DNA from: Ignavibacteria bacterium
GTDB lineage: Bacteria > Bacteroidota > Ignavibacteria > Ch128b
Direction of reading: 5' to 3'
Assembly: GCA_013177855.1 (NCBI GenBank)
Contig: JABLYA010000004.1
Coordinates: 1 to 54,813, forward strand
DNA: 54,813 nt
Part shown: piece by piece, positions 1-54,813 of the stretch
Layout of the letters: each line of letters opens with the position of its first letter
How positions within the stretch are numbered: the first letter of the stretch is position 1
Translations under genes and position numbers: made by a program
Notes under the pieces: model-generated
Databases searched by the model: none
The model's input: only the letters and a program-made list of their open reading frames with translations
Told to the model about the DNA's origin: nothing

Positions 1-150
1 TGCATAACTTATTGTTTCGTTTCTTTCTAAATTATCAAAATTAGGTTTCAATTTTATCCAGTATTTTGCGTTATATCCTTCTGGACTTAAATTTACTTTA
101 ACCAAAGTATCAGTAACAAAACTAAATGTTACTAATCTAATTGTTCCCAT
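1..150 (-). CDS. Partial gene, N-terminal 50 codons, function unknown
   Basis: An open frame starts at an ATG at 148-150 on the minus strand and runs off the left edge without a stop, so only the first 50 residues are visible (MGTIRLVTFSFVTDTLVKVN...). An AGGAG Shine-Dalgarno lies just upstream, as in the other genes. No motif is recognisable. It is probably the next gene of the early minus-strand operon. Confidence 0.6.
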   Translation of the reverse strand, partial: MGTIRLVTFSFVTDTLVKVNLSPEGYNAKYWIKLKPNFDNLERNETISYA

Positions 151-154
151 TTTT

Positions 155-385
155 TTACTCCTTGTTTTCGTTTACACTTAAACAATACGAATTTAACTCT
201 CGAACAAAAATTAAACCATTTATTATACATTCCAAATGCACTTGTATAGCTTCTATATCTTTGTTCTGGTTGTTATAATCTTTGATAGACACTATCGGTA
301 CTAATATAACAGGTTTAACAGCAGATGTATTACAAATGTTGCATTTCCAATTATTTGATAAATTAGGTTCTACAAATATTTGCAT
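155..385 (-). CDS. Small hypothetical protein with a CxxC pair
   Basis: A 76-residue protein I do not recognise. It has a CNIC pair near residue 15 and an HLEC segment near residue 50, which together could bind one zinc ion, as in small treble-clef or ribbon folds. Metal binding is inference only. It sits in the early minus-strand operon, four bases upstream of the partial gene at the left edge. Confidence 0.5.
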   Translation of the reverse strand: MQIFVEPNLSNNWKCNICNTSAVKPVILVPIVSIKDYNNQNKDIEAIQVHLECIINGLIFVRELNSYCLSVNENKE

Positions 386-400
386 AACTATTTCCTTTCA

Positions 401-769
401 TTAATCATCCATGTAAATATTTTCTAAATAGTCAAATAATTCTTCTAGAAATCTCAATGTAATAGGATCAGATATACCTGTAGTTACTTGAAAATTATCA
501 TACATGCCCATAACCTCTCCATCAGTATTTATATAAATTGATACTCTACTATCAGCATATACAAGAAACTCATATGTACCAGTTTTAAACGTTCCAGTTA
601 CGCCAGTTAAAAACTGTCTACGATATAAATCAGCTATATCGTCTAACCATTCTGAAAAATCTAATCTTCCAATTTGCCATCTAATTGCGTCTTCTTGAAG
701 CTTATTTATCACTTCTGAAGATTTTGATTGAATATAACTTATTATTTCGTGAATTGCATTACCTTCCAT
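401..769 (-). CDS. Hypothetical protein, 122 aa
   Basis: Unrecognised soluble protein. The N-terminal half looks helical and charged. The C-terminal half has alternating beta-like segments (TYEFLVYADSRVSIYINTD). It has a good AAAAGGAG site before its ATG. It lies between the PD-(D/E)XK nuclease and small early genes. No function is proposed. Confidence 0.6.
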   Translation of the reverse strand: MEGNAIHEIISYIQSKSSEVINKLQEDAIRWQIGRLDFSEWLDDIADLYRRQFLTGVTGTFKTGTYEFLVYADSRVSIYINTDGEVMGMYDNFQVTTGISDPITLRFLEELFDYLENIYMDD

Positions 770-806
770 AGTAAATCTCCTTTTAATGTTTTTTTATTAA
801 TAAAGG

Positions 807-836
807 AACAGCGGTTCCATATTAGGGACTGCTGTT
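807..836 (-). terminator. Intergenic hairpin after the nuclease gene
   Basis: A 12-bp inverted repeat (807-818 with 825-836, loop 819-824) overlaps the stop codon of the gene at 822-1286. The right arm contains GCTGTTAA, one copy of the window-wide repeat. As plus-strand RNA it pairs fully with two G-U wobbles. As minus-strand RNA those become two A-C mismatches, so its use as a minus-strand terminator is uncertain. Confidence 0.35.
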
Positions 837-1286
837 AACCTGTTTTTTAGTCATAAGTTTTTCTAACGTAAAACCCTTAGGTCTTGTTTTATATTCACCA
901 TCAAACAAAGTTTCAAATGAAGTCATATAATAATGATCACCATCATGTGTATGATTGCAATAAAACACTAATGGTTCACATCTTTTAGGTTTAAACACAA
1001 TGTAGTATTCTGGAAAATCTCCATATACATTCTTAGTAATTTCTCTTAATAGCTTATATACCTTATTCTCATTTTTCTTATATAATTTAACTAATTGTGT
1101 CCAACTTAAATTTCTATTTTTACATTCAACAAAGAAATAATCATCTTCGCCTGTTTTAACAATTAAATCTACTCCTTCGTAATTACTATCTGGTCTTATA
1201 ACTTCCCAATCATCTCTAATCTGCATTAATGAATACATAACGTTATATTCAAATGGATTTCCTTTTTTAGCTTTCATGGTTGCCAT
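822..1286 (-). CDS. PD-(D/E)XK nuclease, Holliday-junction-resolvase-like
   Basis: A 154-residue protein with the core PD-(D/E)XK pattern: G-V-D40-L-I-V, then FFVE54-C-K56, with N-terminal Glu13 in a helix (NPFEYNVMYSL). This arrangement is typical of small archaeal-type Holliday-junction resolvases and RecB-like restriction-fold endonucleases. The likely role is resolving branched replication or recombination intermediates before packaging. The gene overlaps the end of the primase-helicase gene by 13 bases, so the two are probably translationally coupled. A GGAG site precedes MATMKAK. The fold call is fairly secure; the exact substrate is inferred from context. Confidence 0.7.
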   Translation of the reverse strand: MATMKAKKGNPFEYNVMYSLMQIRDDWEVIRPDSNYEGVDLIVKTGEDDYFFVECKNRNLSWTQLVKLYKKNENKVYKLLREITKNVYGDFPEYYIVFKPKRCEPLVFYCNHTHDGDHYYMTSFETLFDGEYKTRPKGFTLEKLMTKKQVNSSP

Positions 1287-3031
1287 ATATCTATCTCCTT
1301 AAACTTATAGTTTGGCTGAACTGTTAATTTTATTTCAAATGGAGGATGACTTCTACCCTTCAAAACTTTTAATGTTCTCTCTGCATCAGTACTGTTACCA
1401 ATCAATCCTAATACTACATCACATTTTTGTTCAAATGCTGAACTACCTTTACCCGAATGTTTATTTAAAAACGTAGGCACAGTAGCTCCAGATTTACTTA
1501 TATGATGTACCAAAAATAGAATAAAGTTATATTGTTTAGCTAAATTCTTCAATTCCATATACATATACTCTTCATCTTTTAACGTTAATTTCTGAGTAAA
1601 AATATCATCTATAACATCAATTATAACTACTTTAGGTCTAAGTCTAATAATTATATCCTTCAAGTCATTAAAACTTGGAGTAGTTCTAGTATAAAGAATA
1701 TTCTTAATTGTATTGCTTAAACTATTGCTGTTAATTTGATAATATCCTCTTACTTGTTCTCTTGTCATATCAAAAGCTATCATAATAAATCTTTCATACA
1801 TTTCTATATCACTCATTTCTGTATTGATATATAGTACAGAGCCATGTTTTTGAAAATGAATTGATAAACCTTGCATAAGAGCAGACTTATTAATACCAGT
1901 ATCTCCAATTAATCCTATCATATTCCCAGGAATTAATTGAAAATCATTAGGAATATCAGGAATAATATCTTTAAGGTTAATAGCAGCATCTAAGTAATTG
2001 CCACTAATAAAACGCTTATAAAAATTTTCTACTTCATTTGGTGTAGCTACTTCTGTTAAATAATTCTTTTTAATGTAGAATATGCACCTACTATCACAAT
2101 ATTGTTTCATTACTTTATCGTCACATCCATACATGTATTTCTTTTCATAAACATTAAGTACAGTTCTTCTTAATTCATATTTGTCTAAACTAGGAGTATA
2201 CTTTTCTAACATTGCTATTGCACCCTCTATAGGAACCCCATTCCTCATTAACCATGAAGCAAGTCTTAATACACTTTCGTGTCTCGTCCCTATTACTTCA
2301 CCTCTATTATATAGTTTTTGCATACAAGTGACAATATTAGAAGGCTCAATAGACATTTGAGTAGAAAGAGTAATAGGTTTTTCTTGGGGTTTAATAGCAA
2401 TAACAGTAGTACTTACAGGCTCTAATCTTTTTACTGGCAAAATACCAAACTCTTTAGCTTTTGCCTGAATTTCTTCAATACTTTTAGTATACAAATCTTC
2501 TTCTGTTAAATAAACCTTATATAAACCAGTTTTTTTGTTATAACTAAATGGTACTCTAATTAAAGCTCTTTTATGATAAATTTTGGTATCGATATTATAT
2601 CTATTGAAATAATATTCCATGCTCTCTCTTACTATTTCAGGTAAATCTTTAGAAGGAGTTAATCCAAATATATCAGGAAAATGAATATGGAAACCAGTAC
2701 CAGAGTAAAAAACTCTATAATTGTCTTCTAAATTAAAATCTTTGATTAAATAGTTTAATAAATCTTTTAACTGTTCTAAAAATAATTCATAAGTTAAATT
2801 CTTTCTATCAAGATCAATTATTAAATGCGGTATGTAATATTCGTAAATATATCCTTCAGGTGTCTTTCTACCGCTGTTAAAATGATCTTTTATTCTTTCA
2901 TCAAAGAGATAAAATGATCGATATACCTCTGTATTAGGTTTTATATACTGAGGTATATCATCGTATGGAACTACTATATTACGATTACTTACACTTCCTA
3001 CAGCAATTTCGGCAAATAATTGTATGTTCAT
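1274..3031 (-). CDS. AEP-type primase fused to DnaB/RecA-like helicase
   Basis: A 585-residue replication protein. The N-terminal third resembles an archaeo-eukaryotic primase/PrimPol catalytic core: IIDLD with D73 and D75, then the S-G-x-G-x-H-x-H segment around residues 110-117, and an R-V-P-F-S-Y-N-x-K-x-G segment near 159-170. The C-terminal half is a RecA/DnaB-like ATPase with Walker A GDTGINKS near residue 375, Walker B VVIIDVIDD, and an LVHHISKSG motif. A cysteine cluster between them (C304/C312/C316 region) may bind zinc. It would unwind DNA and make primers at the fork. It sits beside the SSB-like and Sak4-like genes. No DNA polymerase gene is visible in the window. Confidence 0.8.
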   Translation of the reverse strand: MNIQLFAEIAVGSVSNRNIVVPYDDIPQYIKPNTEVYRSFYLFDERIKDHFNSGRKTPEGYIYEYYIPHLIIDLDRKNLTYELFLEQLKDLLNYLIKDFNLEDNYRVFYSGTGFHIHFPDIFGLTPSKDLPEIVRESMEYYFNRYNIDTKIYHKRALIRVPFSYNKKTGLYKVYLTEEDLYTKSIEEIQAKAKEFGILPVKRLEPVSTTVIAIKPQEKPITLSTQMSIEPSNIVTCMQKLYNRGEVIGTRHESVLRLASWLMRNGVPIEGAIAMLEKYTPSLDKYELRRTVLNVYEKKYMYGCDDKVMKQYCDSRCIFYIKKNYLTEVATPNEVENFYKRFISGNYLDAAINLKDIIPDIPNDFQLIPGNMIGLIGDTGINKSALMQGLSIHFQKHGSVLYINTEMSDIEMYERFIMIAFDMTREQVRGYYQINSNSLSNTIKNILYTRTTPSFNDLKDIIIRLRPKVVIIDVIDDIFTQKLTLKDEEYMYMELKNLAKQYNFILFLVHHISKSGATVPTFLNKHSGKGSSAFEQKCDVVLGLIGNSTDAERTLKVLKGRSHPPFEIKLTVQPNYKFKEIDIWQP

Positions 3032-3066
3032 ATTATATCTCCACTTTATTTCTAGCTAAACAATAT

Positions 3067-3089
3067 GCAAGGGAGATAAACTCCCTTGC
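3067..3089 (-). terminator. Hairpin after the SSB-like gene
   Basis: A perfect 9-bp stem (3067-3075 with 3081-3089, 5-nt loop) lies directly beyond the stop of the gene at 3092-3724. The following minus-strand bases are only weakly T-rich, so it may terminate inefficiently or protect mRNA 3' ends. GCTGTTAA overlaps the arm and the stop codon. Confidence 0.45.
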
Positions 3090-3091
3090 TG

Positions 3092-3724
3092 TTAAAATGG
3101 AATATTGTTGTTATTAGGAACTATTTGTGTTTCCGTTTCTGATACTCCTCCATTTTGTTGATTATTATATTCTTCTACTACAGTTGGATTATAATCACTA
3201 ATCGGATAACGGCTATTAAGCTTAAGCATAAATTCTTCGATTATTTTATCATTTTTAGTAGTTATATCAAACACATTAGTTGTTCTCTTTAAATCAGCTA
3301 ATTTACCATTCCAGAATTTATACTTAGGTTTACCAGTGTTAATATCTTTGGCATAGACATATTTTAGCATTTTAATCTTCTTACCAACTAATAAGTCTTT
3401 AACTGTCTGCTTATTTGTATCGTGTTCTAATAATTCAGCAATAACTCTCTTCTTCACATCAAATGGAACGATAGTAATTCCACACGCTACTAACAACATA
3501 GAGATATTTGCTGGTATATTACCGTTTTTGTATAGATTTCCATAAAAGGAAACAGAGTGTATATATCCATTATCATCTCCTTCTTTCATTAAATGTAATG
3601 TAAAAGATATATCACTCTTAAACCTTGCTGGTTCAAAAGTTACATCTTTAATCTCATAAATGTTAATAAAATATGGATTATAACTTTGATTTGAATAATT
3701 GGAAGGAATTGTTAAATCTGCCAT
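3092..3724 (-). CDS. Single-stranded DNA-binding-like protein
   Basis: A 210-residue protein rich in beta-type segments in its first 150 residues, consistent with an OB-fold domain, followed by an Asn/Gln-rich flexible tail ending in NNNNIPF. The terminal IPF matches the protein-interaction tip of bacterial SSBs (usually DDIPF), although acidic residues are sparse here. It lies directly between the Sak4-like ATPase and the primase-helicase, the usual place for a phage SSB. The function is inferred from the tail and neighbours; I see no specific DNA-binding signature. An alternative is an unrelated beta-barrel replication accessory protein. Confidence 0.55.
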   Translation of the reverse strand: MADLTIPSNYSNQSYNPYFINIYEIKDVTFEPARFKSDISFTLHLMKEGDDNGYIHSVSFYGNLYKNGNIPANISMLLVACGITIVPFDVKKRVIAELLEHDTNKQTVKDLLVGKKIKMLKYVYAKDINTGKPKYKFWNGKLADLKRTTNVFDITTKNDKIIEEFMLKLNSRYPISDYNPTVVEEYNNQQNGGVSETETQIVPNNNNIPF

Positions 3725-3744
3725 AGTTATTTACTCCTTAATTT

Positions 3745-4524
3745 TTAATTGTTTATGAATATTTTATCCCAATGGGCAACTATATTGCCATCAGGCATTA
3801 ACTCTGAAATTACAAATTCTTGGTTTCTTAAATGTGGAGGTCTAGCACCAGTAGCTAAATCTTGAAGTTCAGTTTTAAAACTTACAATCACTTTGTTAGG
3901 TTCATTTTTATCTCTATATAGATAACCAATTGCATCACAATCGGCAGTAACTATTTGTTTTAATTTACCTACCAACTCAATATCCCTTGCTGATAACTCT
4001 TTACCATCTTTAAGAATTGAAGCCAATTTTATATGACCAAGAAGTATTAAACATTTACCTATACCTTCATACCAGCTATAGATATTTGAAAATGCTTTTC
4101 TTAACCAATAATAACCAGCTCCTTGTGGAAGCTCTAGTACACTTCTACCTTTGAAATTTTTTCCTAACGCAGTAGCTTTATACATATCAGTTGCATAATC
4201 TTCTGCAATATCTTGTAATGCTGTTACAGTATCGATTACAACATATTCGATATTCAATTTACCACTTTGTTTAACGGCCTTCAGCTCATTGGCTAACTCA
4301 TAAAGAATATTGTAGTGCCTTTTATCTGGATTATTTCTTAATACTTCTCTTAGATTAAAAACATTACCAGTAATGAAATTACTACCATCTTCGGTATCGA
4401 TTATTAAAGCATTAGGTAGTTTGCTTGCTAAAGTAGTTTTACCTACTTTGGTATGCGAATATAAGAAAAGTTTAGCAGGATTTACATTGATTTTATCTTT
4501 AACTATGTTATCTAAATATCCCAT
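3745..4524 (-). CDS. Sak4-like RecA-family ATPase (AAA_24)
   Basis: A 259-residue RecA-fold ATPase with Walker A SHTKVGKTTL (residues 23-32), an ALIIDTEDG segment and Walker B YVVIDTVTALQD near residue 95. This layout matches the AAA_24/Sak4 family of phage single-strand annealing or strand-exchange proteins, distant RAD51 paralogues. Sak4 proteins commonly work with a phage SSB, and the gene next door looks like one. The likely role is recombination-dependent replication or repair. A strong SD (AAGGAGTAATAAAAATG) precedes it. Confidence 0.75.
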   Translation of the reverse strand: MGYLDNIVKDKINVNPAKLFLYSHTKVGKTTLASKLPNALIIDTEDGSNFITGNVFNLREVLRNNPDKRHYNILYELANELKAVKQSGKLNIEYVVIDTVTALQDIAEDYATDMYKATALGKNFKGRSVLELPQGAGYYWLRKAFSNIYSWYEGIGKCLILLGHIKLASILKDGKELSARDIELVGKLKQIVTADCDAIGYLYRDKNEPNKVIVSFKTELQDLATGARPPHLRNQEFVISELMPDGNIVAHWDKIFINN

Positions 4525-4529
4525 TTTTA

Positions 4530-4778
4530 TTACTCCTTGATTGTTTTAATTGTATATGGATTTATTTCTGTAATTCTTTCTACATTAGAAACATATCTTT
4601 GAGTATTTGCGGATAAAATTTCTCCTTCTTTTAGTTCTTCGTAGTCTCCTCTAATTAGTTTTAGTTCAATTTCAGGTTGAATTAACTGCCTGTCAGATAC
4701 AATAGTTATAGAGGCTTCTTTTTCTTCTTCATAAACCTCTACTATTCTTGCTTTGATTTCATAAATAAAGGTAGGCAT
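4530..4778 (-). CDS. Small hypothetical beta-rich protein
   Basis: An 82-residue protein dominated by alternating hydrophobic and charged residues, compatible with a small beta barrel. It starts five bases upstream of the Sak4-like gene and has a strong AAGGAG site. A 19-bp promoter-like element lies 29 bases upstream of its ATG. No family is recognised. Confidence 0.55.
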   Translation of the reverse strand: MPTFIYEIKARIVEVYEEEKEASITIVSDRQLIQPEIELKLIRGDYEELKEGEILSANTQRYVSNVERITEINPYTIKTIKE

Positions 4779-4806
4779 ATTTTTACTCCTTATTTTGTTT
4801 TTAAAT

Positions 4807-4825
4807 TTTTAGTAAATAGACCTTT
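4807..4825 (-). promoter_or_regulatory. Promoter-like 19-mer, copy 1
   Basis: Minus-strand AAAGGTCTATTTACTAAAA, 29 bases upstream of the gene starting at 4778. It matches six other copies in the early region (consensus AAAGGTYTANNTACTAAAA). It looks like a single-block promoter or operator for a phage-specific factor. No matching host -35/-10 pair is apparent. Confidence 0.4.
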
Positions 4826-5070
4826 CAATGTCTTTCTTCTGTAAGATTAAATTTACATGATTTGTCCATGATATATTGAGTTCTTTGTTTAATTCTAGTA
4901 GGATCAAGTATTGCTTCTAACCTTTGAGGTACCAAATGTAGTGGACATATATGGATGTAATAGCGGTATGTTATAATTTTCTCAAAACACCTTTTACATA
5001 AATAGTTTGTGTAATAATTGTTTTCCCCTTCTTGGAGAGGATAACCACAGACATGACAGTAATTACTCAT
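4825..5070 (-). CDS. Small zinc-ribbon protein
   Basis: An 81-residue protein with CHVC at residues 5-8 and CKRC near residue 26, the four ligands of a zinc ribbon. Later C and H residues (HICPLH) could form a second site. Such proteins often modulate transcription or bind nucleic acid, but nothing here points to a specific role. Its own promoter-like element sits 17 bases upstream of the ATG, and its stop codon overlaps copy 1 of that element. Confidence 0.55.
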   Translation of the reverse strand: MSNYCHVCGYPLQEGENNYYTNYLCKRCFEKIITYRYYIHICPLHLVPQRLEAILDPTRIKQRTQYIMDKSCKFNLTEERH

Positions 5071-5086
5071 ATTACACCTTTTTTAG

Positions 5087-5105
5087 TTTTAGTAAGTGAA
5101 CCTTT
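5087..5105 (-). promoter_or_regulatory. Promoter-like 19-mer, copy 2
   Basis: Minus-strand AAAGGTTCACTTACTAAAA, 17 bases upstream of the zinc-ribbon gene. It differs from copy 1 at only four positions. It lies at the downstream edge of the GC-rich structured island. Confidence 0.4.
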
Positions 5106-5170
5106 TAACTGAAACTTATTGAAAATGTTTCGGTTTAATATTAAATTAGCAATGCAAACTTTGACATTTT

Positions 5171-5296
5171 GATGCGGTTACCCGTAATAGTTCTGCCCAT
5201 ATCAAGGCGGCTAACCCGACTACAGAGTATCCCGAACCTTTGGGTCATCAAGCTCTGTAGCCCGTTGCTAGGTTATATGCGAAAAACCTAGTTGGC
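5171..5296. ncRNA. GC-rich structured non-coding island
   Basis: The 313-base gap between the divergent genes at 5070 and 5384 holds a block visibly richer in GC than its surroundings. It contains an 8-bp helix (5220-5227 with 5253-5260) enclosing a CCC/GGG hairpin, a 7-bp helix (5268-5274 with 5285-5291) with a 10-nt loop, and two similar 12-mers (GCGGTTACCCG and GCGGCTAACCCG). No ORF explains it. A promoter-like 19-mer on the minus strand (5354-5372) would transcribe it. It does not match tRNA, tmRNA or any ribozyme I recognise. It could also be an origin or a cis-acting leader. Confidence 0.45.
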
Positions 5297-5353
5297 TATG
5301 TTAATTATGTGTCAGTATCTAATGGCTTATTGTATCTAGACATTACTTTAGAA

Positions 5354-5372
5354 TTTTAGTAAATAAACCTTT
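5354..5372 (-). promoter_or_regulatory. Promoter-like 19-mer, copy 3
   Basis: Minus-strand AAAGGTTTATTTACTAAAA, the closest to consensus. It points leftward into the structured island, with no gene start for about 280 bases. It also lies immediately upstream of the plus-strand gene at 5384, so a protein bound here could affect both directions. Confidence 0.4.
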
Positions 5373-5383
5373 CAGGAGAAATT

Positions 5384-6178
5384 ATGAGATACTTTAGAAT
5401 ACCTACAGGACAGTATGAAGGTGAATATATAATTTATGACAATATAGAAGAATTTAAAAAACATAATCCAAATAAAGAATATTTTAGATGGGGTGAATTT
5501 AGTCCTAGTCAAGTACAAGTAGGAGACTATATAGAAGCATATGATGGATATTTACTACCGCTACTAAACATCTCTAAATTAAAAGATAACTACCTATTTC
5601 GCTTTCCTAATGGTACTTTTGCGTTATATAAAACAAAAAAAGGCTATAAATTCAATAAATTCTATGGAATGACAACTAATATTGACCAATTTTCGCTTTC
5701 TGGTAAGAGTAAATTAACTAGAAATTTAGAAAGTGATGCTTTTAAAGAACAATTTGCTTTGTTAGTAGCATCTGGTATAGACCCTGTTAGAGCATTAAAA
5801 ATGGTTTTAGCTCCAAAACTTAAAATGACAGTAAGTAAAAGAAAATTTTTAAGTATTTTAATCAAATTATTAAACGATGAGGGTGTTATGGAACAAATAA
5901 GAGACATATATAACAGTGAATTTCTTAAGAAAATTCAAGAAGATCCAGACTTTTCTGATGAAAATTTACTTGATTATGTTAAAAGTTTTATGAAAAATGT
6001 AAGAAAAGGCTCTCAAACACACCTTAACAGCATCTTACCGCTATTAAAATTAACTGGAAAATTGCCTGAAGACTTTACTTTAACTCCTAAAAAAGAGAAA
6101 AATAATGTAAAAGATATAGATTATACTGAAATTCCTCCTGAACAATTACCTCCTACAACAGAAAATTCTCAATTTTGA
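5384..6178 (+). CDS. Possible terminase small subunit
   Basis: The only convincing plus-strand gene (264 aa), with an AGGAG site before MRYFRIP. The N-terminal part has a GDYIEAYDGYLLPLL segment and beta-type strands. The middle (about residues 110-185: FKEQFALLVASGIDPVRALKMV...SKRKFLSILIKLLNDEGVMEQI) resembles the helix-turn-helix region of phage small terminases, which recognise the packaging site. The tail is acidic and proline-rich. TerS normally neighbours TerL, but here it lies 7 kb away on the opposite strand. A transcription regulator is the main alternative. The call rests on pattern resemblance only. Confidence 0.4.
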   Translation: MRYFRIPTGQYEGEYIIYDNIEEFKKHNPNKEYFRWGEFSPSQVQVGDYIEAYDGYLLPLLNISKLKDNYLFRFPNGTFALYKTKKGYKFNKFYGMTTNIDQFSLSGKSKLTRNLESDAFKEQFALLVASGIDPVRALKMVLAPKLKMTVSKRKFLSILIKLLNDEGVMEQIRDIYNSEFLKKIQEDPDFSDENLLDYVKSFMKNVRKGSQTHLNSILPLLKLTGKLPEDFTLTPKKEKNNVKDIDYTEIPPEQLPPTTENSQF

Positions 6179-6234
6179 GAAAATGTTTAAAAAAATTGTC
6201 GCAAATGTATGGTGGAAAACCACCCAGAAAAAAA

Positions 6235-6258
6235 ATATGAGGGAAATATCCCTCATAT
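6235..6258 (-). terminator. Intrinsic terminator between convergent genes
   Basis: A perfect 10-bp stem (6235-6244 with 6249-6258) with a 4-nt loop overlaps the TGA of the gene at 6253-6582. On the minus strand it is followed by a run of eight T. A second small hairpin (GGTGG/CCACC, 6211-6224) lies beside it, between the convergent gene ends. Confidence 0.75.
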
Positions 6259-6582
6259 AAATTCAAATCTATTTACTTTGATTTTACTATTATTGCCAGT
6301 GAGAGCAAGATAAGGCTTTAATTTCTTGGACGAATATTTCATCCAAGAAATCGGTACCTCGCGCTTTAATTCTTGATTCGTTTCTTCGTCACTCAAATCA
6401 AGAATTAGTCGCCTTCCTTTGAAGGGCTCTAAAAACAACTCTAAACTGCTTTGGCTGCTAATTTTTCGCGCAAAGGTTTCGTCTATTATATCGATAAAAA
6501 CAATAAACCAAAGTTTACCATTAACAGAGGAGGTGAAACTCTCACTTAGGTTTATCTTGAATATTGAGTTTAAATCAACCAT
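6253..6582 (-). CDS. Hypothetical protein with two internal inverted repeats
   Basis: A 109-residue ORF with a good SD (AAAAGGAGTAGAAAATGG). The product is not recognised. The reading frame contains two long inverted repeats 15 bases apart: a 10-bp arm pair (6321-6330 with 6342-6351) and a 12-bp arm pair (6367-6378 with 6396-6407). Either the mRNA is structured for regulation or the DNA has a second role. A promoter-like element lies 19 bases upstream of the start, and terminators flank the gene, so it looks like a single-gene unit. Confidence 0.5.
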   Translation of the reverse strand: MVDLNSIFKINLSESFTSSVNGKLWFIVFIDIIDETFARKISSQSSLELFLEPFKGRRLILDLSDEETNQELKREVPISWMKYSSKKLKPYLALTGNNSKIKVNRFEFI

Positions 6583-6600
6583 TTTCTACTCCTTTTACTA

Positions 6601-6619
6601 ATATAGTATCTTAAGAGAA
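6601..6619 (-). promoter_or_regulatory. Promoter-like 19-mer, degenerate copy
   Basis: Minus-strand TTCTCTTAAGATACTATAT, 19 bases upstream of the gene starting at 6582. It keeps the TACTA core in register with the 7326 copy but loses the AAAGG block. It is the weakest of the seven. Confidence 0.25.
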
Positions 6620-6649
6620 TTTAACTATAAAACCACATATTTAAAAAAA

Positions 6650-6675
6650 ATAGTGAGACATTATTGTCTCACTAT
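6650..6675 (-). terminator. Intrinsic terminator, distal
   Basis: A perfect 11-bp stem (6650-6660 with 6665-6675) with a 4-nt loop is followed on the minus strand by a run of T. It is a textbook rho-independent terminator and the second of a tandem pair ending the unit that includes the 6755-7297 gene. Confidence 0.8.
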
Positions 6676-6698
6676 CAGTTTTTAATATCTTAAAAAAG

Positions 6699-6722
6699 AG
6701 GGATGCTATTAACAGCATCCCT
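6699..6722 (-). terminator. Intrinsic terminator built on the TTAACAGC repeat
   Basis: A 9-bp stem (6699-6707 with 6714-6722) with loop GTTAAT is followed on the minus strand by CTTTTTTA. The loop and inner arms form TGCTGTTAATAGCA, the recurrent palindrome of this genome, here used as a terminator stem-loop. Confidence 0.75.
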
Positions 6723-6754
6723 GGAGGATTGATTATATTCGTTGTATATATTCA

Positions 6755-7297
6755 TTAGAGAACCTCGATCTCATTCTTTGGTTGTACAGTGGTCTCTTGA
6801 ACGTCGAGTTTATCTCTTTCAAGAGATATGATATCAAATTCTAGTGTGTTAGCACCAACCGCTGCTAACAACTGAGTTGCAGACCAGAATTTACTTCCAT
6901 TAGCAGTCTCCCTCCATTGACCACGTCTTGGAGACATACTTGAGACAGGAACTATTCTTTCAATCCCACTCCTGTCTTTAAATCTGAATGCAAAATATTT
7001 AAAATCAGGAAGTTCTTTAAGTCTGGTCAGCAATTCTAAGTTTCGATCTACATCATCAGCCTTCTCATTCACCTTATAGATGGAAACAAAAGCAGAGCTT
7101 TGAGCATCTCTTTGAGTTACTCTTACATCTAAACCATAACTCAATAATATCTTATAAAATTGCTGTTTAGGATTCATAACTGTACTCCTTATTATTTTAT
7201 TTCCGAGTGGACTATTTTCATTATACCATTCTCTCTCCCACTCTAAGAGAGAATGATAATAATCCTGTACCCAGGGTTTATTTTCTAAATTTTCCAT
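6755..7297 (-). CDS. Hypothetical protein with two possible in-frame starts
   Basis: The full ORF is 180 residues and is not recognised. The visible start at 7297 has a modest AGGAAG site. An internal ATG at 7175-7177 (MNPKQQF, residue 41) is preceded by AAGGAG at ideal spacing, so a 140-residue form may be the main or a second product. The C-terminal half has a segment with many Arg and Ser residues (SSMSPRRGQWRETANGSKFW). Two tandem terminators follow, and a promoter-like element lies 29 bases upstream of 7297, suggesting an independent, possibly well-expressed unit. Confidence 0.6.
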   Translation of the reverse strand: MENLENKPWVQDYYHSLLEWEREWYNENSPLGNKIIRSTVMNPKQQFYKILLSYGLDVRVTQRDAQSSAFVSIYKVNEKADDVDRNLELLTRLKELPDFKYFAFRFKDRSGIERIVPVSSMSPRRGQWRETANGSKFWSATQLLAAVGANTLEFDIISLERDKLDVQETTVQPKNEIEVL

Positions 7298-7325
7298 TTT
7301 TAGTATCTTCCTGGTTTATTTTTGA

Positions 7326-7344
7326 ATATAGTATCTAGACCTTA
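7326..7344 (-). promoter_or_regulatory. Promoter-like 19-mer, copy
   Basis: Minus-strand TAAGGTCTAGATACTATAT, 29 bases upstream of the 7297 start and overlapping the end of the preceding gene. It matches the consensus at AAGGTCTA and TACTA. Confidence 0.35.
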
Positions 7345-7551
7345 TCGATCATCATTCACAAAATCTTTTACTCCAAATAAGATTACTGTTATAACCAATA
7401 TCACAAGTCCTAAACCCAACATAATTATAGGAAACTCTGTAAATAGCCTTATGTATATATATGTAGCAAACAGAAAGGCAACAACAAAGATATTTATCAA
7501 TATAAACGCTACAAATGTTATTAGTACTTTAGGTAACTTCATTTCCTTCAT
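7342..7551 (-). CDS. Small two-TM membrane protein (paralogue A)
   Basis: A 69-residue protein with two hydrophobic helices (about residues 8-32 and 40-60), a short positively charged N-terminus and an acidic C-terminus. It overlaps the next gene by 23 bases and resembles it along both helices (FVAFILINIFVVAFLF versus FVSFLIALNLISFLVF), so the pair looks like a tandem duplication. Small two-TM phage proteins can be holins, superinfection-exclusion proteins or membrane anchors for replication. The location in the early region, away from the muramidase, argues against a holin. Confidence 0.55.
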   Translation of the reverse strand: MKEMKLPKVLITFVAFILINIFVVAFLFATYIYIRLFTEFPIIMLGLGLVILVITVILFGVKDFVNDDR

Positions 7552-7852
7552 CCTCCAAATTTATCCCATTTTTCATTTCTTCTTCAAGAAACTTTTTCAA
7601 GTTCTTAGCTCTTTGTCTATAATAGTGTACCATCACATCTTCTTGTCTCTTTGCCTTTTTAACAGCATCAATCAAGGCGAAAGAAAGAAAAACAACCCAT
7701 AAAGTAAACATAACAAATGCAGCAAACGGATACTGTGCTAAAAATTCTACGTACAAAACTATTACTTTAAATACTAGAAAGCTTATTAAGTTTAAAGCAA
7801 TTAAAAAAGATACAAACAGAAAGATTGTTTTTAGAATTTCTATAGCTTTCAT
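7529..7852 (-). CDS. Small two-TM membrane protein (paralogue B)
   Basis: A 107-residue protein with two predicted membrane helices (about residues 8-32 and 38-62), followed by a charged cytoplasm-type tail with basic and then acidic stretches (KKAKRQEDVMVHYYRQRAKNLKKFLEEEMKNG). The membrane part aligns by eye with the shorter neighbour at 7342-7551; the tail is extra. SD and ATG are strong. Function unknown. Confidence 0.55.
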   Translation of the reverse strand: MKAIEILKTIFLFVSFLIALNLISFLVFKVIVLYVEFLAQYPFAAFVMFTLWVVFLSFALIDAVKKAKRQEDVMVHYYRQRAKNLKKFLEEEMKNGINLEDEGNEVT

Positions 7853-7863
7853 TTTTTTACTCC

Positions 7864-8061
7864 TTAATTTTTAATTATACCAGGTGAAACTAGTTTACTG
7901 TAGAGTATAATGATACGCTCTCTGATATTAAATAAAGGACTAAAATCAGTCCATTCAATACCACAGATCAGGTGGCTAAAATTCTTAAGCTGAATTTTTT
8001 TATCAATATCTAAACCCTTGTACCACTCTAATGCTTTATTAACTGTTATTATATCAAACAT
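7864..8061 (-). CDS. Small hypothetical protein, 65 aa
   Basis: Unrecognised. It has a strong AAAAGGAGTAAAACC site before its ATG and sits between the HicB-like gene and the membrane-protein pair. I checked whether it could be the HicA partner of the downstream HicB-like protein. It lacks the short basic double-stranded-RNA-binding pattern with the conserved GSH motif, so I do not call it HicA. Confidence 0.5.
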   Translation of the reverse strand: MFDIITVNKALEWYKGLDIDKKIQLKNFSHLICGIEWTDFSPLFNIRERIIILYSKLVSPGIIKN

Positions 8062-8085
8062 GGTTTTACTCCTTTTTTTTGTTAA

Positions 8086-8319
8086 TTACGGTTCTGGTAT
8101 TTTTTCGCCTTTTTCAAACAGCTCAATAATGTAAGCTTCTTTCAGTTTATTCAAATTATCTATTGCCTGATTCCATGTCTGGCCATCTGCTACTAAACAG
8201 TTTTCTCCGAAAGTAGGGATCCAGGCACAATATCCACCACCTTCATTTTCCGGTATCTTTTTAATTCTAACAGGATACCGTAAGTTTAAATAGTACGCAA
8301 TTCTTTTATAAGCACCCAT
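8086..8319 (-). CDS. HicB-like protein without HicA partner
   Basis: A 77-residue protein matching the HicB N-terminal fold: YPVRIKKIPENEGGGYCAWIP, then GQTWNQAIDNLNKLKEAYI and a terminal GEKIPEP. HicB antitoxins cover HicA mRNA interferases, and many also carry a DNA-binding domain. None is present here, nor is a HicA gene visible nearby. A stand-alone phage HicB could neutralise a host HicA toxin or have been recruited for another role. That is inference. A promoter-like 19-mer lies 20 bases upstream. Confidence 0.75.
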   Translation of the reverse strand: MGAYKRIAYYLNLRYPVRIKKIPENEGGGYCAWIPTFGENCLVADGQTWNQAIDNLNKLKEAYIIELFEKGEKIPEP

Positions 8320-8338
8320 AATAAATCTCCTTTTATTG

Positions 8339-8357
8339 TTTTGATATCTTGACCTTT
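8339..8357 (-). promoter_or_regulatory. Promoter-like 19-mer, copy 4
   Basis: Minus-strand AAAGGTCAAGATATCAAAA, between the 34-bp palindrome and the HicB-like gene (20 bases upstream of its ATG). The order terminator-like palindrome, promoter-like element, SD, ATG is what a new transcription unit would look like. Confidence 0.4.
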
Positions 8358-8361
8358 CAAA

Positions 8362-8395
8362 TCATAGGGAATGCTGTTAACAGCATTCCCTATGA
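8362..8395. repeat. Perfect 34-bp palindrome around TGCTGTTAACAGCA
   Basis: Every base from 8362 to 8378 pairs with 8395 back to 8379, with no loop. The centre is the genome-wide repeat in its full palindromic form. It overlaps the TAG stop of the VWA gene. As RNA it would be a very stable hairpin, but only a short T run follows on the minus strand, so it may be a DNA-protein site as well as, or instead of, a terminator. Confidence 0.85.
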
Positions 8396-9934
8396 ATTAT
8401 TGTCTTCAAGAATAATTGATTTTACAATTCTATCTCCATACATTTCCTGCCATTTCTCTGGTACATATTTTGCATGTTCTTTATAATTGAAAAATACTAT
8501 TCCCATTCTCTTATATAACTCATCATCAATTTTTATAGGATCATCTTCAAGATCAGTGAGAATAAGAATATTATCTTTATAATCTCTACCAACTTTAACT
8601 AAAGTATTTAATATATTTGTACCACCTTCTGTACGATCATCTCTTAATAAATATTCTTTAGCATTATCATACTTTCTTACAATATCAGTATTAAATAAAA
8701 TCACTTTGTCTATATACACTCCTTCTTCCATAAGAGCAGTTACAAACACTCTCATGGCTTTTCTTTTATCTTCATCTACACTACCTGAAACATCAATCAT
8801 CAGAACTAATCTATCAAATACTCTTCTACCAAAATCTATATCTTCATAATCTCCATCTAATATTCTTAAAATCGTCTCAATATCTAACATTACAGGAGGA
8901 TTATGAGAATAAGTTAAACATAATTCAGTATTTGACAGAAACTGACTTACAACATGTTTTACCTGATCTTTAACGTCTCTAAATATCTTAGATCTCTTTA
9001 TTTCCCTTTTATATTCTTCATATGTTTCTCTACGAAAGAGTTCATCTAATTTCTTATAATCTAACAAACTAGAAACAGCTTCATTTATTATTTCTCTAAG
9101 ATATCTCGTATCAATATCTCTAAAATCTTTCCCTGGTTTCATATTATTCTTATCGACGTCTTCTTCTTGATTTTGTTTCTTCTTTCTTCTCTTTTTCTTA
9201 CCACTGCTATTACTCTGACTATCATCTGGTTTCTCTGTCATCATTATACCTTCATAAGTATCTACAGCACTACCATTTTTATCACTATCATGGTAGTTGA
9301 AAGTAGATGCCCACATTATAGCTAAGGTTAACAGCATCGTATATAAATCTCTATCACTGTCTATAAGTTCTTTATAAGAGCTCATAGCATTTAACAGTAA
9401 ATACCTTAAAAACAATGGTTCTGTACTTAAATCTCTAATCTCTGCTCTTTCATCAAATAAATATGCTAATAAATCTACATACAATACTGATAAAACCTTA
9501 ACTATTTTCCCAACTTCACTATGAACTTTAGTCTGCTTATCATCATTTGTAAACTTTATCATTTCCAAAATATCACTATCGCTTACCTGTTGTTCTTCAA
9601 AATTATATTTTACTGATTGAAGGATTCTAATATAATTGCTAATCTCTCTTTCTTTGTCCATAAAAGTATCATCACTAATCTTTCCCTTATCATTTAGACT
9701 TCTAAGTCTTTCAACACTATCACTCAAATATTTCAAAGTTCTTTCAATAGCTCTCATAATAGTACTTTTATATTCTTTAGCATTCATTAAAACACCTTCA
9801 ACCATCTCAAAATACCGCGAATAATAGTCAAAATTATACAGAGAACTGTAATGATAATTATAGTAACTGTTATATAAGTCATCATCCCAGTTTTCTCTGT
9901 ATCTATATCTGCTAAAATATTTTCTCCAGCTCAT
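8390..9934 (-). CDS. VWA-domain protein (partner of MoxR ATPase)
   Basis: A 514-residue protein with a C-terminal von Willebrand A domain. The MIDAS motif DVSGS lies near residue 380 (RLVLMIDVSGSVDEDKRK), followed by EGGTNILN and ILILTDLEDD. The N-terminal two thirds is helical and charged, with a Ser/Lys-rich insert (SNSSGKKKRRKKKQNQEE). Together with the AAA+ gene just upstream it forms a MoxR-VWA pair like RavA-ViaA, CobS-CobT or NorQ-NorD. Such pairs remodel or insert metal into target complexes. The target in this phage is unknown. SD is GGGAG before MSWRKYF. Confidence 0.8.
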   Translation of the reverse strand: MSWRKYFSRYRYRENWDDDLYNSYYNYHYSSLYNFDYYSRYFEMVEGVLMNAKEYKSTIMRAIERTLKYLSDSVERLRSLNDKGKISDDTFMDKEREISNYIRILQSVKYNFEEQQVSDSDILEMIKFTNDDKQTKVHSEVGKIVKVLSVLYVDLLAYLFDERAEIRDLSTEPLFLRYLLLNAMSSYKELIDSDRDLYTMLLTLAIMWASTFNYHDSDKNGSAVDTYEGIMMTEKPDDSQSNSSGKKKRRKKKQNQEEDVDKNNMKPGKDFRDIDTRYLREIINEAVSSLLDYKKLDELFRRETYEEYKREIKRSKIFRDVKDQVKHVVSQFLSNTELCLTYSHNPPVMLDIETILRILDGDYEDIDFGRRVFDRLVLMIDVSGSVDEDKRKAMRVFVTALMEEGVYIDKVILFNTDIVRKYDNAKEYLLRDDRTEGGTNILNTLVKVGRDYKDNILILTDLEDDPIKIDDELYKRMGIVFFNYKEHAKYVPEKWQEMYGDRIVKSIILEDNNS

Positions 9935-9944
9935 AATTAACTCC

Positions 9945-10886
9945 CTAAGTTATACTTTTAGTTGCAATTATCTCCAATAACTCTTTAGCTTTATCTTCTC
10001 TTCCGAGCTGTCTTAATTCATTGGCTAAGTTAACTAGATTACCTTGAATAGGAACTCTTTTTACAGGGTCTTTTACTCTATCAAGGTCTTCTAATGCTTT
10101 TTCTATTTCACTCATTATCGTTAAATGTCTTGGAAGAATATTATTTAAATCGGTAACTTCTAAACCAAGTACATATAATCCTACCACTTTATATAACTCA
10201 TAACCTTCAAGATAATCTGTCAAAACTGGAATAAGATGATTAAGAGTTACTACTGTTCTGTCAGTCAAACTCACGTGATACTTTTTAACAGCATTTGCTA
10301 TGAAAGCAAATACATCTTCAACTTCTTCCTTTTCCTGTAACTTTTCAATATTCAATGTATATTCTTTTAATTTTCTTCCAAACAACATATCAAAACCAAG
10401 TGGATTTACTTTCGCTTTGATAACAAATCTGTCTAAAAATGCTTCTGATGAAGTTTCTTTGATATCAATATTAGTTGTACCAACGATTAATTTTAATTTG
10501 CTTAAATCTCTCATTCTGGAACCGTCAAAAATCTTTCTCTCTCTCAATATTGAGAGGAGAAGATTTCTATTTTGAGAGTTTGCTTTATCGACTTCGTCTA
10601 TTAATAGCGCTTCTGTATTTTCATCTAATCCACCAATTCTTCTAAGCTCTCCTTTCTGTGTTAATGCTACTGGATCTATATAACCATAGAATTCCTCTTT
10701 ACGGGTATCATAACTTAATTGCTTAAATATCGTATTTAATCCCAAAGATTGACAAAAGTCTAATACTAGTTGAGTTTTAGCAGTTCCAGGATTACCTACT
10801 AATAAAATTGGAATTTCACTTTCCATAGAAACTGCCAGTAACTTAAATTCAGTTACTCTGTCTATTAATTTAGTTCTAATTTCCAT
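9945..10886 (-). CDS. MoxR-family AAA+ ATPase
   Basis: A 313-residue AAA+ protein with Walker A GNPGTAKT (residues 31-38), Walker B ALLIDEVD (D97, E98), the MoxR-type arginine-rich segment NLLLSILRERKIFDG, and a sensor-1-like VGTTN followed by FLDRF. It is a single-domain ATPase that should form a hexameric ring and act on, or with, the VWA protein encoded ten bases downstream. The pair is conserved in many cellular systems and occurs in some phages. The two genes are almost certainly co-translated. Confidence 0.85.
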   Translation of the reverse strand: MEIRTKLIDRVTEFKLLAVSMESEIPILLVGNPGTAKTQLVLDFCQSLGLNTIFKQLSYDTRKEEFYGYIDPVALTQKGELRRIGGLDENTEALLIDEVDKANSQNRNLLLSILRERKIFDGSRMRDLSKLKLIVGTTNIDIKETSSEAFLDRFVIKAKVNPLGFDMLFGRKLKEYTLNIEKLQEKEEVEDVFAFIANAVKKYHVSLTDRTVVTLNHLIPVLTDYLEGYELYKVVGLYVLGLEVTDLNNILPRHLTIMSEIEKALEDLDRVKDPVKRVPIQGNLVNLANELRQLGREDKAKELLEIIATKSIT

Positions 10887-10903
10887 AATATTTCTCCTTA
10901 TTT

Positions 10904-11377
10904 TTAGTTTATCATTTCTGGTTTAATGTTTGTTAAGTTATCATTCTGACCACTTGTCATTTTCTCATAGATTTCCATAATCTTCATAATATCATATTCC
11001 ATGCTGTTAAGATTTATCTTTCTATCATCAATTTCTTTAATTGTATTTATATACACTTCATCTAAAATGTTACCAAGTTGATTAATCTTTTCGCTTTCTA
11101 AGTGCAGAATTGCAAAACTGTAAGTAGAATACTCTTTCAATAGCGCATAAGCTATGGACATTCCCAGTCCTACATCGCTTGAATTAAGATATGCACCATT
11201 TAATTTTTCGTTTTCTTCTTTCTTAAACACCATTAGAGAATAAATTGTATCTAAAATGATTAAAATTTCAAATTTCTCTTCTGGTGTTAAGTCTTGTTTT
11301 TTTGCAACATTTGCTTTCATGAGAATAAAAAATGAAAACAATTGTTTCATACCTTTGATAATAAACATGTTTTCCAT
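10904..11377 (-). CDS. Hypothetical helical protein, 157 aa
   Basis: Unrecognised protein, largely alpha-helical by composition, with many Leu, Ile, Glu and Lys residues. It has a strong SD (AAAGGAG) before MENMFIIKG. It precedes the MoxR gene by 17 bases and is probably in its operon. A promoter-like element lies 45 bases upstream, inside the RNase H gene. Confidence 0.55.
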   Translation of the reverse strand: MENMFIIKGMKQLFSFFILMKANVAKKQDLTPEEKFEILIILDTIYSLMVFKKEENEKLNGAYLNSSDVGLGMSIAYALLKEYSTYSFAILHLESEKINQLGNILDEVYINTIKEIDDRKINLNSMEYDIMKIMEIYEKMTSGQNDNLTNIKPEMIN

Positions 11378-11401
11378 GATATTACTCCTTTATTTTTGTT
11401 G

Positions 11402-11845
11402 TTAGTTTAAGTTAATTTGATTTTTAGTAGACTGACCTTGAAACTCACTGTTAATAGCATCCTTAGCTAATTTATCTGCTCTTTCATTATTTAATTCACC
11501 ATCATGAGCTGTAACTTTTCTAAACTCTACCCTTCCTACCTGTTCTAATAACTTCTTAGCATATGCTATTAAATCCTTATTTGCTCTAGCTTTATAGTTT
11601 TTAGTCAATATATTTATTACATACTGACTATCTGTATAAATAACCAGGTCAGTTTCTTCTTTATGTTTAAGTTCTTTAAGAGCTTCTATTAGTGCCAGTA
11701 ACTCCGCTCTATTATTAGTACCAATTGTCATCTTCTTACTTATTTCTTTTCTATACATTCCACTTTCCATTACAATACCAATACCCATTGTACCAGGGTT
11801 ACCAGCACAAGCTCCATCTATCCATATTTTAACATTATATTTCAT
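11402..11845 (-). CDS. rnhA: Ribonuclease HI
   Basis: A 147-residue RNase HI that removes RNA from RNA-DNA hybrids, such as lagging-strand primers. All four catalytic carboxylates are visible: D10 (WIDGACAGNPG), E48 (NNRAELLAL), D72 (YTDSQYV) and D124 (NNERADKLAKDA), with His114 in the VTAHDGELNN loop. Length matches the short bacterial/phage type without an N-terminal hybrid-binding domain. It would complement the primase-helicase encoded further left. The last codons overlap a promoter-like 19-mer. Confidence 0.92.
   Translation of the reverse strand: MKYNVKIWIDGACAGNPGTMGIGIVMESGMYRKEISKKMTIGTNNRAELLALIEALKELKHKEETDLVIYTDSQYVINILTKNYKARANKDLIAYAKKLLEQVGRVEFRKVTAHDGELNNERADKLAKDAINSEFQGQSTKNQINLN
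11422..11440 (-). promoter_or_regulatory. Promoter-like 19-mer inside rnhA
   Basis: Minus-strand CAAGGTCAGTCTACTAAAA matches copy 1 at 15 of 19 positions. It is the only copy inside a coding region and lies 45 bases upstream of the gene starting at 11377. Confidence 0.3.
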
Positions 11846-11861
11846 AATCTATCTCCTTAAT

Positions 11862-12248
11862 TTATCTGTTTATATCAATTTTCTTAATAATTGGTGTTTT
11901 TCTTTTAATGTACTTTAACGATGAACTATCCATAGGTGCAAAAAACAATCCCCATATTAAACCAGGTACATCAGAACCAACTTTAACTGTGAAACTTTTA
12001 CCATTATAGGATTTAAAATGATAGGATTTAAAATACTGCAACATTAACGTTTCTTCTACTGATATGTTATTAGTATCACTTATACGTTTATCAGCTAGTT
12101 CTTTTTCTTCTAATCTAAACAAATAAATGTAATCAGTACTAATCCCTGGTTTTATAAAACTATTAAATCCATGTATTTTTATATTCTCTCCACAATTCTC
12201 ATTATTACTATACTGATTCAATATTTGAAAAGAACTATTTGAAAGCAA
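11862..12248 (-). CDS. Hypothetical protein, start uncertain
   Basis: A 128-residue frame not recognised. Its only conventional start is a TTG at 12246-12248 without a good SD. An SD-like AGGTGA followed by ATG sits a few bases upstream in another frame and reads ATG-TTG-TGA, stopping at once. The frame stays open upstream of the TTG for about 14 codons without ATG or GTG. Possibilities are a genuine TTG start coupled to the mini-ORF, a one-base frameshift, or a decaying gene. Confidence 0.4.
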   Translation of the reverse strand: MLSNSSFQILNQYSNNENCGENIKIHGFNSFIKPGISTDYIYLFRLEEKELADKRISDTNNISVEETLMLQYFKSYHFKSYNGKSFTVKVGSDVPGLIWGLFFAPMDSSSLKYIKRKTPIIKKIDINR

Positions 12249-12296
12249 ATCACAACATAATTCACCTATTGATTTATTAAAGGTAGGTTAATTAAG

Positions 12297-12348
12297 AATA
12301 CAGTTAACAGCAGAAAAGGAGAGGAGAAAAACTGCTGTTAACTGTATT
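12297..12348 (-). terminator. 17-bp-stem hairpin made of two inverted TTAACAGC copies
   Basis: Arms 12297-12313 and 12332-12348 pair perfectly. The 18-nt loop on the plus strand is purine-only (AAAAGGAGAGGAGAAAAA). Each arm contains one full copy of the window-wide octamer. It lies just beyond the stop of the gene at 12359 and before the next gene, so it probably ends the late transcript that includes the terminase. The minus-strand T tract is short. Confidence 0.6.
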
Positions 12349-12358
12349 TATAGAGAAA

Positions 12359-12910
12359 TTATTTACTCATTGAGGATCCTAGCTCTTCTATAAATGTCTC
12401 TTGTATAGTTTCAAATATCATTTTAATTATATAGTTAGCTAGTGCACCTTCTACATCACTTAGTCCCTTTAATTCCTTTGTATAAGTTTCTAAACTACTA
12501 GTAATGAGTTCTATAGTACCGTTCTCTACTTGCTTACTAACTGTTTGATATATTTCCTGTAAAGTATTAGTAGACCAATCATCTAAGTTTGTTCTACCTT
12601 TCAATACATCTTCTAATTCTTCTTTACTCATGTTCTTAATTTTCTGTGCAAATCCAAAAATCATTTTATGCATTATTAAACTAGATGCTATTACGTTTCT
12701 ATTGAAATTATTCATTTTCTTAACATCTAAATCATTTTCCTTAAGTATTGAAAGATATAAACTTGTTATTGTAAATGGAACCAAGACAGAAGATTTCATT
12801 ATTGCTTCTTCTTCTGAAAGAGAACTTCTAGAAGTAAGATAAATTACTTTGAATAAGTTTTCATATATTTTCAGTTCATTTTTAGAAATTCCTTTTAATT
12901 CTTCACCCAT
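12359..12910 (-). CDS. Hypothetical protein downstream of terminase
   Basis: Starting at the ATG at 12908-12910 (MGEELKG), which has AAAGGAG at good spacing, the product is 183 residues; an earlier ATG at 12940 has no SD. The protein is helical and rich in Leu, Ser and Glu, with no recognised domain. It is the last gene before the palindromic terminator and is probably co-expressed with TerL. A packaging or virion role is possible but unsupported. Confidence 0.55.
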   Translation of the reverse strand: MGEELKGISKNELKIYENLFKVIYLTSRSSLSEEEAIMKSSVLVPFTITSLYLSILKENDLDVKKMNNFNRNVIASSLIMHKMIFGFAQKIKNMSKEELEDVLKGRTNLDDWSTNTLQEIYQTVSKQVENGTIELITSSLETYTKELKGLSDVEGALANYIIKMIFETIQETFIEELGSSMSK

Positions 12911-12940
12911 TTTTAACTCCTTTCTTTTTTTGTTTAACAT

Positions 12941-14743
12941 TTAAATTACTATCCAATCCTCTACTTTTGGTGTATAGTAATCAAACCTTTTATTTGAATT
13001 AGACTTAAAGAAATTAATATCTATATTTGGAGGATAAATTACATTCCATAAAGCTACTTCCAAACTATCAGTACAGTCATCATTTTTAGCTTTTCTTAAA
13101 AATTCTAATTCATATTCTAACTGTCTGGTATCACATAAATGATATACTCTATATGCTTCATAGAAAGGTAGTAATGTTCTTTCAATTCTTTCAAATTTCT
13201 CTCCTTCACTTCTATTTTGTGGTCTAGCCACAATAGTTGTATATAAACCTTTAGAGATAAATACTCTTCTAGTTTCTTCTATAATTGCTCCTTCATGTCC
13301 TCCACCAAATCCTATTTTAATTCTCAAAGGTTTATATTTAACAGCAAGTCTATATAGTTCATCTATATAACCTTTTTGTGTATTTCTATCTCTTATAGAC
13401 ATTTTACCATAAACTTGTTCTAGAACTAATATTCTTTCGTCAGGAAGTATTCCTACAACAGTTATAGCTGTATTATCTCCTTCTAATTTACCTCCTGCTA
13501 TATCTACTCCTATTTCTATATTCATTATCATTGGTCTTTTATCTTTCTCTATTAACCAATAATATCCATATTCATATTTAATTTCATAGTCTTCTAACCT
13601 TTGAAAATATTCTCTGTTAAATCTCTTTAATTCTTGTGGTACCACTTCATGAAAATATTCTTGATAAAAACCAGCTATATTCTGATTTTCTATAGCTTCT
13701 TTGTATTTTAAGACTAATTCATATAATCCTACTCTATCACTCCATAATACTTTATATTTGTTTTCCAGGCTCTTAAAAAAGTTTCTTTGTTTTTCTATTT
13801 TAACAAATTCATCTTTTTCATCGTCAAATGGTAATTTTGCTATTCTCATATCTGTATTAACAGCAACATGTTCTGTAACTACCTTTTGAAAATCTAATAA
13901 ATCCATAGGATAAAACTTTAATGTTTTCCATGTATCTGATCTTTCACATTCTACAAGTACCGTATCTTCATGTACTATTGTACCTACTAAAAATACTTTA
14001 CCTAACAAATCATCTACTGAGTTAATAGCACTGTTATAAAACCATTTCTTAATACTTAATCTACTTTCTGCTGTTATCGTATTATTCTCCGAATATATAT
14101 CATCAAAGAAAGCAAATGTAGGTCTATAAGCACCTTTAATTCTACCTCTAGCCTGTTGTTTAGCACCAAATCCAGCTATAAAACAATTATTAATCTTAAA
14201 AGCTTTTTTAGTCCACTGTCCTGTAGTATCATCTACTGCCTCTTCTATAGTTAGCTTATAGAAGTATTTTAACATTGGATTAATTATAAACTCATCTCTA
14301 ATATTAACCACAAAATCTTCTGCCATTGTAGCAGTTTCTGAAAATATTACAATATATTTCTCATTAATTTTAACATCGAATACTTTACCATCTTCTGCTT
14401 TAATTTTCATTATTTGACCATTATGAGCCAGTAAATAGGAAACTAAACCAAATATTAATTTACTTTTAGCAAACCCTCTAAATGCTATAAGTTCTCTTAA
14501 TCTATGTTGTTTATTAATGTATCTGGGATCATATAATCTAAGTAACATCAATAATACCTGTATATGACCGCTGTTAAATTCATGTCTATAATGTTCTGGA
14601 TACATATATTTCAACCATTGTAATATACCCATATTTCTATCACAAGAAGTATTATCTAAAAATATACTCTCTTTATACTCTATAAAGTGTATTCTACATA
14701 AACCATCTTTAACAGCAAGTTTATTACAAAGTTTACAGGTCAT
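12941..14743 (-). CDS. terL: Terminase large subunit
   Basis: A 600-residue packaging motor. An N-terminal zinc-knuckle-like CxxC...CxxH (C3, C6, C16, H19) precedes the ATPase: Walker A AFRGFAKSK (residues 87-95) and Walker B FAFFDD. The RNase H-fold nuclease starts at IEIGVDIAGG, with acidic residues continuing in DNTAITVVG and the final DDCTDSLEVALWNV. TerL translocates DNA into the prohead and cuts the concatemer. The start overlaps the stop of the giant gene (ATGA), and its SD (GGAG) lies in the giant gene's last codons, so expression is coupled to it. Confidence 0.9.
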   Translation of the reverse strand: MTCKLCNKLAVKDGLCRIHFIEYKESIFLDNTSCDRNMGILQWLKYMYPEHYRHEFNSGHIQVLLMLLRLYDPRYINKQHRLRELIAFRGFAKSKLIFGLVSYLLAHNGQIMKIKAEDGKVFDVKINEKYIVIFSETATMAEDFVVNIRDEFIINPMLKYFYKLTIEEAVDDTTGQWTKKAFKINNCFIAGFGAKQQARGRIKGAYRPTFAFFDDIYSENNTITAESRLSIKKWFYNSAINSVDDLLGKVFLVGTIVHEDTVLVECERSDTWKTLKFYPMDLLDFQKVVTEHVAVNTDMRIAKLPFDDEKDEFVKIEKQRNFFKSLENKYKVLWSDRVGLYELVLKYKEAIENQNIAGFYQEYFHEVVPQELKRFNREYFQRLEDYEIKYEYGYYWLIEKDKRPMIMNIEIGVDIAGGKLEGDNTAITVVGILPDERILVLEQVYGKMSIRDRNTQKGYIDELYRLAVKYKPLRIKIGFGGGHEGAIIEETRRVFISKGLYTTIVARPQNRSEGEKFERIERTLLPFYEAYRVYHLCDTRQLEYELEFLRKAKNDDCTDSLEVALWNVIYPPNIDINFFKSNSNKRFDYYTPKVEDWIVI

Positions 14744-17700
14744 CTATGATAAATCTCCGATTTATCCAATCCCAATAAGTCATATTGTTTTTCTAATTCT
14801 TCTTCCCTTCTTTTTTCTCTTCTAGCTCTTTCAACTTCTCCCCTTTCACTATATTTAACTCTTCCATATGCTCCCAATGTAAAGATATTAAACATAAAAT
14901 CAGTAAAATCTACTGAATAATCTCCATATAGAGGATATAAATACAAACCAGTAAGTTCTTTAGAAAGTAATCCCATAAATCTATAATCAGCAAATCTATT
15001 AATACTTGTTACATCTTTAAATGCACTATATAGAGTTAGAAATGTTTGTACAGCTCCTAAATTAATATAACTATCAAATGCTTCCTTAACACTCTTATTT
15101 TTCATACTATCATAAGCAAACAATGCTAATGAAGTAGTTAAAGACATACCTAAACCACTAAATAAAGACATAAATGATATTAAAGCATACTTATCCCTGT
15201 TCTTTTTTCTAATAGCATACTTAATAGCTTTATCATATTCTTCCTTAATAGTTTCTAACATATATTCACTATCATATACTTCTCTTAATCTTACATATTC
15301 TTTGTATCTTTTTTCTAATTCTTTATCATCCTCAGGTTCTATAATATTATATACTGCAAATTCTAACAATGTAAACATAGTCAATAGTATTGGGTTCATA
15401 AACCATCTTATACCAGGTATTACAGCACCAATCATAAACATTAGATAATTAAATAACAGTAAATTAGTAAATTCTGCTGTAGGATTGTATCTTTCTTCTC
15501 TCTTGAAGAAATCTTTTAATAGCCTTCCTAATCCATAAGCTTTTATTGCAGCTTTATTTTCTTTACTTAAAAGTATAAAGTTAATCATCCTGTTATAATT
15601 ATAATGTCTTAACGCATGTAAAAATGCTCCTCTTTCAGTTTGACTGGCTACTACTCTATGTAAACTATCATATAAAGCATGATCTAATACTACTCCTCTT
15701 AATGCAAATTTAAGTGCCATATCAAAATTCTTAGTTAAATTATAAGCTTGTAAAAATCTGACATTAAATGATAATTGTCTAATAGAACCTTCTACTTCAT
15801 TAATATATTCAAGCCTTTTGTTAATAAATGTATCTCTTAAATACTTATGATATATGTAATGTGCATAATCTTTATCTACGTTATAAACTAATGCAAAATT
15901 ACCTTGATCAGCTAACTGTTTAAATAAACCGTAAATTTCATCCATTCTTTCTTTTAATTCTGGATCACTTTCAATTTTCCTAAATGTCTCATTTAACTCA
16001 AGTGCTGTTAAATCTACTTTCATTCTCAAATAATCTCTTATCTGACTTATTTCTTCTCTCTTCTGGACATATTCAAATGTATATTTTCCTTCTCTTTCCA
16101 GTTCTGGTAAAGCAAATCTTTGTTCAAGTATCTTGGTAAATTCATTTAACTGTCTTAATGCCTCTGTATAACTATCAGCATGTCTATTTAATCTCCTGGC
16201 ATTTCTTAAAGCTTGATACTGTGTCTTCCATTTAGTTAAAATGTTTTTATTATCAATCATATAGTCAAATATTTTATTTGTATCTATTTGACCACTGTAT
16301 AAAACATCAAGTAAAATATTCTGAGATATTTGAGATACAGAACCTAATGTCTTAAAGTATTTTGCTCTTTTCTCATCTTCTTTAAGTAAACTTGCTATTT
16401 GACTTGCTATATACTTATTGTTTTCTCTAATAAAGAAGTAACCTACTCTGTCTTCTCCAAGTTTAAATTTGGTACCTATTTTCTGTACCATTCTAGATTT
16501 ATATACGTTTAAAAAACCTCTAAATAATACAGACATACCTTCACCAAGCACAACTCTTATTAAATGCCATATTCTACCATTTCCTGGAAGACCACTTTTA
16601 TCTTTATCAGTCACTACTTCCACCATACCTGTTACCATATTACCACCCAGTTGCATAGCCATAAGTGTATTTCTATTAACTGTAATAGTTTTTTCTTTAT
16701 TTAATGTCATATAAGATAATTCTATATCATCACCATTTATTTCTTCTACTCTCATTCTTCTAACTATAAATGCATAATCTCCACTTTCTACAAATCCATC
16801 TTCTGCTGATGGTTCGTAATAAACTATAACGTCACCTACTTCTAATTCATCTACACTCTTTATAGTTGTATTTAATCTACTTGTAACTTCTTCTGATTTT
16901 AAGAACTCTTTTACTTTATTTCTTACATATTCATTTTCATACAACTCTGCATGTTTAAAGTAATTGATAGTATAATATCCTTTAATACTATCTTCTACTG
17001 TTGCTGTTAAATCACTTAACAGCGTCATATAACTTAATCTTAAATCAGATTTCTTTATATCAGTTAAATACTGATCAAATTGAGTATATAACAGTCCTGA
17101 TACTACTTTTTTATCTTTTAACTGTCTTATTAATCTTCTCCTAATTGAATTCCATTCACTTAAAAATTCTTCTGTATATTCTCCGTTTTCATCTCTTATT
17201 CTACCAGTTCTTTCTGTTTTAACAAATAAAGCTACTGCATAACTATAAGACACTCTCTCGATATACTCTTGTCTATTAAATGCCTTAGGTATATAGAGAT
17301 TAGACTTCAATACTACTCTATGTTTGTTCTTAACTTCACTTCCATAAGCTAATGTTTCGATTAATTTATTTAGTCTACGTATTTCATTACGTATATAAAC
17401 TATTTCACCCTTTGTAAGTTTACCAGTCTTCTCTAATGCTGTATAATATGCTTTACTTCTTGATAACAACTTTCTAAATTGAGTTACTACCCCTTTTAAG
17501 ATAAATGCATTAGTTAAATCCTGTCTTAACTTTTCTTTATCTCCTTTATATTCTTTATCTATAAACTCTTTAAGTTCTTGTAATTTACTTGCATGTTTTT
17601 CTAAATAAAACCTTAATGCATCTTTACTATTTAATCTTGTGAATGCATCTCTAAATGAAGAATTAAATGCTTCTGTTAGACTATCCATTTCAATTTCTTG

Positions 17701-20700
17701 ACCAGTTATATAATTTACTCTCATTAACTGATTTTCAAATGCTTTTATAAAGCTCTCTAATATTCTAACTGGGTCTTCTACGTCCATTCTTATATAATTT
17801 ATTTCTTCACTTGTACCTACAATTCTAAATAACTTAATTTGTACACCTTTATCTGTTTTTTCTATATCAAAAGTTATATATGGAAACATACCAATAAAAT
17901 CTAATAACTTTTCAGTCCTCTTTTCTTGTAATTCATATTCAGTATCTTCTTTAATAGTTCTCTGTTTACCAGCAGATGGGAATACTACATTCAATGCTCT
18001 AAATATAGTTTCCTTAAAACTACCTATTTCATTATTAAAACTACTTAATTTATAGAAGAACACATCTGTTAATGAATATAAATCTGGTCTTAAATATTGA
18101 TCTCCTATATGAGCAGCAGAACTTATAGCCACATCCATCATATCAAATAAGAAATCTTGAGGTTCTTCAGAATATTTATCAGTTATTTTAAAACTCATCA
18201 TCAAATCTTTAGGAAGTGTAGTATAAATACTAAATAGTCTATTAGAAAATATTCTAGCTTTAAGTAAAAATGTTCTCATCCAGGGATGCTTTAACATCTT
18301 TTCGAATGCTGTTAACTTTCTATCTTTTTCAATATAAAAAGATGTATAAAATGCAAGTAACCTATCTCTGTTATAATCTTGAGTTTCTTTATCTTGAGAG
18401 TCCTTATATGTTAATAAAAGCGTTCTTGCCTGTGCTTCTACATTATTCACATAGTTTGCGTCTTCTACACTATATTTAGCAGCAACTTGTGAAGCTAATT
18501 GTCTTATATCATTCAAAAATTCTTCTTCATTGAAATCTCCTTCTTCAAATGATTTTCTAAGAGCTTTTGGTTTATCATAGTATAAATCTCCTTCAGCTCT
18601 ATATTGATATGGGAAACTCTTTTTACCTTCATCTATACTCTTAACATTACTAACATTAACATATTCTGCATGTAATGGAGAAATTAACTTCACATCCATT
18701 TCTTGACTTTCAATATAATTGTTAATAGCAGTTGTAAAGATATTAGATAGTATTAATGCTCTTTCAAATACTCCACCTGTAATAATTGATAATCCTATCT
18801 CATTAATTTTATTACGTGGTGGTTCTATTCTAAGTGTTCTTACATCTCCTCCTTTAGATATCTGATAACTATATACTACTTTTACACTACTGTCAGGTAC
18901 AGGAGATATTAAAGCGGGTATCGATAAAACGGTATTTAAAAATACTTCTCTTGCTTCTTTATCCAGTTTTTTAATAAATGCATCATTCTTTACTAAAAAG
19001 TCTTCTATATATCTACTAGCCAAAAATACCTTCTTTTCTTCTGTTAGTTCTTTAGAACTTAAAGGTACGTAAATTTTTAAGTTTCCTAAGTTACTATTTA
19101 CTCTATCGAATTCATTAAAGAATTTATTAGCATCTGCCTGCCCCTGTTCTTTATCAATAGCAATCAAAGCGTCAGCATTATACTCATTCATATTTCTAAA
19201 TAAATTACCATTCTCTATTGTTCTAAGTATAGTTTTGTTCTGTCTATAACCAGTGAAATTGCTATAATCCGTTATAATTTTCTCTGCTATTAAATTATCT
19301 ATTAAACTAGATTTGTCTCTATCTGGTGCTTCACTGTTAAGTAAAATATTCTGTACAAGACTAGAAATTTTAGAAGTACCATCTTTTAATGTTTTATTAA
19401 AGTTAACAGCAGGTAGTAAATAGATTTTATTATCTCTAACATCTATTACTAACATATCTCCATTAGATGCTATTAACGAAAAATATTGTGAAAATGAAGT
19501 TCTAGTACCAGTAACTACACTCTGGGTACCTAAATTCTTTACAATATCTTCTACACTAATATTGTCTTCAAAGAATTTTTCTAATAAGTATTGACCTATT
19601 ATCTCAAAATCATGTAATCTATATTGATGTAATTGGTTTTTATTACCAAGATATAATAACTGTAGTGAGTTAATAAGCTCTACAATTCTTCTTACCATTT
19701 CCCCTTTTATTTTATTACTCTCTATCTTAGGAGATAAAGATAGTAAAAAGCTTAAATATGCTTCTGGATATTGTAATAGTTTAGCTAAACGATTATCAAA
19801 TCTACCTTCAATATCTAATACATCACTAATATTATAAGTTTGAGTAGATCCAGGTACTCTATAAAACCATGCTTCTGCAGGAGGTAAATAACTCAGTTTC
19901 CTACCATATCTTTTAGCTACTTCTAATACCTTAAATGCTTCATTATATACATCTGCTATAGCTTGACCTATGGTTCTTACTTTATTGCCTATTTCTAATT
20001 GTATTTTACTATTTAGTCCCATTGCTAATAACTTAATAAGATTTTTAGCATCATTTAATGGAGTAGATTTAGTCTTAGCCCATTCTTCTACTGCATTATA
20101 AAATGGTATCAAATAAGGTAATTTCTTCTTTGTATCTTCTTTAATTCTATCATATTCAGTTACAGTTCCACCACCTTTGTTTATTGACACTTTTACTTCA
20201 CCCAGTCCATACAGTTTTAACAGCTTTGTTAAAATATTAAATATAGCCCTATTAGCCAGTAATTGACCATATATTCTAACTATATCAGACAACTGTAATC
20301 TATCTAGTTCTATTTTGTCTATTGCCATTTCTAAATGCTCTCTTAACAGATTTGTTAACTTTTCTTTCATATTTGCTTCATCAGGCAACGTCTCTAAAAT
20401 ATTTTGCATCATTGTAAATAACTGTCCCTGTCTATTGGATATATGTAGAATAGGTAACTGTTTGACTAGTTTTTCATAATCTGCTGGAGAGAAATAAATC
20501 ATGTTAGTTATAGATATATCTTTTTTACTTCCATCAGAAAGTTTAAGAGTAATTAAATAGTTATTAAAATCTATAAATATTTCTTTTATTTCTCCTTTGT
20601 TCATACCAAGTATTTGCTCTAAGTTTCTTTTAAGAAATTCATTGGTATCTTTACTTCTAAGCTTACTTTTCATCTCTTTAAGTAATAGTTTAGCTAATTT

Positions 20701-23700
20701 ATGCATTATAGTAAGTTTATAAAGATCTCTACTACCTGATATATTGTTTAATCTTGGTATATTAAATGCAGTAGGTGTATTTATGGTAATTCTATTAAAG
20801 TCTCTATAATTAAGCGAATCTGAAGGTTCATGACCAGGAGTATTTTCAATTTCAGCATCTCCTTCTCCTAATTTTCTATTTTTCAATTTTCTAAACAATA
20901 TTGCTGCTTCAGATAAATAAAAGAACTTATTATCATTTTTAGGGAAGTCCACATTATCGTTGGTTGCTATTAACAGCATAAGTAATTTTCTATTCCAGTC
21001 TTCTAATATAAGATCATCTTGATTTACTACTGTTCTATACATAAATATTTCTCTTAGCCTAATAATAATACCAATATTCTTTTCATACATTGCTGATACT
21101 TTTATAGCTTCAAAATCTAGTGGATGGAAATAAGCACTTTCTTTTTCTGAAGACATAAGTAAGAAAGGATTAGCTCCTAAATACACTTGCATCCATCTTA
21201 ATCTATTATGTTGACTAGATATCAAGTCCATTTTCTCATAGAATTCTTCTGTTCTTTTAAGATTACTAAACTCTTTTTGAATATTTCTTTTAACTTCTTT
21301 TATTTTCTCTATATATGGTGTAGCTCTTTGTTCTATTTCTCTAAATAGTATCCCTTTGTACGTACTAGATAGCTCTTTTAAAAACTCAATATTTTCTGAG
21401 TGATTAGATATAGCTTCTATAAAACCTTCGAAAGTATTAGAAGGTATATTTACTTTATCTTTAACAGCGTTATATACTGCTTTTAACTGTTCAATAACAT
21501 ATTCATATTGCATTTTTAAAGAAGGATCATTAGAATCTGCGTATGTAAGTTTTGTTGCAATAGCTTGATAATTACTTTCTACTATCCATCTTTCTACATA
21601 TCTTTTACCACCTTCAAACATTTCGCCTTTAATTCTATTGTATATATATTCTCTTTCATATTCACTTGGTTCTAAAAAATTTTCATCTTGAGATACTCTT
21701 GTAAAATCTTCATACATAATATCGTATAAATTATCTACAAATCTTTTTACCTGTTGTTCTAATATCATTGATACATTAGCCCACCTAGCCTTTTCTTTGG
21801 GATTATCAAATGCTTTATAAATAGTATAAATAACGTCTATATCATAATCTCTACCAGCAAGTCCTTGAGCATATTCAGAGTTCATTATCACGCTCTGCAA
21901 TGGTACAATACCTTCAGGTAAAAATGCTAATACTCTAGAACCAGTCATAGAAGCTTGACTATCAGAAGGAATAATATATTGAATTACTCTTTCATTAGGA
22001 ATAAATTCAAATTCTTTACCTTTGTTTTTAGGATTATAATAATCACTCATTGCATCTATAGAATAAACGGTATATCCATAACCTAAACTATAATCACTAG
22101 CAAAATAATATTGCCATATTTGATGTTGATTTAATTTACTTTCTCTTAGTTTATTAATTAATTCATCATATACTTTTAACAGCTCATTGTTTAATTCTCT
22201 GTAATAATCCACTGTGTTTTTAGTCTCTTTGCTACCATCTCTTTTAGTTATTTCTAATACTTCAGCAGTATTGTTTCTAAGAAGTGCTAGTGCAGTAGCT
22301 ACATCCAATGTTAATTTTCTCATTTTCTCATATAAATCTTTATTTTCTTCTAAGAAATTATATAAATCTGGAGCTTCTTCTTTTAATCTAGGACTTCTAC
22401 CTAAAAGTCTAATAGTAGCTACTTTAATAGCATCTGTTACATAAGGAGTTGTAATAGGAGTTAATACAGACACAAATCCTTTCTGTCCAGCTTTTCTAGC
22501 AGTCCTAAACTTAGAGTTTAAATAATGAGCAAGTAAACCAAATATTGGATATAAATGGTTCATGTAAATTAGCTGATCTTTGATTTTTTGAATAGTAAGT
22601 AGTTTAGTTTCTAAACTATTACCTTTAATTATTTCTGCTAGTTCACCATATGTAGAAACTTCTGGATCAATATTATTAGCTATTGTATCTAGTAATGGTA
22701 CTAATATATCATGACCATATTCTTCTTTATCTTCATATGTGCTGTTAAGAAAGTTAAATAACTCTATTAATCTTGCTTTATTACTGTTATCTCCAGTAAT
22801 AAATCTTTCAGTAAACTCTTTTATAGGTTCTTCATATAAAGAACTCATATAATCTTGAAGTATTTTAACAGCATCTACACCAGAGACTTTCTTAATCTTA
22901 AATGTTTCTTCATCTATTATCGAATATTCCATTTCTTCTGAATAAGATGGATTAAGATTTATTAATATACCAGTGGTATTAAGTAATTGAGATAAACCTT
23001 TTACTTCTTTTACTGTAGAAGCTCCTTCTTTATTTCTATGTATATCTCTCAGTTTAATTAAATATGTCTTTATAGAACTTGAGTTTAATGCATTTTCTAT
23101 ACTATCATAATAATGCAACTCTTTTAACTTATGTTTTTCAGCTTCATCAGATATTACCAGTCCTATACCTTTCTCTTCTAATGCTTGGTTTATTGGATCA
23201 TTCTTAGCAAAGTAATACATAGCATGTTTTAGATATAATCCATCTTCTCTATTATAAACATAATTTTTCAACGCTCCTCTTAATACTCCTCCCTGTATTT
23301 TTCTAATGAAGTTAATTGTTCTAAAAGTACCCATTGTAGCACCGTCTAAAGTAGATATACCTACTTTATTAACTCTTTCTCCCTTTTTAGTTCTTATGAA
23401 TATAGCTCTTATATATATCTCACCATCTTCACCTATGAAATATGGTTGATTTACATCTGTTGTTGCTGTTAATTCTTCTTGTTCAAATAATGGATCAGCT
23501 AATGATACTAATTTCTCATTAATAGACAAATACTCTTTATTCATCATTTCTGGACTATATAAGCCTCCTATTTTAGCAGAAGTCATAATATGTCTTTTAT
23601 AAAGCTCTATAATGTTAATAGCAGTATCATTACGAAGTAGTCTTGTACTAGACTTAGATATATCATCTAATGATTTATATTTAGCTCCTAATTTCAAATC

Positions 23701-26700
23701 TTCTAACAAAGTTCTAAATGCTATAGATACCATTAAAGATAATTCACCAGAAGTTAATTCTCCTTCTTTAGTTAATTCTTCTTTTAATGTTTGATTATAT
23801 ATTTGATTAGCTAAAAATCTTAATGAATTAGTACTACTTAAATAATGTTTAGAAATATAATCCAATAAAGTACCCACAGTAATAGTTTGAACATTAGGAA
23901 ACGAAAATGCTACAATGGTATAATTAATATCTTTATAGTCTAAGACTGCTGTTAAAATTGTTTTAGCACTTTTACTTATATCTGATTTAGCTATAAGAAC
24001 TCTTAACTGTTGTTTAATCTCCTGTAGATTACTGTCATTTTCAATAACTTGTGTACCCATTTTCTCTTTTAATTGCCCTACTACATTCTTAACTTCTTCT
24101 AATACTTTATCAGTATCTAAAGATATAATATTCTCAAGTATATTTATATATTGGTTTATTCTCTTTTCTAGTTTATCAATGATTTCTGGACTAATATTTA
24201 ACGTATATAGATATGCTCTATAAACTTTTAACATTTTAACAGCAAACTTTAGTAGAGATACTTTATCATTAAATCTAAGTAAAGGAACTGTATTCTTGTC
24301 AGCAAAATGTCCAAAATATACTGTATTAGCACCATTAAATAACTGTCTTACCATTACATTTATTTTATCTACTATTTCATTTAGAAATACTGGCTGAACT
24401 ACTTCTTTTTTAGCAGGAGTATAACCTTCTTCTATATCTGATGTAACCTCTTCTAAAAGTGCTTCTAGCTCTTCTTCTTCTGTTGTACGTTTAAATCCAG
24501 GCTTTACTATTTCACTTAACTGCAATACTTCAAAATCATTTGCTGTTAAACCAGTTAAACTCAATATTTCGGGTAAAAAGTCTAAAAACTGTATATATTC
24601 TCTTACAGTATTTATTCTAGCCTGTTTAGAATTTGTACTACCAGCACCTTTAATTTGTAAACTAAATATATTATTTGAAGGATCATATCTAATATCAGCT
24701 AATTTATAATCATAAAAACTACCAAGTTTTAAGAACAATTCTGCAATTTTACCCCTTGCAAGTAATTTTAATGTAGAAGCAAATGAATAATCATAATGTA
24801 TAGCTTTTTTAATGTATTTTATTAATGCTCTATGTCTTTGATTAGTTAAATATTCAAATAATATTGTAAATGTTACTTTTCCAAGTCTTATATAATCCAT
24901 TAATTTTACACTTTTCTTAACATCTCTATAAGATTTATCTATCTCCATTAAAATTTCTATTAATTTCATTATACTATTAGGAGTAATACCAGATATATAT
25001 CCTTCATCTTTTAATCTTAGTTCTTCACTTTCCTCTTCTAAACTCTCTTCCATAGGAAAATTAAATAATTCCTCTTTTTGTATTAATAACGAAACTATAT
25101 TCTCAAATTGTTTTAATTTATCTTCTGTTTCATCTAATTGCTGTTTAAGTGCATTTAAAAATGAACCATCTTCTATTTTCTTTAAGTATTCTTCTGCTTT
25201 ATTAGTTTTAATGGTATTTATTAAGTTTTTAAATATATCATCAGATAACATAGCTTGTTCTATTTCTTCTATACTTGCTCCACGTTCTATTAACTCTTTT
25301 ACCGAATTATATGTTGGCACAAAGATACCTACATCCATATCTTCTATTTGTGTAGCATCAACATCACCACTTTTTTTACTTGTACTGTTTCCTGTTTCAA
25401 CATTACCATTTCCTATTTCTCTTTTATTTAACTCTTCTTGTGTTGTAGGATTAGATATCTTTTGTTCTTCTTTGTCTATTTCTGCTGTTACTGTTTTTAT
25501 GGTACCCTTAGATATCTGTCTAATATTACTTTGTTTAATTCCTAACAATTCATCTAATGTTTGTTTTGCTAATAATTCATAAACTACAAAATCTGCTTCT
25601 ATTGATATTAATATTGTATTTAACTGTTTAAGTAAGTTATTATCTACTTTTACTTTAAGAAGTTTTTCTAGATTTCTTATCACTTCATACATTAACTTTG
25701 AAATAATCATTCTAAATTGTCTAAATAGATTATTTTTCACAGTTTTAGATAGATTAGTTTCTATATTATTTAATGGATTAAGTACATACATTAACTGCAC
25801 AAGTAATTCATCTGTTTGAGTGTAAATAGAAGTTAATATTTCATCCCAACTTTCATTTACTCTATTATTTTCCCATTTAAATACCGCTTCTAAAAATCTA
25901 CTTTCCTGTATATCTTGTATTAGTTGTACTAATACTCCTTTAACTTCTTTTTTAACAGCATCTCCAAATAGATAACCTTTACTAATCAATATTTCAAGTG
26001 CATCTTTAGGACTATTGTTTTTAATTATCTCATATACTTCTGTAAGTCTGTCAGTTACTTTCATTAAATCTTTTGTATAAGTTAAACTAGTATTTTTCAA
26101 TATATTACTTGAAGTAAGTAAAGCATGTCCTAATTCATGTCTTAATATTCTATGTAATTTACTTAGTATATATCTATCTGGAATACTTCCTGATGCATAT
26201 TTCTCATTTACTACAACAGAATTATCACTAGCTCTATAATAAGCTACTTCATCTATTTTCTCATATTTTACTACTACTCCTAGTTTATTAAACAGTTCTA
26301 GTAAATTAAAGAAGTTATAGTAATCAGATAAATTTCTGTCTATTTCATTCTCGTTTTCAGGATAAAGTTCTGGATCTTCATCATTTTTTTGTTCTATGGT
26401 TTTATCAGAAGTTCCATAATCTTCTTCTGTATTTAAAAACAAGTCAACGTCAATTTCATTTTTTTCTTCTTTGTTTTCTTCCTCTCCTTCTTCTTTTTTT
26501 TCTGTTGATATTTCTTCTATTAATGTCTCTGCTTGTGCTGTTAAATCTTTATCTTGTTTTTCATTTGGTGTTTCTGTTTCTTGTTTTTCTTTTTCTCCTT
26601 TATATTTTGCTATATACACTAAAACATCAGCATAAGTAACCTTTTTCCTATCAACAATTTCATCCATAATAAGACGCATCAATCTTGACAGCGAGGTGCC

Positions 26701-29700
26701 TATATTTTCTAAATCACCATCATAGATACTACTAGCAAATGATTTTATTTCATCTAACAAAAACGCAAGCTCATATAACTGTTCGTCTTCTAATTTACTT
26801 AAAAAGTTTTCTCGTATATATTCTTTATTTTTAGCACCATAATTAGAAGTAAAAACATGTAAATAATGTTCATAAGGTGCTGTTAAGATATTATTTAATT
26901 GATATGTACCCCCATCTTGTATTTCTAATTCTTTTACTCCTTCTTTGTTTACTCCTGTACCTTTCTTACTATCAATATATGTATAATAAATTTTACCATT
27001 TTTATCTCGGTATCCTTCTTCTATAAGAACAGCATTAAATACTACTGTTCTAGCTGTAGGAGAAATATGAGTTGCTTTTTCGAAAGTTATATTTTTAAGT
27101 CTTTCATATATTAATCCACTAGCAGCTTTAGATACATATCCAGGGCGAAATCTATCCAATATTAAAAGCTCATATAGAAAAGCTTTTTCAGGATCAAATA
27201 CTAACTTTAATACTCCATTTTCTTCCTTTAATTCAGCAGTTGCTATTAACGAGTATTGCTTTGTATTTTTAACTTCAAAAGTAACATTTACTTCTTTGTC
27301 TCCTATTTTATAAGTTCTTTGTATTTTAACAGCACCTTTTTTATTGGCTTCCACTTTCAAGATTTCTTTAAATGTACTACCATCTTCATCAGAAACCTCT
27401 TTAGAATATTTATTTAATGTCACTGTTTTTAATGTCTTAGATTTTTCAGGATCTTTTAATAAAAGTTCAAGTCTAGCTCTTGCATATTTTTCAAAATCAG
27501 CATACGGTAATAGCATTGATAAAAATGACCTATACGCTTCTTCGTTGTTTTTAAATATTTCTAACTCCTCTAACCATTTACTACCCTCTATTAATATTTT
27601 TGCAGCTTCTCTCTGTAATTCTATACGTTGAATAAGTCTTTTATTAGTTTCTGAGGGAGGTTCATTTTCTATAAATCTACTAAGTTCATAATAATACTCT
27701 TTTATTCTTTTATTTATTTCTTCTTCTCTATCAAAATCATAAGTACCCGTAGAACCAAATGTTTCATTTAGTACTCCTAGCAAATAATTTTCTAATTTGC
27801 CAATTTTAGGTGCTTCTTCTTCTTTTATATTTTCTTGTTCTTTTACATTTTCTTTTTCTTGAACAGAAGCTGTTGGTATTGTACCTGTATTAATACCATT
27901 AACAGCATCTTTGACAACCTTTTCAATTTTGTTTCTTTCATTCTGAGTATTGTCCTGAGTATTGTCTCCTTCTTTCTTACCTTCATTTTCGTCTTTATTT
28001 TTTTTCTCTGCTTTAACCTTTTCCTGTTTTGCTTTCTCTACTTTTACTTTTTTAATTATTCCACTTATTTTATTTCTTACTTCTACACGTTTAGCTATAA
28101 AATCATAATCTTTAACATTTGTTGGATCCAATTTACCAATTACAATATCATCTATAACTGTAAATAATTCAGCTATATTTGTTAAAGTTTCTAATATAGC
28201 TTGTTCTTTAATTCCCATTTCACTCATTATTTTAGCAGCATTCTCTAATGCTGTATACACAGAAGGCATTCTACTTTCATTAAGCCCCTGTACAAGTCTA
28301 ATCATAAAAAGATCAGATAGTATTGTAAGTAAAGAATAATCGTCTACAGAAGCTAGAAAAGGTAATTTCATTCTAATAACATTTTTGAAAAACTGATCAA
28401 GTCTATCGTAATTAAAACCTTCTATTAATACAGAAGTTTTCTTTCCAGTTTGATCCTTAGATAATGCTACTGTAAAGTCTCCAAAGAATTTCTTTAATAA
28501 TTCAACAACTTTATTAAACTCTTCTTTATTACCTTTGAAAAATATATTGTATATTAATACAGCTGAAATTTGTCTTTCTAATCCGTATTCAAGAGGAGTT
28601 ATAAGTCTACCTTTAGGAGTTTTATCTTTACCTTCATAAGCATCACGAAATATTTTGTACTGTTGAACTTCCTTATGATTAATTCTAAAAGTCCATATGA
28701 TAAGTCTCGAAAGCGTATCTGCAGCTGTTTTTAATACATTAGCATCATCGGTTTCAGATACTGTTTTAACTGCATCTAAAAAAGCTTCTTCATCTACACT
28801 TAAAGTATTAGGATTTTTATCATGTAAAGTATCTAAAAACCTTAAGACATATTCTAAGAGAGGTGTAGTATATTCTGCACTTTTATCTTCATACTGTTTT
28901 AATTTGTCATTTACCTTTTTTATAATCTCCTGATTTCCTTCAGTAACTCCTATATTATTCCCATCCGTAACTATTTCATCTACTAATTTATTGATTTCTA
29001 TTACAGCTTCGGTACGTTTTTTATTTGTTTCTTCTAATTTCTTTTTCCTTTCTGTTTCTGCTTCTATTTCTTCTTTAGATTTCTCTTTTGGAGGTACTTG
29101 TTCTTTTTCAGGTTTTACTTCTACAGTTCCTTTTTTAGGTTTACTAGCTTCATATTTACCACTAATAAAGTCTCTTACTTTTTTATTAAGACTAGCTACG
29201 CTTTCTATTAAACTCACCACATAAGCATCATTTAAATCTCCTATTTTAAAGAACATAGTAAAGTTCTTAAACATACTTTTACCTATTTCTTCTATTTTCT
29301 TTATTGCGTCTTTATCTTCATTAGCCATTATTTTCTTTATTCTTTCTTTAATAGCTTTCTTTACATCTTCATCTATTTTACCATAGTTTTCAAAATACTC
29401 TAGAAGAAAATCAGCTAACGCATCATTAGCCTCTTCTCTCATTTTTTCATACTTGTTATTTATATTTCTTCTAAAATCCAATAACCTGTTCTTTTCTTTT
29501 TCTACTCTTTCTTTTACTTCTTTTTTTACTTCTATTCCTTGAAGTTTTTTCTCCAACCGTGCTATTAACCCTTCTACCTGTTCTACAATTTCTAAATCTT
29601 TTTCCATCATACTGTCTATATAATCCAACTTAGCTCCCTGTACAACTTTCTCTAATCCTAATTTGGCTTCCAAATCATCAGTAGTTAAAGTGTTGTACAA

Positions 29701-32325
29701 TTTAATAGCAGCTCTTCTTAAAGCTAGTCCATTTAAATCATTAGCTTTTACTGTTGCCTTACTTAATGCTTTTAATATTTGTAATTTTTTAGCTTTAACT
29801 ATTTTAATAGCTTTTCTAGTATCTGCATTGTTTAATTCATTTAATGCTTTATCATATTCTTCTATAATCTGATTTAGTTCTGATGTTTGATATTTTTTAT
29901 TTATCTCTTTAACTAACTCAAGTAACAGTTGATATTTATCTAAATTAGAAAACTCTATTGCTGCATATTCTTCTAATTCTTTATGATTTTGTTTAACATA
30001 TTGCAGTAAATTTCTCTGTAATAATAACGGATTAATAGTATAACTACCTTTTAATGTTTTAAATGAAGTAAATGATAAACTTTGAGCAGTAATTTTATCA
30101 AGATCTAAGTTATCAGCCCAATAAGAATAATCTTGCCACATTTTCTGTAATTTTTCTTTATTCTGATCATTTAATTCTATCCCCAATCCATAAGACAAAA
30201 TTATTAAATCTTCTTCGTCTAATTTATTTAATTCACCTGCTTCTAAATATTTTCTCATATATAATTCACTAAGAAGTCTACCAGCTTCTTTTATAAAGCT
30301 TCCCTTTTTGCTATCTTCTATTCCCAATTGATCAGTAAAATCTTTAATACCTTCCCAGTTCTCTAATTCTTTGGTTGTAAAACTATTTGCAATAGCTTCT
30401 GCAAGTCCGTCAATTAATTCTGGTTTTTTATTAAATAACTCTGTCAATTCTCTAAGTCTTTGTATTCCTCTTTCTCCCCCAAATTGTTTTCTAATCTGTT
30501 CACGCTTTTCTGTAATAACTTTATCTTCACCTAACTTAGCTGCTGTACTTAAAAACTCTTGTAATGCCTGTAATCTTATAGTCATTCTTTCTGATAAAGA
30601 TAAATCTTTTCTAGTTACTCCTTTTCCTTTTTTATCTTCTATTAATTTATTTTCTAGTTCAAAAAACTCATTTGCTAAATTTCCAAAGTTTCTTATTATA
30701 CCTTGATCACTTTGATCATCTGCAAATCCCGCAATCGAAGCTACTACTTTTTGAGTGCTATTAACAGCAGGTTGTCCTGTTGATGCTAAATCGTATAATC
30801 CATCTGCTATTACTAAAAATCTGTTTTTTCTTAAAAACTCTAAAGCGAATTCTCCTATTTTCTTTGCTTCTGTAATTTGATTAATACTTTTACCTATAGC
30901 TGACATTCCTAAATGAAAACTACCAAATAATGCTGATAACAATAAAGCATCCTTTTGAGCTTCACCCCACTTAAAAAATGGTCTATCTTCTCTACCTGTT
31001 ACATTAAAGAAAGAAGTATCTGTACCTTTTGCTAAATCCTGAGCCATATTAGTTATTTCTTCAGTAGCAATATTAACAAAGGTATTGTATACCATATCTC
31101 CCATTTTTTTAGCAGCTTCTTTTGCAAAAAATTTCTTACCCAAGATACTTAAAGGAGAACCTTCTACTAACATTACTTCACTAACATACTCTAGCTGTCT
31201 ATTTAAGAATATATCATAAAACCAGGTTCTCTGATCTTTAGGAGTTTCAAAATAATCTCTTACACCCGCAGGAGTTTGATATATCATTGATTTTATAAAT
31301 TCATCAGCTATACGTCTAGTATACATTGGAATTGATTTACCAAATGCCTTAAAAGTAGCTCCTATAAATGAATTAGCTGCTCTATATTCTTTGAATAATG
31401 TACCAAACGTTTTAGCCCCAGCACTAAACTTTGTAGGAGATGGAAGAAACATTGCTGGTACCATAGATAGCGACAAACCAGCCATATCAGAAAGATTAGC
31501 CATATCATATAAATTAAGTCCCAGCCCTATTTCCTTTTCTTTTAACTTAGATATTTCGTCTACATTCTTCTTTACTGTATTTTTATACCATTCCTTATTA
31601 GTAACTTCAGGGAATAATTGAGATACGGCATTAACTGTCTGTAATATTTCTTCTTCATTAACTAAACCCAATGGTTTTGTAGTTACATTTGTAGATAAAG
31701 GTATAGTTTCTATTACTCCTTTAGCAAAACCCATTGTAAGACGTGATAGAAAAGTGTCAACACCAAAGTTCTTTAAATGCTCTTTATATCTATCAAGGTA
31801 CCTATTATTAGCAAGAAAATAACCCTGTAATACTGCTTCTGATTTTTCAGGAAATGTTTGCAAGTGTTCGTTAATAGCATCCACATCCTTAGTACTTAAT
31901 ATTTTTTGTAAATCTTCATTATTTTTTTTAACAGCATCTCCTATGACTGGATAACTTTTAATTCTGTCTATTAATATGTCTAAATCAGGAAAATCATCAT
32001 CTACCTGTAAAGTATACTTGCTATTAACATATGTAGGATAAACTCCAAGTTTTTTATTTTTAATATTAAAAAACTCTTCTTCTACTTTATCTACCTGAGC
32101 AGCGAAATCAGATACTTGTGAAATTCTTGGAAAAGCTTTATCTAGTTCTTCTATTGTAGGAAATTTTCTTTTATTATATGTAATCTCTGCTAAAAGTATT
32201 CTTGCTTTATAATCACTTAAAAAATATTTTTCTTTTAGAAAGTTAACAGCAGAAAGTACACTATTATTATTGGAAGTTAACATTAAATTAGTAAGTTCGC
32301 TTTTAGTAAATACTCGTTCTGGCAT
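14740..32325 (-). CDS. Giant 5861-residue virion protein with RNA-polymerase-like motif
   Basis: One uninterrupted frame covers nearly a third of the window, with AGAGGAG before MPERVFTKS. Visible parts in order: a helical N-terminal region with hydrophobic stretches near residues 290-310 and 460-485; coiled coils about 550-1050; charged low-complexity linkers near 1060-1110, 1430-1515, 1900-1995, 2275-2340 and 2610-2640; HELGH at 2063-2067; GRDYDID at 3491-3497 within a conserved-looking block; a long C-terminal part with membrane-like helices after 5615. The DYDID block resembles the DFDID-type motif of crAss-like phage virion RNA polymerases. The position between internal virion genes and TerL fits a protein ejected with the DNA. 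RNA polymerase activity is inference. Confidence 0.8.
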   Translation of the reverse strand: MPERVFTKSELTNLMLTSNNNSVLSAVNFLKEKYFLSDYKARILLAEITYNKRKFPTIEELDKAFPRISQVSDFAAQVDKVEEEFFNIKNKKLGVYPTYVNSKYTLQVDDDFPDLDILIDRIKSYPVIGDAVKKNNEDLQKILSTKDVDAINEHLQTFPEKSEAVLQGYFLANNRYLDRYKEHLKNFGVDTFLSRLTMGFAKGVIETIPLSTNVTTKPLGLVNEEEILQTVNAVSQLFPEVTNKEWYKNTVKKNVDEISKLKEKEIGLGLNLYDMANLSDMAGLSLSMVPAMFLPSPTKFSAGAKTFGTLFKEYRAANSFIGATFKAFGKSIPMYTRRIADEFIKSMIYQTPAGVRDYFETPKDQRTWFYDIFLNRQLEYVSEVMLVEGSPLSILGKKFFAKEAAKKMGDMVYNTFVNIATEEITNMAQDLAKGTDTSFFNVTGREDRPFFKWGEAQKDALLLSALFGSFHLGMSAIGKSINQITEAKKIGEFALEFLRKNRFLVIADGLYDLASTGQPAVNSTQKVVASIAGFADDQSDQGIIRNFGNLANEFFELENKLIEDKKGKGVTRKDLSLSERMTIRLQALQEFLSTAAKLGEDKVITEKREQIRKQFGGERGIQRLRELTELFNKKPELIDGLAEAIANSFTTKELENWEGIKDFTDQLGIEDSKKGSFIKEAGRLLSELYMRKYLEAGELNKLDEEDLIILSYGLGIELNDQNKEKLQKMWQDYSYWADNLDLDKITAQSLSFTSFKTLKGSYTINPLLLQRNLLQYVKQNHKELEEYAAIEFSNLDKYQLLLELVKEINKKYQTSELNQIIEEYDKALNELNNADTRKAIKIVKAKKLQILKALSKATVKANDLNGLALRRAAIKLYNTLTTDDLEAKLGLEKVVQGAKLDYIDSMMEKDLEIVEQVEGLIARLEKKLQGIEVKKEVKERVEKEKNRLLDFRRNINNKYEKMREEANDALADFLLEYFENYGKIDEDVKKAIKERIKKIMANEDKDAIKKIEEIGKSMFKNFTMFFKIGDLNDAYVVSLIESVASLNKKVRDFISGKYEASKPKKGTVEVKPEKEQVPPKEKSKEEIEAETERKKKLEETNKKRTEAVIEINKLVDEIVTDGNNIGVTEGNQEIIKKVNDKLKQYEDKSAEYTTPLLEYVLRFLDTLHDKNPNTLSVDEEAFLDAVKTVSETDDANVLKTAADTLSRLIIWTFRINHKEVQQYKIFRDAYEGKDKTPKGRLITPLEYGLERQISAVLIYNIFFKGNKEEFNKVVELLKKFFGDFTVALSKDQTGKKTSVLIEGFNYDRLDQFFKNVIRMKLPFLASVDDYSLLTILSDLFMIRLVQGLNESRMPSVYTALENAAKIMSEMGIKEQAILETLTNIAELFTVIDDIVIGKLDPTNVKDYDFIAKRVEVRNKISGIIKKVKVEKAKQEKVKAEKKNKDENEGKKEGDNTQDNTQNERNKIEKVVKDAVNGINTGTIPTASVQEKENVKEQENIKEEEAPKIGKLENYLLGVLNETFGSTGTYDFDREEEINKRIKEYYYELSRFIENEPPSETNKRLIQRIELQREAAKILIEGSKWLEELEIFKNNEEAYRSFLSMLLPYADFEKYARARLELLLKDPEKSKTLKTVTLNKYSKEVSDEDGSTFKEILKVEANKKGAVKIQRTYKIGDKEVNVTFEVKNTKQYSLIATAELKEENGVLKLVFDPEKAFLYELLILDRFRPGYVSKAASGLIYERLKNITFEKATHISPTARTVVFNAVLIEEGYRDKNGKIYYTYIDSKKGTGVNKEGVKELEIQDGGTYQLNNILTAPYEHYLHVFTSNYGAKNKEYIRENFLSKLEDEQLYELAFLLDEIKSFASSIYDGDLENIGTSLSRLMRLIMDEIVDRKKVTYADVLVYIAKYKGEKEKQETETPNEKQDKDLTAQAETLIEEISTEKKEEGEEENKEEKNEIDVDLFLNTEEDYGTSDKTIEQKNDEDPELYPENENEIDRNLSDYYNFFNLLELFNKLGVVVKYEKIDEVAYYRASDNSVVVNEKYASGSIPDRYILSKLHRILRHELGHALLTSSNILKNTSLTYTKDLMKVTDRLTEVYEIIKNNSPKDALEILISKGYLFGDAVKKEVKGVLVQLIQDIQESRFLEAVFKWENNRVNESWDEILTSIYTQTDELLVQLMYVLNPLNNIETNLSKTVKNNLFRQFRMIISKLMYEVIRNLEKLLKVKVDNNLLKQLNTILISIEADFVVYELLAKQTLDELLGIKQSNIRQISKGTIKTVTAEIDKEEQKISNPTTQEELNKREIGNGNVETGNSTSKKSGDVDATQIEDMDVGIFVPTYNSVKELIERGASIEEIEQAMLSDDIFKNLINTIKTNKAEEYLKKIEDGSFLNALKQQLDETEDKLKQFENIVSLLIQKEELFNFPMEESLEEESEELRLKDEGYISGITPNSIMKLIEILMEIDKSYRDVKKSVKLMDYIRLGKVTFTILFEYLTNQRHRALIKYIKKAIHYDYSFASTLKLLARGKIAELFLKLGSFYDYKLADIRYDPSNNIFSLQIKGAGSTNSKQARINTVREYIQFLDFLPEILSLTGLTANDFEVLQLSEIVKPGFKRTTEEEELEALLEEVTSDIEEGYTPAKKEVVQPVFLNEIVDKINVMVRQLFNGANTVYFGHFADKNTVPLLRFNDKVSLLKFAVKMLKVYRAYLYTLNISPEIIDKLEKRINQYINILENIISLDTDKVLEEVKNVVGQLKEKMGTQVIENDSNLQEIKQQLRVLIAKSDISKSAKTILTAVLDYKDINYTIVAFSFPNVQTITVGTLLDYISKHYLSSTNSLRFLANQIYNQTLKEELTKEGELTSGELSLMVSIAFRTLLEDLKLGAKYKSLDDISKSSTRLLRNDTAINIIELYKRHIMTSAKIGGLYSPEMMNKEYLSINEKLVSLADPLFEQEELTATTDVNQPYFIGEDGEIYIRAIFIRTKKGERVNKVGISTLDGATMGTFRTINFIRKIQGGVLRGALKNYVYNREDGLYLKHAMYYFAKNDPINQALEEKGIGLVISDEAEKHKLKELHYYDSIENALNSSSIKTYLIKLRDIHRNKEGASTVKEVKGLSQLLNTTGILINLNPSYSEEMEYSIIDEETFKIKKVSGVDAVKILQDYMSSLYEEPIKEFTERFITGDNSNKARLIELFNFLNSTYEDKEEYGHDILVPLLDTIANNIDPEVSTYGELAEIIKGNSLETKLLTIQKIKDQLIYMNHLYPIFGLLAHYLNSKFRTARKAGQKGFVSVLTPITTPYVTDAIKVATIRLLGRSPRLKEEAPDLYNFLEENKDLYEKMRKLTLDVATALALLRNNTAEVLEITKRDGSKETKNTVDYYRELNNELLKVYDELINKLRESKLNQHQIWQYYFASDYSLGYGYTVYSIDAMSDYYNPKNKGKEFEFIPNERVIQYIIPSDSQASMTGSRVLAFLPEGIVPLQSVIMNSEYAQGLAGRDYDIDVIYTIYKAFDNPKEKARWANVSMILEQQVKRFVDNLYDIMYEDFTRVSQDENFLEPSEYEREYIYNRIKGEMFEGGKRYVERWIVESNYQAIATKLTYADSNDPSLKMQYEYVIEQLKAVYNAVKDKVNIPSNTFEGFIEAISNHSENIEFLKELSSTYKGILFREIEQRATPYIEKIKEVKRNIQKEFSNLKRTEEFYEKMDLISSQHNRLRWMQVYLGANPFLLMSSEKESAYFHPLDFEAIKVSAMYEKNIGIIIRLREIFMYRTVVNQDDLILEDWNRKLLMLLIATNDNVDFPKNDNKFFYLSEAAILFRKLKNRKLGEGDAEIENTPGHEPSDSLNYRDFNRITINTPTAFNIPRLNNISGSRDLYKLTIMHKLAKLLLKEMKSKLRSKDTNEFLKRNLEQILGMNKGEIKEIFIDFNNYLITLKLSDGSKKDISITNMIYFSPADYEKLVKQLPILHISNRQGQLFTMMQNILETLPDEANMKEKLTNLLREHLEMAIDKIELDRLQLSDIVRIYGQLLANRAIFNILTKLLKLYGLGEVKVSINKGGGTVTEYDRIKEDTKKKLPYLIPFYNAVEEWAKTKSTPLNDAKNLIKLLAMGLNSKIQLEIGNKVRTIGQAIADVYNEAFKVLEVAKRYGRKLSYLPPAEAWFYRVPGSTQTYNISDVLDIEGRFDNRLAKLLQYPEAYLSFLLSLSPKIESNKIKGEMVRRIVELINSLQLLYLGNKNQLHQYRLHDFEIIGQYLLEKFFEDNISVEDIVKNLGTQSVVTGTRTSFSQYFSLIASNGDMLVIDVRDNKIYLLPAVNFNKTLKDGTSKISSLVQNILLNSEAPDRDKSSLIDNLIAEKIITDYSNFTGYRQNKTILRTIENGNLFRNMNEYNADALIAIDKEQGQADANKFFNEFDRVNSNLGNLKIYVPLSSKELTEEKKVFLASRYIEDFLVKNDAFIKKLDKEAREVFLNTVLSIPALISPVPDSSVKVVYSYQISKGGDVRTLRIEPPRNKINEIGLSIITGGVFERALILSNIFTTAINNYIESQEMDVKLISPLHAEYVNVSNVKSIDEGKKSFPYQYRAEGDLYYDKPKALRKSFEEGDFNEEEFLNDIRQLASQVAAKYSVEDANYVNNVEAQARTLLLTYKDSQDKETQDYNRDRLLAFYTSFYIEKDRKLTAFEKMLKHPWMRTFLLKARIFSNRLFSIYTTLPKDLMMSFKITDKYSEEPQDFLFDMMDVAISSAAHIGDQYLRPDLYSLTDVFFYKLSSFNNEIGSFKETIFRALNVVFPSAGKQRTIKEDTEYELQEKRTEKLLDFIGMFPYITFDIEKTDKGVQIKLFRIVGTSEEINYIRMDVEDPVRILESFIKAFENQLMRVNYITGQEIEMDSLTEAFNSSFRDAFTRLNSKDALRFYLEKHASKLQELKEFIDKEYKGDKEKLRQDLTNAFILKGVVTQFRKLLSRSKAYYTALEKTGKLTKGEIVYIRNEIRRLNKLIETLAYGSEVKNKHRVVLKSNLYIPKAFNRQEYIERVSYSYAVALFVKTERTGRIRDENGEYTEEFLSEWNSIRRRLIRQLKDKKVVSGLLYTQFDQYLTDIKKSDLRLSYMTLLSDLTATVEDSIKGYYTINYFKHAELYENEYVRNKVKEFLKSEEVTSRLNTTIKSVDELEVGDVIVYYEPSAEDGFVESGDYAFIVRRMRVEEINGDDIELSYMTLNKEKTITVNRNTLMAMQLGGNMVTGMVEVVTDKDKSGLPGNGRIWHLIRVVLGEGMSVLFRGFLNVYKSRMVQKIGTKFKLGEDRVGYFFIRENNKYIASQIASLLKEDEKRAKYFKTLGSVSQISQNILLDVLYSGQIDTNKIFDYMIDNKNILTKWKTQYQALRNARRLNRHADSYTEALRQLNEFTKILEQRFALPELEREGKYTFEYVQKREEISQIRDYLRMKVDLTALELNETFRKIESDPELKERMDEIYGLFKQLADQGNFALVYNVDKDYAHYIYHKYLRDTFINKRLEYINEVEGSIRQLSFNVRFLQAYNLTKNFDMALKFALRGVVLDHALYDSLHRVVASQTERGAFLHALRHYNYNRMINFILLSKENKAAIKAYGLGRLLKDFFKREERYNPTAEFTNLLLFNYLMFMIGAVIPGIRWFMNPILLTMFTLLEFAVYNIIEPEDDKELEKRYKEYVRLREVYDSEYMLETIKEEYDKAIKYAIRKKNRDKYALISFMSLFSGLGMSLTTSLALFAYDSMKNKSVKEAFDSYINLGAVQTFLTLYSAFKDVTSINRFADYRFMGLLSKELTGLYLYPLYGDYSVDFTDFMFNIFTLGAYGRVKYSERGEVERARREKRREEELEKQYDLLGLDKSEIYHR
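14870..15480 (-). other. Hydrophobic C-terminal segments of the giant protein
   Basis: Residues about 5617-5655 (LLLFNYLMFMIGAVIPG, then WFMNPILLTMFTLLEFAVYNII), about 5713-5742 (FMSLFSGLGMSLTTSLALFA), 5751-5770 and 5805-5818 are long enough and hydrophobic enough to span a membrane. A strongly charged tail follows. In an ejected virion protein these could form or anchor a conduit in the cell envelope. Confidence 0.5.
17003..17023. repeat. Close inverted pair of the octamer inside the giant gene
   Basis: GCTGTTAA (17003-17010) and TTAACAGC (17016-17023) face each other across five bases, forming a potential 8-bp hairpin within coding sequence. The arms are read in different codon phases. Confidence 0.8.
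21835..21849 (-). other. DYDID, putative RNA polymerase metal-binding motif
   Basis: Encodes D3493-Y-D3495-I-D3497. The preceding residues include PSDSQASMTGSRVLAFLPEG and GLAGR, and VIYTIYK follows. Three alternating aspartates in a GxDxDxD setting are the hallmark of the double-psi-barrel catalytic loop (DFDGD in cellular beta-prime; DFDID-type in crAss-like virion polymerases, from memory). Confidence 0.6.
26125..26139 (-). other. HELGH zincin motif in the giant protein
   Basis: Encodes H2063-E-L-G-H2067 in the helix context LHRILRHELGHALL, the classic HExxH metallopeptidase signature. A third ligand was not identified. It lies between two charged linkers (about 1900-1995 and 2275-2340), so it looks like a separate domain. 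Confidence 0.65.
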
Positions 32326-32353
32326 AAACTCCTCTAATTATTATATTTACCAT

Positions 32354-33964
32354 TTAAAAAGGAATATCGATTGTTCTGGCTTCGGTATCACTGTCAGAAG
32401 AATTGTTTATTTCAGAAAGTTTAGAATATATTTTACCTTTTTTCTCTAGCTCAACGTATGCTTTATCGATACTAGTTTTTAATTCTTCCATAGCGCTAGA
32501 ATCATAACTATCTCCATATTTTTCTTTCAAAAACTCTATATAACTAGAAAGATAATTAGCAGTTTTAACTAAAAATTCTTTTCTTAATTCTTTGTCTACT
32601 TTTTCATTGTTCAAAAAACCAATAAACTTTCTAATTAAAGCTTTATAGGCGTCTTTCTGAAACTTTTTATCTTTCCCATATATATTATTTGCTGTTAAAA
32701 CATCACCCAATGTTACTGCGTCTTGATATTTTTTAGAATGACCAATTCCATGTTCTTTCAATTTATTTACAAGATCAGAAGAAAAGGTTAAAGTCTGTCT
32801 TGATTCTAGACTTTCTTTACTATTATCTGAACTATTTAGTTTAATCAAATGTTCTTGAACACCCAAAAATGGATCTTTGTTTATCTCCAAATCAGCATAT
32901 TTTACAAAAGCACTTCCAAAATCAGGAGCTTTAGCAAACGATGAAGTTACTGCTTCCATAGATTTTACATCAACTAAATCTAAAGGCACATAATTATTTC
33001 CTTCCTTTTTATAAAACACAGTTTCTTGATTACCTTTACCTATAAATCTTAGTTTTATATCACCACCGTAAGGAGAAGCTCCTATCTGATATGCAATTAA
33101 CCCTTCATAAGGTACATACTTATCTCCATCTTTAACATATACTTCCTGATCAAACGGTTGTACAAATCTAGGATCCGAAAATCTAATTGCGTATTTAGTT
33201 TCTTGTCTATCTCTATAAGCTTCTTCTTCTCTAACAAGCTCATTAACTGTTTTATATACATCTCCCCACAATGCTCCTGTATACGGTTTACCTTGTTCAT
33301 CGAATATTTTAATAGCACTGCCTATTCTACCTCCTTTTAGTCTTGCTACTAAAGATTTTTCCCCTTCCACTTCCACTGGTTCTTTTGTATATGGGTCTAT
33401 ATATAACTTACGAACTTCAATATTAAGTAATTTGTTTTTACTACTATCTATACCCGTAGGAACTATTGAATAAGATACATCTAGTGGTTTTATTTTAGAA
33501 ATCAGTTGTAACGCTTTTTCTTTAGAATATCCTCCAGAAACTAGTTCGTCCAATAACTCTTTACCTTTATAAGTTTTACCATTGTAATTAAATATGTAGT
33601 TAGAATTTCTTAATAAGTCTTCTGTTAACTTAATATCCTGTTGTTTTTCTTTAGCTTTCATTTCCTGATTTTTAAGTCCTGAGTATATATCTCCTAACTG
33701 TAATATACTGTGTTTATATTGTGTAGGTATACTAGTATCTCCTAATACTTTTGTATAATACTCTTTATAAGCTTTCAGTAAAGTTTCTTCATCACTGGCT
33801 GTATCAAACATACTGGATGCTAATTTCCCATACTCCTGTAACTTTTGTTCTGCTCTTTTTTTAGCTGTAAATTCTTCCAACCTTTCTATAGCTGGAAGAA
33901 TACTCATTAGAGCTTCTAATGGTTCTGGTTCTCTCTGTTTTGTGTCATTATTAAAATACTTCAT
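32354..33964 (-). CDS. Internal virion protein candidate with SSB-like tail
   Basis: A 536-residue protein encoded immediately before the giant protein. Two charged helical regions (about 1-110 and 400-520) flank a beta-richer middle. The last residues are TRTIDIPF, the same DIPF-type tip as bacterial SSB tails, which bind replication proteins. No family is recognised. Its position between the nozzle, a small internal protein and the giant protein suggests an ejection or inner-core protein, comparable in placement to T7 gp15. That is inference from gene order. Confidence 0.55.
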   Translation of the reverse strand: MKYFNNDTKQREPEPLEALMSILPAIERLEEFTAKKRAEQKLQEYGKLASSMFDTASDEETLLKAYKEYYTKVLGDTSIPTQYKHSILQLGDIYSGLKNQEMKAKEKQQDIKLTEDLLRNSNYIFNYNGKTYKGKELLDELVSGGYSKEKALQLISKIKPLDVSYSIVPTGIDSSKNKLLNIEVRKLYIDPYTKEPVEVEGEKSLVARLKGGRIGSAIKIFDEQGKPYTGALWGDVYKTVNELVREEEAYRDRQETKYAIRFSDPRFVQPFDQEVYVKDGDKYVPYEGLIAYQIGASPYGGDIKLRFIGKGNQETVFYKKEGNNYVPLDLVDVKSMEAVTSSFAKAPDFGSAFVKYADLEINKDPFLGVQEHLIKLNSSDNSKESLESRQTLTFSSDLVNKLKEHGIGHSKKYQDAVTLGDVLTANNIYGKDKKFQKDAYKALIRKFIGFLNNEKVDKELRKEFLVKTANYLSSYIEFLKEKYGDSYDSSAMEELKTSIDKAYVELEKKGKIYSKLSEINNSSDSDTEARTIDIPF

Positions 33965-33973
33965 AAGTTATAC

Positions 33974-34705
33974 CTATCGACTTAACCATTCTTGTAAACT
34001 CATACCCTTGTTTAACAGCATTATTCCTGATGGTCTGCCTACCGTACCTTTTTTGTTCTTTAAACTGAAAGGATTATAACTTATTTGTTCTTCTAAGTTT
34101 AAACTATTATCTGTTAATCTATTAGTCATAGATAATACATCAAAAGCTGTACTATTATTGGATTGCTGTAAAGCAAGATTTACATTTAAATCATTAGGAC
34201 TGGTACCTTTCACAGTTGGTGTGCTGTTAACAGTATTCTGAGTATTATTTTGTTCTCCCTGTAACATATTTTCAAATGTATTAACTAATACTTTAGTACT
34301 TAAATAATTGAGAGGTATAGAAGACAAAGAAGGAGGAGTAGGAAATGGTACTTCAGCCTTAGTTAATTCTATCTTTTTGTTATGTTGTTCTATTTCTTGT
34401 AATAGTTTTAATCTATCAGAAGCTCTCTGACCAAGTATTTTACTACCCAATAGTCCTCTATAAGTATCTTGATTTAGTATTGCTGATAATCCCAATGAAG
34501 CTCTATTCATTTCGTTAATAGCAGCTGTATTATAACTACGATCTAATTCATTAAGTAATGCTTTCTTTTCTTCTTCATCAATTTTAGCCTTTTCTAATTG
34601 TTTTAACATTTCTTGACGAGCTTTTTTCTCAGAAGAATATCCTAGTAATCTATCTATAAACGATAATCCTGTAGAAGCAATAGCTAAAATCTCTCCCAGT
34701 GGCAT
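33974..34705 (-). CDS. Putative internal/ejection protein, 243 aa
   Basis: The N-terminus has a short hydrophobic stretch (GEILAIASTGLSFIDRLLG). A long Lys/Glu/Leu helical segment to about residue 115 follows, then a proline-rich hinge (VPFPTPPSLSSIPLNYL) and a Gln/Asn/Thr-rich tail. This layout is common in small podovirus internal virion proteins such as gp14-like ejection proteins. No sequence-level family match is claimed. It is tightly packed between the 49-aa coiled-coil gene and the 536-aa protein. Confidence 0.5.
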   Translation of the reverse strand: MPLGEILAIASTGLSFIDRLLGYSSEKKARQEMLKQLEKAKIDEEEKKALLNELDRSYNTAAINEMNRASLGLSAILNQDTYRGLLGSKILGQRASDRLKLLQEIEQHNKKIELTKAEVPFPTPPSLSSIPLNYLSTKVLVNTFENMLQGEQNNTQNTVNSTPTVKGTSPNDLNVNLALQQSNNSTAFDVLSMTNRLTDNSLNLEEQISYNPFSLKNKKGTVGRPSGIMLLNKGMSLQEWLSR

Positions 34706-34707
34706 AA

Positions 34708-34857
34708 CTATTCTCCTTCCTTAATCTTCTTAACTTCCTTTTTAATTCTATTTAATTCATTAGTTAGTTTCTTATTCTCTAATTTAGACTTATAATACTT
34801 TTTCTCTAAATCAATCAAATTAGTATTAACATCTTTAGATTTAATTCTAAATATCAT
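34708..34857 (-). CDS. Small lysine-rich coiled-coil protein, 49 aa
   Basis: A short frame beginning MIFRIKSKDVNTNLIDLEKK and ending KKIKEGE fills the gap between the nozzle-like gene and the 243-aa gene. It overlaps the end of the upstream gene by 11 bases. Its final codons (AAGGAAGGAGAATAG) supply the SD of the next gene. Heptad-like Leu/Ile spacing suggests a coiled coil. The start has no strong SD and would rely on coupling. Confidence 0.55.
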   Translation of the reverse strand: MIFRIKSKDVNTNLIDLEKKYYKSKLENKKLTNELNRIKKEVKKIKEGE

Positions 34858-37123
34858 ATCTAAATGCCTCATAGTTGATTGATACGGTATTTAGTACTGT
34901 ATCGGGTTCTAATTCTATTTCATATTGTATGTATTTATTAAATACTCTATCTCTTATTGGTATATCTAATCTCTTATTTTCTAAATCCAGTTTATATTCT
35001 TTGTTATTAATATAAACTTTAGCTTTACCTTTACCATCAAATACAATGCTGTTAACCTTAAATCTTACATATGGTTCATTCAAATTTATCTTTTTTGAAC
35101 GAATTTTGCATACTTCAGGTATTAGTTTTAACTGATATAGTTTATTACTACTTACCGCTGTTAATCCATATTGTTCTGTATAGACAATATTTTTAACAGC
35201 ATCTCTTAAAGTATTTAGTCTCCAGGTTTTAGCCTTAGGATCATATATATACAGTACATTATTCTCAATAAGAATTATTTCTTCTTTTAATGGATTAAAT
35301 GTTACATTCAAATTTCCATATTTTTCTTTTATTAATTCACTCATATATTCAGTTATGTCTACAATATTTTGAGTATTATACAAATACAGTCCTTTACTAC
35401 TAAGTATTAATAATCCTTCTGGTATTTCTAAATAATCTTTATAATCATTTATAATGAGAGAAATTCTATCTTTTTCTACAAAGAATAACAATTCATCTTC
35501 ATTAGATATATGTATCACTGTTAATACATTGTTATAATAAACTCCTAAATCATTGTTTATGTTTAATAGCAAGTTACCTTCTACTTGTGGAATAATATTA
35601 TAAAATGCTTTAGTTATTACTCCATTACCTATAACTGGATAATAAATCTTATTAGCTTTAGTTACAAATGGTACGTCTTTAATTACTGTAATATCATCAA
35701 AATGTTTTATAGGCTCTTTATCATATACTCCTAATGTTTGAGTTAAATATATTCCAGAAAGACTATACTTATCCGCTATTAACCGCCTTTTAGCTAACTT
35801 ATCAATATTTGGGTAAAAATCTACAAATGTTGTTATAAATAGATATTGTGGAATATTATCTTTGTCGAATATATTAAAATTAGCTACCATTTCAGGTTGT
35901 GTATCTGGATCCATTTTAATATAAACTCTAATAGCAATAATATGCTTATATAATAGCTCGTTATAAATTGGTATTAAAACTTCAATTACAAATGGATTGT
36001 TTTCAATTTCTGTTTTATATTTCTTATAAAGTAATTCAGTATTATCATCAAGTAGATAAGTTATATATACCTCTTTTTCTAAATATGGGCTGTTAATTAA
36101 TCTTTCGGAATAAGGATATTTGCTATAGTCTGTCTCTATATGGATATTAGCTTTATGAACTAGGTTTGGATTGTCTTTAATACTTTTTAAGATATTATAC
36201 ATTGTTACTAAATCACCTTTAAAACCAACTCTTACTATTGTGCCATATACAGGATCATTAACACTAGTCAGATTAAAATAGTTTTTATCTATATTTACAA
36301 AGTTTATTAATACTTGATTTAGCTCTAGTTCTCCTCCGTTCTGCAGTTTAAATTTCAAATTCCAATTATTTATGGGATATTCTAATCGTACTGTTTGTTT
36401 CGCTACCGTCAACGTAGGTGTATTAACAATGTATACTCCTACCAGCTCTAAATCAAAATGCAAGGAGTTAATTTTCTCACCATTTTTAAACAAATGTACC
36501 TTCCCATTAAACTTCACAAGTCCATTGTTATATGGATAATATACTAGTTCTAATTGATCTACACTTACTGTTACTTCAGTATCCAGTATAGTAACAGTAG
36601 TTTTTGGTAAAAAACTAACTTGAACACCATCCAGAAACGTAGGTTCAGGGTAGTATTCTACCAGTTCTATATTCTCATATCTTCTAAGTACAGGAAATTT
36701 ATATCTTCTAATTCTTTTGAGAACATAAAACTTCTTATCAGTAAGTATATATACTTTACCTTCATGGTTAACAGCACGTCTATAATTACCTTCTATGGGA
36801 AACTCTTGAGTTAAATTATTGTTTTTGATAACAATCTTATTGGAGTGTGCTATTAACAAATATCTTTGAGGATCATATTGGTAGGTGTTTTTAAATTCAT
36901 TGCTTTTTAATTGACAGGCATATTTATCTTCATCTAAAACTATTTCTTGTAAATCTAATATATTTTCATCAAAACTATCTAACTCTTCTAATACATATTT
37001 TTTAGCTTCTATTCTATTTTCTAATATCAATGCATCTATATATTCAGAAAACTCTAATGATGCTTCACTGTCGTTTACATCTGTCAGTAATCCTCTAAAT
37101 TTATTAATCTTAATATCTGGCAT
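34847..37123 (-). CDS. Tail nozzle-like protein (T7 gp12 type)
   Basis: From the ATG at 37121-37123 (MPDIKINKFRGLLTDVN) the product is 758 residues; an upstream GTG at 37159 lies within the holin gene. The N-terminus resembles podovirus tail tubular protein B/nozzle proteins (xINxFxGLxxDxN), and the body is a long series of beta strands, as in their beta-propeller. The C-terminal 100 residues are also beta-rich. It should form the distal tail tube. The size is close to T7 gp12 (about 790 aa). Gene order (holin upstream, internal virion proteins downstream) supports a tail role. Confidence 0.65.
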   Translation of the reverse strand: MPDIKINKFRGLLTDVNDSEASLEFSEYIDALILENRIEAKKYVLEELDSFDENILDLQEIVLDEDKYACQLKSNEFKNTYQYDPQRYLLIAHSNKIVIKNNNLTQEFPIEGNYRRAVNHEGKVYILTDKKFYVLKRIRRYKFPVLRRYENIELVEYYPEPTFLDGVQVSFLPKTTVTILDTEVTVSVDQLELVYYPYNNGLVKFNGKVHLFKNGEKINSLHFDLELVGVYIVNTPTLTVAKQTVRLEYPINNWNLKFKLQNGGELELNQVLINFVNIDKNYFNLTSVNDPVYGTIVRVGFKGDLVTMYNILKSIKDNPNLVHKANIHIETDYSKYPYSERLINSPYLEKEVYITYLLDDNTELLYKKYKTEIENNPFVIEVLIPIYNELLYKHIIAIRVYIKMDPDTQPEMVANFNIFDKDNIPQYLFITTFVDFYPNIDKLAKRRLIADKYSLSGIYLTQTLGVYDKEPIKHFDDITVIKDVPFVTKANKIYYPVIGNGVITKAFYNIIPQVEGNLLLNINNDLGVYYNNVLTVIHISNEDELLFFVEKDRISLIINDYKDYLEIPEGLLILSSKGLYLYNTQNIVDITEYMSELIKEKYGNLNVTFNPLKEEIILIENNVLYIYDPKAKTWRLNTLRDAVKNIVYTEQYGLTAVSSNKLYQLKLIPEVCKIRSKKINLNEPYVRFKVNSIVFDGKGKAKVYINNKEYKLDLENKRLDIPIRDRVFNKYIQYEIELEPDTVLNTVSINYEAFRYDI
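35157..35200. repeat. Nested inverted repeat inside the nozzle gene
   Basis: GCTGTTAA (35157-35164) pairs with TTAACAGC (35193-35200). Between them ATATTGT and ACAATAT also pair, giving a two-helix hairpin within coding sequence. Two octamer copies are used in opposite orientation. Confidence 0.65.
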
Positions 37124-37124
37124 A

Positions 37125-37514
37125 TCACTTCTTATACTCCTTAATAATCTTTTCAGCACTTCTACCTACAACATATCCACCAAGTCCTATTTGAAGCAAT
37201 GTCCATGCTTCATTTGATAGTCTATAAGCTAATATTCCTAAACTATCTAAAACTACAAGTATAAGAAATGTTAACATAGTAATTGGTCTCCAATTTCTCT
37301 GTATCCAGGATTGTCCTTGAGCTTCTGCAGTGATAATAGTTTTTTGAGCTTCCACTAATTGAGTTTCTAATTCGATTAACTTACTTGTAATTTCATTTTC
37401 TAATTTCTTTAACTCTATTTGTGCTTTTAGTCTTTCTTCATCAGTAGTAGTTAAATTATTTATTATATCTCCTATAGGTTTAATAGCATTTGTAATTGTA
37501 TCCCATATTGGCAT
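37125..37514 (-). CDS. Holin, GTA 3TM type
   Basis: A 129-residue protein. An N-terminal amphipathic region and a coiled coil (residues about 25-65) precede the pattern QSWIQRNWRPITMLTFLILVV, a second hydrophobic stretch, and EAWTLLQIGLGGYVVGRSAEKIIKEY. This is the layout of the GTA_holin_3TM family (PF11351), which makes membrane holes for the endolysin. The muramidase gene is directly upstream, so the two form a lysis cassette. The family is mostly from Gram-negative hosts. SD is weak (GGAGT). Confidence 0.8.
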   Translation of the reverse strand: MPIWDTITNAIKPIGDIINNLTTTDEERLKAQIELKKLENEITSKLIELETQLVEAQKTIITAEAQGQSWIQRNWRPITMLTFLILVVLDSLGILAYRLSNEAWTLLQIGLGGYVVGRSAEKIIKEYKK

Positions 37515-37522
37515 AAATACTC

Positions 37523-38089
37523 CTATTGTTTAATTATATCTATTCTACTAAACCAACCTATAAATTTCTCTTGTGTCTCATTAGTTAACATTATTTCTAT
37601 ATAATGAGAACCTTGTAAAATATTAAGTATGTTATATACTAATCTGGTACCTCTATTTTTTATACAGGTTAATAGCGTATTATATGTAGTATCTCCAAAT
37701 TTACCATCTACTTTAACATTTGGATATAACTTCTGATTATTATTCAAAATATTACAAGTTATTTGAATAAATGTAGTAGTTCTTTGTTTACCTAAATTAA
37801 CTGATTGTTCAAATATTTCATCAGCTATAACTTCTGGTAATGTATCTAATCTAAAGTAATCCCAATACTCTTTTTTATAAAATTCTGCTGTTAACCTTTC
37901 TAATTCATTATTGTTCTTTAATTCTGATAACTTTCCTTTAGATTTATATTCATCTATTATCTTCCAACCTTCCCAGTTAGGATTATATCTTCTAGATATT
38001 CCTTTATAAGTTTCTCCTCCTTTGTCATCAGGATCATTTACATATCCACCCTCATGTTTAATTAATCTTTCATAAGATTTATCAAACAT
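37523..38089 (-). CDS. Endolysin, GH108-type N-acetylmuramidase
   Basis: Starting at the ATG at 38087-38089 with GGGGAG upstream, the product is 188 residues. The N-terminus has the GH108 signature: HE13GGYVNDPDDKGGETYKGIS, with Glu13 the likely catalytic acid. The C-terminal half (from about residue 120, LYPNVKVDGKFGDTTYNTLL) resembles the peptidoglycan-binding domain that follows in this family. It cleaves the glycan strands of peptidoglycan at lysis. No signal peptide is seen, so it depends on the adjacent holin. Confidence 0.88.
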   Translation of the reverse strand: MFDKSYERLIKHEGGYVNDPDDKGGETYKGISRRYNPNWEGWKIIDEYKSKGKLSELKNNNELERLTAEFYKKEYWDYFRLDTLPEVIADEIFEQSVNLGKQRTTTFIQITCNILNNNQKLYPNVKVDGKFGDTTYNTLLTCIKNRGTRLVYNILNILQGSHYIEIMLTNETQEKFIGWFSRIDIIKQ

Positions 38090-38091
38090 AA

Positions 38092-38283
38092 TTATCTCCC
38101 CTTCTTCCATTTACTTGCATTTAACGCAAATATTGCTTTCTTTACCATTGCCTTAGAATATCTACCTGGATTATTTTTAACTCTTCTGGCAAACTCTTTT
38201 ACCGATAATCCTCTTTTTTTAGCAGCGGCTGTAAATGTACCTCTCTTAGAAGGTTTAATATAAATTCTACTCTTCCGAGCCAT
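38092..38283 (-). CDS. Small basic conserved phage protein
   Basis: A 63-residue, strongly basic protein (MARKSRIYIKPSKRGTFTAAAKKRG...KKAIFALNASKWKKGR). The second ATG at 38283 is preferred because GGAG lies at proper spacing from it and only 2 bases from the first. Short proteins of this pattern (xIxIKPSxRGTFTAAAKK...AxFAxNAxKW) recur in structural regions of podoviruses and crAss-like phages, from memory. They may bind DNA inside the capsid. Exact role unknown. Confidence 0.7.
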   Translation of the reverse strand: MARKSRIYIKPSKRGTFTAAAKKRGLSVKEFARRVKNNPGRYSKAMVKKAIFALNASKWKKGR

Positions 38284-38656
38284 TTTCATTCTCCTTTAAT
38301 TGTTCATATATCATTCTTCTGTTTCCACAATATGAACATACCCAAAATGTAGTATAATAATTATCAAACCATCTACTTTTTTCTTCCAGTTTTAAATACT
38401 TTCTTTCTGCTCTACATTCTGGACAGTAATAACTTTCCACTTCAAATTCTAATATTTCTTTCATATCTTCTGTATTTTCCTCATTGTCTTTCTCTTCTGG
38501 TACTATATCTAAATGACCTTCAAAGTAGTAATTTAAGTTTCTTAACATACCTTCAAGTATGCCCAATATATCATCAAGTGTTAAATCATCACTATCTATT
38601 TCGTTTGTAATTTTTCTATAAGGAGTATATACTGTGTGTTCTATAGTTATTCTCAT
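38267..38656 (-). CDS. Zinc-ribbon protein, 129 aa
   Basis: The N-terminal 75 residues are acidic and unrecognised. The C-terminal part has CPEC and CSYCG about 35 residues apart, the four ligands of a zinc ribbon. The gene overlaps the start of the small basic protein and the end of the membrane-protein gene upstream, typical of a tightly coupled operon. Function unknown. Confidence 0.6.
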   Translation of the reverse strand: MRITIEHTVYTPYRKITNEIDSDDLTLDDILGILEGMLRNLNYYFEGHLDIVPEEKDNEENTEDMKEILEFEVESYYCPECRAERKYLKLEEKSRWFDNYYTTFWVCSYCGNRRMIYEQLKENENGSEE

Positions 38657-39060
38657 ACAAAGAATACCAGATAAGTTATGATAGATGCTGTTAACAGCAC
38701 AAATTTAGCAAGTAAACTTATGTTTCTTTCTACAAAACTTTGTGTTTGAGTAGATACTCTAAAAAATGGTAATCCTCTAAGTAAATTTAATCCACCATCA
38801 TAAAGTATAGTCCAAAATAGTGAAAATGTAATAAGTAAATTAGTGTACTTTACATACTCTATAAACTCATCAGGTTTAAATATCAATATGACTAAATAAA
38901 CAAATACAAGTGTCCACTGACAAAATTGAAAATGTTTCCATAGTTTTTGATAATCTTTAGCATATTTAGTAGTGATAAATAATTTTTCTTGATCTCTATA
39001 ATAATTTTCATACACATTTAGAATTAAATAAGCTAAAAAGAATGTTAAAAATATTAGCAT
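38653..39060 (-). CDS. Four-TM membrane protein
   Basis: A 135-residue protein with four hydrophobic helices (about residues 2-17, 47-63, 75-90, 114-134) and a charged loop after the first. Not recognised. Its last codons hold a full 14-bp palindrome of the window-wide repeat at 38686-38699. It lies among other small membrane proteins upstream of the lysis cassette and could assist lysis or block superinfection. Confidence 0.55.
   Translation of the reverse strand: MLIFLTFFLAYLILNVYENYYRDQEKLFITTKYAKDYQKLWKHFQFCQWTLVFVYLVILIFKPDEFIEYVKYTNLLITFSLFWTILYDGGLNLLRGLPFFRVSTQTQSFVERNISLLAKFVLLTASIITYLVFFV
38686..38699. repeat. TGCTGTTAACAGCA palindrome within a coding region
   Basis: A perfect 14-bp palindrome, both octamers overlapping by four bases, within the 3' end of the four-TM gene. 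Identical copies occur at 8372-8385 and 47706-47719. Confidence 0.9.
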
Positions 39061-39067
39061 ATAACTC

Positions 39068-39343
39068 CTACTTATTATTGAAAAATACTTTTATGTAAAT
39101 ATAATAGACAATAGTAGCTACAGTAGTTAACAGCACTGATAATACACCCCAAAAATCATAAATCTGTATAAGTGTTTCTGTTTCAAATAGAAATGATATA
39201 GCTCTAAATCCTAATCCAATTGAATATGCAAAAAATAAATGTGCTGTTAACCATCTTAAATATCCATTTTTACTTTTATAAAACTCCATTCCAATTAAAA
39301 AACTAAATATTGTAGATAAAGTATATAATGAAAAAGCGAGCAT
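39068..39343 (-). CDS. Three-TM membrane protein
   Basis: A 91-residue protein with three hydrophobic segments (about residues 3-19, 33-52, 66-87), unrecognised. It lies seven bases upstream of the four-TM gene. It has a good AAGGAGTTAATATG start. Candidate lysis accessory, by position only. Confidence 0.55.
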   Translation of the reverse strand: MLAFSLYTLSTIFSFLIGMEFYKSKNGYLRWLTAHLFFAYSIGLGFRAISFLFETETLIQIYDFWGVLSVLLTTVATIVYYIYIKVFFNNK

Positions 39344-39352
39344 ATTAACTCC

Positions 39353-39583
39353 TTATTTAATGCGTCTGTCAATACTCTCAAGTAATGATTTTAACCCAGA
39401 AAGTACATCTGTATTCTCTTTAATTACTCTAGTCATATTATCTAAATTCTTTTGATTTTCTTCTCTCCATTCATCTCTTTCTTTCTTATGTTGTTTTAAT
39501 AAATATTGAACATAATATATCAACATACCAAGTGTAACAGCAGTTATACTGAAATTCTCTACTATTTTGATATATTCTGACAT
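39353..39583 (-). CDS. N-terminal TM plus coiled-coil protein
   Basis: A 76-residue protein with one N-terminal membrane helix (TAVTLGMLIYYVQYLL), then KQHKKERDEWREENQKNLDNM and a helical tail. This layout is shared with BhlA/UviB-like holin-type proteins and with small spanin-like or anchor proteins. Given the dedicated 3TM holin nearby, I leave the role open. Confidence 0.55.
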   Translation of the reverse strand: MSEYIKIVENFSITAVTLGMLIYYVQYLLKQHKKERDEWREENQKNLDNMTRVIKENTDVLSGLKSLLESIDRRIK

Positions 39584-39586
39584 ATT

Positions 39587-39787
39587 TTATTCCTGTAATT
39601 CTTCTAAACCAACAATATTCTCTTTGTGTATAACGGCACTAGTATAATATGGTACAAATCTTTCTTCTTCATTTTCTACTACTATTTCTCCTAAATCACA
39701 GTTGTAATGTTCATCATCTATTTGAAAGTTAACTGCACATTTAGTAAATCCTTCAATAGGTTCTGTTAAATCAAATATATTGGTCAT
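39587..39787 (-). CDS. Small acidic hypothetical protein, 66 aa
   Basis: An acidic, unrecognised protein between the fibre and the membrane-protein cluster. It contains two cysteines (CAVNF and CDLGE). No motif supports a function. A SD-like AGGAG lies before the ATG at 39787. Confidence 0.45.
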   Translation of the reverse strand: MTNIFDLTEPIEGFTKCAVNFQIDDEHYNCDLGEIVVENEEERFVPYYTSAVIHKENIVGLEELQE

Positions 39788-39798
39788 ATTACTTCTCC

Positions 39799-41718
39799 TT
39801 ACATTATTTTATCATAAACTAAAATTATATCTATATTTGAATTCCCAGCTTTAACATATAAGCTTCTTGTTGAAGTTGTGAAACTATTAACATCAATTAC
39901 CTTAGTCTCACCATCACCTATATTCACACCATTAATTAATTCGTTCGCATTTGTAGTTGTCCCTAAATATATCGTATTAGTTCCAGCATAATTATTCTTA
40001 ACAATTACTTGCTTTAAGTTATGATTTGCTTTCTGAGTGTTAACCAACTGCACAGTCGTTATTGATATACCAGATTTATAATCTCTATATCCTGCTAAAG
40101 CAATAGGATTACCATAAGTAGTTCCGTGTAATCCATTCTGACTTTCTAACCAACCCATTGCACCTGCATTTTGTGGTAGATATTCAGCAACACTGCCAAC
40201 TTGGTAACATTCAACATTATCTATGGTGAAATAATTTGTTGTTCTACCATAAAAATCTAATGCTGTGGTTAAAGCTTCACCAATAAACTCTATTGTTCCA
40301 TTACCAGATGCTCTAATATCAGACCCTTGTATCATTGTTATATTTGTAAACCTATCAGTAGAAATTCCACAATCACCAGAACCACTATAATCACCAATCG
40401 TAAATTTAACTCTATACCTCTTACCAACTTGTAATATGTTCGCTGATAATACAGTTATATTAACATAGTTAGCAATAGCCTTGCCCCCAGATATAGACCA
40501 TCCAGTTCCTTTATACCAGAACCCAGTATCACTATCAAATGTGCTATTATCACCTGTAACTAATCCATTTTGACTTGCCCTTCTATCTGCATAAGGCAAT
40601 ACATAAGCTAATGGATTGCCGTTGTTGTAAAGCTCTATCACTTCAGATTGAGTTAATGCACGATTATATAATCTTGCGAAGAATAATTTATGGTTACCTA
40701 ATGCTGTCCCAGTTCCAGTGCGATTAAATTGCAGAGGATAACTATTAGATATAGTATTATTGGGGCAATTGAGTGTTCCTTCCAATATACCATTAATATA
40801 TAGAAATATTATATTGCCAGATTTAACTGCTACTAAATGATATAACTTATTTGGTTGAGGAACTTGTGTGGAAATTAAAGAATAGGTTGTTCCATCATCA
40901 ATATTAAATCTAAAATATGTTTGATTGTAAAACAAAGAATATCCATTGTTAAAATAATCACTTTTATCCAACAATACCAAACTCCCCGAAGGAATATTTA
41001 CGCCTGTCTTAAAATAGACTTCTAAGCTAAAGTTGCCTGTTCCAAAATCCAGATTATCATTGTCTGCAACTTGCACATAATCATCAACTCCATCAAACCA
41101 ATAACCACTAACATCGCCAGAATTATTGTCTTCAATAAGTTGTATTCTCTTTTCGCTATCAGCTGTTTTAACAGTAGGTGTTTTAGATTTATTACCCAGT
41201 ACAAAATCATTACCAGCAGGTGTAGGTAATACTGTTAACGATTTTATTAACCAACCTCCACCAGTTCCACTTCCATTATTAACTATTCTAGCTATTTCAG
41301 TTGATCCAATAGAGAATGTAATATCTCCGCTACCATTAGCATCACTATCAGCTACAATATTGGTAGAACCAGTATTAGAAACTCCTCCAGTAGCCCCTGT
41401 AATTCCACTAAGTAAACTACCATCACCTACAAACTTTACTCCAGTACCTGCTGTAATTCTTTTGTTAACAGCATCAACTGTAAGCAGTGTATTACCTGAC
41501 AAATCTTCTATAACTAATATATCTCCATTGCTATCTGTAGGTTTTACTACTACTTTATCTTTTCTTATTAGAATTGGTAGTTCATTACCTCTCCCATCTG
41601 ATAGTCTAACTAATGTACTATCAGATAATCCTTGATTATTATTACCAAAATGAACTAAATCTTTATAACTATTAGAAGGAGTTTTATTAGTTAAATCTTT
41701 ACTTGTGTTAATACCCAT
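39799..41718 (-). CDS. Tail fibre/appendage with LamG-like domain
   Basis: A 639-residue protein. Residues about 1-110 resemble fibre shaft or attachment sequence (NGDILVIEDLSGNTLLTVDAVNKRITAGTGVKF). About 203-365 is a concanavalin/LamG-like domain (FDGVDDYVQVADNDNLDFG...FSLEVYF...YHLVAVKSGN...FARLYNRALTQSEVIELY). A beta-rich carbohydrate-binding-like segment follows (SISGGKAIANYVNITV...), then a C-terminal domain. This layout fits a receptor-binding fibre recognising surface glycans. GC content looks higher than in neighbours, suggesting recent acquisition. Confidence 0.75.
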   Translation of the reverse strand: MGINTSKDLTNKTPSNSYKDLVHFGNNNQGLSDSTLVRLSDGRGNELPILIRKDKVVVKPTDSNGDILVIEDLSGNTLLTVDAVNKRITAGTGVKFVGDGSLLSGITGATGGVSNTGSTNIVADSDANGSGDITFSIGSTEIARIVNNGSGTGGGWLIKSLTVLPTPAGNDFVLGNKSKTPTVKTADSEKRIQLIEDNNSGDVSGYWFDGVDDYVQVADNDNLDFGTGNFSLEVYFKTGVNIPSGSLVLLDKSDYFNNGYSLFYNQTYFRFNIDDGTTYSLISTQVPQPNKLYHLVAVKSGNIIFLYINGILEGTLNCPNNTISNSYPLQFNRTGTGTALGNHKLFFARLYNRALTQSEVIELYNNGNPLAYVLPYADRRASQNGLVTGDNSTFDSDTGFWYKGTGWSISGGKAIANYVNITVLSANILQVGKRYRVKFTIGDYSGSGDCGISTDRFTNITMIQGSDIRASGNGTIEFIGEALTTALDFYGRTTNYFTIDNVECYQVGSVAEYLPQNAGAMGWLESQNGLHGTTYGNPIALAGYRDYKSGISITTVQLVNTQKANHNLKQVIVKNNYAGTNTIYLGTTTNANELINGVNIGDGETKVIDVNSFTTSTRSLYVKAGNSNIDIILVYDKIM

Positions 41719-41727
41719 ATCACACTC

Positions 41728-41841
41728 CTAGTATTGTGCCCATTTACGATTTAACTGTGACCAATATCTTTCTAGTTTTAGATATCTTAAAATATTAAAT
41801 GTCTTTATATCATAAAAAAATGTTCTAAAAAACAAACTCAT
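41728..41841 (-). CDS. Very small basic protein, 37 aa
   Basis: A frame from ATG (41839-41841), reading MSLFFRTFFYDIKTFNILRY and ending RKWAQY, fills the gap upstream of the fibre gene. GAGGT lies at suitable spacing, and the stop region carries the fibre gene's SD (AGGAGTGTGATATG). It is aromatic and basic. It could be a real micro-protein or just the coding-like leader of the fibre gene. Confidence 0.45.
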   Translation of the reverse strand: MSLFFRTFFYDIKTFNILRYLKLERYWSQLNRKWAQY

Positions 41842-41848
41842 ATTAACC

Positions 41849-42076
41849 TCAATAACAAACTATAGCTCCATTTAACAACTGTAATTTAGTTACAGCTGCT
41901 ATTAACCTAAATCCAGGTGGAAATATTACACAATTACCGCCTGGATCCGCTAACTTGAGCGTCCCTTCATGTTTTTCATTAGCAGTTTCCAATACAGCAA
42001 ATTGAGTATAGTCTATAAAATCTATCGTATTAACATTTAAATTCTCATGTAAATTAGTATCAGAAATAAAAATCAT
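41849..42076 (-). CDS. Small hypothetical beta-rich protein
   Basis: A 75-residue protein with beta-type segments (KLADPGGNCVIFPPGFRLIAAVTKLQLL). It overlaps the upstream gene by four bases (ATGA). Located in the tail/appendage block, it may be a minor structural protein. Confidence 0.5.
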   Translation of the reverse strand: MIFISDTNLHENLNVNTIDFIDYTQFAVLETANEKHEGTLKLADPGGNCVIFPPGFRLIAAVTKLQLLNGAIVCY

Positions 42077-42552
42077 TGTTTATTCTCCCTCAATTTATAT
42101 TCTAAATTGTTAATAGCAAGGTCTATATCTGGATTTACTCTTCTGTTAGAAAGTAGATTAACATATTTATTAACATAATAGATAAACAATTCTAAGTATT
42201 CTTCTGGTATATCTAAATAGTCATCTTTACTTGTAATAGGTATTGCACTACGTATTCCTGTTAATATGAACTTAGTATTTTGATTATATGGGAATATAGT
42301 TTTATTAAAAAAGAGATATATAGCATCTCCTGAATTATAAAAAGCAAATTCTATCTCTGTACTATTTATACTTTTGGTCATATCCTCTAGAGAAGTCTCT
42401 GTAGTAATTGTTTTCACTAAACTTGTAGCTTCGTTAATAGCAATCACTGAACTAACAGATTTTAAGTTAAGTAAATTAAAATCTATTGCTATTATATAAG
42501 CCTCAACGCCTTCAATAAATATTGGTACGTGTACTACTGGTAATCCAAACAT
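42073..42552 (-). CDS. Hypothetical structural-region protein, 159 aa
   Basis: Unrecognised protein with mixed beta and helical segments and a C-terminal helix pair. It is translationally coupled to the small gene downstream by an ATGA overlap. The block of unrecognised genes between the fibre and the adaptors probably encodes appendage or collar components. Confidence 0.5.
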   Translation of the reverse strand: MFGLPVVHVPIFIEGVEAYIIAIDFNLLNLKSVSSVIAINEATSLVKTITTETSLEDMTKSINSTEIEFAFYNSGDAIYLFFNKTIFPYNQNTKFILTGIRSAIPITSKDDYLDIPEEYLELFIYYVNKYVNLLSNRRVNPDIDLAINNLEYKLRENKQ

Positions 42553-42561
42553 AAATCACCT

Positions 42562-43767
42562 TCAAATAGTACTTGAAGAAGTTAATTTATCTCTTACAGC
42601 TGGAAAGTTAAAATAGAAAGATATTTTAGCCAACTGTAATGGTTTAATAGCAAGTGTACCTCCAATAAAATCTCCACTTAATTGTGCACCTACTATTAAC
42701 ACTTTATTTGAAACCCCTACAGTACCTATAACTCCAAGACCATTAACAGCATAAATTACACTACTTGTATTAAGATTTTCAAATATTCTTGATATACCTA
42801 CTTTAGTACTTAAATCACTATTTAGGTTAGTAGTGGCGTAATAACTTAAATTAGTATCTATTAATGGATTAGGTAATGAATAACTAACAGGAGTAACTAA
42901 GAATTGTGTTCCAGACTGTCTACCATTAAGAACTATACCTTCAGTCTTACTATTAGCACCAGAATTTAAATCTACTTTATTAAATATATCAGAAGATAAA
43001 TTCAAAGTAACATTACTACCATTTACAGCCTTTAAGGTTACATTATTATTTGCCGTTAACAGTCCATATAAAATCGATATAAAGTTATTTGTATAACTGT
43101 TATTAGATTTAGCTTTAATTTCATATTTAACAGTTAGTAAGTAGTTTGGAGGTACTTCTATCTTTTCACCTACTGAGTTTACAATAAAGTCTCTTGCAAG
43201 TAGTACATACGATGTTTCGTTTGTAACATATTTACCTACTAAACCTATTTCGTTTACATAAACAGATTGACTGGTATTATCATTAATTAATGTTCGAGTT
43301 ATAATCAATGTGGAAGGGTCTTGTAAAGAAACTACAGTATTACTATATAATACAGAAGATGTACTAAATCTTTTGTTTAAACTATAATCAGAAGATAAAA
43401 CTCTATCAAAATTAATCGAACCATTAATAACTAATCCAGAAGAACTACCTGTAGTGTCTCCAAAATGAATTCCAAAATTAGAAACACTAGAAGCTATAGA
43501 ACTTTCAACTGCTGTTAAATATCCAACATCTAAAGCAGTAACATCTCCATTAGTTTCTTTTAAACTTCCACTATCTACTATTCCAAATAAATATCCTAGT
43601 ACCTTAACAAAATTAGATACAAAACTATCTATACCCTTACTTATAGTGTACTTTACATTTCCATTAATATCTTTTAACTCAGTAGTTAATTGCACGTCTA
43701 ATATAGATTGAGCATAAGATTGAATTCCTTTTTTAGTTTCTACTTCAACTCTAAAATATGGGTTCAT
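42562..43767 (-). CDS. Putative tail/appendage structural protein, 401 aa
   Basis: Rich in Ser, Asn, Thr and Val with many short beta strands and few charged residues. The segments LIITRTLINDNTSQSVYVNEIGL and LLTVKYEIK resemble those in podovirus appendage or head-fibre proteins, from memory. No enzyme motif. It is encoded between the neck-type proteins and the fibre, consistent with an exposed virion component. Family assignment is not possible by eye. Confidence 0.5.
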   Translation of the reverse strand: MNPYFRVEVETKKGIQSYAQSILDVQLTTELKDINGNVKYTISKGIDSFVSNFVKVLGYLFGIVDSGSLKETNGDVTALDVGYLTAVESSIASSVSNFGIHFGDTTGSSSGLVINGSINFDRVLSSDYSLNKRFSTSSVLYSNTVVSLQDPSTLIITRTLINDNTSQSVYVNEIGLVGKYVTNETSYVLLARDFIVNSVGEKIEVPPNYLLTVKYEIKAKSNNSYTNNFISILYGLLTANNNVTLKAVNGSNVTLNLSSDIFNKVDLNSGANSKTEGIVLNGRQSGTQFLVTPVSYSLPNPLIDTNLSYYATTNLNSDLSTKVGISRIFENLNTSSVIYAVNGLGVIGTVGVSNKVLIVGAQLSGDFIGGTLAIKPLQLAKISFYFNFPAVRDKLTSSSTI

Positions 43768-43778
43768 ACTTCCTCCAG

Positions 43779-44555
43779 TTAAATAGTCGGATTATAATTA
43801 CTTGTTTGACCATCTAAATCGGTTTCCAAATTACTACTTACTGTTTCTTCAATAGTTCTTATATCTTTTGATACACTAATATAATCACTTAACTCATTAT
43901 ATACACTTAATACATTACCAGTATAATCAATACATTCTACATCTAAATCAAGATATAATAATTTCGAATAATCACTTATAGATGTTATATCGAATAACAT
44001 ATCTATACTCCTAGTATGATTTACGTTTTTAAAATCATTTAATAAGTTCCAATTTAGTTTACAATTAACAGTTACAGGTTTTTGAGATTGATAAAAGTAA
44101 TTAAAACTTATACTTTTTTGAATATCATATTTATCAAAATTCTGTAATTGTAATTCACCAATATCATTAACTACATTTAAGTTTACTTCAATATACAATT
44201 CACTAATTAAACTTTCAAACTTATAATACTCTTCTCCTACTAAATCAACTACTTTTTGTGATGCTATTAACATAGCTATTTTTAGTAGTAGTAGTGGATA
44301 TTTATCTAAACTAAAGTTTTCCAATTTATATCTAGATAATCTATTCACATAATTAATTAAATCATCTAAACTTGCTTTTTGATATGGTTCTACTGTGTTT
44401 CCATTATAATCTACAAATCTTTTCCATTCCATGAAATCTGTTTTATAAAGATTTAGTCTATCATAAACATAGTTAATAGCATCAGTTATAACATCTTCAT
44501 TATAGTTTCCAATTGACTGTATATAATCTACTATGTCTTTTACTTGTATTCTCAT
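43779..44555 (-). CDS. Putative neck/connector protein, 258 aa
   Basis: The N-terminal half is helical (VKDIVDYIQSIGNYNEDVITDAINYVYDRL), the C-terminal half beta-rich. The gene overlaps the upstream adaptor-like gene by four bases (ATGA). Position after the adaptors suggests a neck or tail-hub component. No known family recognised. Confidence 0.45.
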   Translation of the reverse strand: MRIQVKDIVDYIQSIGNYNEDVITDAINYVYDRLNLYKTDFMEWKRFVDYNGNTVEPYQKASLDDLINYVNRLSRYKLENFSLDKYPLLLLKIAMLIASQKVVDLVGEEYYKFESLISELYIEVNLNVVNDIGELQLQNFDKYDIQKSISFNYFYQSQKPVTVNCKLNWNLLNDFKNVNHTRSIDMLFDITSISDYSKLLYLDLDVECIDYTGNVLSVYNELSDYISVSKDIRTIEETVSSNLETDLDGQTSNYNPTI

Positions 44556-45175
44556 ATTACACTTCTTGGACTTATTACTATAAACTCACCTTGAGTATTT
44601 TTCAATAACTCAGATTTTAATCTTGTATCTCCATATAGTTTAATTAAATTAGAATACTTTAAGAAACCTTCAGACTTGGGATCAGAAAATTTAGCTAAAC
44701 CTAACTTAGCTATTTCTAATACTGTGTAATTAATAACTTCTTCTTCAAATTCAGGTGGTAGTATAGGTTGAATATTTTCGTTTTCTTCATTATCAAAAGT
44801 AGCAGTATAATAGATTTTAATTAAATCATTTTTATTTCTAGGATAGTAGTTAAATATTATATCTCCATCTAATATTTCTAATTTGTATGTTAAATCAGAA
44901 AGTTTTTCATTATCTTCTGATCTATGATACTCAGCTTTATTTACTTTAACTCTATATTCTCCTAAGAAACCTGGAATATTTAATCTAATATCTTCGTTAT
45001 CATTTTCTTCATTGTTTTTAGTGAAAGTATATAATCTTGTAGCTACTCTATATTTTAATGCTATTTTCCTTTTAGCTCTTAATAGTTCTCTAACATAAAT
45101 ATTTTCAGGAAAATCTTTAAACTGTGGATCATTACATTTTATTGCTATTTCTGCTATTAACTCCTTATCTGTCAT
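44552..45175 (-). CDS. Adaptor-like protein 2
   Basis: A 207-residue protein with a helical N-terminus (VRELLRAKRKIALKYRVATRLYTF), a middle beta section, and a C-terminal helical part LPPEFEEEVINYTVLEIAKLGL. The same plan (helix, strands, then LPxxFxxxxIxYxxxxxA) is seen in the next gene upstream and in podovirus head-tail adaptors such as T7 gp11. The two genes may be diverged paralogues filling adaptor and collar roles. Overlaps with neighbours by 4 and 11 bases. Confidence 0.55.
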   Translation of the reverse strand: MTDKELIAEIAIKCNDPQFKDFPENIYVRELLRAKRKIALKYRVATRLYTFTKNNEENDNEDIRLNIPGFLGEYRVKVNKAEYHRSEDNEKLSDLTYKLEILDGDIIFNYYPRNKNDLIKIYYTATFDNEENENIQPILPPEFEEEVINYTVLEIAKLGLAKFSDPKSEGFLKYSNLIKLYGDTRLKSELLKNTQGEFIVISPRSVI

Positions 45176-45893
45176 TTATATTACTTCCTTCTTTAGTTTC
45201 AAGTAAATCAGCAAATGCCTTAGCAGAAGCTAATTGATTATTCATATCAACAGTATATAACTGGAATTTATCACTTCTACCTAAGTCTTGCATTCCTTCG
45301 TTAGCAGCATACTCAATAAACATATCCACATAATCATTGGGAATATTTACTTCTTCTTCAGGGTCACTAAATAAAACTGTATCTTGTTCTAGTATTATTT
45401 CTAATCTTTCATAACTGAAATTACCACCTTCTGGAAGTAGATAAATAGAGTTGCTAAATATTGTAAAAAATACGTTTTGTTCTTCACTGTTTACTACTGG
45501 TTTATAGTTAATATTCTTACCATACTTGATAGACAAAAAACTTTCTGGATTAACATATTTACAGTTAGTTATTACTTTCTCTCCACCTATTTCTATGGTA
45601 GCATATAATTCATATACATTAGTTAGAATAACTTCTTTATCATTAATTACTACTTTAATATTCTGTCCAGTGCTGTTAACATTATCTACTTCAATGTAAT
45701 CCAGTGATTTAGCAAATTTAGGTGCATAACTACGCATTAACCATTTCAAATTACGTCTTAGTCTACTATAAGCTCTGCGTAAATATCCTAACCTATCTTG
45801 CCATGAAAATATCTTACCATCAGAACAGTTATCTACTGGATCACCTAGTTTAAGCGATAAAGATTTATCTAAATCTTTAACCTTCATAGACAC
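45165..45893 (-). CDS. Head-tail adaptor-like protein 1 (gp11-like)
   Basis: A 242-residue protein. The N-terminus (SLKLGDPVDNCSDGKIFSWQDRLGYLRRAYSRLRRNLKWL) and the segment NIPNDYVDMFIEYAANEGMQDL fit tail tubular A/adaptor proteins, which sit below the portal and start the tail tube. It is the first gene after the terminator that closes the capsid block, and it overlaps the second adaptor-like gene by 11 bases. The call is from architecture and gene order. Confidence 0.6.
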   Translation of the reverse strand: MSMKVKDLDKSLSLKLGDPVDNCSDGKIFSWQDRLGYLRRAYSRLRRNLKWLMRSYAPKFAKSLDYIEVDNVNSTGQNIKVVINDKEVILTNVYELYATIEIGGEKVITNCKYVNPESFLSIKYGKNINYKPVVNSEEQNVFFTIFSNSIYLLPEGGNFSYERLEIILEQDTVLFSDPEEEVNIPNDYVDMFIEYAANEGMQDLGRSDKFQLYTVDMNNQLASAKAFADLLETKEGSNINDR

Positions 45894-45915
45894 TCCTCTG
45901 TTATATAATAAAACA

Positions 45916-45934
45916 GGGAGGGTTTATCCCTCCC
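45916..45934 (-). terminator. Intrinsic terminator after the capsid/decoration genes
   Basis: A 7-bp GC-rich stem (45916-45922 with 45928-45934) with a 5-nt loop is followed on the minus strand by GTTTTATTATA. It lies between the decoration protein gene and the adaptor gene. A terminator here would keep capsid transcripts more abundant than downstream tail transcripts. Confidence 0.7.
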
Positions 45935-45946
45935 TTTGGTATATGG

Positions 45947-46411
45947 TTACCCGAGATCGTACCCTAATATCAAGTACGCAACCTTAACTAATTTACCAGC
46001 ACCAGCAGCTTGATGATTAATTTTAAGAAATGTTTTTTCTCTTAATTCTTTCCATTTAGTGGGATCAAAAGAAGAACCACTAGTATGAGCTTTAACACAT
46101 ATATAGGCTTTATCATTATTTGACACAATTTGATCTAGTTTGTAAGCAGTACTTGCAGCCCATGCTGGTAAGTTAGAAACTTCGCTTAAAGTTTCTAAAC
46201 TACTTACCTGCCAACCTGCCAATTTAGAATTATCAGCATCACTATCAACTACAGGTGCTATAATAACTGTCAATGGCTTATTCATACCACATGGTAAGTA
46301 AGTACTTGTAGCATTAATAGCGCTTGCTACTGTACCACCTTGATATACTAGTAAATCGTCTTCAACACTAGTAAGCTTTTCTGTTGCTACTCTAATAAGT
46401 TTTGTAATCAT
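45947..46411 (-). CDS. Capsid decoration protein with CBM-like domain
   Basis: A 154-residue protein encoded right after the major capsid gene. Residues about 83-125 (WAASTAYKLDQIVSNNDKAY, ICVKAHTSGSSFDPTKW) match the small carbohydrate-binding CBM5/12 (ChtBD3-like) pattern with conserved aromatic positions. Such domains occur on phage heads and fibres and may help virions adhere to glycans. The N-terminal part is probably the capsid-binding module. Followed by a strong terminator. Confidence 0.65.
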   Translation of the reverse strand: MITKLIRVATEKLTSVEDDLLVYQGGTVASAINATSTYLPCGMNKPLTVIIAPVVDSDADNSKLAGWQVSSLETLSEVSNLPAWAASTAYKLDQIVSNNDKAYICVKAHTSGSSFDPTKWKELREKTFLKINHQAAGAGKLVKVAYLILGYDLG

Positions 46412-46422
46412 ATCTCAACTCC

Positions 46423-48057
46423 TTATTCTAATGGTTGTCCTAATGGGTCAATACTATTATACAACGAAGAATTATCAGTTCCATCTGGCAATACCTTATC
46501 AACTACTGTAAATACCCAATGTGCATCAGGATTAAGATCAATAAACCCTTTAACACCATGAACAAATCCATTCATTTTAAGTGGGTTTTCGTTGTTAACT
46601 GTAATTAAATCCATAGTAGGATAATTATTTAATTTAACTGGTTTGAAATATTGAGGATCATATAGTATAGCCATGTTTCTCATTCCATTAAGTGTCATAG
46701 CATCAGAAGGAATTACATTAACAGTCAGTCCATCAGAAGTAGTGAAAGATTTACCAGTAACTCTCCAATCACTCTTGATATCAGGAACATTTTGTGTCAT
46801 AAAGTTAATCATAGTTACAAATGATGTATAGAAATCAGCACCACATACTAATGTCTTTGTTTGTGAACCATAATAGGCTTTTCCTTGTAAGAATTTGTTA
46901 AATACGTAGACATTAAATGTTCCAAATGAATTATAGTTACCAGCATTAAATCCTTGTGACCAATCAATACCTTTGATAGCAATGTAATGTGATTTAGGTA
47001 TTTTAGCCAATACTCCATCAGTTGTACCTATCCAATAGCCAGTCTCTGGATCAAAATATTCTGAAGCTTCACCAAATATTGCAGTTTTTTCCCAAGTATC
47101 AAAGAAATCTTTAATAGCCTGTTCTCTTGTTCTAGCCATTGGAGATGGAAGTCCTAAGTTCTTACTGACAACTTCGGCAAAGTTCTGAGAACCAAATGCA
47201 AATAAATTTCTTTGTAAAATTCCATCTGCCCATGTACCAGTATAAGTCCTAATTTTAGCATCAATCTCATCTTCTTTCATTGCTTTAGCCATTGGAATAA
47301 TAAACGCAAATTTTTGTGGAACCTTTACATTTGAGACACCCCAGGTAGCTGTACCAGAAGCAATTACTTCAAAACCAGGAACTTTAGCATTTGAATATGT
47401 AAACGAACCTCTTCTATCACCAGCCCAATGCCTAAGTACTGTAATTGTACCAGCTTCATAATCAATATCTACAATCTTAGCAATTTCAGGAACTGGTGCA
47501 GATGGATGTGCAGCAGGATTATAATATACACAAGAAAAACCACTAACAGCAGCTGTTCTTCTAGGTTCTACCCATGAAAACATTAATAGAATAAATTGTC
47601 CTACTTCTAGTCTAGCAATATCACCAACCTGTTTAACATTTCCATCTGGATGAGCTGTTGCAATTTTGTTTTTATTACTTTCGATTTTAATTTTAGTAAT
47701 TCCTTTGCTGTTAACAGCAGCAACTACTTGAGGGGCTAAATAAATTCTCTGATTAGGTTCAACTTCAACAGGAAACCTATATCTTACATCATTAACTGTA
47801 AAACCATCACCTCTTTCTAATTGCTCAAGTATTATTCTCATCATATTTGCACGACCTTCAGCAATTACTGTCACCGCCATATCCTTTTCGAACTGAAAAG
47901 GGTTACGTTGATATTCGGGAATAGTGGCAAGTATACTTCTTCCTAAAGTATAAGGAAGGTTTAATGATTGCTGATAATATCCAGCAGAACTACTTCCAGG
48001 ATATGGAAGAGTAAAACCACCAAATTGACTTGGATTAGCCTTATATAAATCACCCAT
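46423..48057 (-). CDS. Major capsid protein
   Basis: A 544-residue protein in the position expected for the coat protein: portal, scaffold, this gene, decoration. It is rich in beta-type and aromatic segments with few Lys clusters, and has an N-terminal arm with Pro/Ser/Gly/Gln. No membrane helix or enzyme motif. The length suits an HK97-fold coat with an insertion domain. Codon choice looks more selective here, consistent with high expression. Family is inferred from order rather than motif. Confidence 0.75.
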   Translation of the reverse strand: MGDLYKANPSQFGGFTLPYPGSSSAGYYQQSLNLPYTLGRSILATIPEYQRNPFQFEKDMAVTVIAEGRANMMRIILEQLERGDGFTVNDVRYRFPVEVEPNQRIYLAPQVVAAVNSKGITKIKIESNKNKIATAHPDGNVKQVGDIARLEVGQFILLMFSWVEPRRTAAVSGFSCVYYNPAAHPSAPVPEIAKIVDIDYEAGTITVLRHWAGDRRGSFTYSNAKVPGFEVIASGTATWGVSNVKVPQKFAFIIPMAKAMKEDEIDAKIRTYTGTWADGILQRNLFAFGSQNFAEVVSKNLGLPSPMARTREQAIKDFFDTWEKTAIFGEASEYFDPETGYWIGTTDGVLAKIPKSHYIAIKGIDWSQGFNAGNYNSFGTFNVYVFNKFLQGKAYYGSQTKTLVCGADFYTSFVTMINFMTQNVPDIKSDWRVTGKSFTTSDGLTVNVIPSDAMTLNGMRNMAILYDPQYFKPVKLNNYPTMDLITVNNENPLKMNGFVHGVKGFIDLNPDAHWVFTVVDKVLPDGTDNSSLYNSIDPLGQPLE

Positions 48058-48076
48058 AGTAAACTCCTATAATTTA

Positions 48077-48931
48077 TTATCTTGTCTTTAATGATCTTAA
48101 AAATTCTTCTCTTGGAGTTGAACTTGGTGATGTAGAACCAGATATTCCTGAAGCTTGAGGTACCCTAAATGTTCTAACAGCGTAATTATAAATTTTGGCT
48201 AAATCCAATGGTGTCAATTTAGCAGCCCAATCTCTAAATGCTATTAATTGTTCATCTGTCCATCGCATTGCCTGTTTAACTTTATTGATTTCTTCTTGAA
48301 CTATTTTTTCTCTTCGAGCTTCTTCTTCAGCTTTTCTTTTTAATATTTCTTCAAAAGATTGAGCCTTACTACTTTTGTTCCTGTATTCGTTATACAATTC
48401 ATCTAAACGCTTGTAATATAGCCAAGCTTTACCGCCAGGGTCTTCCTCAGCTTCTTCTCTGGTTGGTTTATAATCACCAAATTCTTCTCGCATTTTAGCT
48501 TTAATAATTTCTGTAATATCTCTTTCTTTAACTAAATCTGGTTTACGTTTATAAACAAACGCTTCCAATACTTCATCATCAGTAAGAAGCTGATCAATTA
48601 ACTGTTTATACTGACGATATTCTTCTATTTCTGCTGCTATCTTTTGATGTTCGCTATAAAGTTTATCATAACGAGATTGGTATGTCCTTAGAAGTGCTTC
48701 TGCTTTCGGCAGGTTAGCAAATCTAGGATCAATTTCTTCTGCTGTTAAACTTGCTTGAGCAGCAGAAGTATCGTCAGTATTTATAGTCAAAGAACTTTCG
48801 ATCCCTTGATCCCCTAACGGTTGCTGTCCCTCCGCTGGTACATCAAAAACTGACATAATGTCTGGTTCCTGATTACCAGTATCTGAAGGAACATTCCCTT
48901 CGGGAATTGTGGACATATTATCAACTATCAT
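48077..48931 (-). CDS. Scaffolding protein
   Basis: A 284-residue protein between portal and coat genes. The N-terminal 80 residues are acidic and disordered, followed by a long Glu/Lys/Arg coiled coil (AEIEEYRQYKQ...EEILKRKAEEEARREKIVQ) and a basic C-terminal end (PREEFLRSLKTR) of the kind that binds coat subunits. It should guide prohead assembly and leave before packaging. Confidence 0.75.
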   Translation of the reverse strand: MIVDNMSTIPEGNVPSDTGNQEPDIMSVFDVPAEGQQPLGDQGIESSLTINTDDTSAAQASLTAEEIDPRFANLPKAEALLRTYQSRYDKLYSEHQKIAAEIEEYRQYKQLIDQLLTDDEVLEAFVYKRKPDLVKERDITEIIKAKMREEFGDYKPTREEAEEDPGGKAWLYYKRLDELYNEYRNKSSKAQSFEEILKRKAEEEARREKIVQEEINKVKQAMRWTDEQLIAFRDWAAKLTPLDLAKIYNYAVRTFRVPQASGISGSTSPSSTPREEFLRSLKTR

Positions 48932-48968
48932 AGCTCTACTCCTAATTTAATTATTGTTTGATTATTTG

Positions 48969-50966
48969 TCAAGTTTCTGTATTAATAATACTTTGAGTAG
49001 TGTTTCCTCCGTAAAGTTTTTCAAGTGAAGTTATATTAGTAGCTGGATTTTCGGTTTCTTCCTCTTCTTTACTTTGTTTCAACATATTTAACAGCACCTT
49101 ATTGTCAATTTCTGCTCTTATAATTCTATTTTCTAACTGTTTATTTATTTCCTTTAGTCTATTTACCATTTCCCGTAATTGTTGTACTTGTCCTTCTAAC
49201 TGTTTAGCAAAATCTATTTCTTGCATTAAATCATCAAAATCACCTATATCACTTAACTCAAAGGCTTTCTTCATAAATGCATTACGCATATAAGGATCAG
49301 ATGTATTTTGACTAATTTTGAATAATTCACTTGCTTGGCTTAGTCTCTTTGTAGGTAATCCTTCACCAGGTATAGAAATAACATAATATTTAGCTAATTT
49401 AAAATCTTTTAACCATTCCCTGGTAGCTTGAAAATAAATTATTCCATCTCTTGTTCTTGGATCAGCAAATACCAACGTATCTTCTGGTGTTAAATAAGCA
49501 ATAATATATTCAACTAAAACATTACCAAGTTTATTATTAGGTACTACAATATTATTGAGCAAACTTTCTAATCTATATGAAGCTATTTCTTCCAGTTTCT
49601 TTAATGTAGAAAATACTTCTATTTGAGGACTTGGTTCACCTCTCAAAATGTTATTAATACCACTTATTTCATCCATTCCTTTAAGAATTGTATCCATTAA
49701 AAATGGATAGAAGTTACTCAAATTAGATATTTGATCTCTTTCAGGTTTTAACAGCACTCCTTCTACAACTTGAGGTATAAATTCCTTTATTACCCCAGGA
49801 TAACTTCCAAAGTTTTCCCATTTCTGTTTATCTTCTGGAGATATACTGCCTTTGGGAGCTGTCCATCCAGCATTATTAGTTAACATTCCATTTACTATTG
49901 CATTTTGAATAGTCTTGGTGAATGCATCTTGCATATCTCTAAGAAAGTGAACCATACCATAAGACTTATACGGTTTACCTCCCCATTCAAAAAATTTAGC
50001 TTGTATAGAGAAATCAGTTATAGGGAGTATTTGCTCTAATACTAAATAATCTCCTATCATAAGTTTTCTTCTTACAAAAGTATTCAATTCCATATCAATA
50101 GCATTTTTCTCTATAATTTCTTTTTGCCAATCTTCTAAATTCTCTAAAAATACTCTTTGTATATCTCCTGTGTCTATATTCTCTACAAAGTACATATTAG
50201 TATATACTTTGTCAAAATATTCACATACATAGACTTTTTCATCAAGAGTTGCTGTTAACTTTTGACTTCCTTCAATACCACTAGTATATTTTTGAAAATC
50301 TTCCCATTTTACTCCTGCTTTATACTTTTCGTTAATAGCTTTAATCAATGGGTCGTAAATTCTCTTAGCTTGTTCTAATGATATTTCTTTTTCAATAAAA
50401 TAACCACTTAAATCTGATAAGTCTCTTTCAAATGTATCGGGATCAAGTATAATACTATCAAGAGGAATACGTTTATATTTTAATCCTAATGTACCTAACT
50501 TCCTTTCAGGTAATTCTACTATTCCAGCAATACCCATACCATAAACTAATACATCTCTAATAATTTCTTCCTCTTCAAGCTCGGCTTGACTGTTATATAA
50601 AATATGTTTTACTATTTTATCAACAAGAGTAGATATATTAACAGCAACTGTTTGATTTTCATTTATAGGTACTTCTTTTTTAGCCTTTTCATCAAAAGAA
50701 ACTATTTGAAAAGAAGGTTTAGTTCTAGAAAGAATACTAATCTGTTGCCTAACAGTAGGATATATTTTATTAATACTTACAGGTATATCCCATTTCTGTT
50801 GTATTTTTTTTAATTGTTCTGATGTAAATATCGTTTTGGTACCATCTACATCGTTATAAAAATAAGTTTCGCATTTTTTACCATATATTAGCCATCTATC
50901 TCTCTCTCCTTTCCAAATAGTTTTTTTCTTTATTAACCTCTCTTCTACTTTCTCAAACTTTAACAT
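48969..50966 (-). CDS. Portal protein
   Basis: A 665-residue protein with P22-like portal features: an early IPVSINKIYPTVRQQISILSR segment followed by PSF, then LKYKRIPLDSIILDP, and a long C-terminal coiled coil (QQLREMVNRLKEINKQLENRI) typical of a barrel. It forms the dodecameric ring through which DNA is packaged and ejected. First gene of the head block and immediately downstream of the metallophosphoesterase. Confidence 0.85.
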   Translation of the reverse strand: MLKFEKVEERLIKKKTIWKGERDRWLIYGKKCETYFYNDVDGTKTIFTSEQLKKIQQKWDIPVSINKIYPTVRQQISILSRTKPSFQIVSFDEKAKKEVPINENQTVAVNISTLVDKIVKHILYNSQAELEEEEIIRDVLVYGMGIAGIVELPERKLGTLGLKYKRIPLDSIILDPDTFERDLSDLSGYFIEKEISLEQAKRIYDPLIKAINEKYKAGVKWEDFQKYTSGIEGSQKLTATLDEKVYVCEYFDKVYTNMYFVENIDTGDIQRVFLENLEDWQKEIIEKNAIDMELNTFVRRKLMIGDYLVLEQILPITDFSIQAKFFEWGGKPYKSYGMVHFLRDMQDAFTKTIQNAIVNGMLTNNAGWTAPKGSISPEDKQKWENFGSYPGVIKEFIPQVVEGVLLKPERDQISNLSNFYPFLMDTILKGMDEISGINNILRGEPSPQIEVFSTLKKLEEIASYRLESLLNNIVVPNNKLGNVLVEYIIAYLTPEDTLVFADPRTRDGIIYFQATREWLKDFKLAKYYVISIPGEGLPTKRLSQASELFKISQNTSDPYMRNAFMKKAFELSDIGDFDDLMQEIDFAKQLEGQVQQLREMVNRLKEINKQLENRIIRAEIDNKVLLNMLKQSKEEEETENPATNITSLEKLYGGNTTQSIINTET

Positions 50967-50967
50967 A

Positions 50968-51738
50968 TTAAACCCTATAAACTTTATTATTGATTATACG
51001 ATAGTTAAAAACATTAAACTCTTTTTGTCCATAAGTTTCTAACTCTACAAATCCCCAACTCCATTTATTTAATGGCATATAAGCAGGATATAAATTACTC
51101 AAACATCCACTGCTCCAACAGGTTATGTAATGACCATCTAAATTAGGTTCACTATAAGTAGATGGTTGATGATAATGTCCTATTAAAGTGTTCTTTTTAG
51201 TTTTATTATAAATTGAACGAGCAGGAGATACAATATTGTAGGTTGCAAAATATTCATGACCATGTAAAATAAATAACTCATTTACTTTAATAGGTTCTTT
51301 ATTTTCTAACGTAGTTACTCCATATTTGTCTAAATGTAATAAAGACTTTAACTGCATCTCGGATATACCAAATAGTTCTGGAGCCTTTTTATAAAGATAT
51401 TTAATATACCTTTCTTCATGGTTACCATACTTAAATATTATATCTGCGCTTTTAAATTTTTGTCTAAGATAATGTATAAACTCTCTTGTTAACATTATTT
51501 CATCTCTTAAAAATCTTTTATCTGGGTCTCTTTCCCATCTTGATACTGCATAACAGTCAATTATATCTCCATTAAGTATTACAGTATCTATTTTCTTCCT
51601 CTTACCGCTGTTAACAGCAATCTCCAATGCTTGTTCAGAGTGATAAGGAATATGTATATCACTTAAAACCAAAATATTATGATCTCCAGTAATTTCAAAT
51701 CTATTAAAATTATTAGCAATACTTTTGGGTATACCCAT
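50968..51738 (-). CDS. Calcineurin-like metallophosphoesterase
   Basis: A 256-residue enzyme with all five metal-binding motifs: SD27IH29, NGD58IID, YGNH107E, LH159GH161E and GH188YH190. Members hydrolyse phosphodiesters in nucleic acids, cyclic nucleotides or proteins. The substrate is not evident. It starts the head operon. Its SD (GGAGG) lies in the 3' arm of a stable hairpin with a following T run (51745-51771), so its expression and possibly that of the head genes may be controlled there. Confidence 0.85.
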   Translation of the reverse strand: MGIPKSIANNFNRFEITGDHNILVLSDIHIPYHSEQALEIAVNSGKRKKIDTVILNGDIIDCYAVSRWERDPDKRFLRDEIMLTREFIHYLRQKFKSADIIFKYGNHEERYIKYLYKKAPELFGISEMQLKSLLHLDKYGVTTLENKEPIKVNELFILHGHEYFATYNIVSPARSIYNKTKKNTLIGHYHQPSTYSEPNLDGHYITCWSSGCLSNLYPAYMPLNKWSWGFVELETYGQKEFNVFNYRIINNKVYRV

Positions 51739-51744
51739 AAAAAA

Positions 51745-51771
51745 ATACCTCCACTTAGTTAGTGGAGGTAT
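51745..51771 (-). promoter_or_regulatory. Terminator-like hairpin that contains the SD
   Basis: A perfect 11-bp stem (51745-51755 with 51761-51771, 5-nt loop) overlaps the stop of the DUF1874-like gene. On the minus strand the 3' arm carries GTGGAGGT, the SD of the metallophosphoesterase, followed by seven T and its ATG. The same element could terminate transcription, hide the SD, or couple translation, because ribosomes finishing the upstream gene would open it. Confidence 0.75.
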
Positions 51772-52096
51772 ATGTTACATGCCAAAAGTTACAATTTTCT
51801 GGTTTCAAATATTTTTTCTTTATATGTTTTTTATGTTTATCATAAAAGTCTTCTTTTAATGTAACCACCAAAGCTTCATCTTTAGGTTCTTTAAATCTTA
51901 CTCTCTGTTTATTAACCCCTGGTATCTGTAATCCTGTAATTCTTTCTATTAATGACGCTGTATTTTCAAATCCAATATGATATTCAACACCACCATTAGC
52001 ATGTTTTTTTAATAATTCACCAAATTCTTCTGCTGTTAACTCTTTTATTGTATATTTACCTGCTTGAGGCATTACTGCGGAACACATTACTTTCAT
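51755..52096 (-). CDS. DUF1874/AcrIII-1-like protein, catalytic His missing
   Basis: The ATG at 52094-52096 has GGAG at good spacing; an upstream ATG at 52138 has none. The 113-residue product fits the DUF1874 (AcrIII-1, STIV B116) pattern: LTAEEF, IGFENTASLIERITGLQIP, NKQRV, then DEALVVTL. In AcrIII-1 ring nucleases, which destroy the cyclic tetra-adenylate signal of type III CRISPR, a catalytic His follows IG. Here it is Phe43, though His40 is close by. It may be a binder without catalysis, use another residue, or be a family member with a different job. Confidence 0.6.
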   Translation of the reverse strand: MKVMCSAVMPQAGKYTIKELTAEEFGELLKKHANGGVEYHIGFENTASLIERITGLQIPGVNKQRVRFKEPKDEALVVTLKEDFYDKHKKHIKKKYLKPENCNFWHVTYTSTN

Positions 52097-52140
52097 TTTT
52101 AACTCCGTAATTTGTTTATGATAAATATTTACAACCAAAT

Positions 52141-52740
52141 TTATAAATTAATATCTTCATTATCAATATTTTTAGGTTTAGTTTTAACAATTTTAACAGT
52201 AGGTTCTTCAATAGTTTCTATAGCCTCTTCTTTATTATTTTTAGCAAGCTCTTCAACTCCTACGTTGTAATTAGCTTTTTCTTTTAATTCAGGAAATACT
52301 TCTATTACTTTTCTAAATTCATCTGCTGTTAATTTAATTGTATAATTACCAACATTTCCTTCTTCTCTCAACAAATCAATATATTCTTCTTTTACTTTTC
52401 TTCTAACAGACTTACTAACTACTACATATTTTTTAAGCCCATTTACCTCTATTTCCATAAACCTACCAGCATATATACTTACAAACCTAGCTAACTGATT
52501 TTTGAAGAACTTCTTGGTGTTTTCAAGTTTACTCATTTCTTGACTTAATTCTTCAATCTTTTCCTTTATCATTTCAATATGCTTGTCAATAAATTTCGCA
52601 TCTAACATTTTAGCAATATTAATTGCACGATTAACTGCATTGTTTTTTACTAAATCAAATTCTTCCTGTAACTTATCATTATCATTAGCAGCTACAATCT
52701 CTGCTAGTAAATCTTGATATTCTTTAAATTCATTAATCAT
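52141..52740 (-). CDS. Coiled-coil protein, Gam/Gp157-like
   Basis: A 199-residue protein with a long central coiled coil (KHIEMIKEKIEELSQEMSKL...KKFFKNQLARF) followed by a beta-type segment (FMEIEVNGLKKYVVVSKSVRR). This layout matches siphovirus Gp157-type and Mu Gam-type proteins; Gam binds DNA ends and shields phage DNA from RecBCD-like nucleases. After it comes NYTIKLTADEF, which resembles YTIKELTAEEF of the DUF1874-like neighbour. The C-terminal 45 residues are charged and acidic. Function is inferred from architecture. Confidence 0.5.
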   Translation of the reverse strand: MINEFKEYQDLLAEIVAANDNDKLQEEFDLVKNNAVNRAINIAKMLDAKFIDKHIEMIKEKIEELSQEMSKLENTKKFFKNQLARFVSIYAGRFMEIEVNGLKKYVVVSKSVRRKVKEEYIDLLREEGNVGNYTIKLTADEFRKVIEVFPELKEKANYNVGVEELAKNNKEEAIETIEEPTVKIVKTKPKNIDNEDINL

Positions 52741-53414
52741 TTCATACTCCTTTTATTAGTTTTTCCTTGTTTTAATTGCTTTAATACTTCTTTGAACTCA
52801 TTACCATTTATAGAGATAATAGTAGTCTTACTTGACTTATTTTTCAAAAGTTTCTTAAATCCTACAGTTAGTAATTTTATTCTATCTACTCCTTCTACAC
52901 CCGCAAGCTCAAAACACACATCGCCAGTTTTGTCCTTCTTAATAACTGCATTTGTGAGTTTTTCTTTATTAGCACCTTTTACACTTCTAGCAAACTTATA
53001 ACACAAGGAACCATCTTTGTCAAGTTTTATTATAGCATCTTCAAGCTTAGAAGGTTCTATTAAACCATAAAGTCCAGCATAAAAACACCATTCACCAGTT
53101 TTATCGTATTCTACACACTCGTCATAAGTTAGTTCTCTCAAAATAGTTATTTTGTCACCTACAACTTTATCTTTTGAAGTTTCAATTACATTAATATCTA
53201 CCAAACAATATACTGTATTATGCCCAACGTCATAATAAAACAAGGTTTCACTAATATCACAATTAGCTGAAGCATGAAATCCATAAAAACATATTTCTAC
53301 TTCATCTCTATTTACTTGATATGTTTCACCTACTTTGTAGTAAAACTTCTTTCTACCAGTAGGATTAGAATACATTCCCTTCTTGTTTTTATAAAAAGCT
53401 TTTATGGTTATCAT
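52737..53414 (-). CDS. DUF7666-like protein with internal repeats
   Basis: A 225-residue protein. The first 95 residues (GETYQVNRDEVEICFYGFHA, then DVGHNTVYCLVDI and DKVVGDKITILREL) match a phage domain of the DUF7666 type, by recall. Three repeats then follow, each with a D-K-x-G-x-x-C-[FY] core (DKTGEWCFYAG, DKDGSLCYKFA, DKTGDVCFELA). Function unknown. Start and SD (GAGGTGAAAAATG) are clear; it overlaps the next gene by four bases. Confidence 0.6.
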   Translation of the reverse strand: MITIKAFYKNKKGMYSNPTGRKKFYYKVGETYQVNRDEVEICFYGFHASANCDISETLFYYDVGHNTVYCLVDINVIETSKDKVVGDKITILRELTYDECVEYDKTGEWCFYAGLYGLIEPSKLEDAIIKLDKDGSLCYKFARSVKGANKEKLTNAVIKKDKTGDVCFELAGVEGVDRIKLLTVGFKKLLKNKSSKTTIISINGNEFKEVLKQLKQGKTNKRSMK

Positions 53415-53447
53415 TTTTCACCTCATAATATTTTTAGCTTATTTCTT

Positions 53448-54038
53448 TTATTCAACTAACTTTTTAATCTCTTTATCCCATCTTTTGTTAACAGCAAAAT
53501 AATAATGACCACCAGTTATATACTTATAGAATTTTAACTCAATATGTGATAAGTCAACATTGTTCATTATAGAATCTACTATTAATTCGTTACCACTCCA
53601 ACCACCAGTATGAAGCTCAAGTATATATTTACCATCTATCGTTGGATAATCTTCCTTATCAGCGGCTTTAACTTTTCTTATAATAAATCCCCATTCGGGA
53701 CACCACCAAGCTTCATCTCTTATCAATTTTAACAGCCCTATAAAAGACAAATCTTTATTCGGTTCCCAATCACATAAATACAACAAAAATTCATCTGTAG
53801 GATAGCCATTTTTATCAGTAATTCTATAATTGCCTATTTTATCTATTGTTCTGTTTATATATTCATGTAGTTCAATATTCTTAGTTAGTTTTAATATTTT
53901 AGCTTTAGATTTCAAATCATATTCAACATTATAACTCTTATTATTAGAAACTAGTTTTAACAGTAAAAACAAGAACTTTATGATGAACTTTCTAATTAAT
54001 TTAGGTTCATTAAAAACGGAATTATTATTTTCAAACAT
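53448..54038 (-). CDS. Hypothetical protein, 196 aa
   Basis: The ATG at 54036-54038 (MFENNNSVF) has AAAGGAG upstream and is preferred over the upstream ATG at 54083, which overlaps the previous gene without an SD. The product is unrecognised. The C-terminal half is Trp/Tyr-rich (DEAWWCPEWGFIIRK, HTGGWSGNELIVDS), suggesting a compact enzyme- or ligand-binding-type fold, but no motif is diagnostic. Confidence 0.55.
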   Translation of the reverse strand: MFENNNSVFNEPKLIRKFIIKFLFLLLKLVSNNKSYNVEYDLKSKAKILKLTKNIELHEYINRTIDKIGNYRITDKNGYPTDEFLLYLCDWEPNKDLSFIGLLKLIRDEAWWCPEWGFIIRKVKAADKEDYPTIDGKYILELHTGGWSGNELIVDSIMNNVDLSHIELKFYKYITGGHYYFAVNKRWDKEIKKLVE

Positions 54039-54060
54039 AGTTTTTCTCCTTTCAAAGTTT

Positions 54061-54348
54061 TTACTTAAGAATATTAACATCAAATAGATTAATTAACAAA
54101 TCTATTTCTTCACATTGATTATATTTTAACTCTAAGATAGTTCTGTAATTATTTTTGAAGTAAACGCCTTTTATATCTTCTCTTTTTATCTCATAGCAAA
54201 AGATTTTAGTGACAAGTCTACCATAAGTATAAGTCTCCAAATCAAAATGATATGTTATAGAACTAACTTTGTTATTTTCAAAATTAATGTCCATTACAGC
54301 ATCAGTTATTCTATCATAAGGTTCAAGTGCATCAGGATTTGGATACAA
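54061..54348 (-). CDS. C-terminal part of a frameshifted gene
   Basis: The 95-residue frame has only a TTG start with no SD, and stays open upstream past the stop of the 54420-54704 gene. A -1 shift at a run of nine A in that gene would join the two into one protein of about 210 residues. I therefore treat it as the 3' part of one gene, made either by programmed frameshifting or separated by an indel. Product unrecognised. Confidence 0.45.
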   Translation of the reverse strand: MYPNPDALEPYDRITDAVMDINFENNKVSSITYHFDLETYTYGRLVTKIFCYEIKREDIKGVYFKNNYRTILELKYNQCEEIDLLINLFDVNILK

Positions 54349-54419
54349 AGGAAACCATACCTGACCACTTATACCTTCTGATGTGTATGTGAGTTTTTCA
54401 TTTCTTTTTGCGATAATTT

Positions 54420-54704
54420 CTATAACAATTCTCTTGTTTTTTTTTCATATTGTTCAATCTCCTTAATTGGAATATGACACCAAACTTCTCCTTCTGAAGT
54501 ATCAAATAATACTCCGCAATAATCTTCTTTATTAATTACATCATAATAATCAAGTCCAGTGTGAGAAGTGTCTTCTCTATATCCTATTATTGGATATTTA
54601 GGCTTATGATTTTCAAAATCCCATAATTCAGTAATAGAAATCATAAGCCTTCTTGATGAATTGCTGTAAGAAAATTTATAATGTGGAAATTTAGTTAGTT
54701 TCAT
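54420..54704 (-). CDS. Hypothetical protein, N-terminal part of possible frameshift pair
   Basis: A 94-residue frame beginning MKLTKFPHYKFSYSNSSRRL, with GGAG 13 bases before the ATG, wider than elsewhere. It ends shortly after YEKKTRELL, just beyond nine consecutive A (54437-54445 on the plus strand as T). See the downstream frame. Not recognised. Confidence 0.5.
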   Translation of the reverse strand: MKLTKFPHYKFSYSNSSRRLMISITELWDFENHKPKYPIIGYREDTSHTGLDYYDVINKEDYCGVLFDTSEGEVWCHIPIKEIEQYEKKTRELL

Positions 54705-54750
54705 TGTTTGTTTTTTACTCCTTTATCTTTTTTCAATTAAAAGCTCCCGA

Positions 54751-54806
54751 CCTACTCCTGTGGCTTGCAAGAGTAGGATTTATTCTCTCACTAAATAAAT
54801 AGAGAA
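54751..54806 (-). promoter_or_regulatory. Paired hairpins in the leader of the first gene
   Basis: The 109 bases right of the 54704 start hold no gene. Two hairpins are present: 54751-54757 with 54771-54777 (7 bp, GC-rich, 13-nt loop) and 54783-54788 with 54801-54806 (6 bp). They could be a terminator of an upstream unit or a structured 5' leader. No tRNA fold was found. Confidence 0.35.
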
Positions 54807-54813
54807 GCCTTTG

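Follow-up and report, generated by a model that had tools for sequence, protein, structure and literature searches.

A giant phage protein from an Ignavibacteria assembly with a crAss-type catalytic block: a probable virion-carried RNA polymerase outside Crassvirales

Does a protein of 5,861 residues, encoded on a phage contig associated with Ignavibacteria, contain an RNA polymerase (RNAP), and does the phage carry it in its particle? The original prediction had read a DYDID motif inside this protein as the catalytic block of a crAss-like virion polymerase. The window, that is, the whole stretch of DNA that we analysed, is one entire contig (C4) of 54,813 bp from a 3.66 Mb assembly of 10 contigs, and a search of it for a terminal repeat found none. 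The predicted single reading frame with its DYDID proved to be clean, and we place it on the minus strand, which had not been specified:

14740..32325, minus strand: giant protein, candidate ejected multidomain virion protein, 5,861 codons with an ATG start

No internal stop interrupts this frame and AGAGGAG precedes the ATG, in keeping with the strong SD code described for the phage, which we confirmed as an AGGAG-like motif ahead of 40 of the 50 ORFs. We rejected misassembly as the cause of the ORF size, given that a single frame is open throughout, that it has an SD start and that proteins of like size exist. The size claim, which put the giant at about double the length of known virion polymerases, did not hold, as crAss-like relatives reach 6,386 aa and gp96 of phage P23-45 has 5,002. 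Crass-like RNAP proteins in GenBank measure 4,070-4,774 aa, the cr272_1 protein has 6,386 codons, and the LMMB protein is already labelled an RNAP fusion in its database record. Under table 11, many in-frame stops interrupt the cr272_1 gene (L022:1-18714), which fits the recoding of TAG that has been reported in crAss-like phages.

The evidence for a polymerase lies in a short region in the middle of the chain:

21790..21990, minus strand: DPBB-A region, the putative catalytic double-psi barrel of a two-barrel RNAP (residues 3446-3512), from HMM and hhalign matches
21835..21849, minus strand: DYDID, the expected metal-binding motif (residues 3493-3497), aligning with the DFDID of the phi14:2 RNAP (PDB 6VR4)

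The motif sits within GLAGRDYDIDVIY (residues 3488-3500, window 21826-21864) and is preceded by PSDSQASMTGSRVLAFLPEG (residues 3453-3472, window 21910-21969). Where phi14:2 gp66 (the 6VR4 sequence) has YRIPNQGQSSNDPLQIVGILPEAMGDTIVAYTEIPTKTGSDFDIDKMY, the giant has YIIPSDSQASMTGSRVLAFLPEGIVPLQSVIMNSEYAQGLAGRDYDIDVIY, and both follow the order IP..S..(V/I)..(F/I)LPE.......G.D(Y/F)DID.(I/M)Y. Residues 3446-3512 matched an HMM of 13 crAss-type cores with E=1.3e-6 and one of 88 cores, most of which came from IMG/VR, with E=1.6e-7; the best of 200-400 shuffled sequences reached only E=0.04-0.09 (0.037 for the 88-core HMM), and several hundred real ORFs gave no match comparable to that of the giant. 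The 88-core HMM matched the biochemically proven P23-45 RNAP less well than the giant (E=0.11). Alignment by hhalign to crAss RNAP alignments gave Prob 72-90% and E about 1e-5 over 60-65 columns. A DPBB-A with DxDxD in its conserved context is thus present in the giant by HMM, above both shuffles and real ORFs, and the likeness to the crAss-like catalytic block extends beyond the pentapeptide. The bare DYDID is not itself diagnostic because the string occurs in unrelated proteins: IMG/VR holds many G[RS]DYDID matches in unrelated tail-fibre-like proteins. We also observed a phage protein family with EAARGxxSGSDYDID repeats that has DYDID without an RNAP context (loci L027, L031, L036, L040, L047, L053, L059, L061, L064, L067-L069 and L071). 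The reading of the motif as that of a polymerase is probably right.

Beyond this block, similarity to known polymerases fades. Searches with full-length crAss RNAP HMMs gave no match to the giant, and the significant alignment covers only about 65 residues. Two further stretches can be proposed:

23125..23250, minus strand: tentative second block (residues 3026-3067), collinear with the conserved upstream K...S..K.G block of crAss-like RNAPs
22444..22545, minus strand: tentative last strand of DPBB-B, around LLAHYLNSKFRTARKAGQKGFVSVLTP (residues 3261-3294), from an alignment that is not significant alone

The first of these scored 23 in hhalign, against at most 20.8 in 120 shuffles and 22.9-23.1 in other windows of the giant; more generally, the regions flanking DPBB-A matched crAss RNAPs weakly and not beyond chance windows of the giant. 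An HMM of the DPBB-B block did no better on the giant than on shuffles, and DPBB-B, bridge helix and trigger loop were not demonstrated there. Of the two double-psi barrels that might be expected, only DPBB-A is supported by sequence. A single-sequence AlphaFold model had no usable fold (pLDDT 34.7), and a model guided by 58 crAss-like rows reached medium-low confidence (pLDDT 58.9). The guided model places strands, helix and loop in the order E-E-E-helix-DYDID loop-E over residues 3446-3502 and a further strand at 3277-3286, inside the candidate DPBB-B stretch. Foldseek against the PDB returned 6VR4 as its best match, weakly (E=0.09, prob 0.84, large r.m.s.d.), and the matches listed after it were nearly all two-barrel RNAPs, cellular and phage; in a viral library it returned crAss-like proteins (best E=4.2e-5). 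The guided model is consistent with an RNAP fold; it is not independent proof of that fold, because its alignment rows were crAss-like.

Two other features of the chain bear on how such a polymerase might be used:

26125..26139, minus strand: HELGH, a zincin-type metallopeptidase motif (residues 2063-2067)
15118..15465, minus strand: putative transmembrane helices close to the C-terminal end (residues 5621-5736), from a hydropathy scan

HELGH is the single HExxH located 1,430 residues upstream of DYDID. In crAss-like giants HExxH also comes first, at 1,358-1,663 residues from DxDxD (cr55_1, cr50_1, cr60_1, cr10_1, L029, L151, L155, L160, L172, L176, L181 and L198), and an HExxH at about this distance (1,350-1,670) arose in 0.3% of shuffled giants. 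Glutamates lie downstream of HELGH (for example in DEILTS), and a crAss zincin HMM found no match in this region. Residues 5621-5736 form the main cluster of hydrophobic segments in the protein. Because a zinc-protease motif, a crAss-type RNAP core and membrane helices seem to be joined in it, the giant is probably a virion-carried polymerase.

The genes around the giant place it among structural and packaging functions. On the minus strand, the order runs from portal, scaffold-sized gene, probable capsid, connector-sized genes, LamG-bearing fibre protein, endolysin and holin through a 770-aa protein and proteins of 243 and 536 aa to the giant, and on to TerL, RNase H, MoxR/vWA and primase-helicase. 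The main landmarks are:

48969..50966, minus strand: P22-type portal (PF16510, E=6.7e-30; phrog_156, E=3.7e-34)
46423..48057, minus strand: probable major capsid, from its position after portal and scaffold
37523-38110, minus strand: GH108 endolysin (PF05838)
37125-37514, minus strand: holin (phrog_3427, PF11351)
32354..33964, minus strand: 536-aa protein upstream of the giant, noted for position and size
12941..14743, minus strand: large terminase subunit, encoded immediately after the giant (phrog_38, E=1.2e-52)

The portal, which is of P22 type, and the TerL that immediately follows the giant bear out the podovirus-like gene order that had been proposed. In crAss001 and in two genomes discussed below (G427 and G031), a gene for 480-534 aa lies upstream of the giant in the position that the 536-aa gene has here; Pfam and PHROG scans assigned its product to no convincing family, and the capsid candidate matched neither Pfam nor PHROG. 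Distant matches of the terminase include one in Alteromonas AD45, an N4-like phage. We considered membership in Crassvirales and rejected it, as the hallmark families are unmatched: the phi14:2 reference families are phrog_6681 for TerL, phrog_6547 for portal and phrog_11589 for capsid, the last also found in crAss001, and Crassvirales-type capsid, portal and terminase were not matched here (portal phrog_156, TerL phrog_38). One Crassvirales trait, the giant transcription-block protein with a DxDxD RNAP, is present, as one fused giant. Judged by these families, the phage is not detectably one of the Crassvirales.

Several observations concern the contig at large. A MoxR-type AAA ATPase (PF20030) adjoins a vWA-like protein with a weak DUF2201 match (window 8390-10886). 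The 313-bp gap between divergent genes at window 5071-5383 is a candidate early control region; it adjoins 5384-6178, the one gene on the plus strand that is convincing. A candidate promoter, TCTAGATACWATAW, showed no excess (100 occurrences vs 86 expected), and no promoter motif was found. Across window 1-54813, the octamer GCTGTTAA, usually as TGCTGTTAA, has 72 copies on both strands against 2.2 expected, and GCTATTAA has 44 against 5.5. These repeats are distributed along the contig with a mean spacing of 752 bp and fall in several reading frames, and TGCTGTTAA is sparse on the main host contigs; the octamer is a phage-specific DNA signal.

The assembly itself is one of Ignavibacteria by its marker sequences, with RpoA 79-83% identical to those of Ignavibacteria MAGs and a 16S that resembles Ignavibacteria as judged by eye. 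Its recorded contamination is 3.33%, and G+C deviates in some of the smaller contigs. Since the phage contig is present in the same assembly, we infer that the phage infects the Ignavibacteria organism assembled with it.

Relatives were sought widely. The giant, scanned in pieces, matched no convincing Pfam or PHROG family, a result that says little because the known phi14:2 RNAP also lacks a PHROG. The RNAP region found no match by tblastn in 50,697 phage records or by scanning of genome contigs, and phmmer against the PDB gave none; searches of IMG/VR with the TerL, the RNAP region, the motif alignment and the G427 giant recovered no relatives, and nothing besides the source itself turned up in 395 genomes from the phylum or in 6 from the family. 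Two genomes are informative through gene order. G427, of the same class, encodes a 4,518-aa giant with a relative of the window's TerL just downstream, so that the order of giant and terminase is alike in both. Its giant has HEYLH at 1240 and a DHDGD motif, IPADAPHSTKACVIAGV...LGKDHDGDALYV, at 2358; its upstream region matched a crAss RNAP profile with E=0.005 and its barrel matched P23-45 gp96 over 31 residues with E=0.003, while direct alignment with the window giant gave no match. The gene lies in a prophage-like region (contig C50, L074:2771-16324), in a contig stretch of 59% G+C. G031 (contig C48, L104:921-8111) has a similar gene order and a 2,397-aa zincin giant with HEIGH and without a DxDxD RNAP block, which suggests that the polymerase is optional.

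We compared the giant with the phi14:2 virion RNAP (gp66 in the literature, Phi14:2_gp077 in KC821624, PDB 6VR4) and with other Crassvirales RNAPs. Like them, it has the IP..S...(F/I)LPE...G.D(F/Y)DID block; as in the fused crAss-like forms cr50_1, cr10_1 and cr60_1, where the distance is about 1,400-1,500 aa, a zincin motif lies upstream; and neighbouring genes are of similar size. The giant differs in being detectably similar in the DPBB-A block only, in uniting everything, candidate membrane helices at the C-terminal end included, in a single chain of 5,861 aa, and in the portal, terminase and capsid families around it. Flavobacterium phage Fpv1 (Fipvunavirus), not classed in Crassvirales, likewise has DYDID in a virion protein, of 4,401 aa; that protein clearly resembles the phi14:2 RNAP by tblastn (E=1e-21), whereas the giant shows no such similarity, and its HExxH follows the RNAP instead of preceding it. 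The N4 (Schitoviridae) virion RNAP is likewise a giant protein, found in the virion, and has a zincin-like domain, for which HELGH would be the counterpart here. Unlike the double-barrel type proposed here, the N4 enzyme is a T7-like single-subunit RNAP. An autoproteolytic role, either within the head or once the protein has been injected, has been proposed for its zincin domain (PMC5512222). A further parallel is gp96 of the Thermus phage P23-45, a 5,002-aa tape measure protein with an N-terminal RNAP, a metallopeptidase and membrane regions that was found in virions by Western blot (PMC10770324). The giant, presumably a virion protein as well, combines a two-barrel RNAP motif with candidate peptidase and membrane regions, and the motifs of the two share an NxEYAxxxGxDxDxD-like pattern. 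In gp96, however, the RNAP is N-terminal with DFDGD and the tail is very long, whereas in the giant it is central with DYDID (at residue 3493 of 5861) among podovirus-like genes and without recognised long-tail genes, so that the traits of a P23-45-type tape-measure fusion are absent.

Taken together, we consider it likely that the giant is an ejected virion protein whose middle (about 3000-3900) is a single-chain two-barrel RNAP of crAss-like/P23-45 type. A tape-measure-like or ejection protein with a vestigial, inactive barrel, kept for structure or left from an ancestral fusion, would account for the fact that DPBB-A alone is recognisable while adjoining crAss RNAP blocks are not significant, and the G031 giant implies that the backbone works without a polymerase. 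We nevertheless think decay unlikely, given that the three aspartates and the IP..S and G.D positions are kept though the rest has diverged beyond recognition, that G427 retains a DHDGD version, and that the gp96 RNAP is active despite being equally hard to recognise by sequence (PMC10770324). To a chance or convergent motif in a giant structural protein lacking the RNAP fold we give a very small probability: tail-fibre-like proteins do contain similar strings and the structure model depends on the crAss alignment, but the match spans 65 residues at E=1.6e-7 and the zincin motif stands at a conserved distance.

The remaining question is where the polymerase would act. We infer its presence in the virion from gene position and from relatives, and for that reason an enzyme made late to transcribe late genes inside the cell has to be weighed. 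We regard this as the least probable reading, since the gene lies inside the structural block, between the tail/lysis genes and the terminase, and since MS/MS annotation for phi14:2 and a Western blot for P23-45 (PMC10770324) place related giants in the virion. Under the reading that we prefer, of an ejected polymerase, the giant would be packaged in a podovirus-like particle and enter the cell together with the DNA or ahead of it. There its RNAP core, probably completed by a second barrel, would be catalytically active and transcribe the early genes of the phage independently of the host RNAP. The C-terminal membrane segments may help to form a passage through the host envelope, and the zincin-like motif may serve processing by cutting the giant chain.

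The suggestion that this is a new lineage of ejected polymerase stands in part: neither the head nor the packaging genes belong to Crassvirales families and the assembly is from Ignavibacteria, but the kind was already known. Most likely, we are dealing with a variant of that kind, an ejected two-barrel RNAP whose core is of crAss type and whose phage, associated with Ignavibacteria, lies outside Crassvirales. It is a tentative further possibility that Crassvirales and the P23-45 group are joined by a third group with double-barrel virion RNAPs, made up of phages of Ignavibacteria and their relatives that have P22-type portals and phrog_38 terminases. In that group one zincin giant ejection protein would have gained or lost cores (DYDID here, a P23-45-like DHDGD in G427, none in G031). 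The simplest reading, as a suggestion from three examples, is that the carrier protein is one and the same while its polymerase core can be exchanged.

Both crAss-like phages and the P23-45 group are documented to have double-barrel virion RNAPs, enzymes that are relevant to how cellular and RNAi polymerases arose. The union of crAss-type catalytic residues with non-Crassvirales shell genes points to the ejected polymerase as a module that passes from one phage lineage to another and for which giant zincin-bearing ejection proteins may be the usual carrier, and related giants with and without a polymerase in one bacterial class provide a system in which this can be tested.
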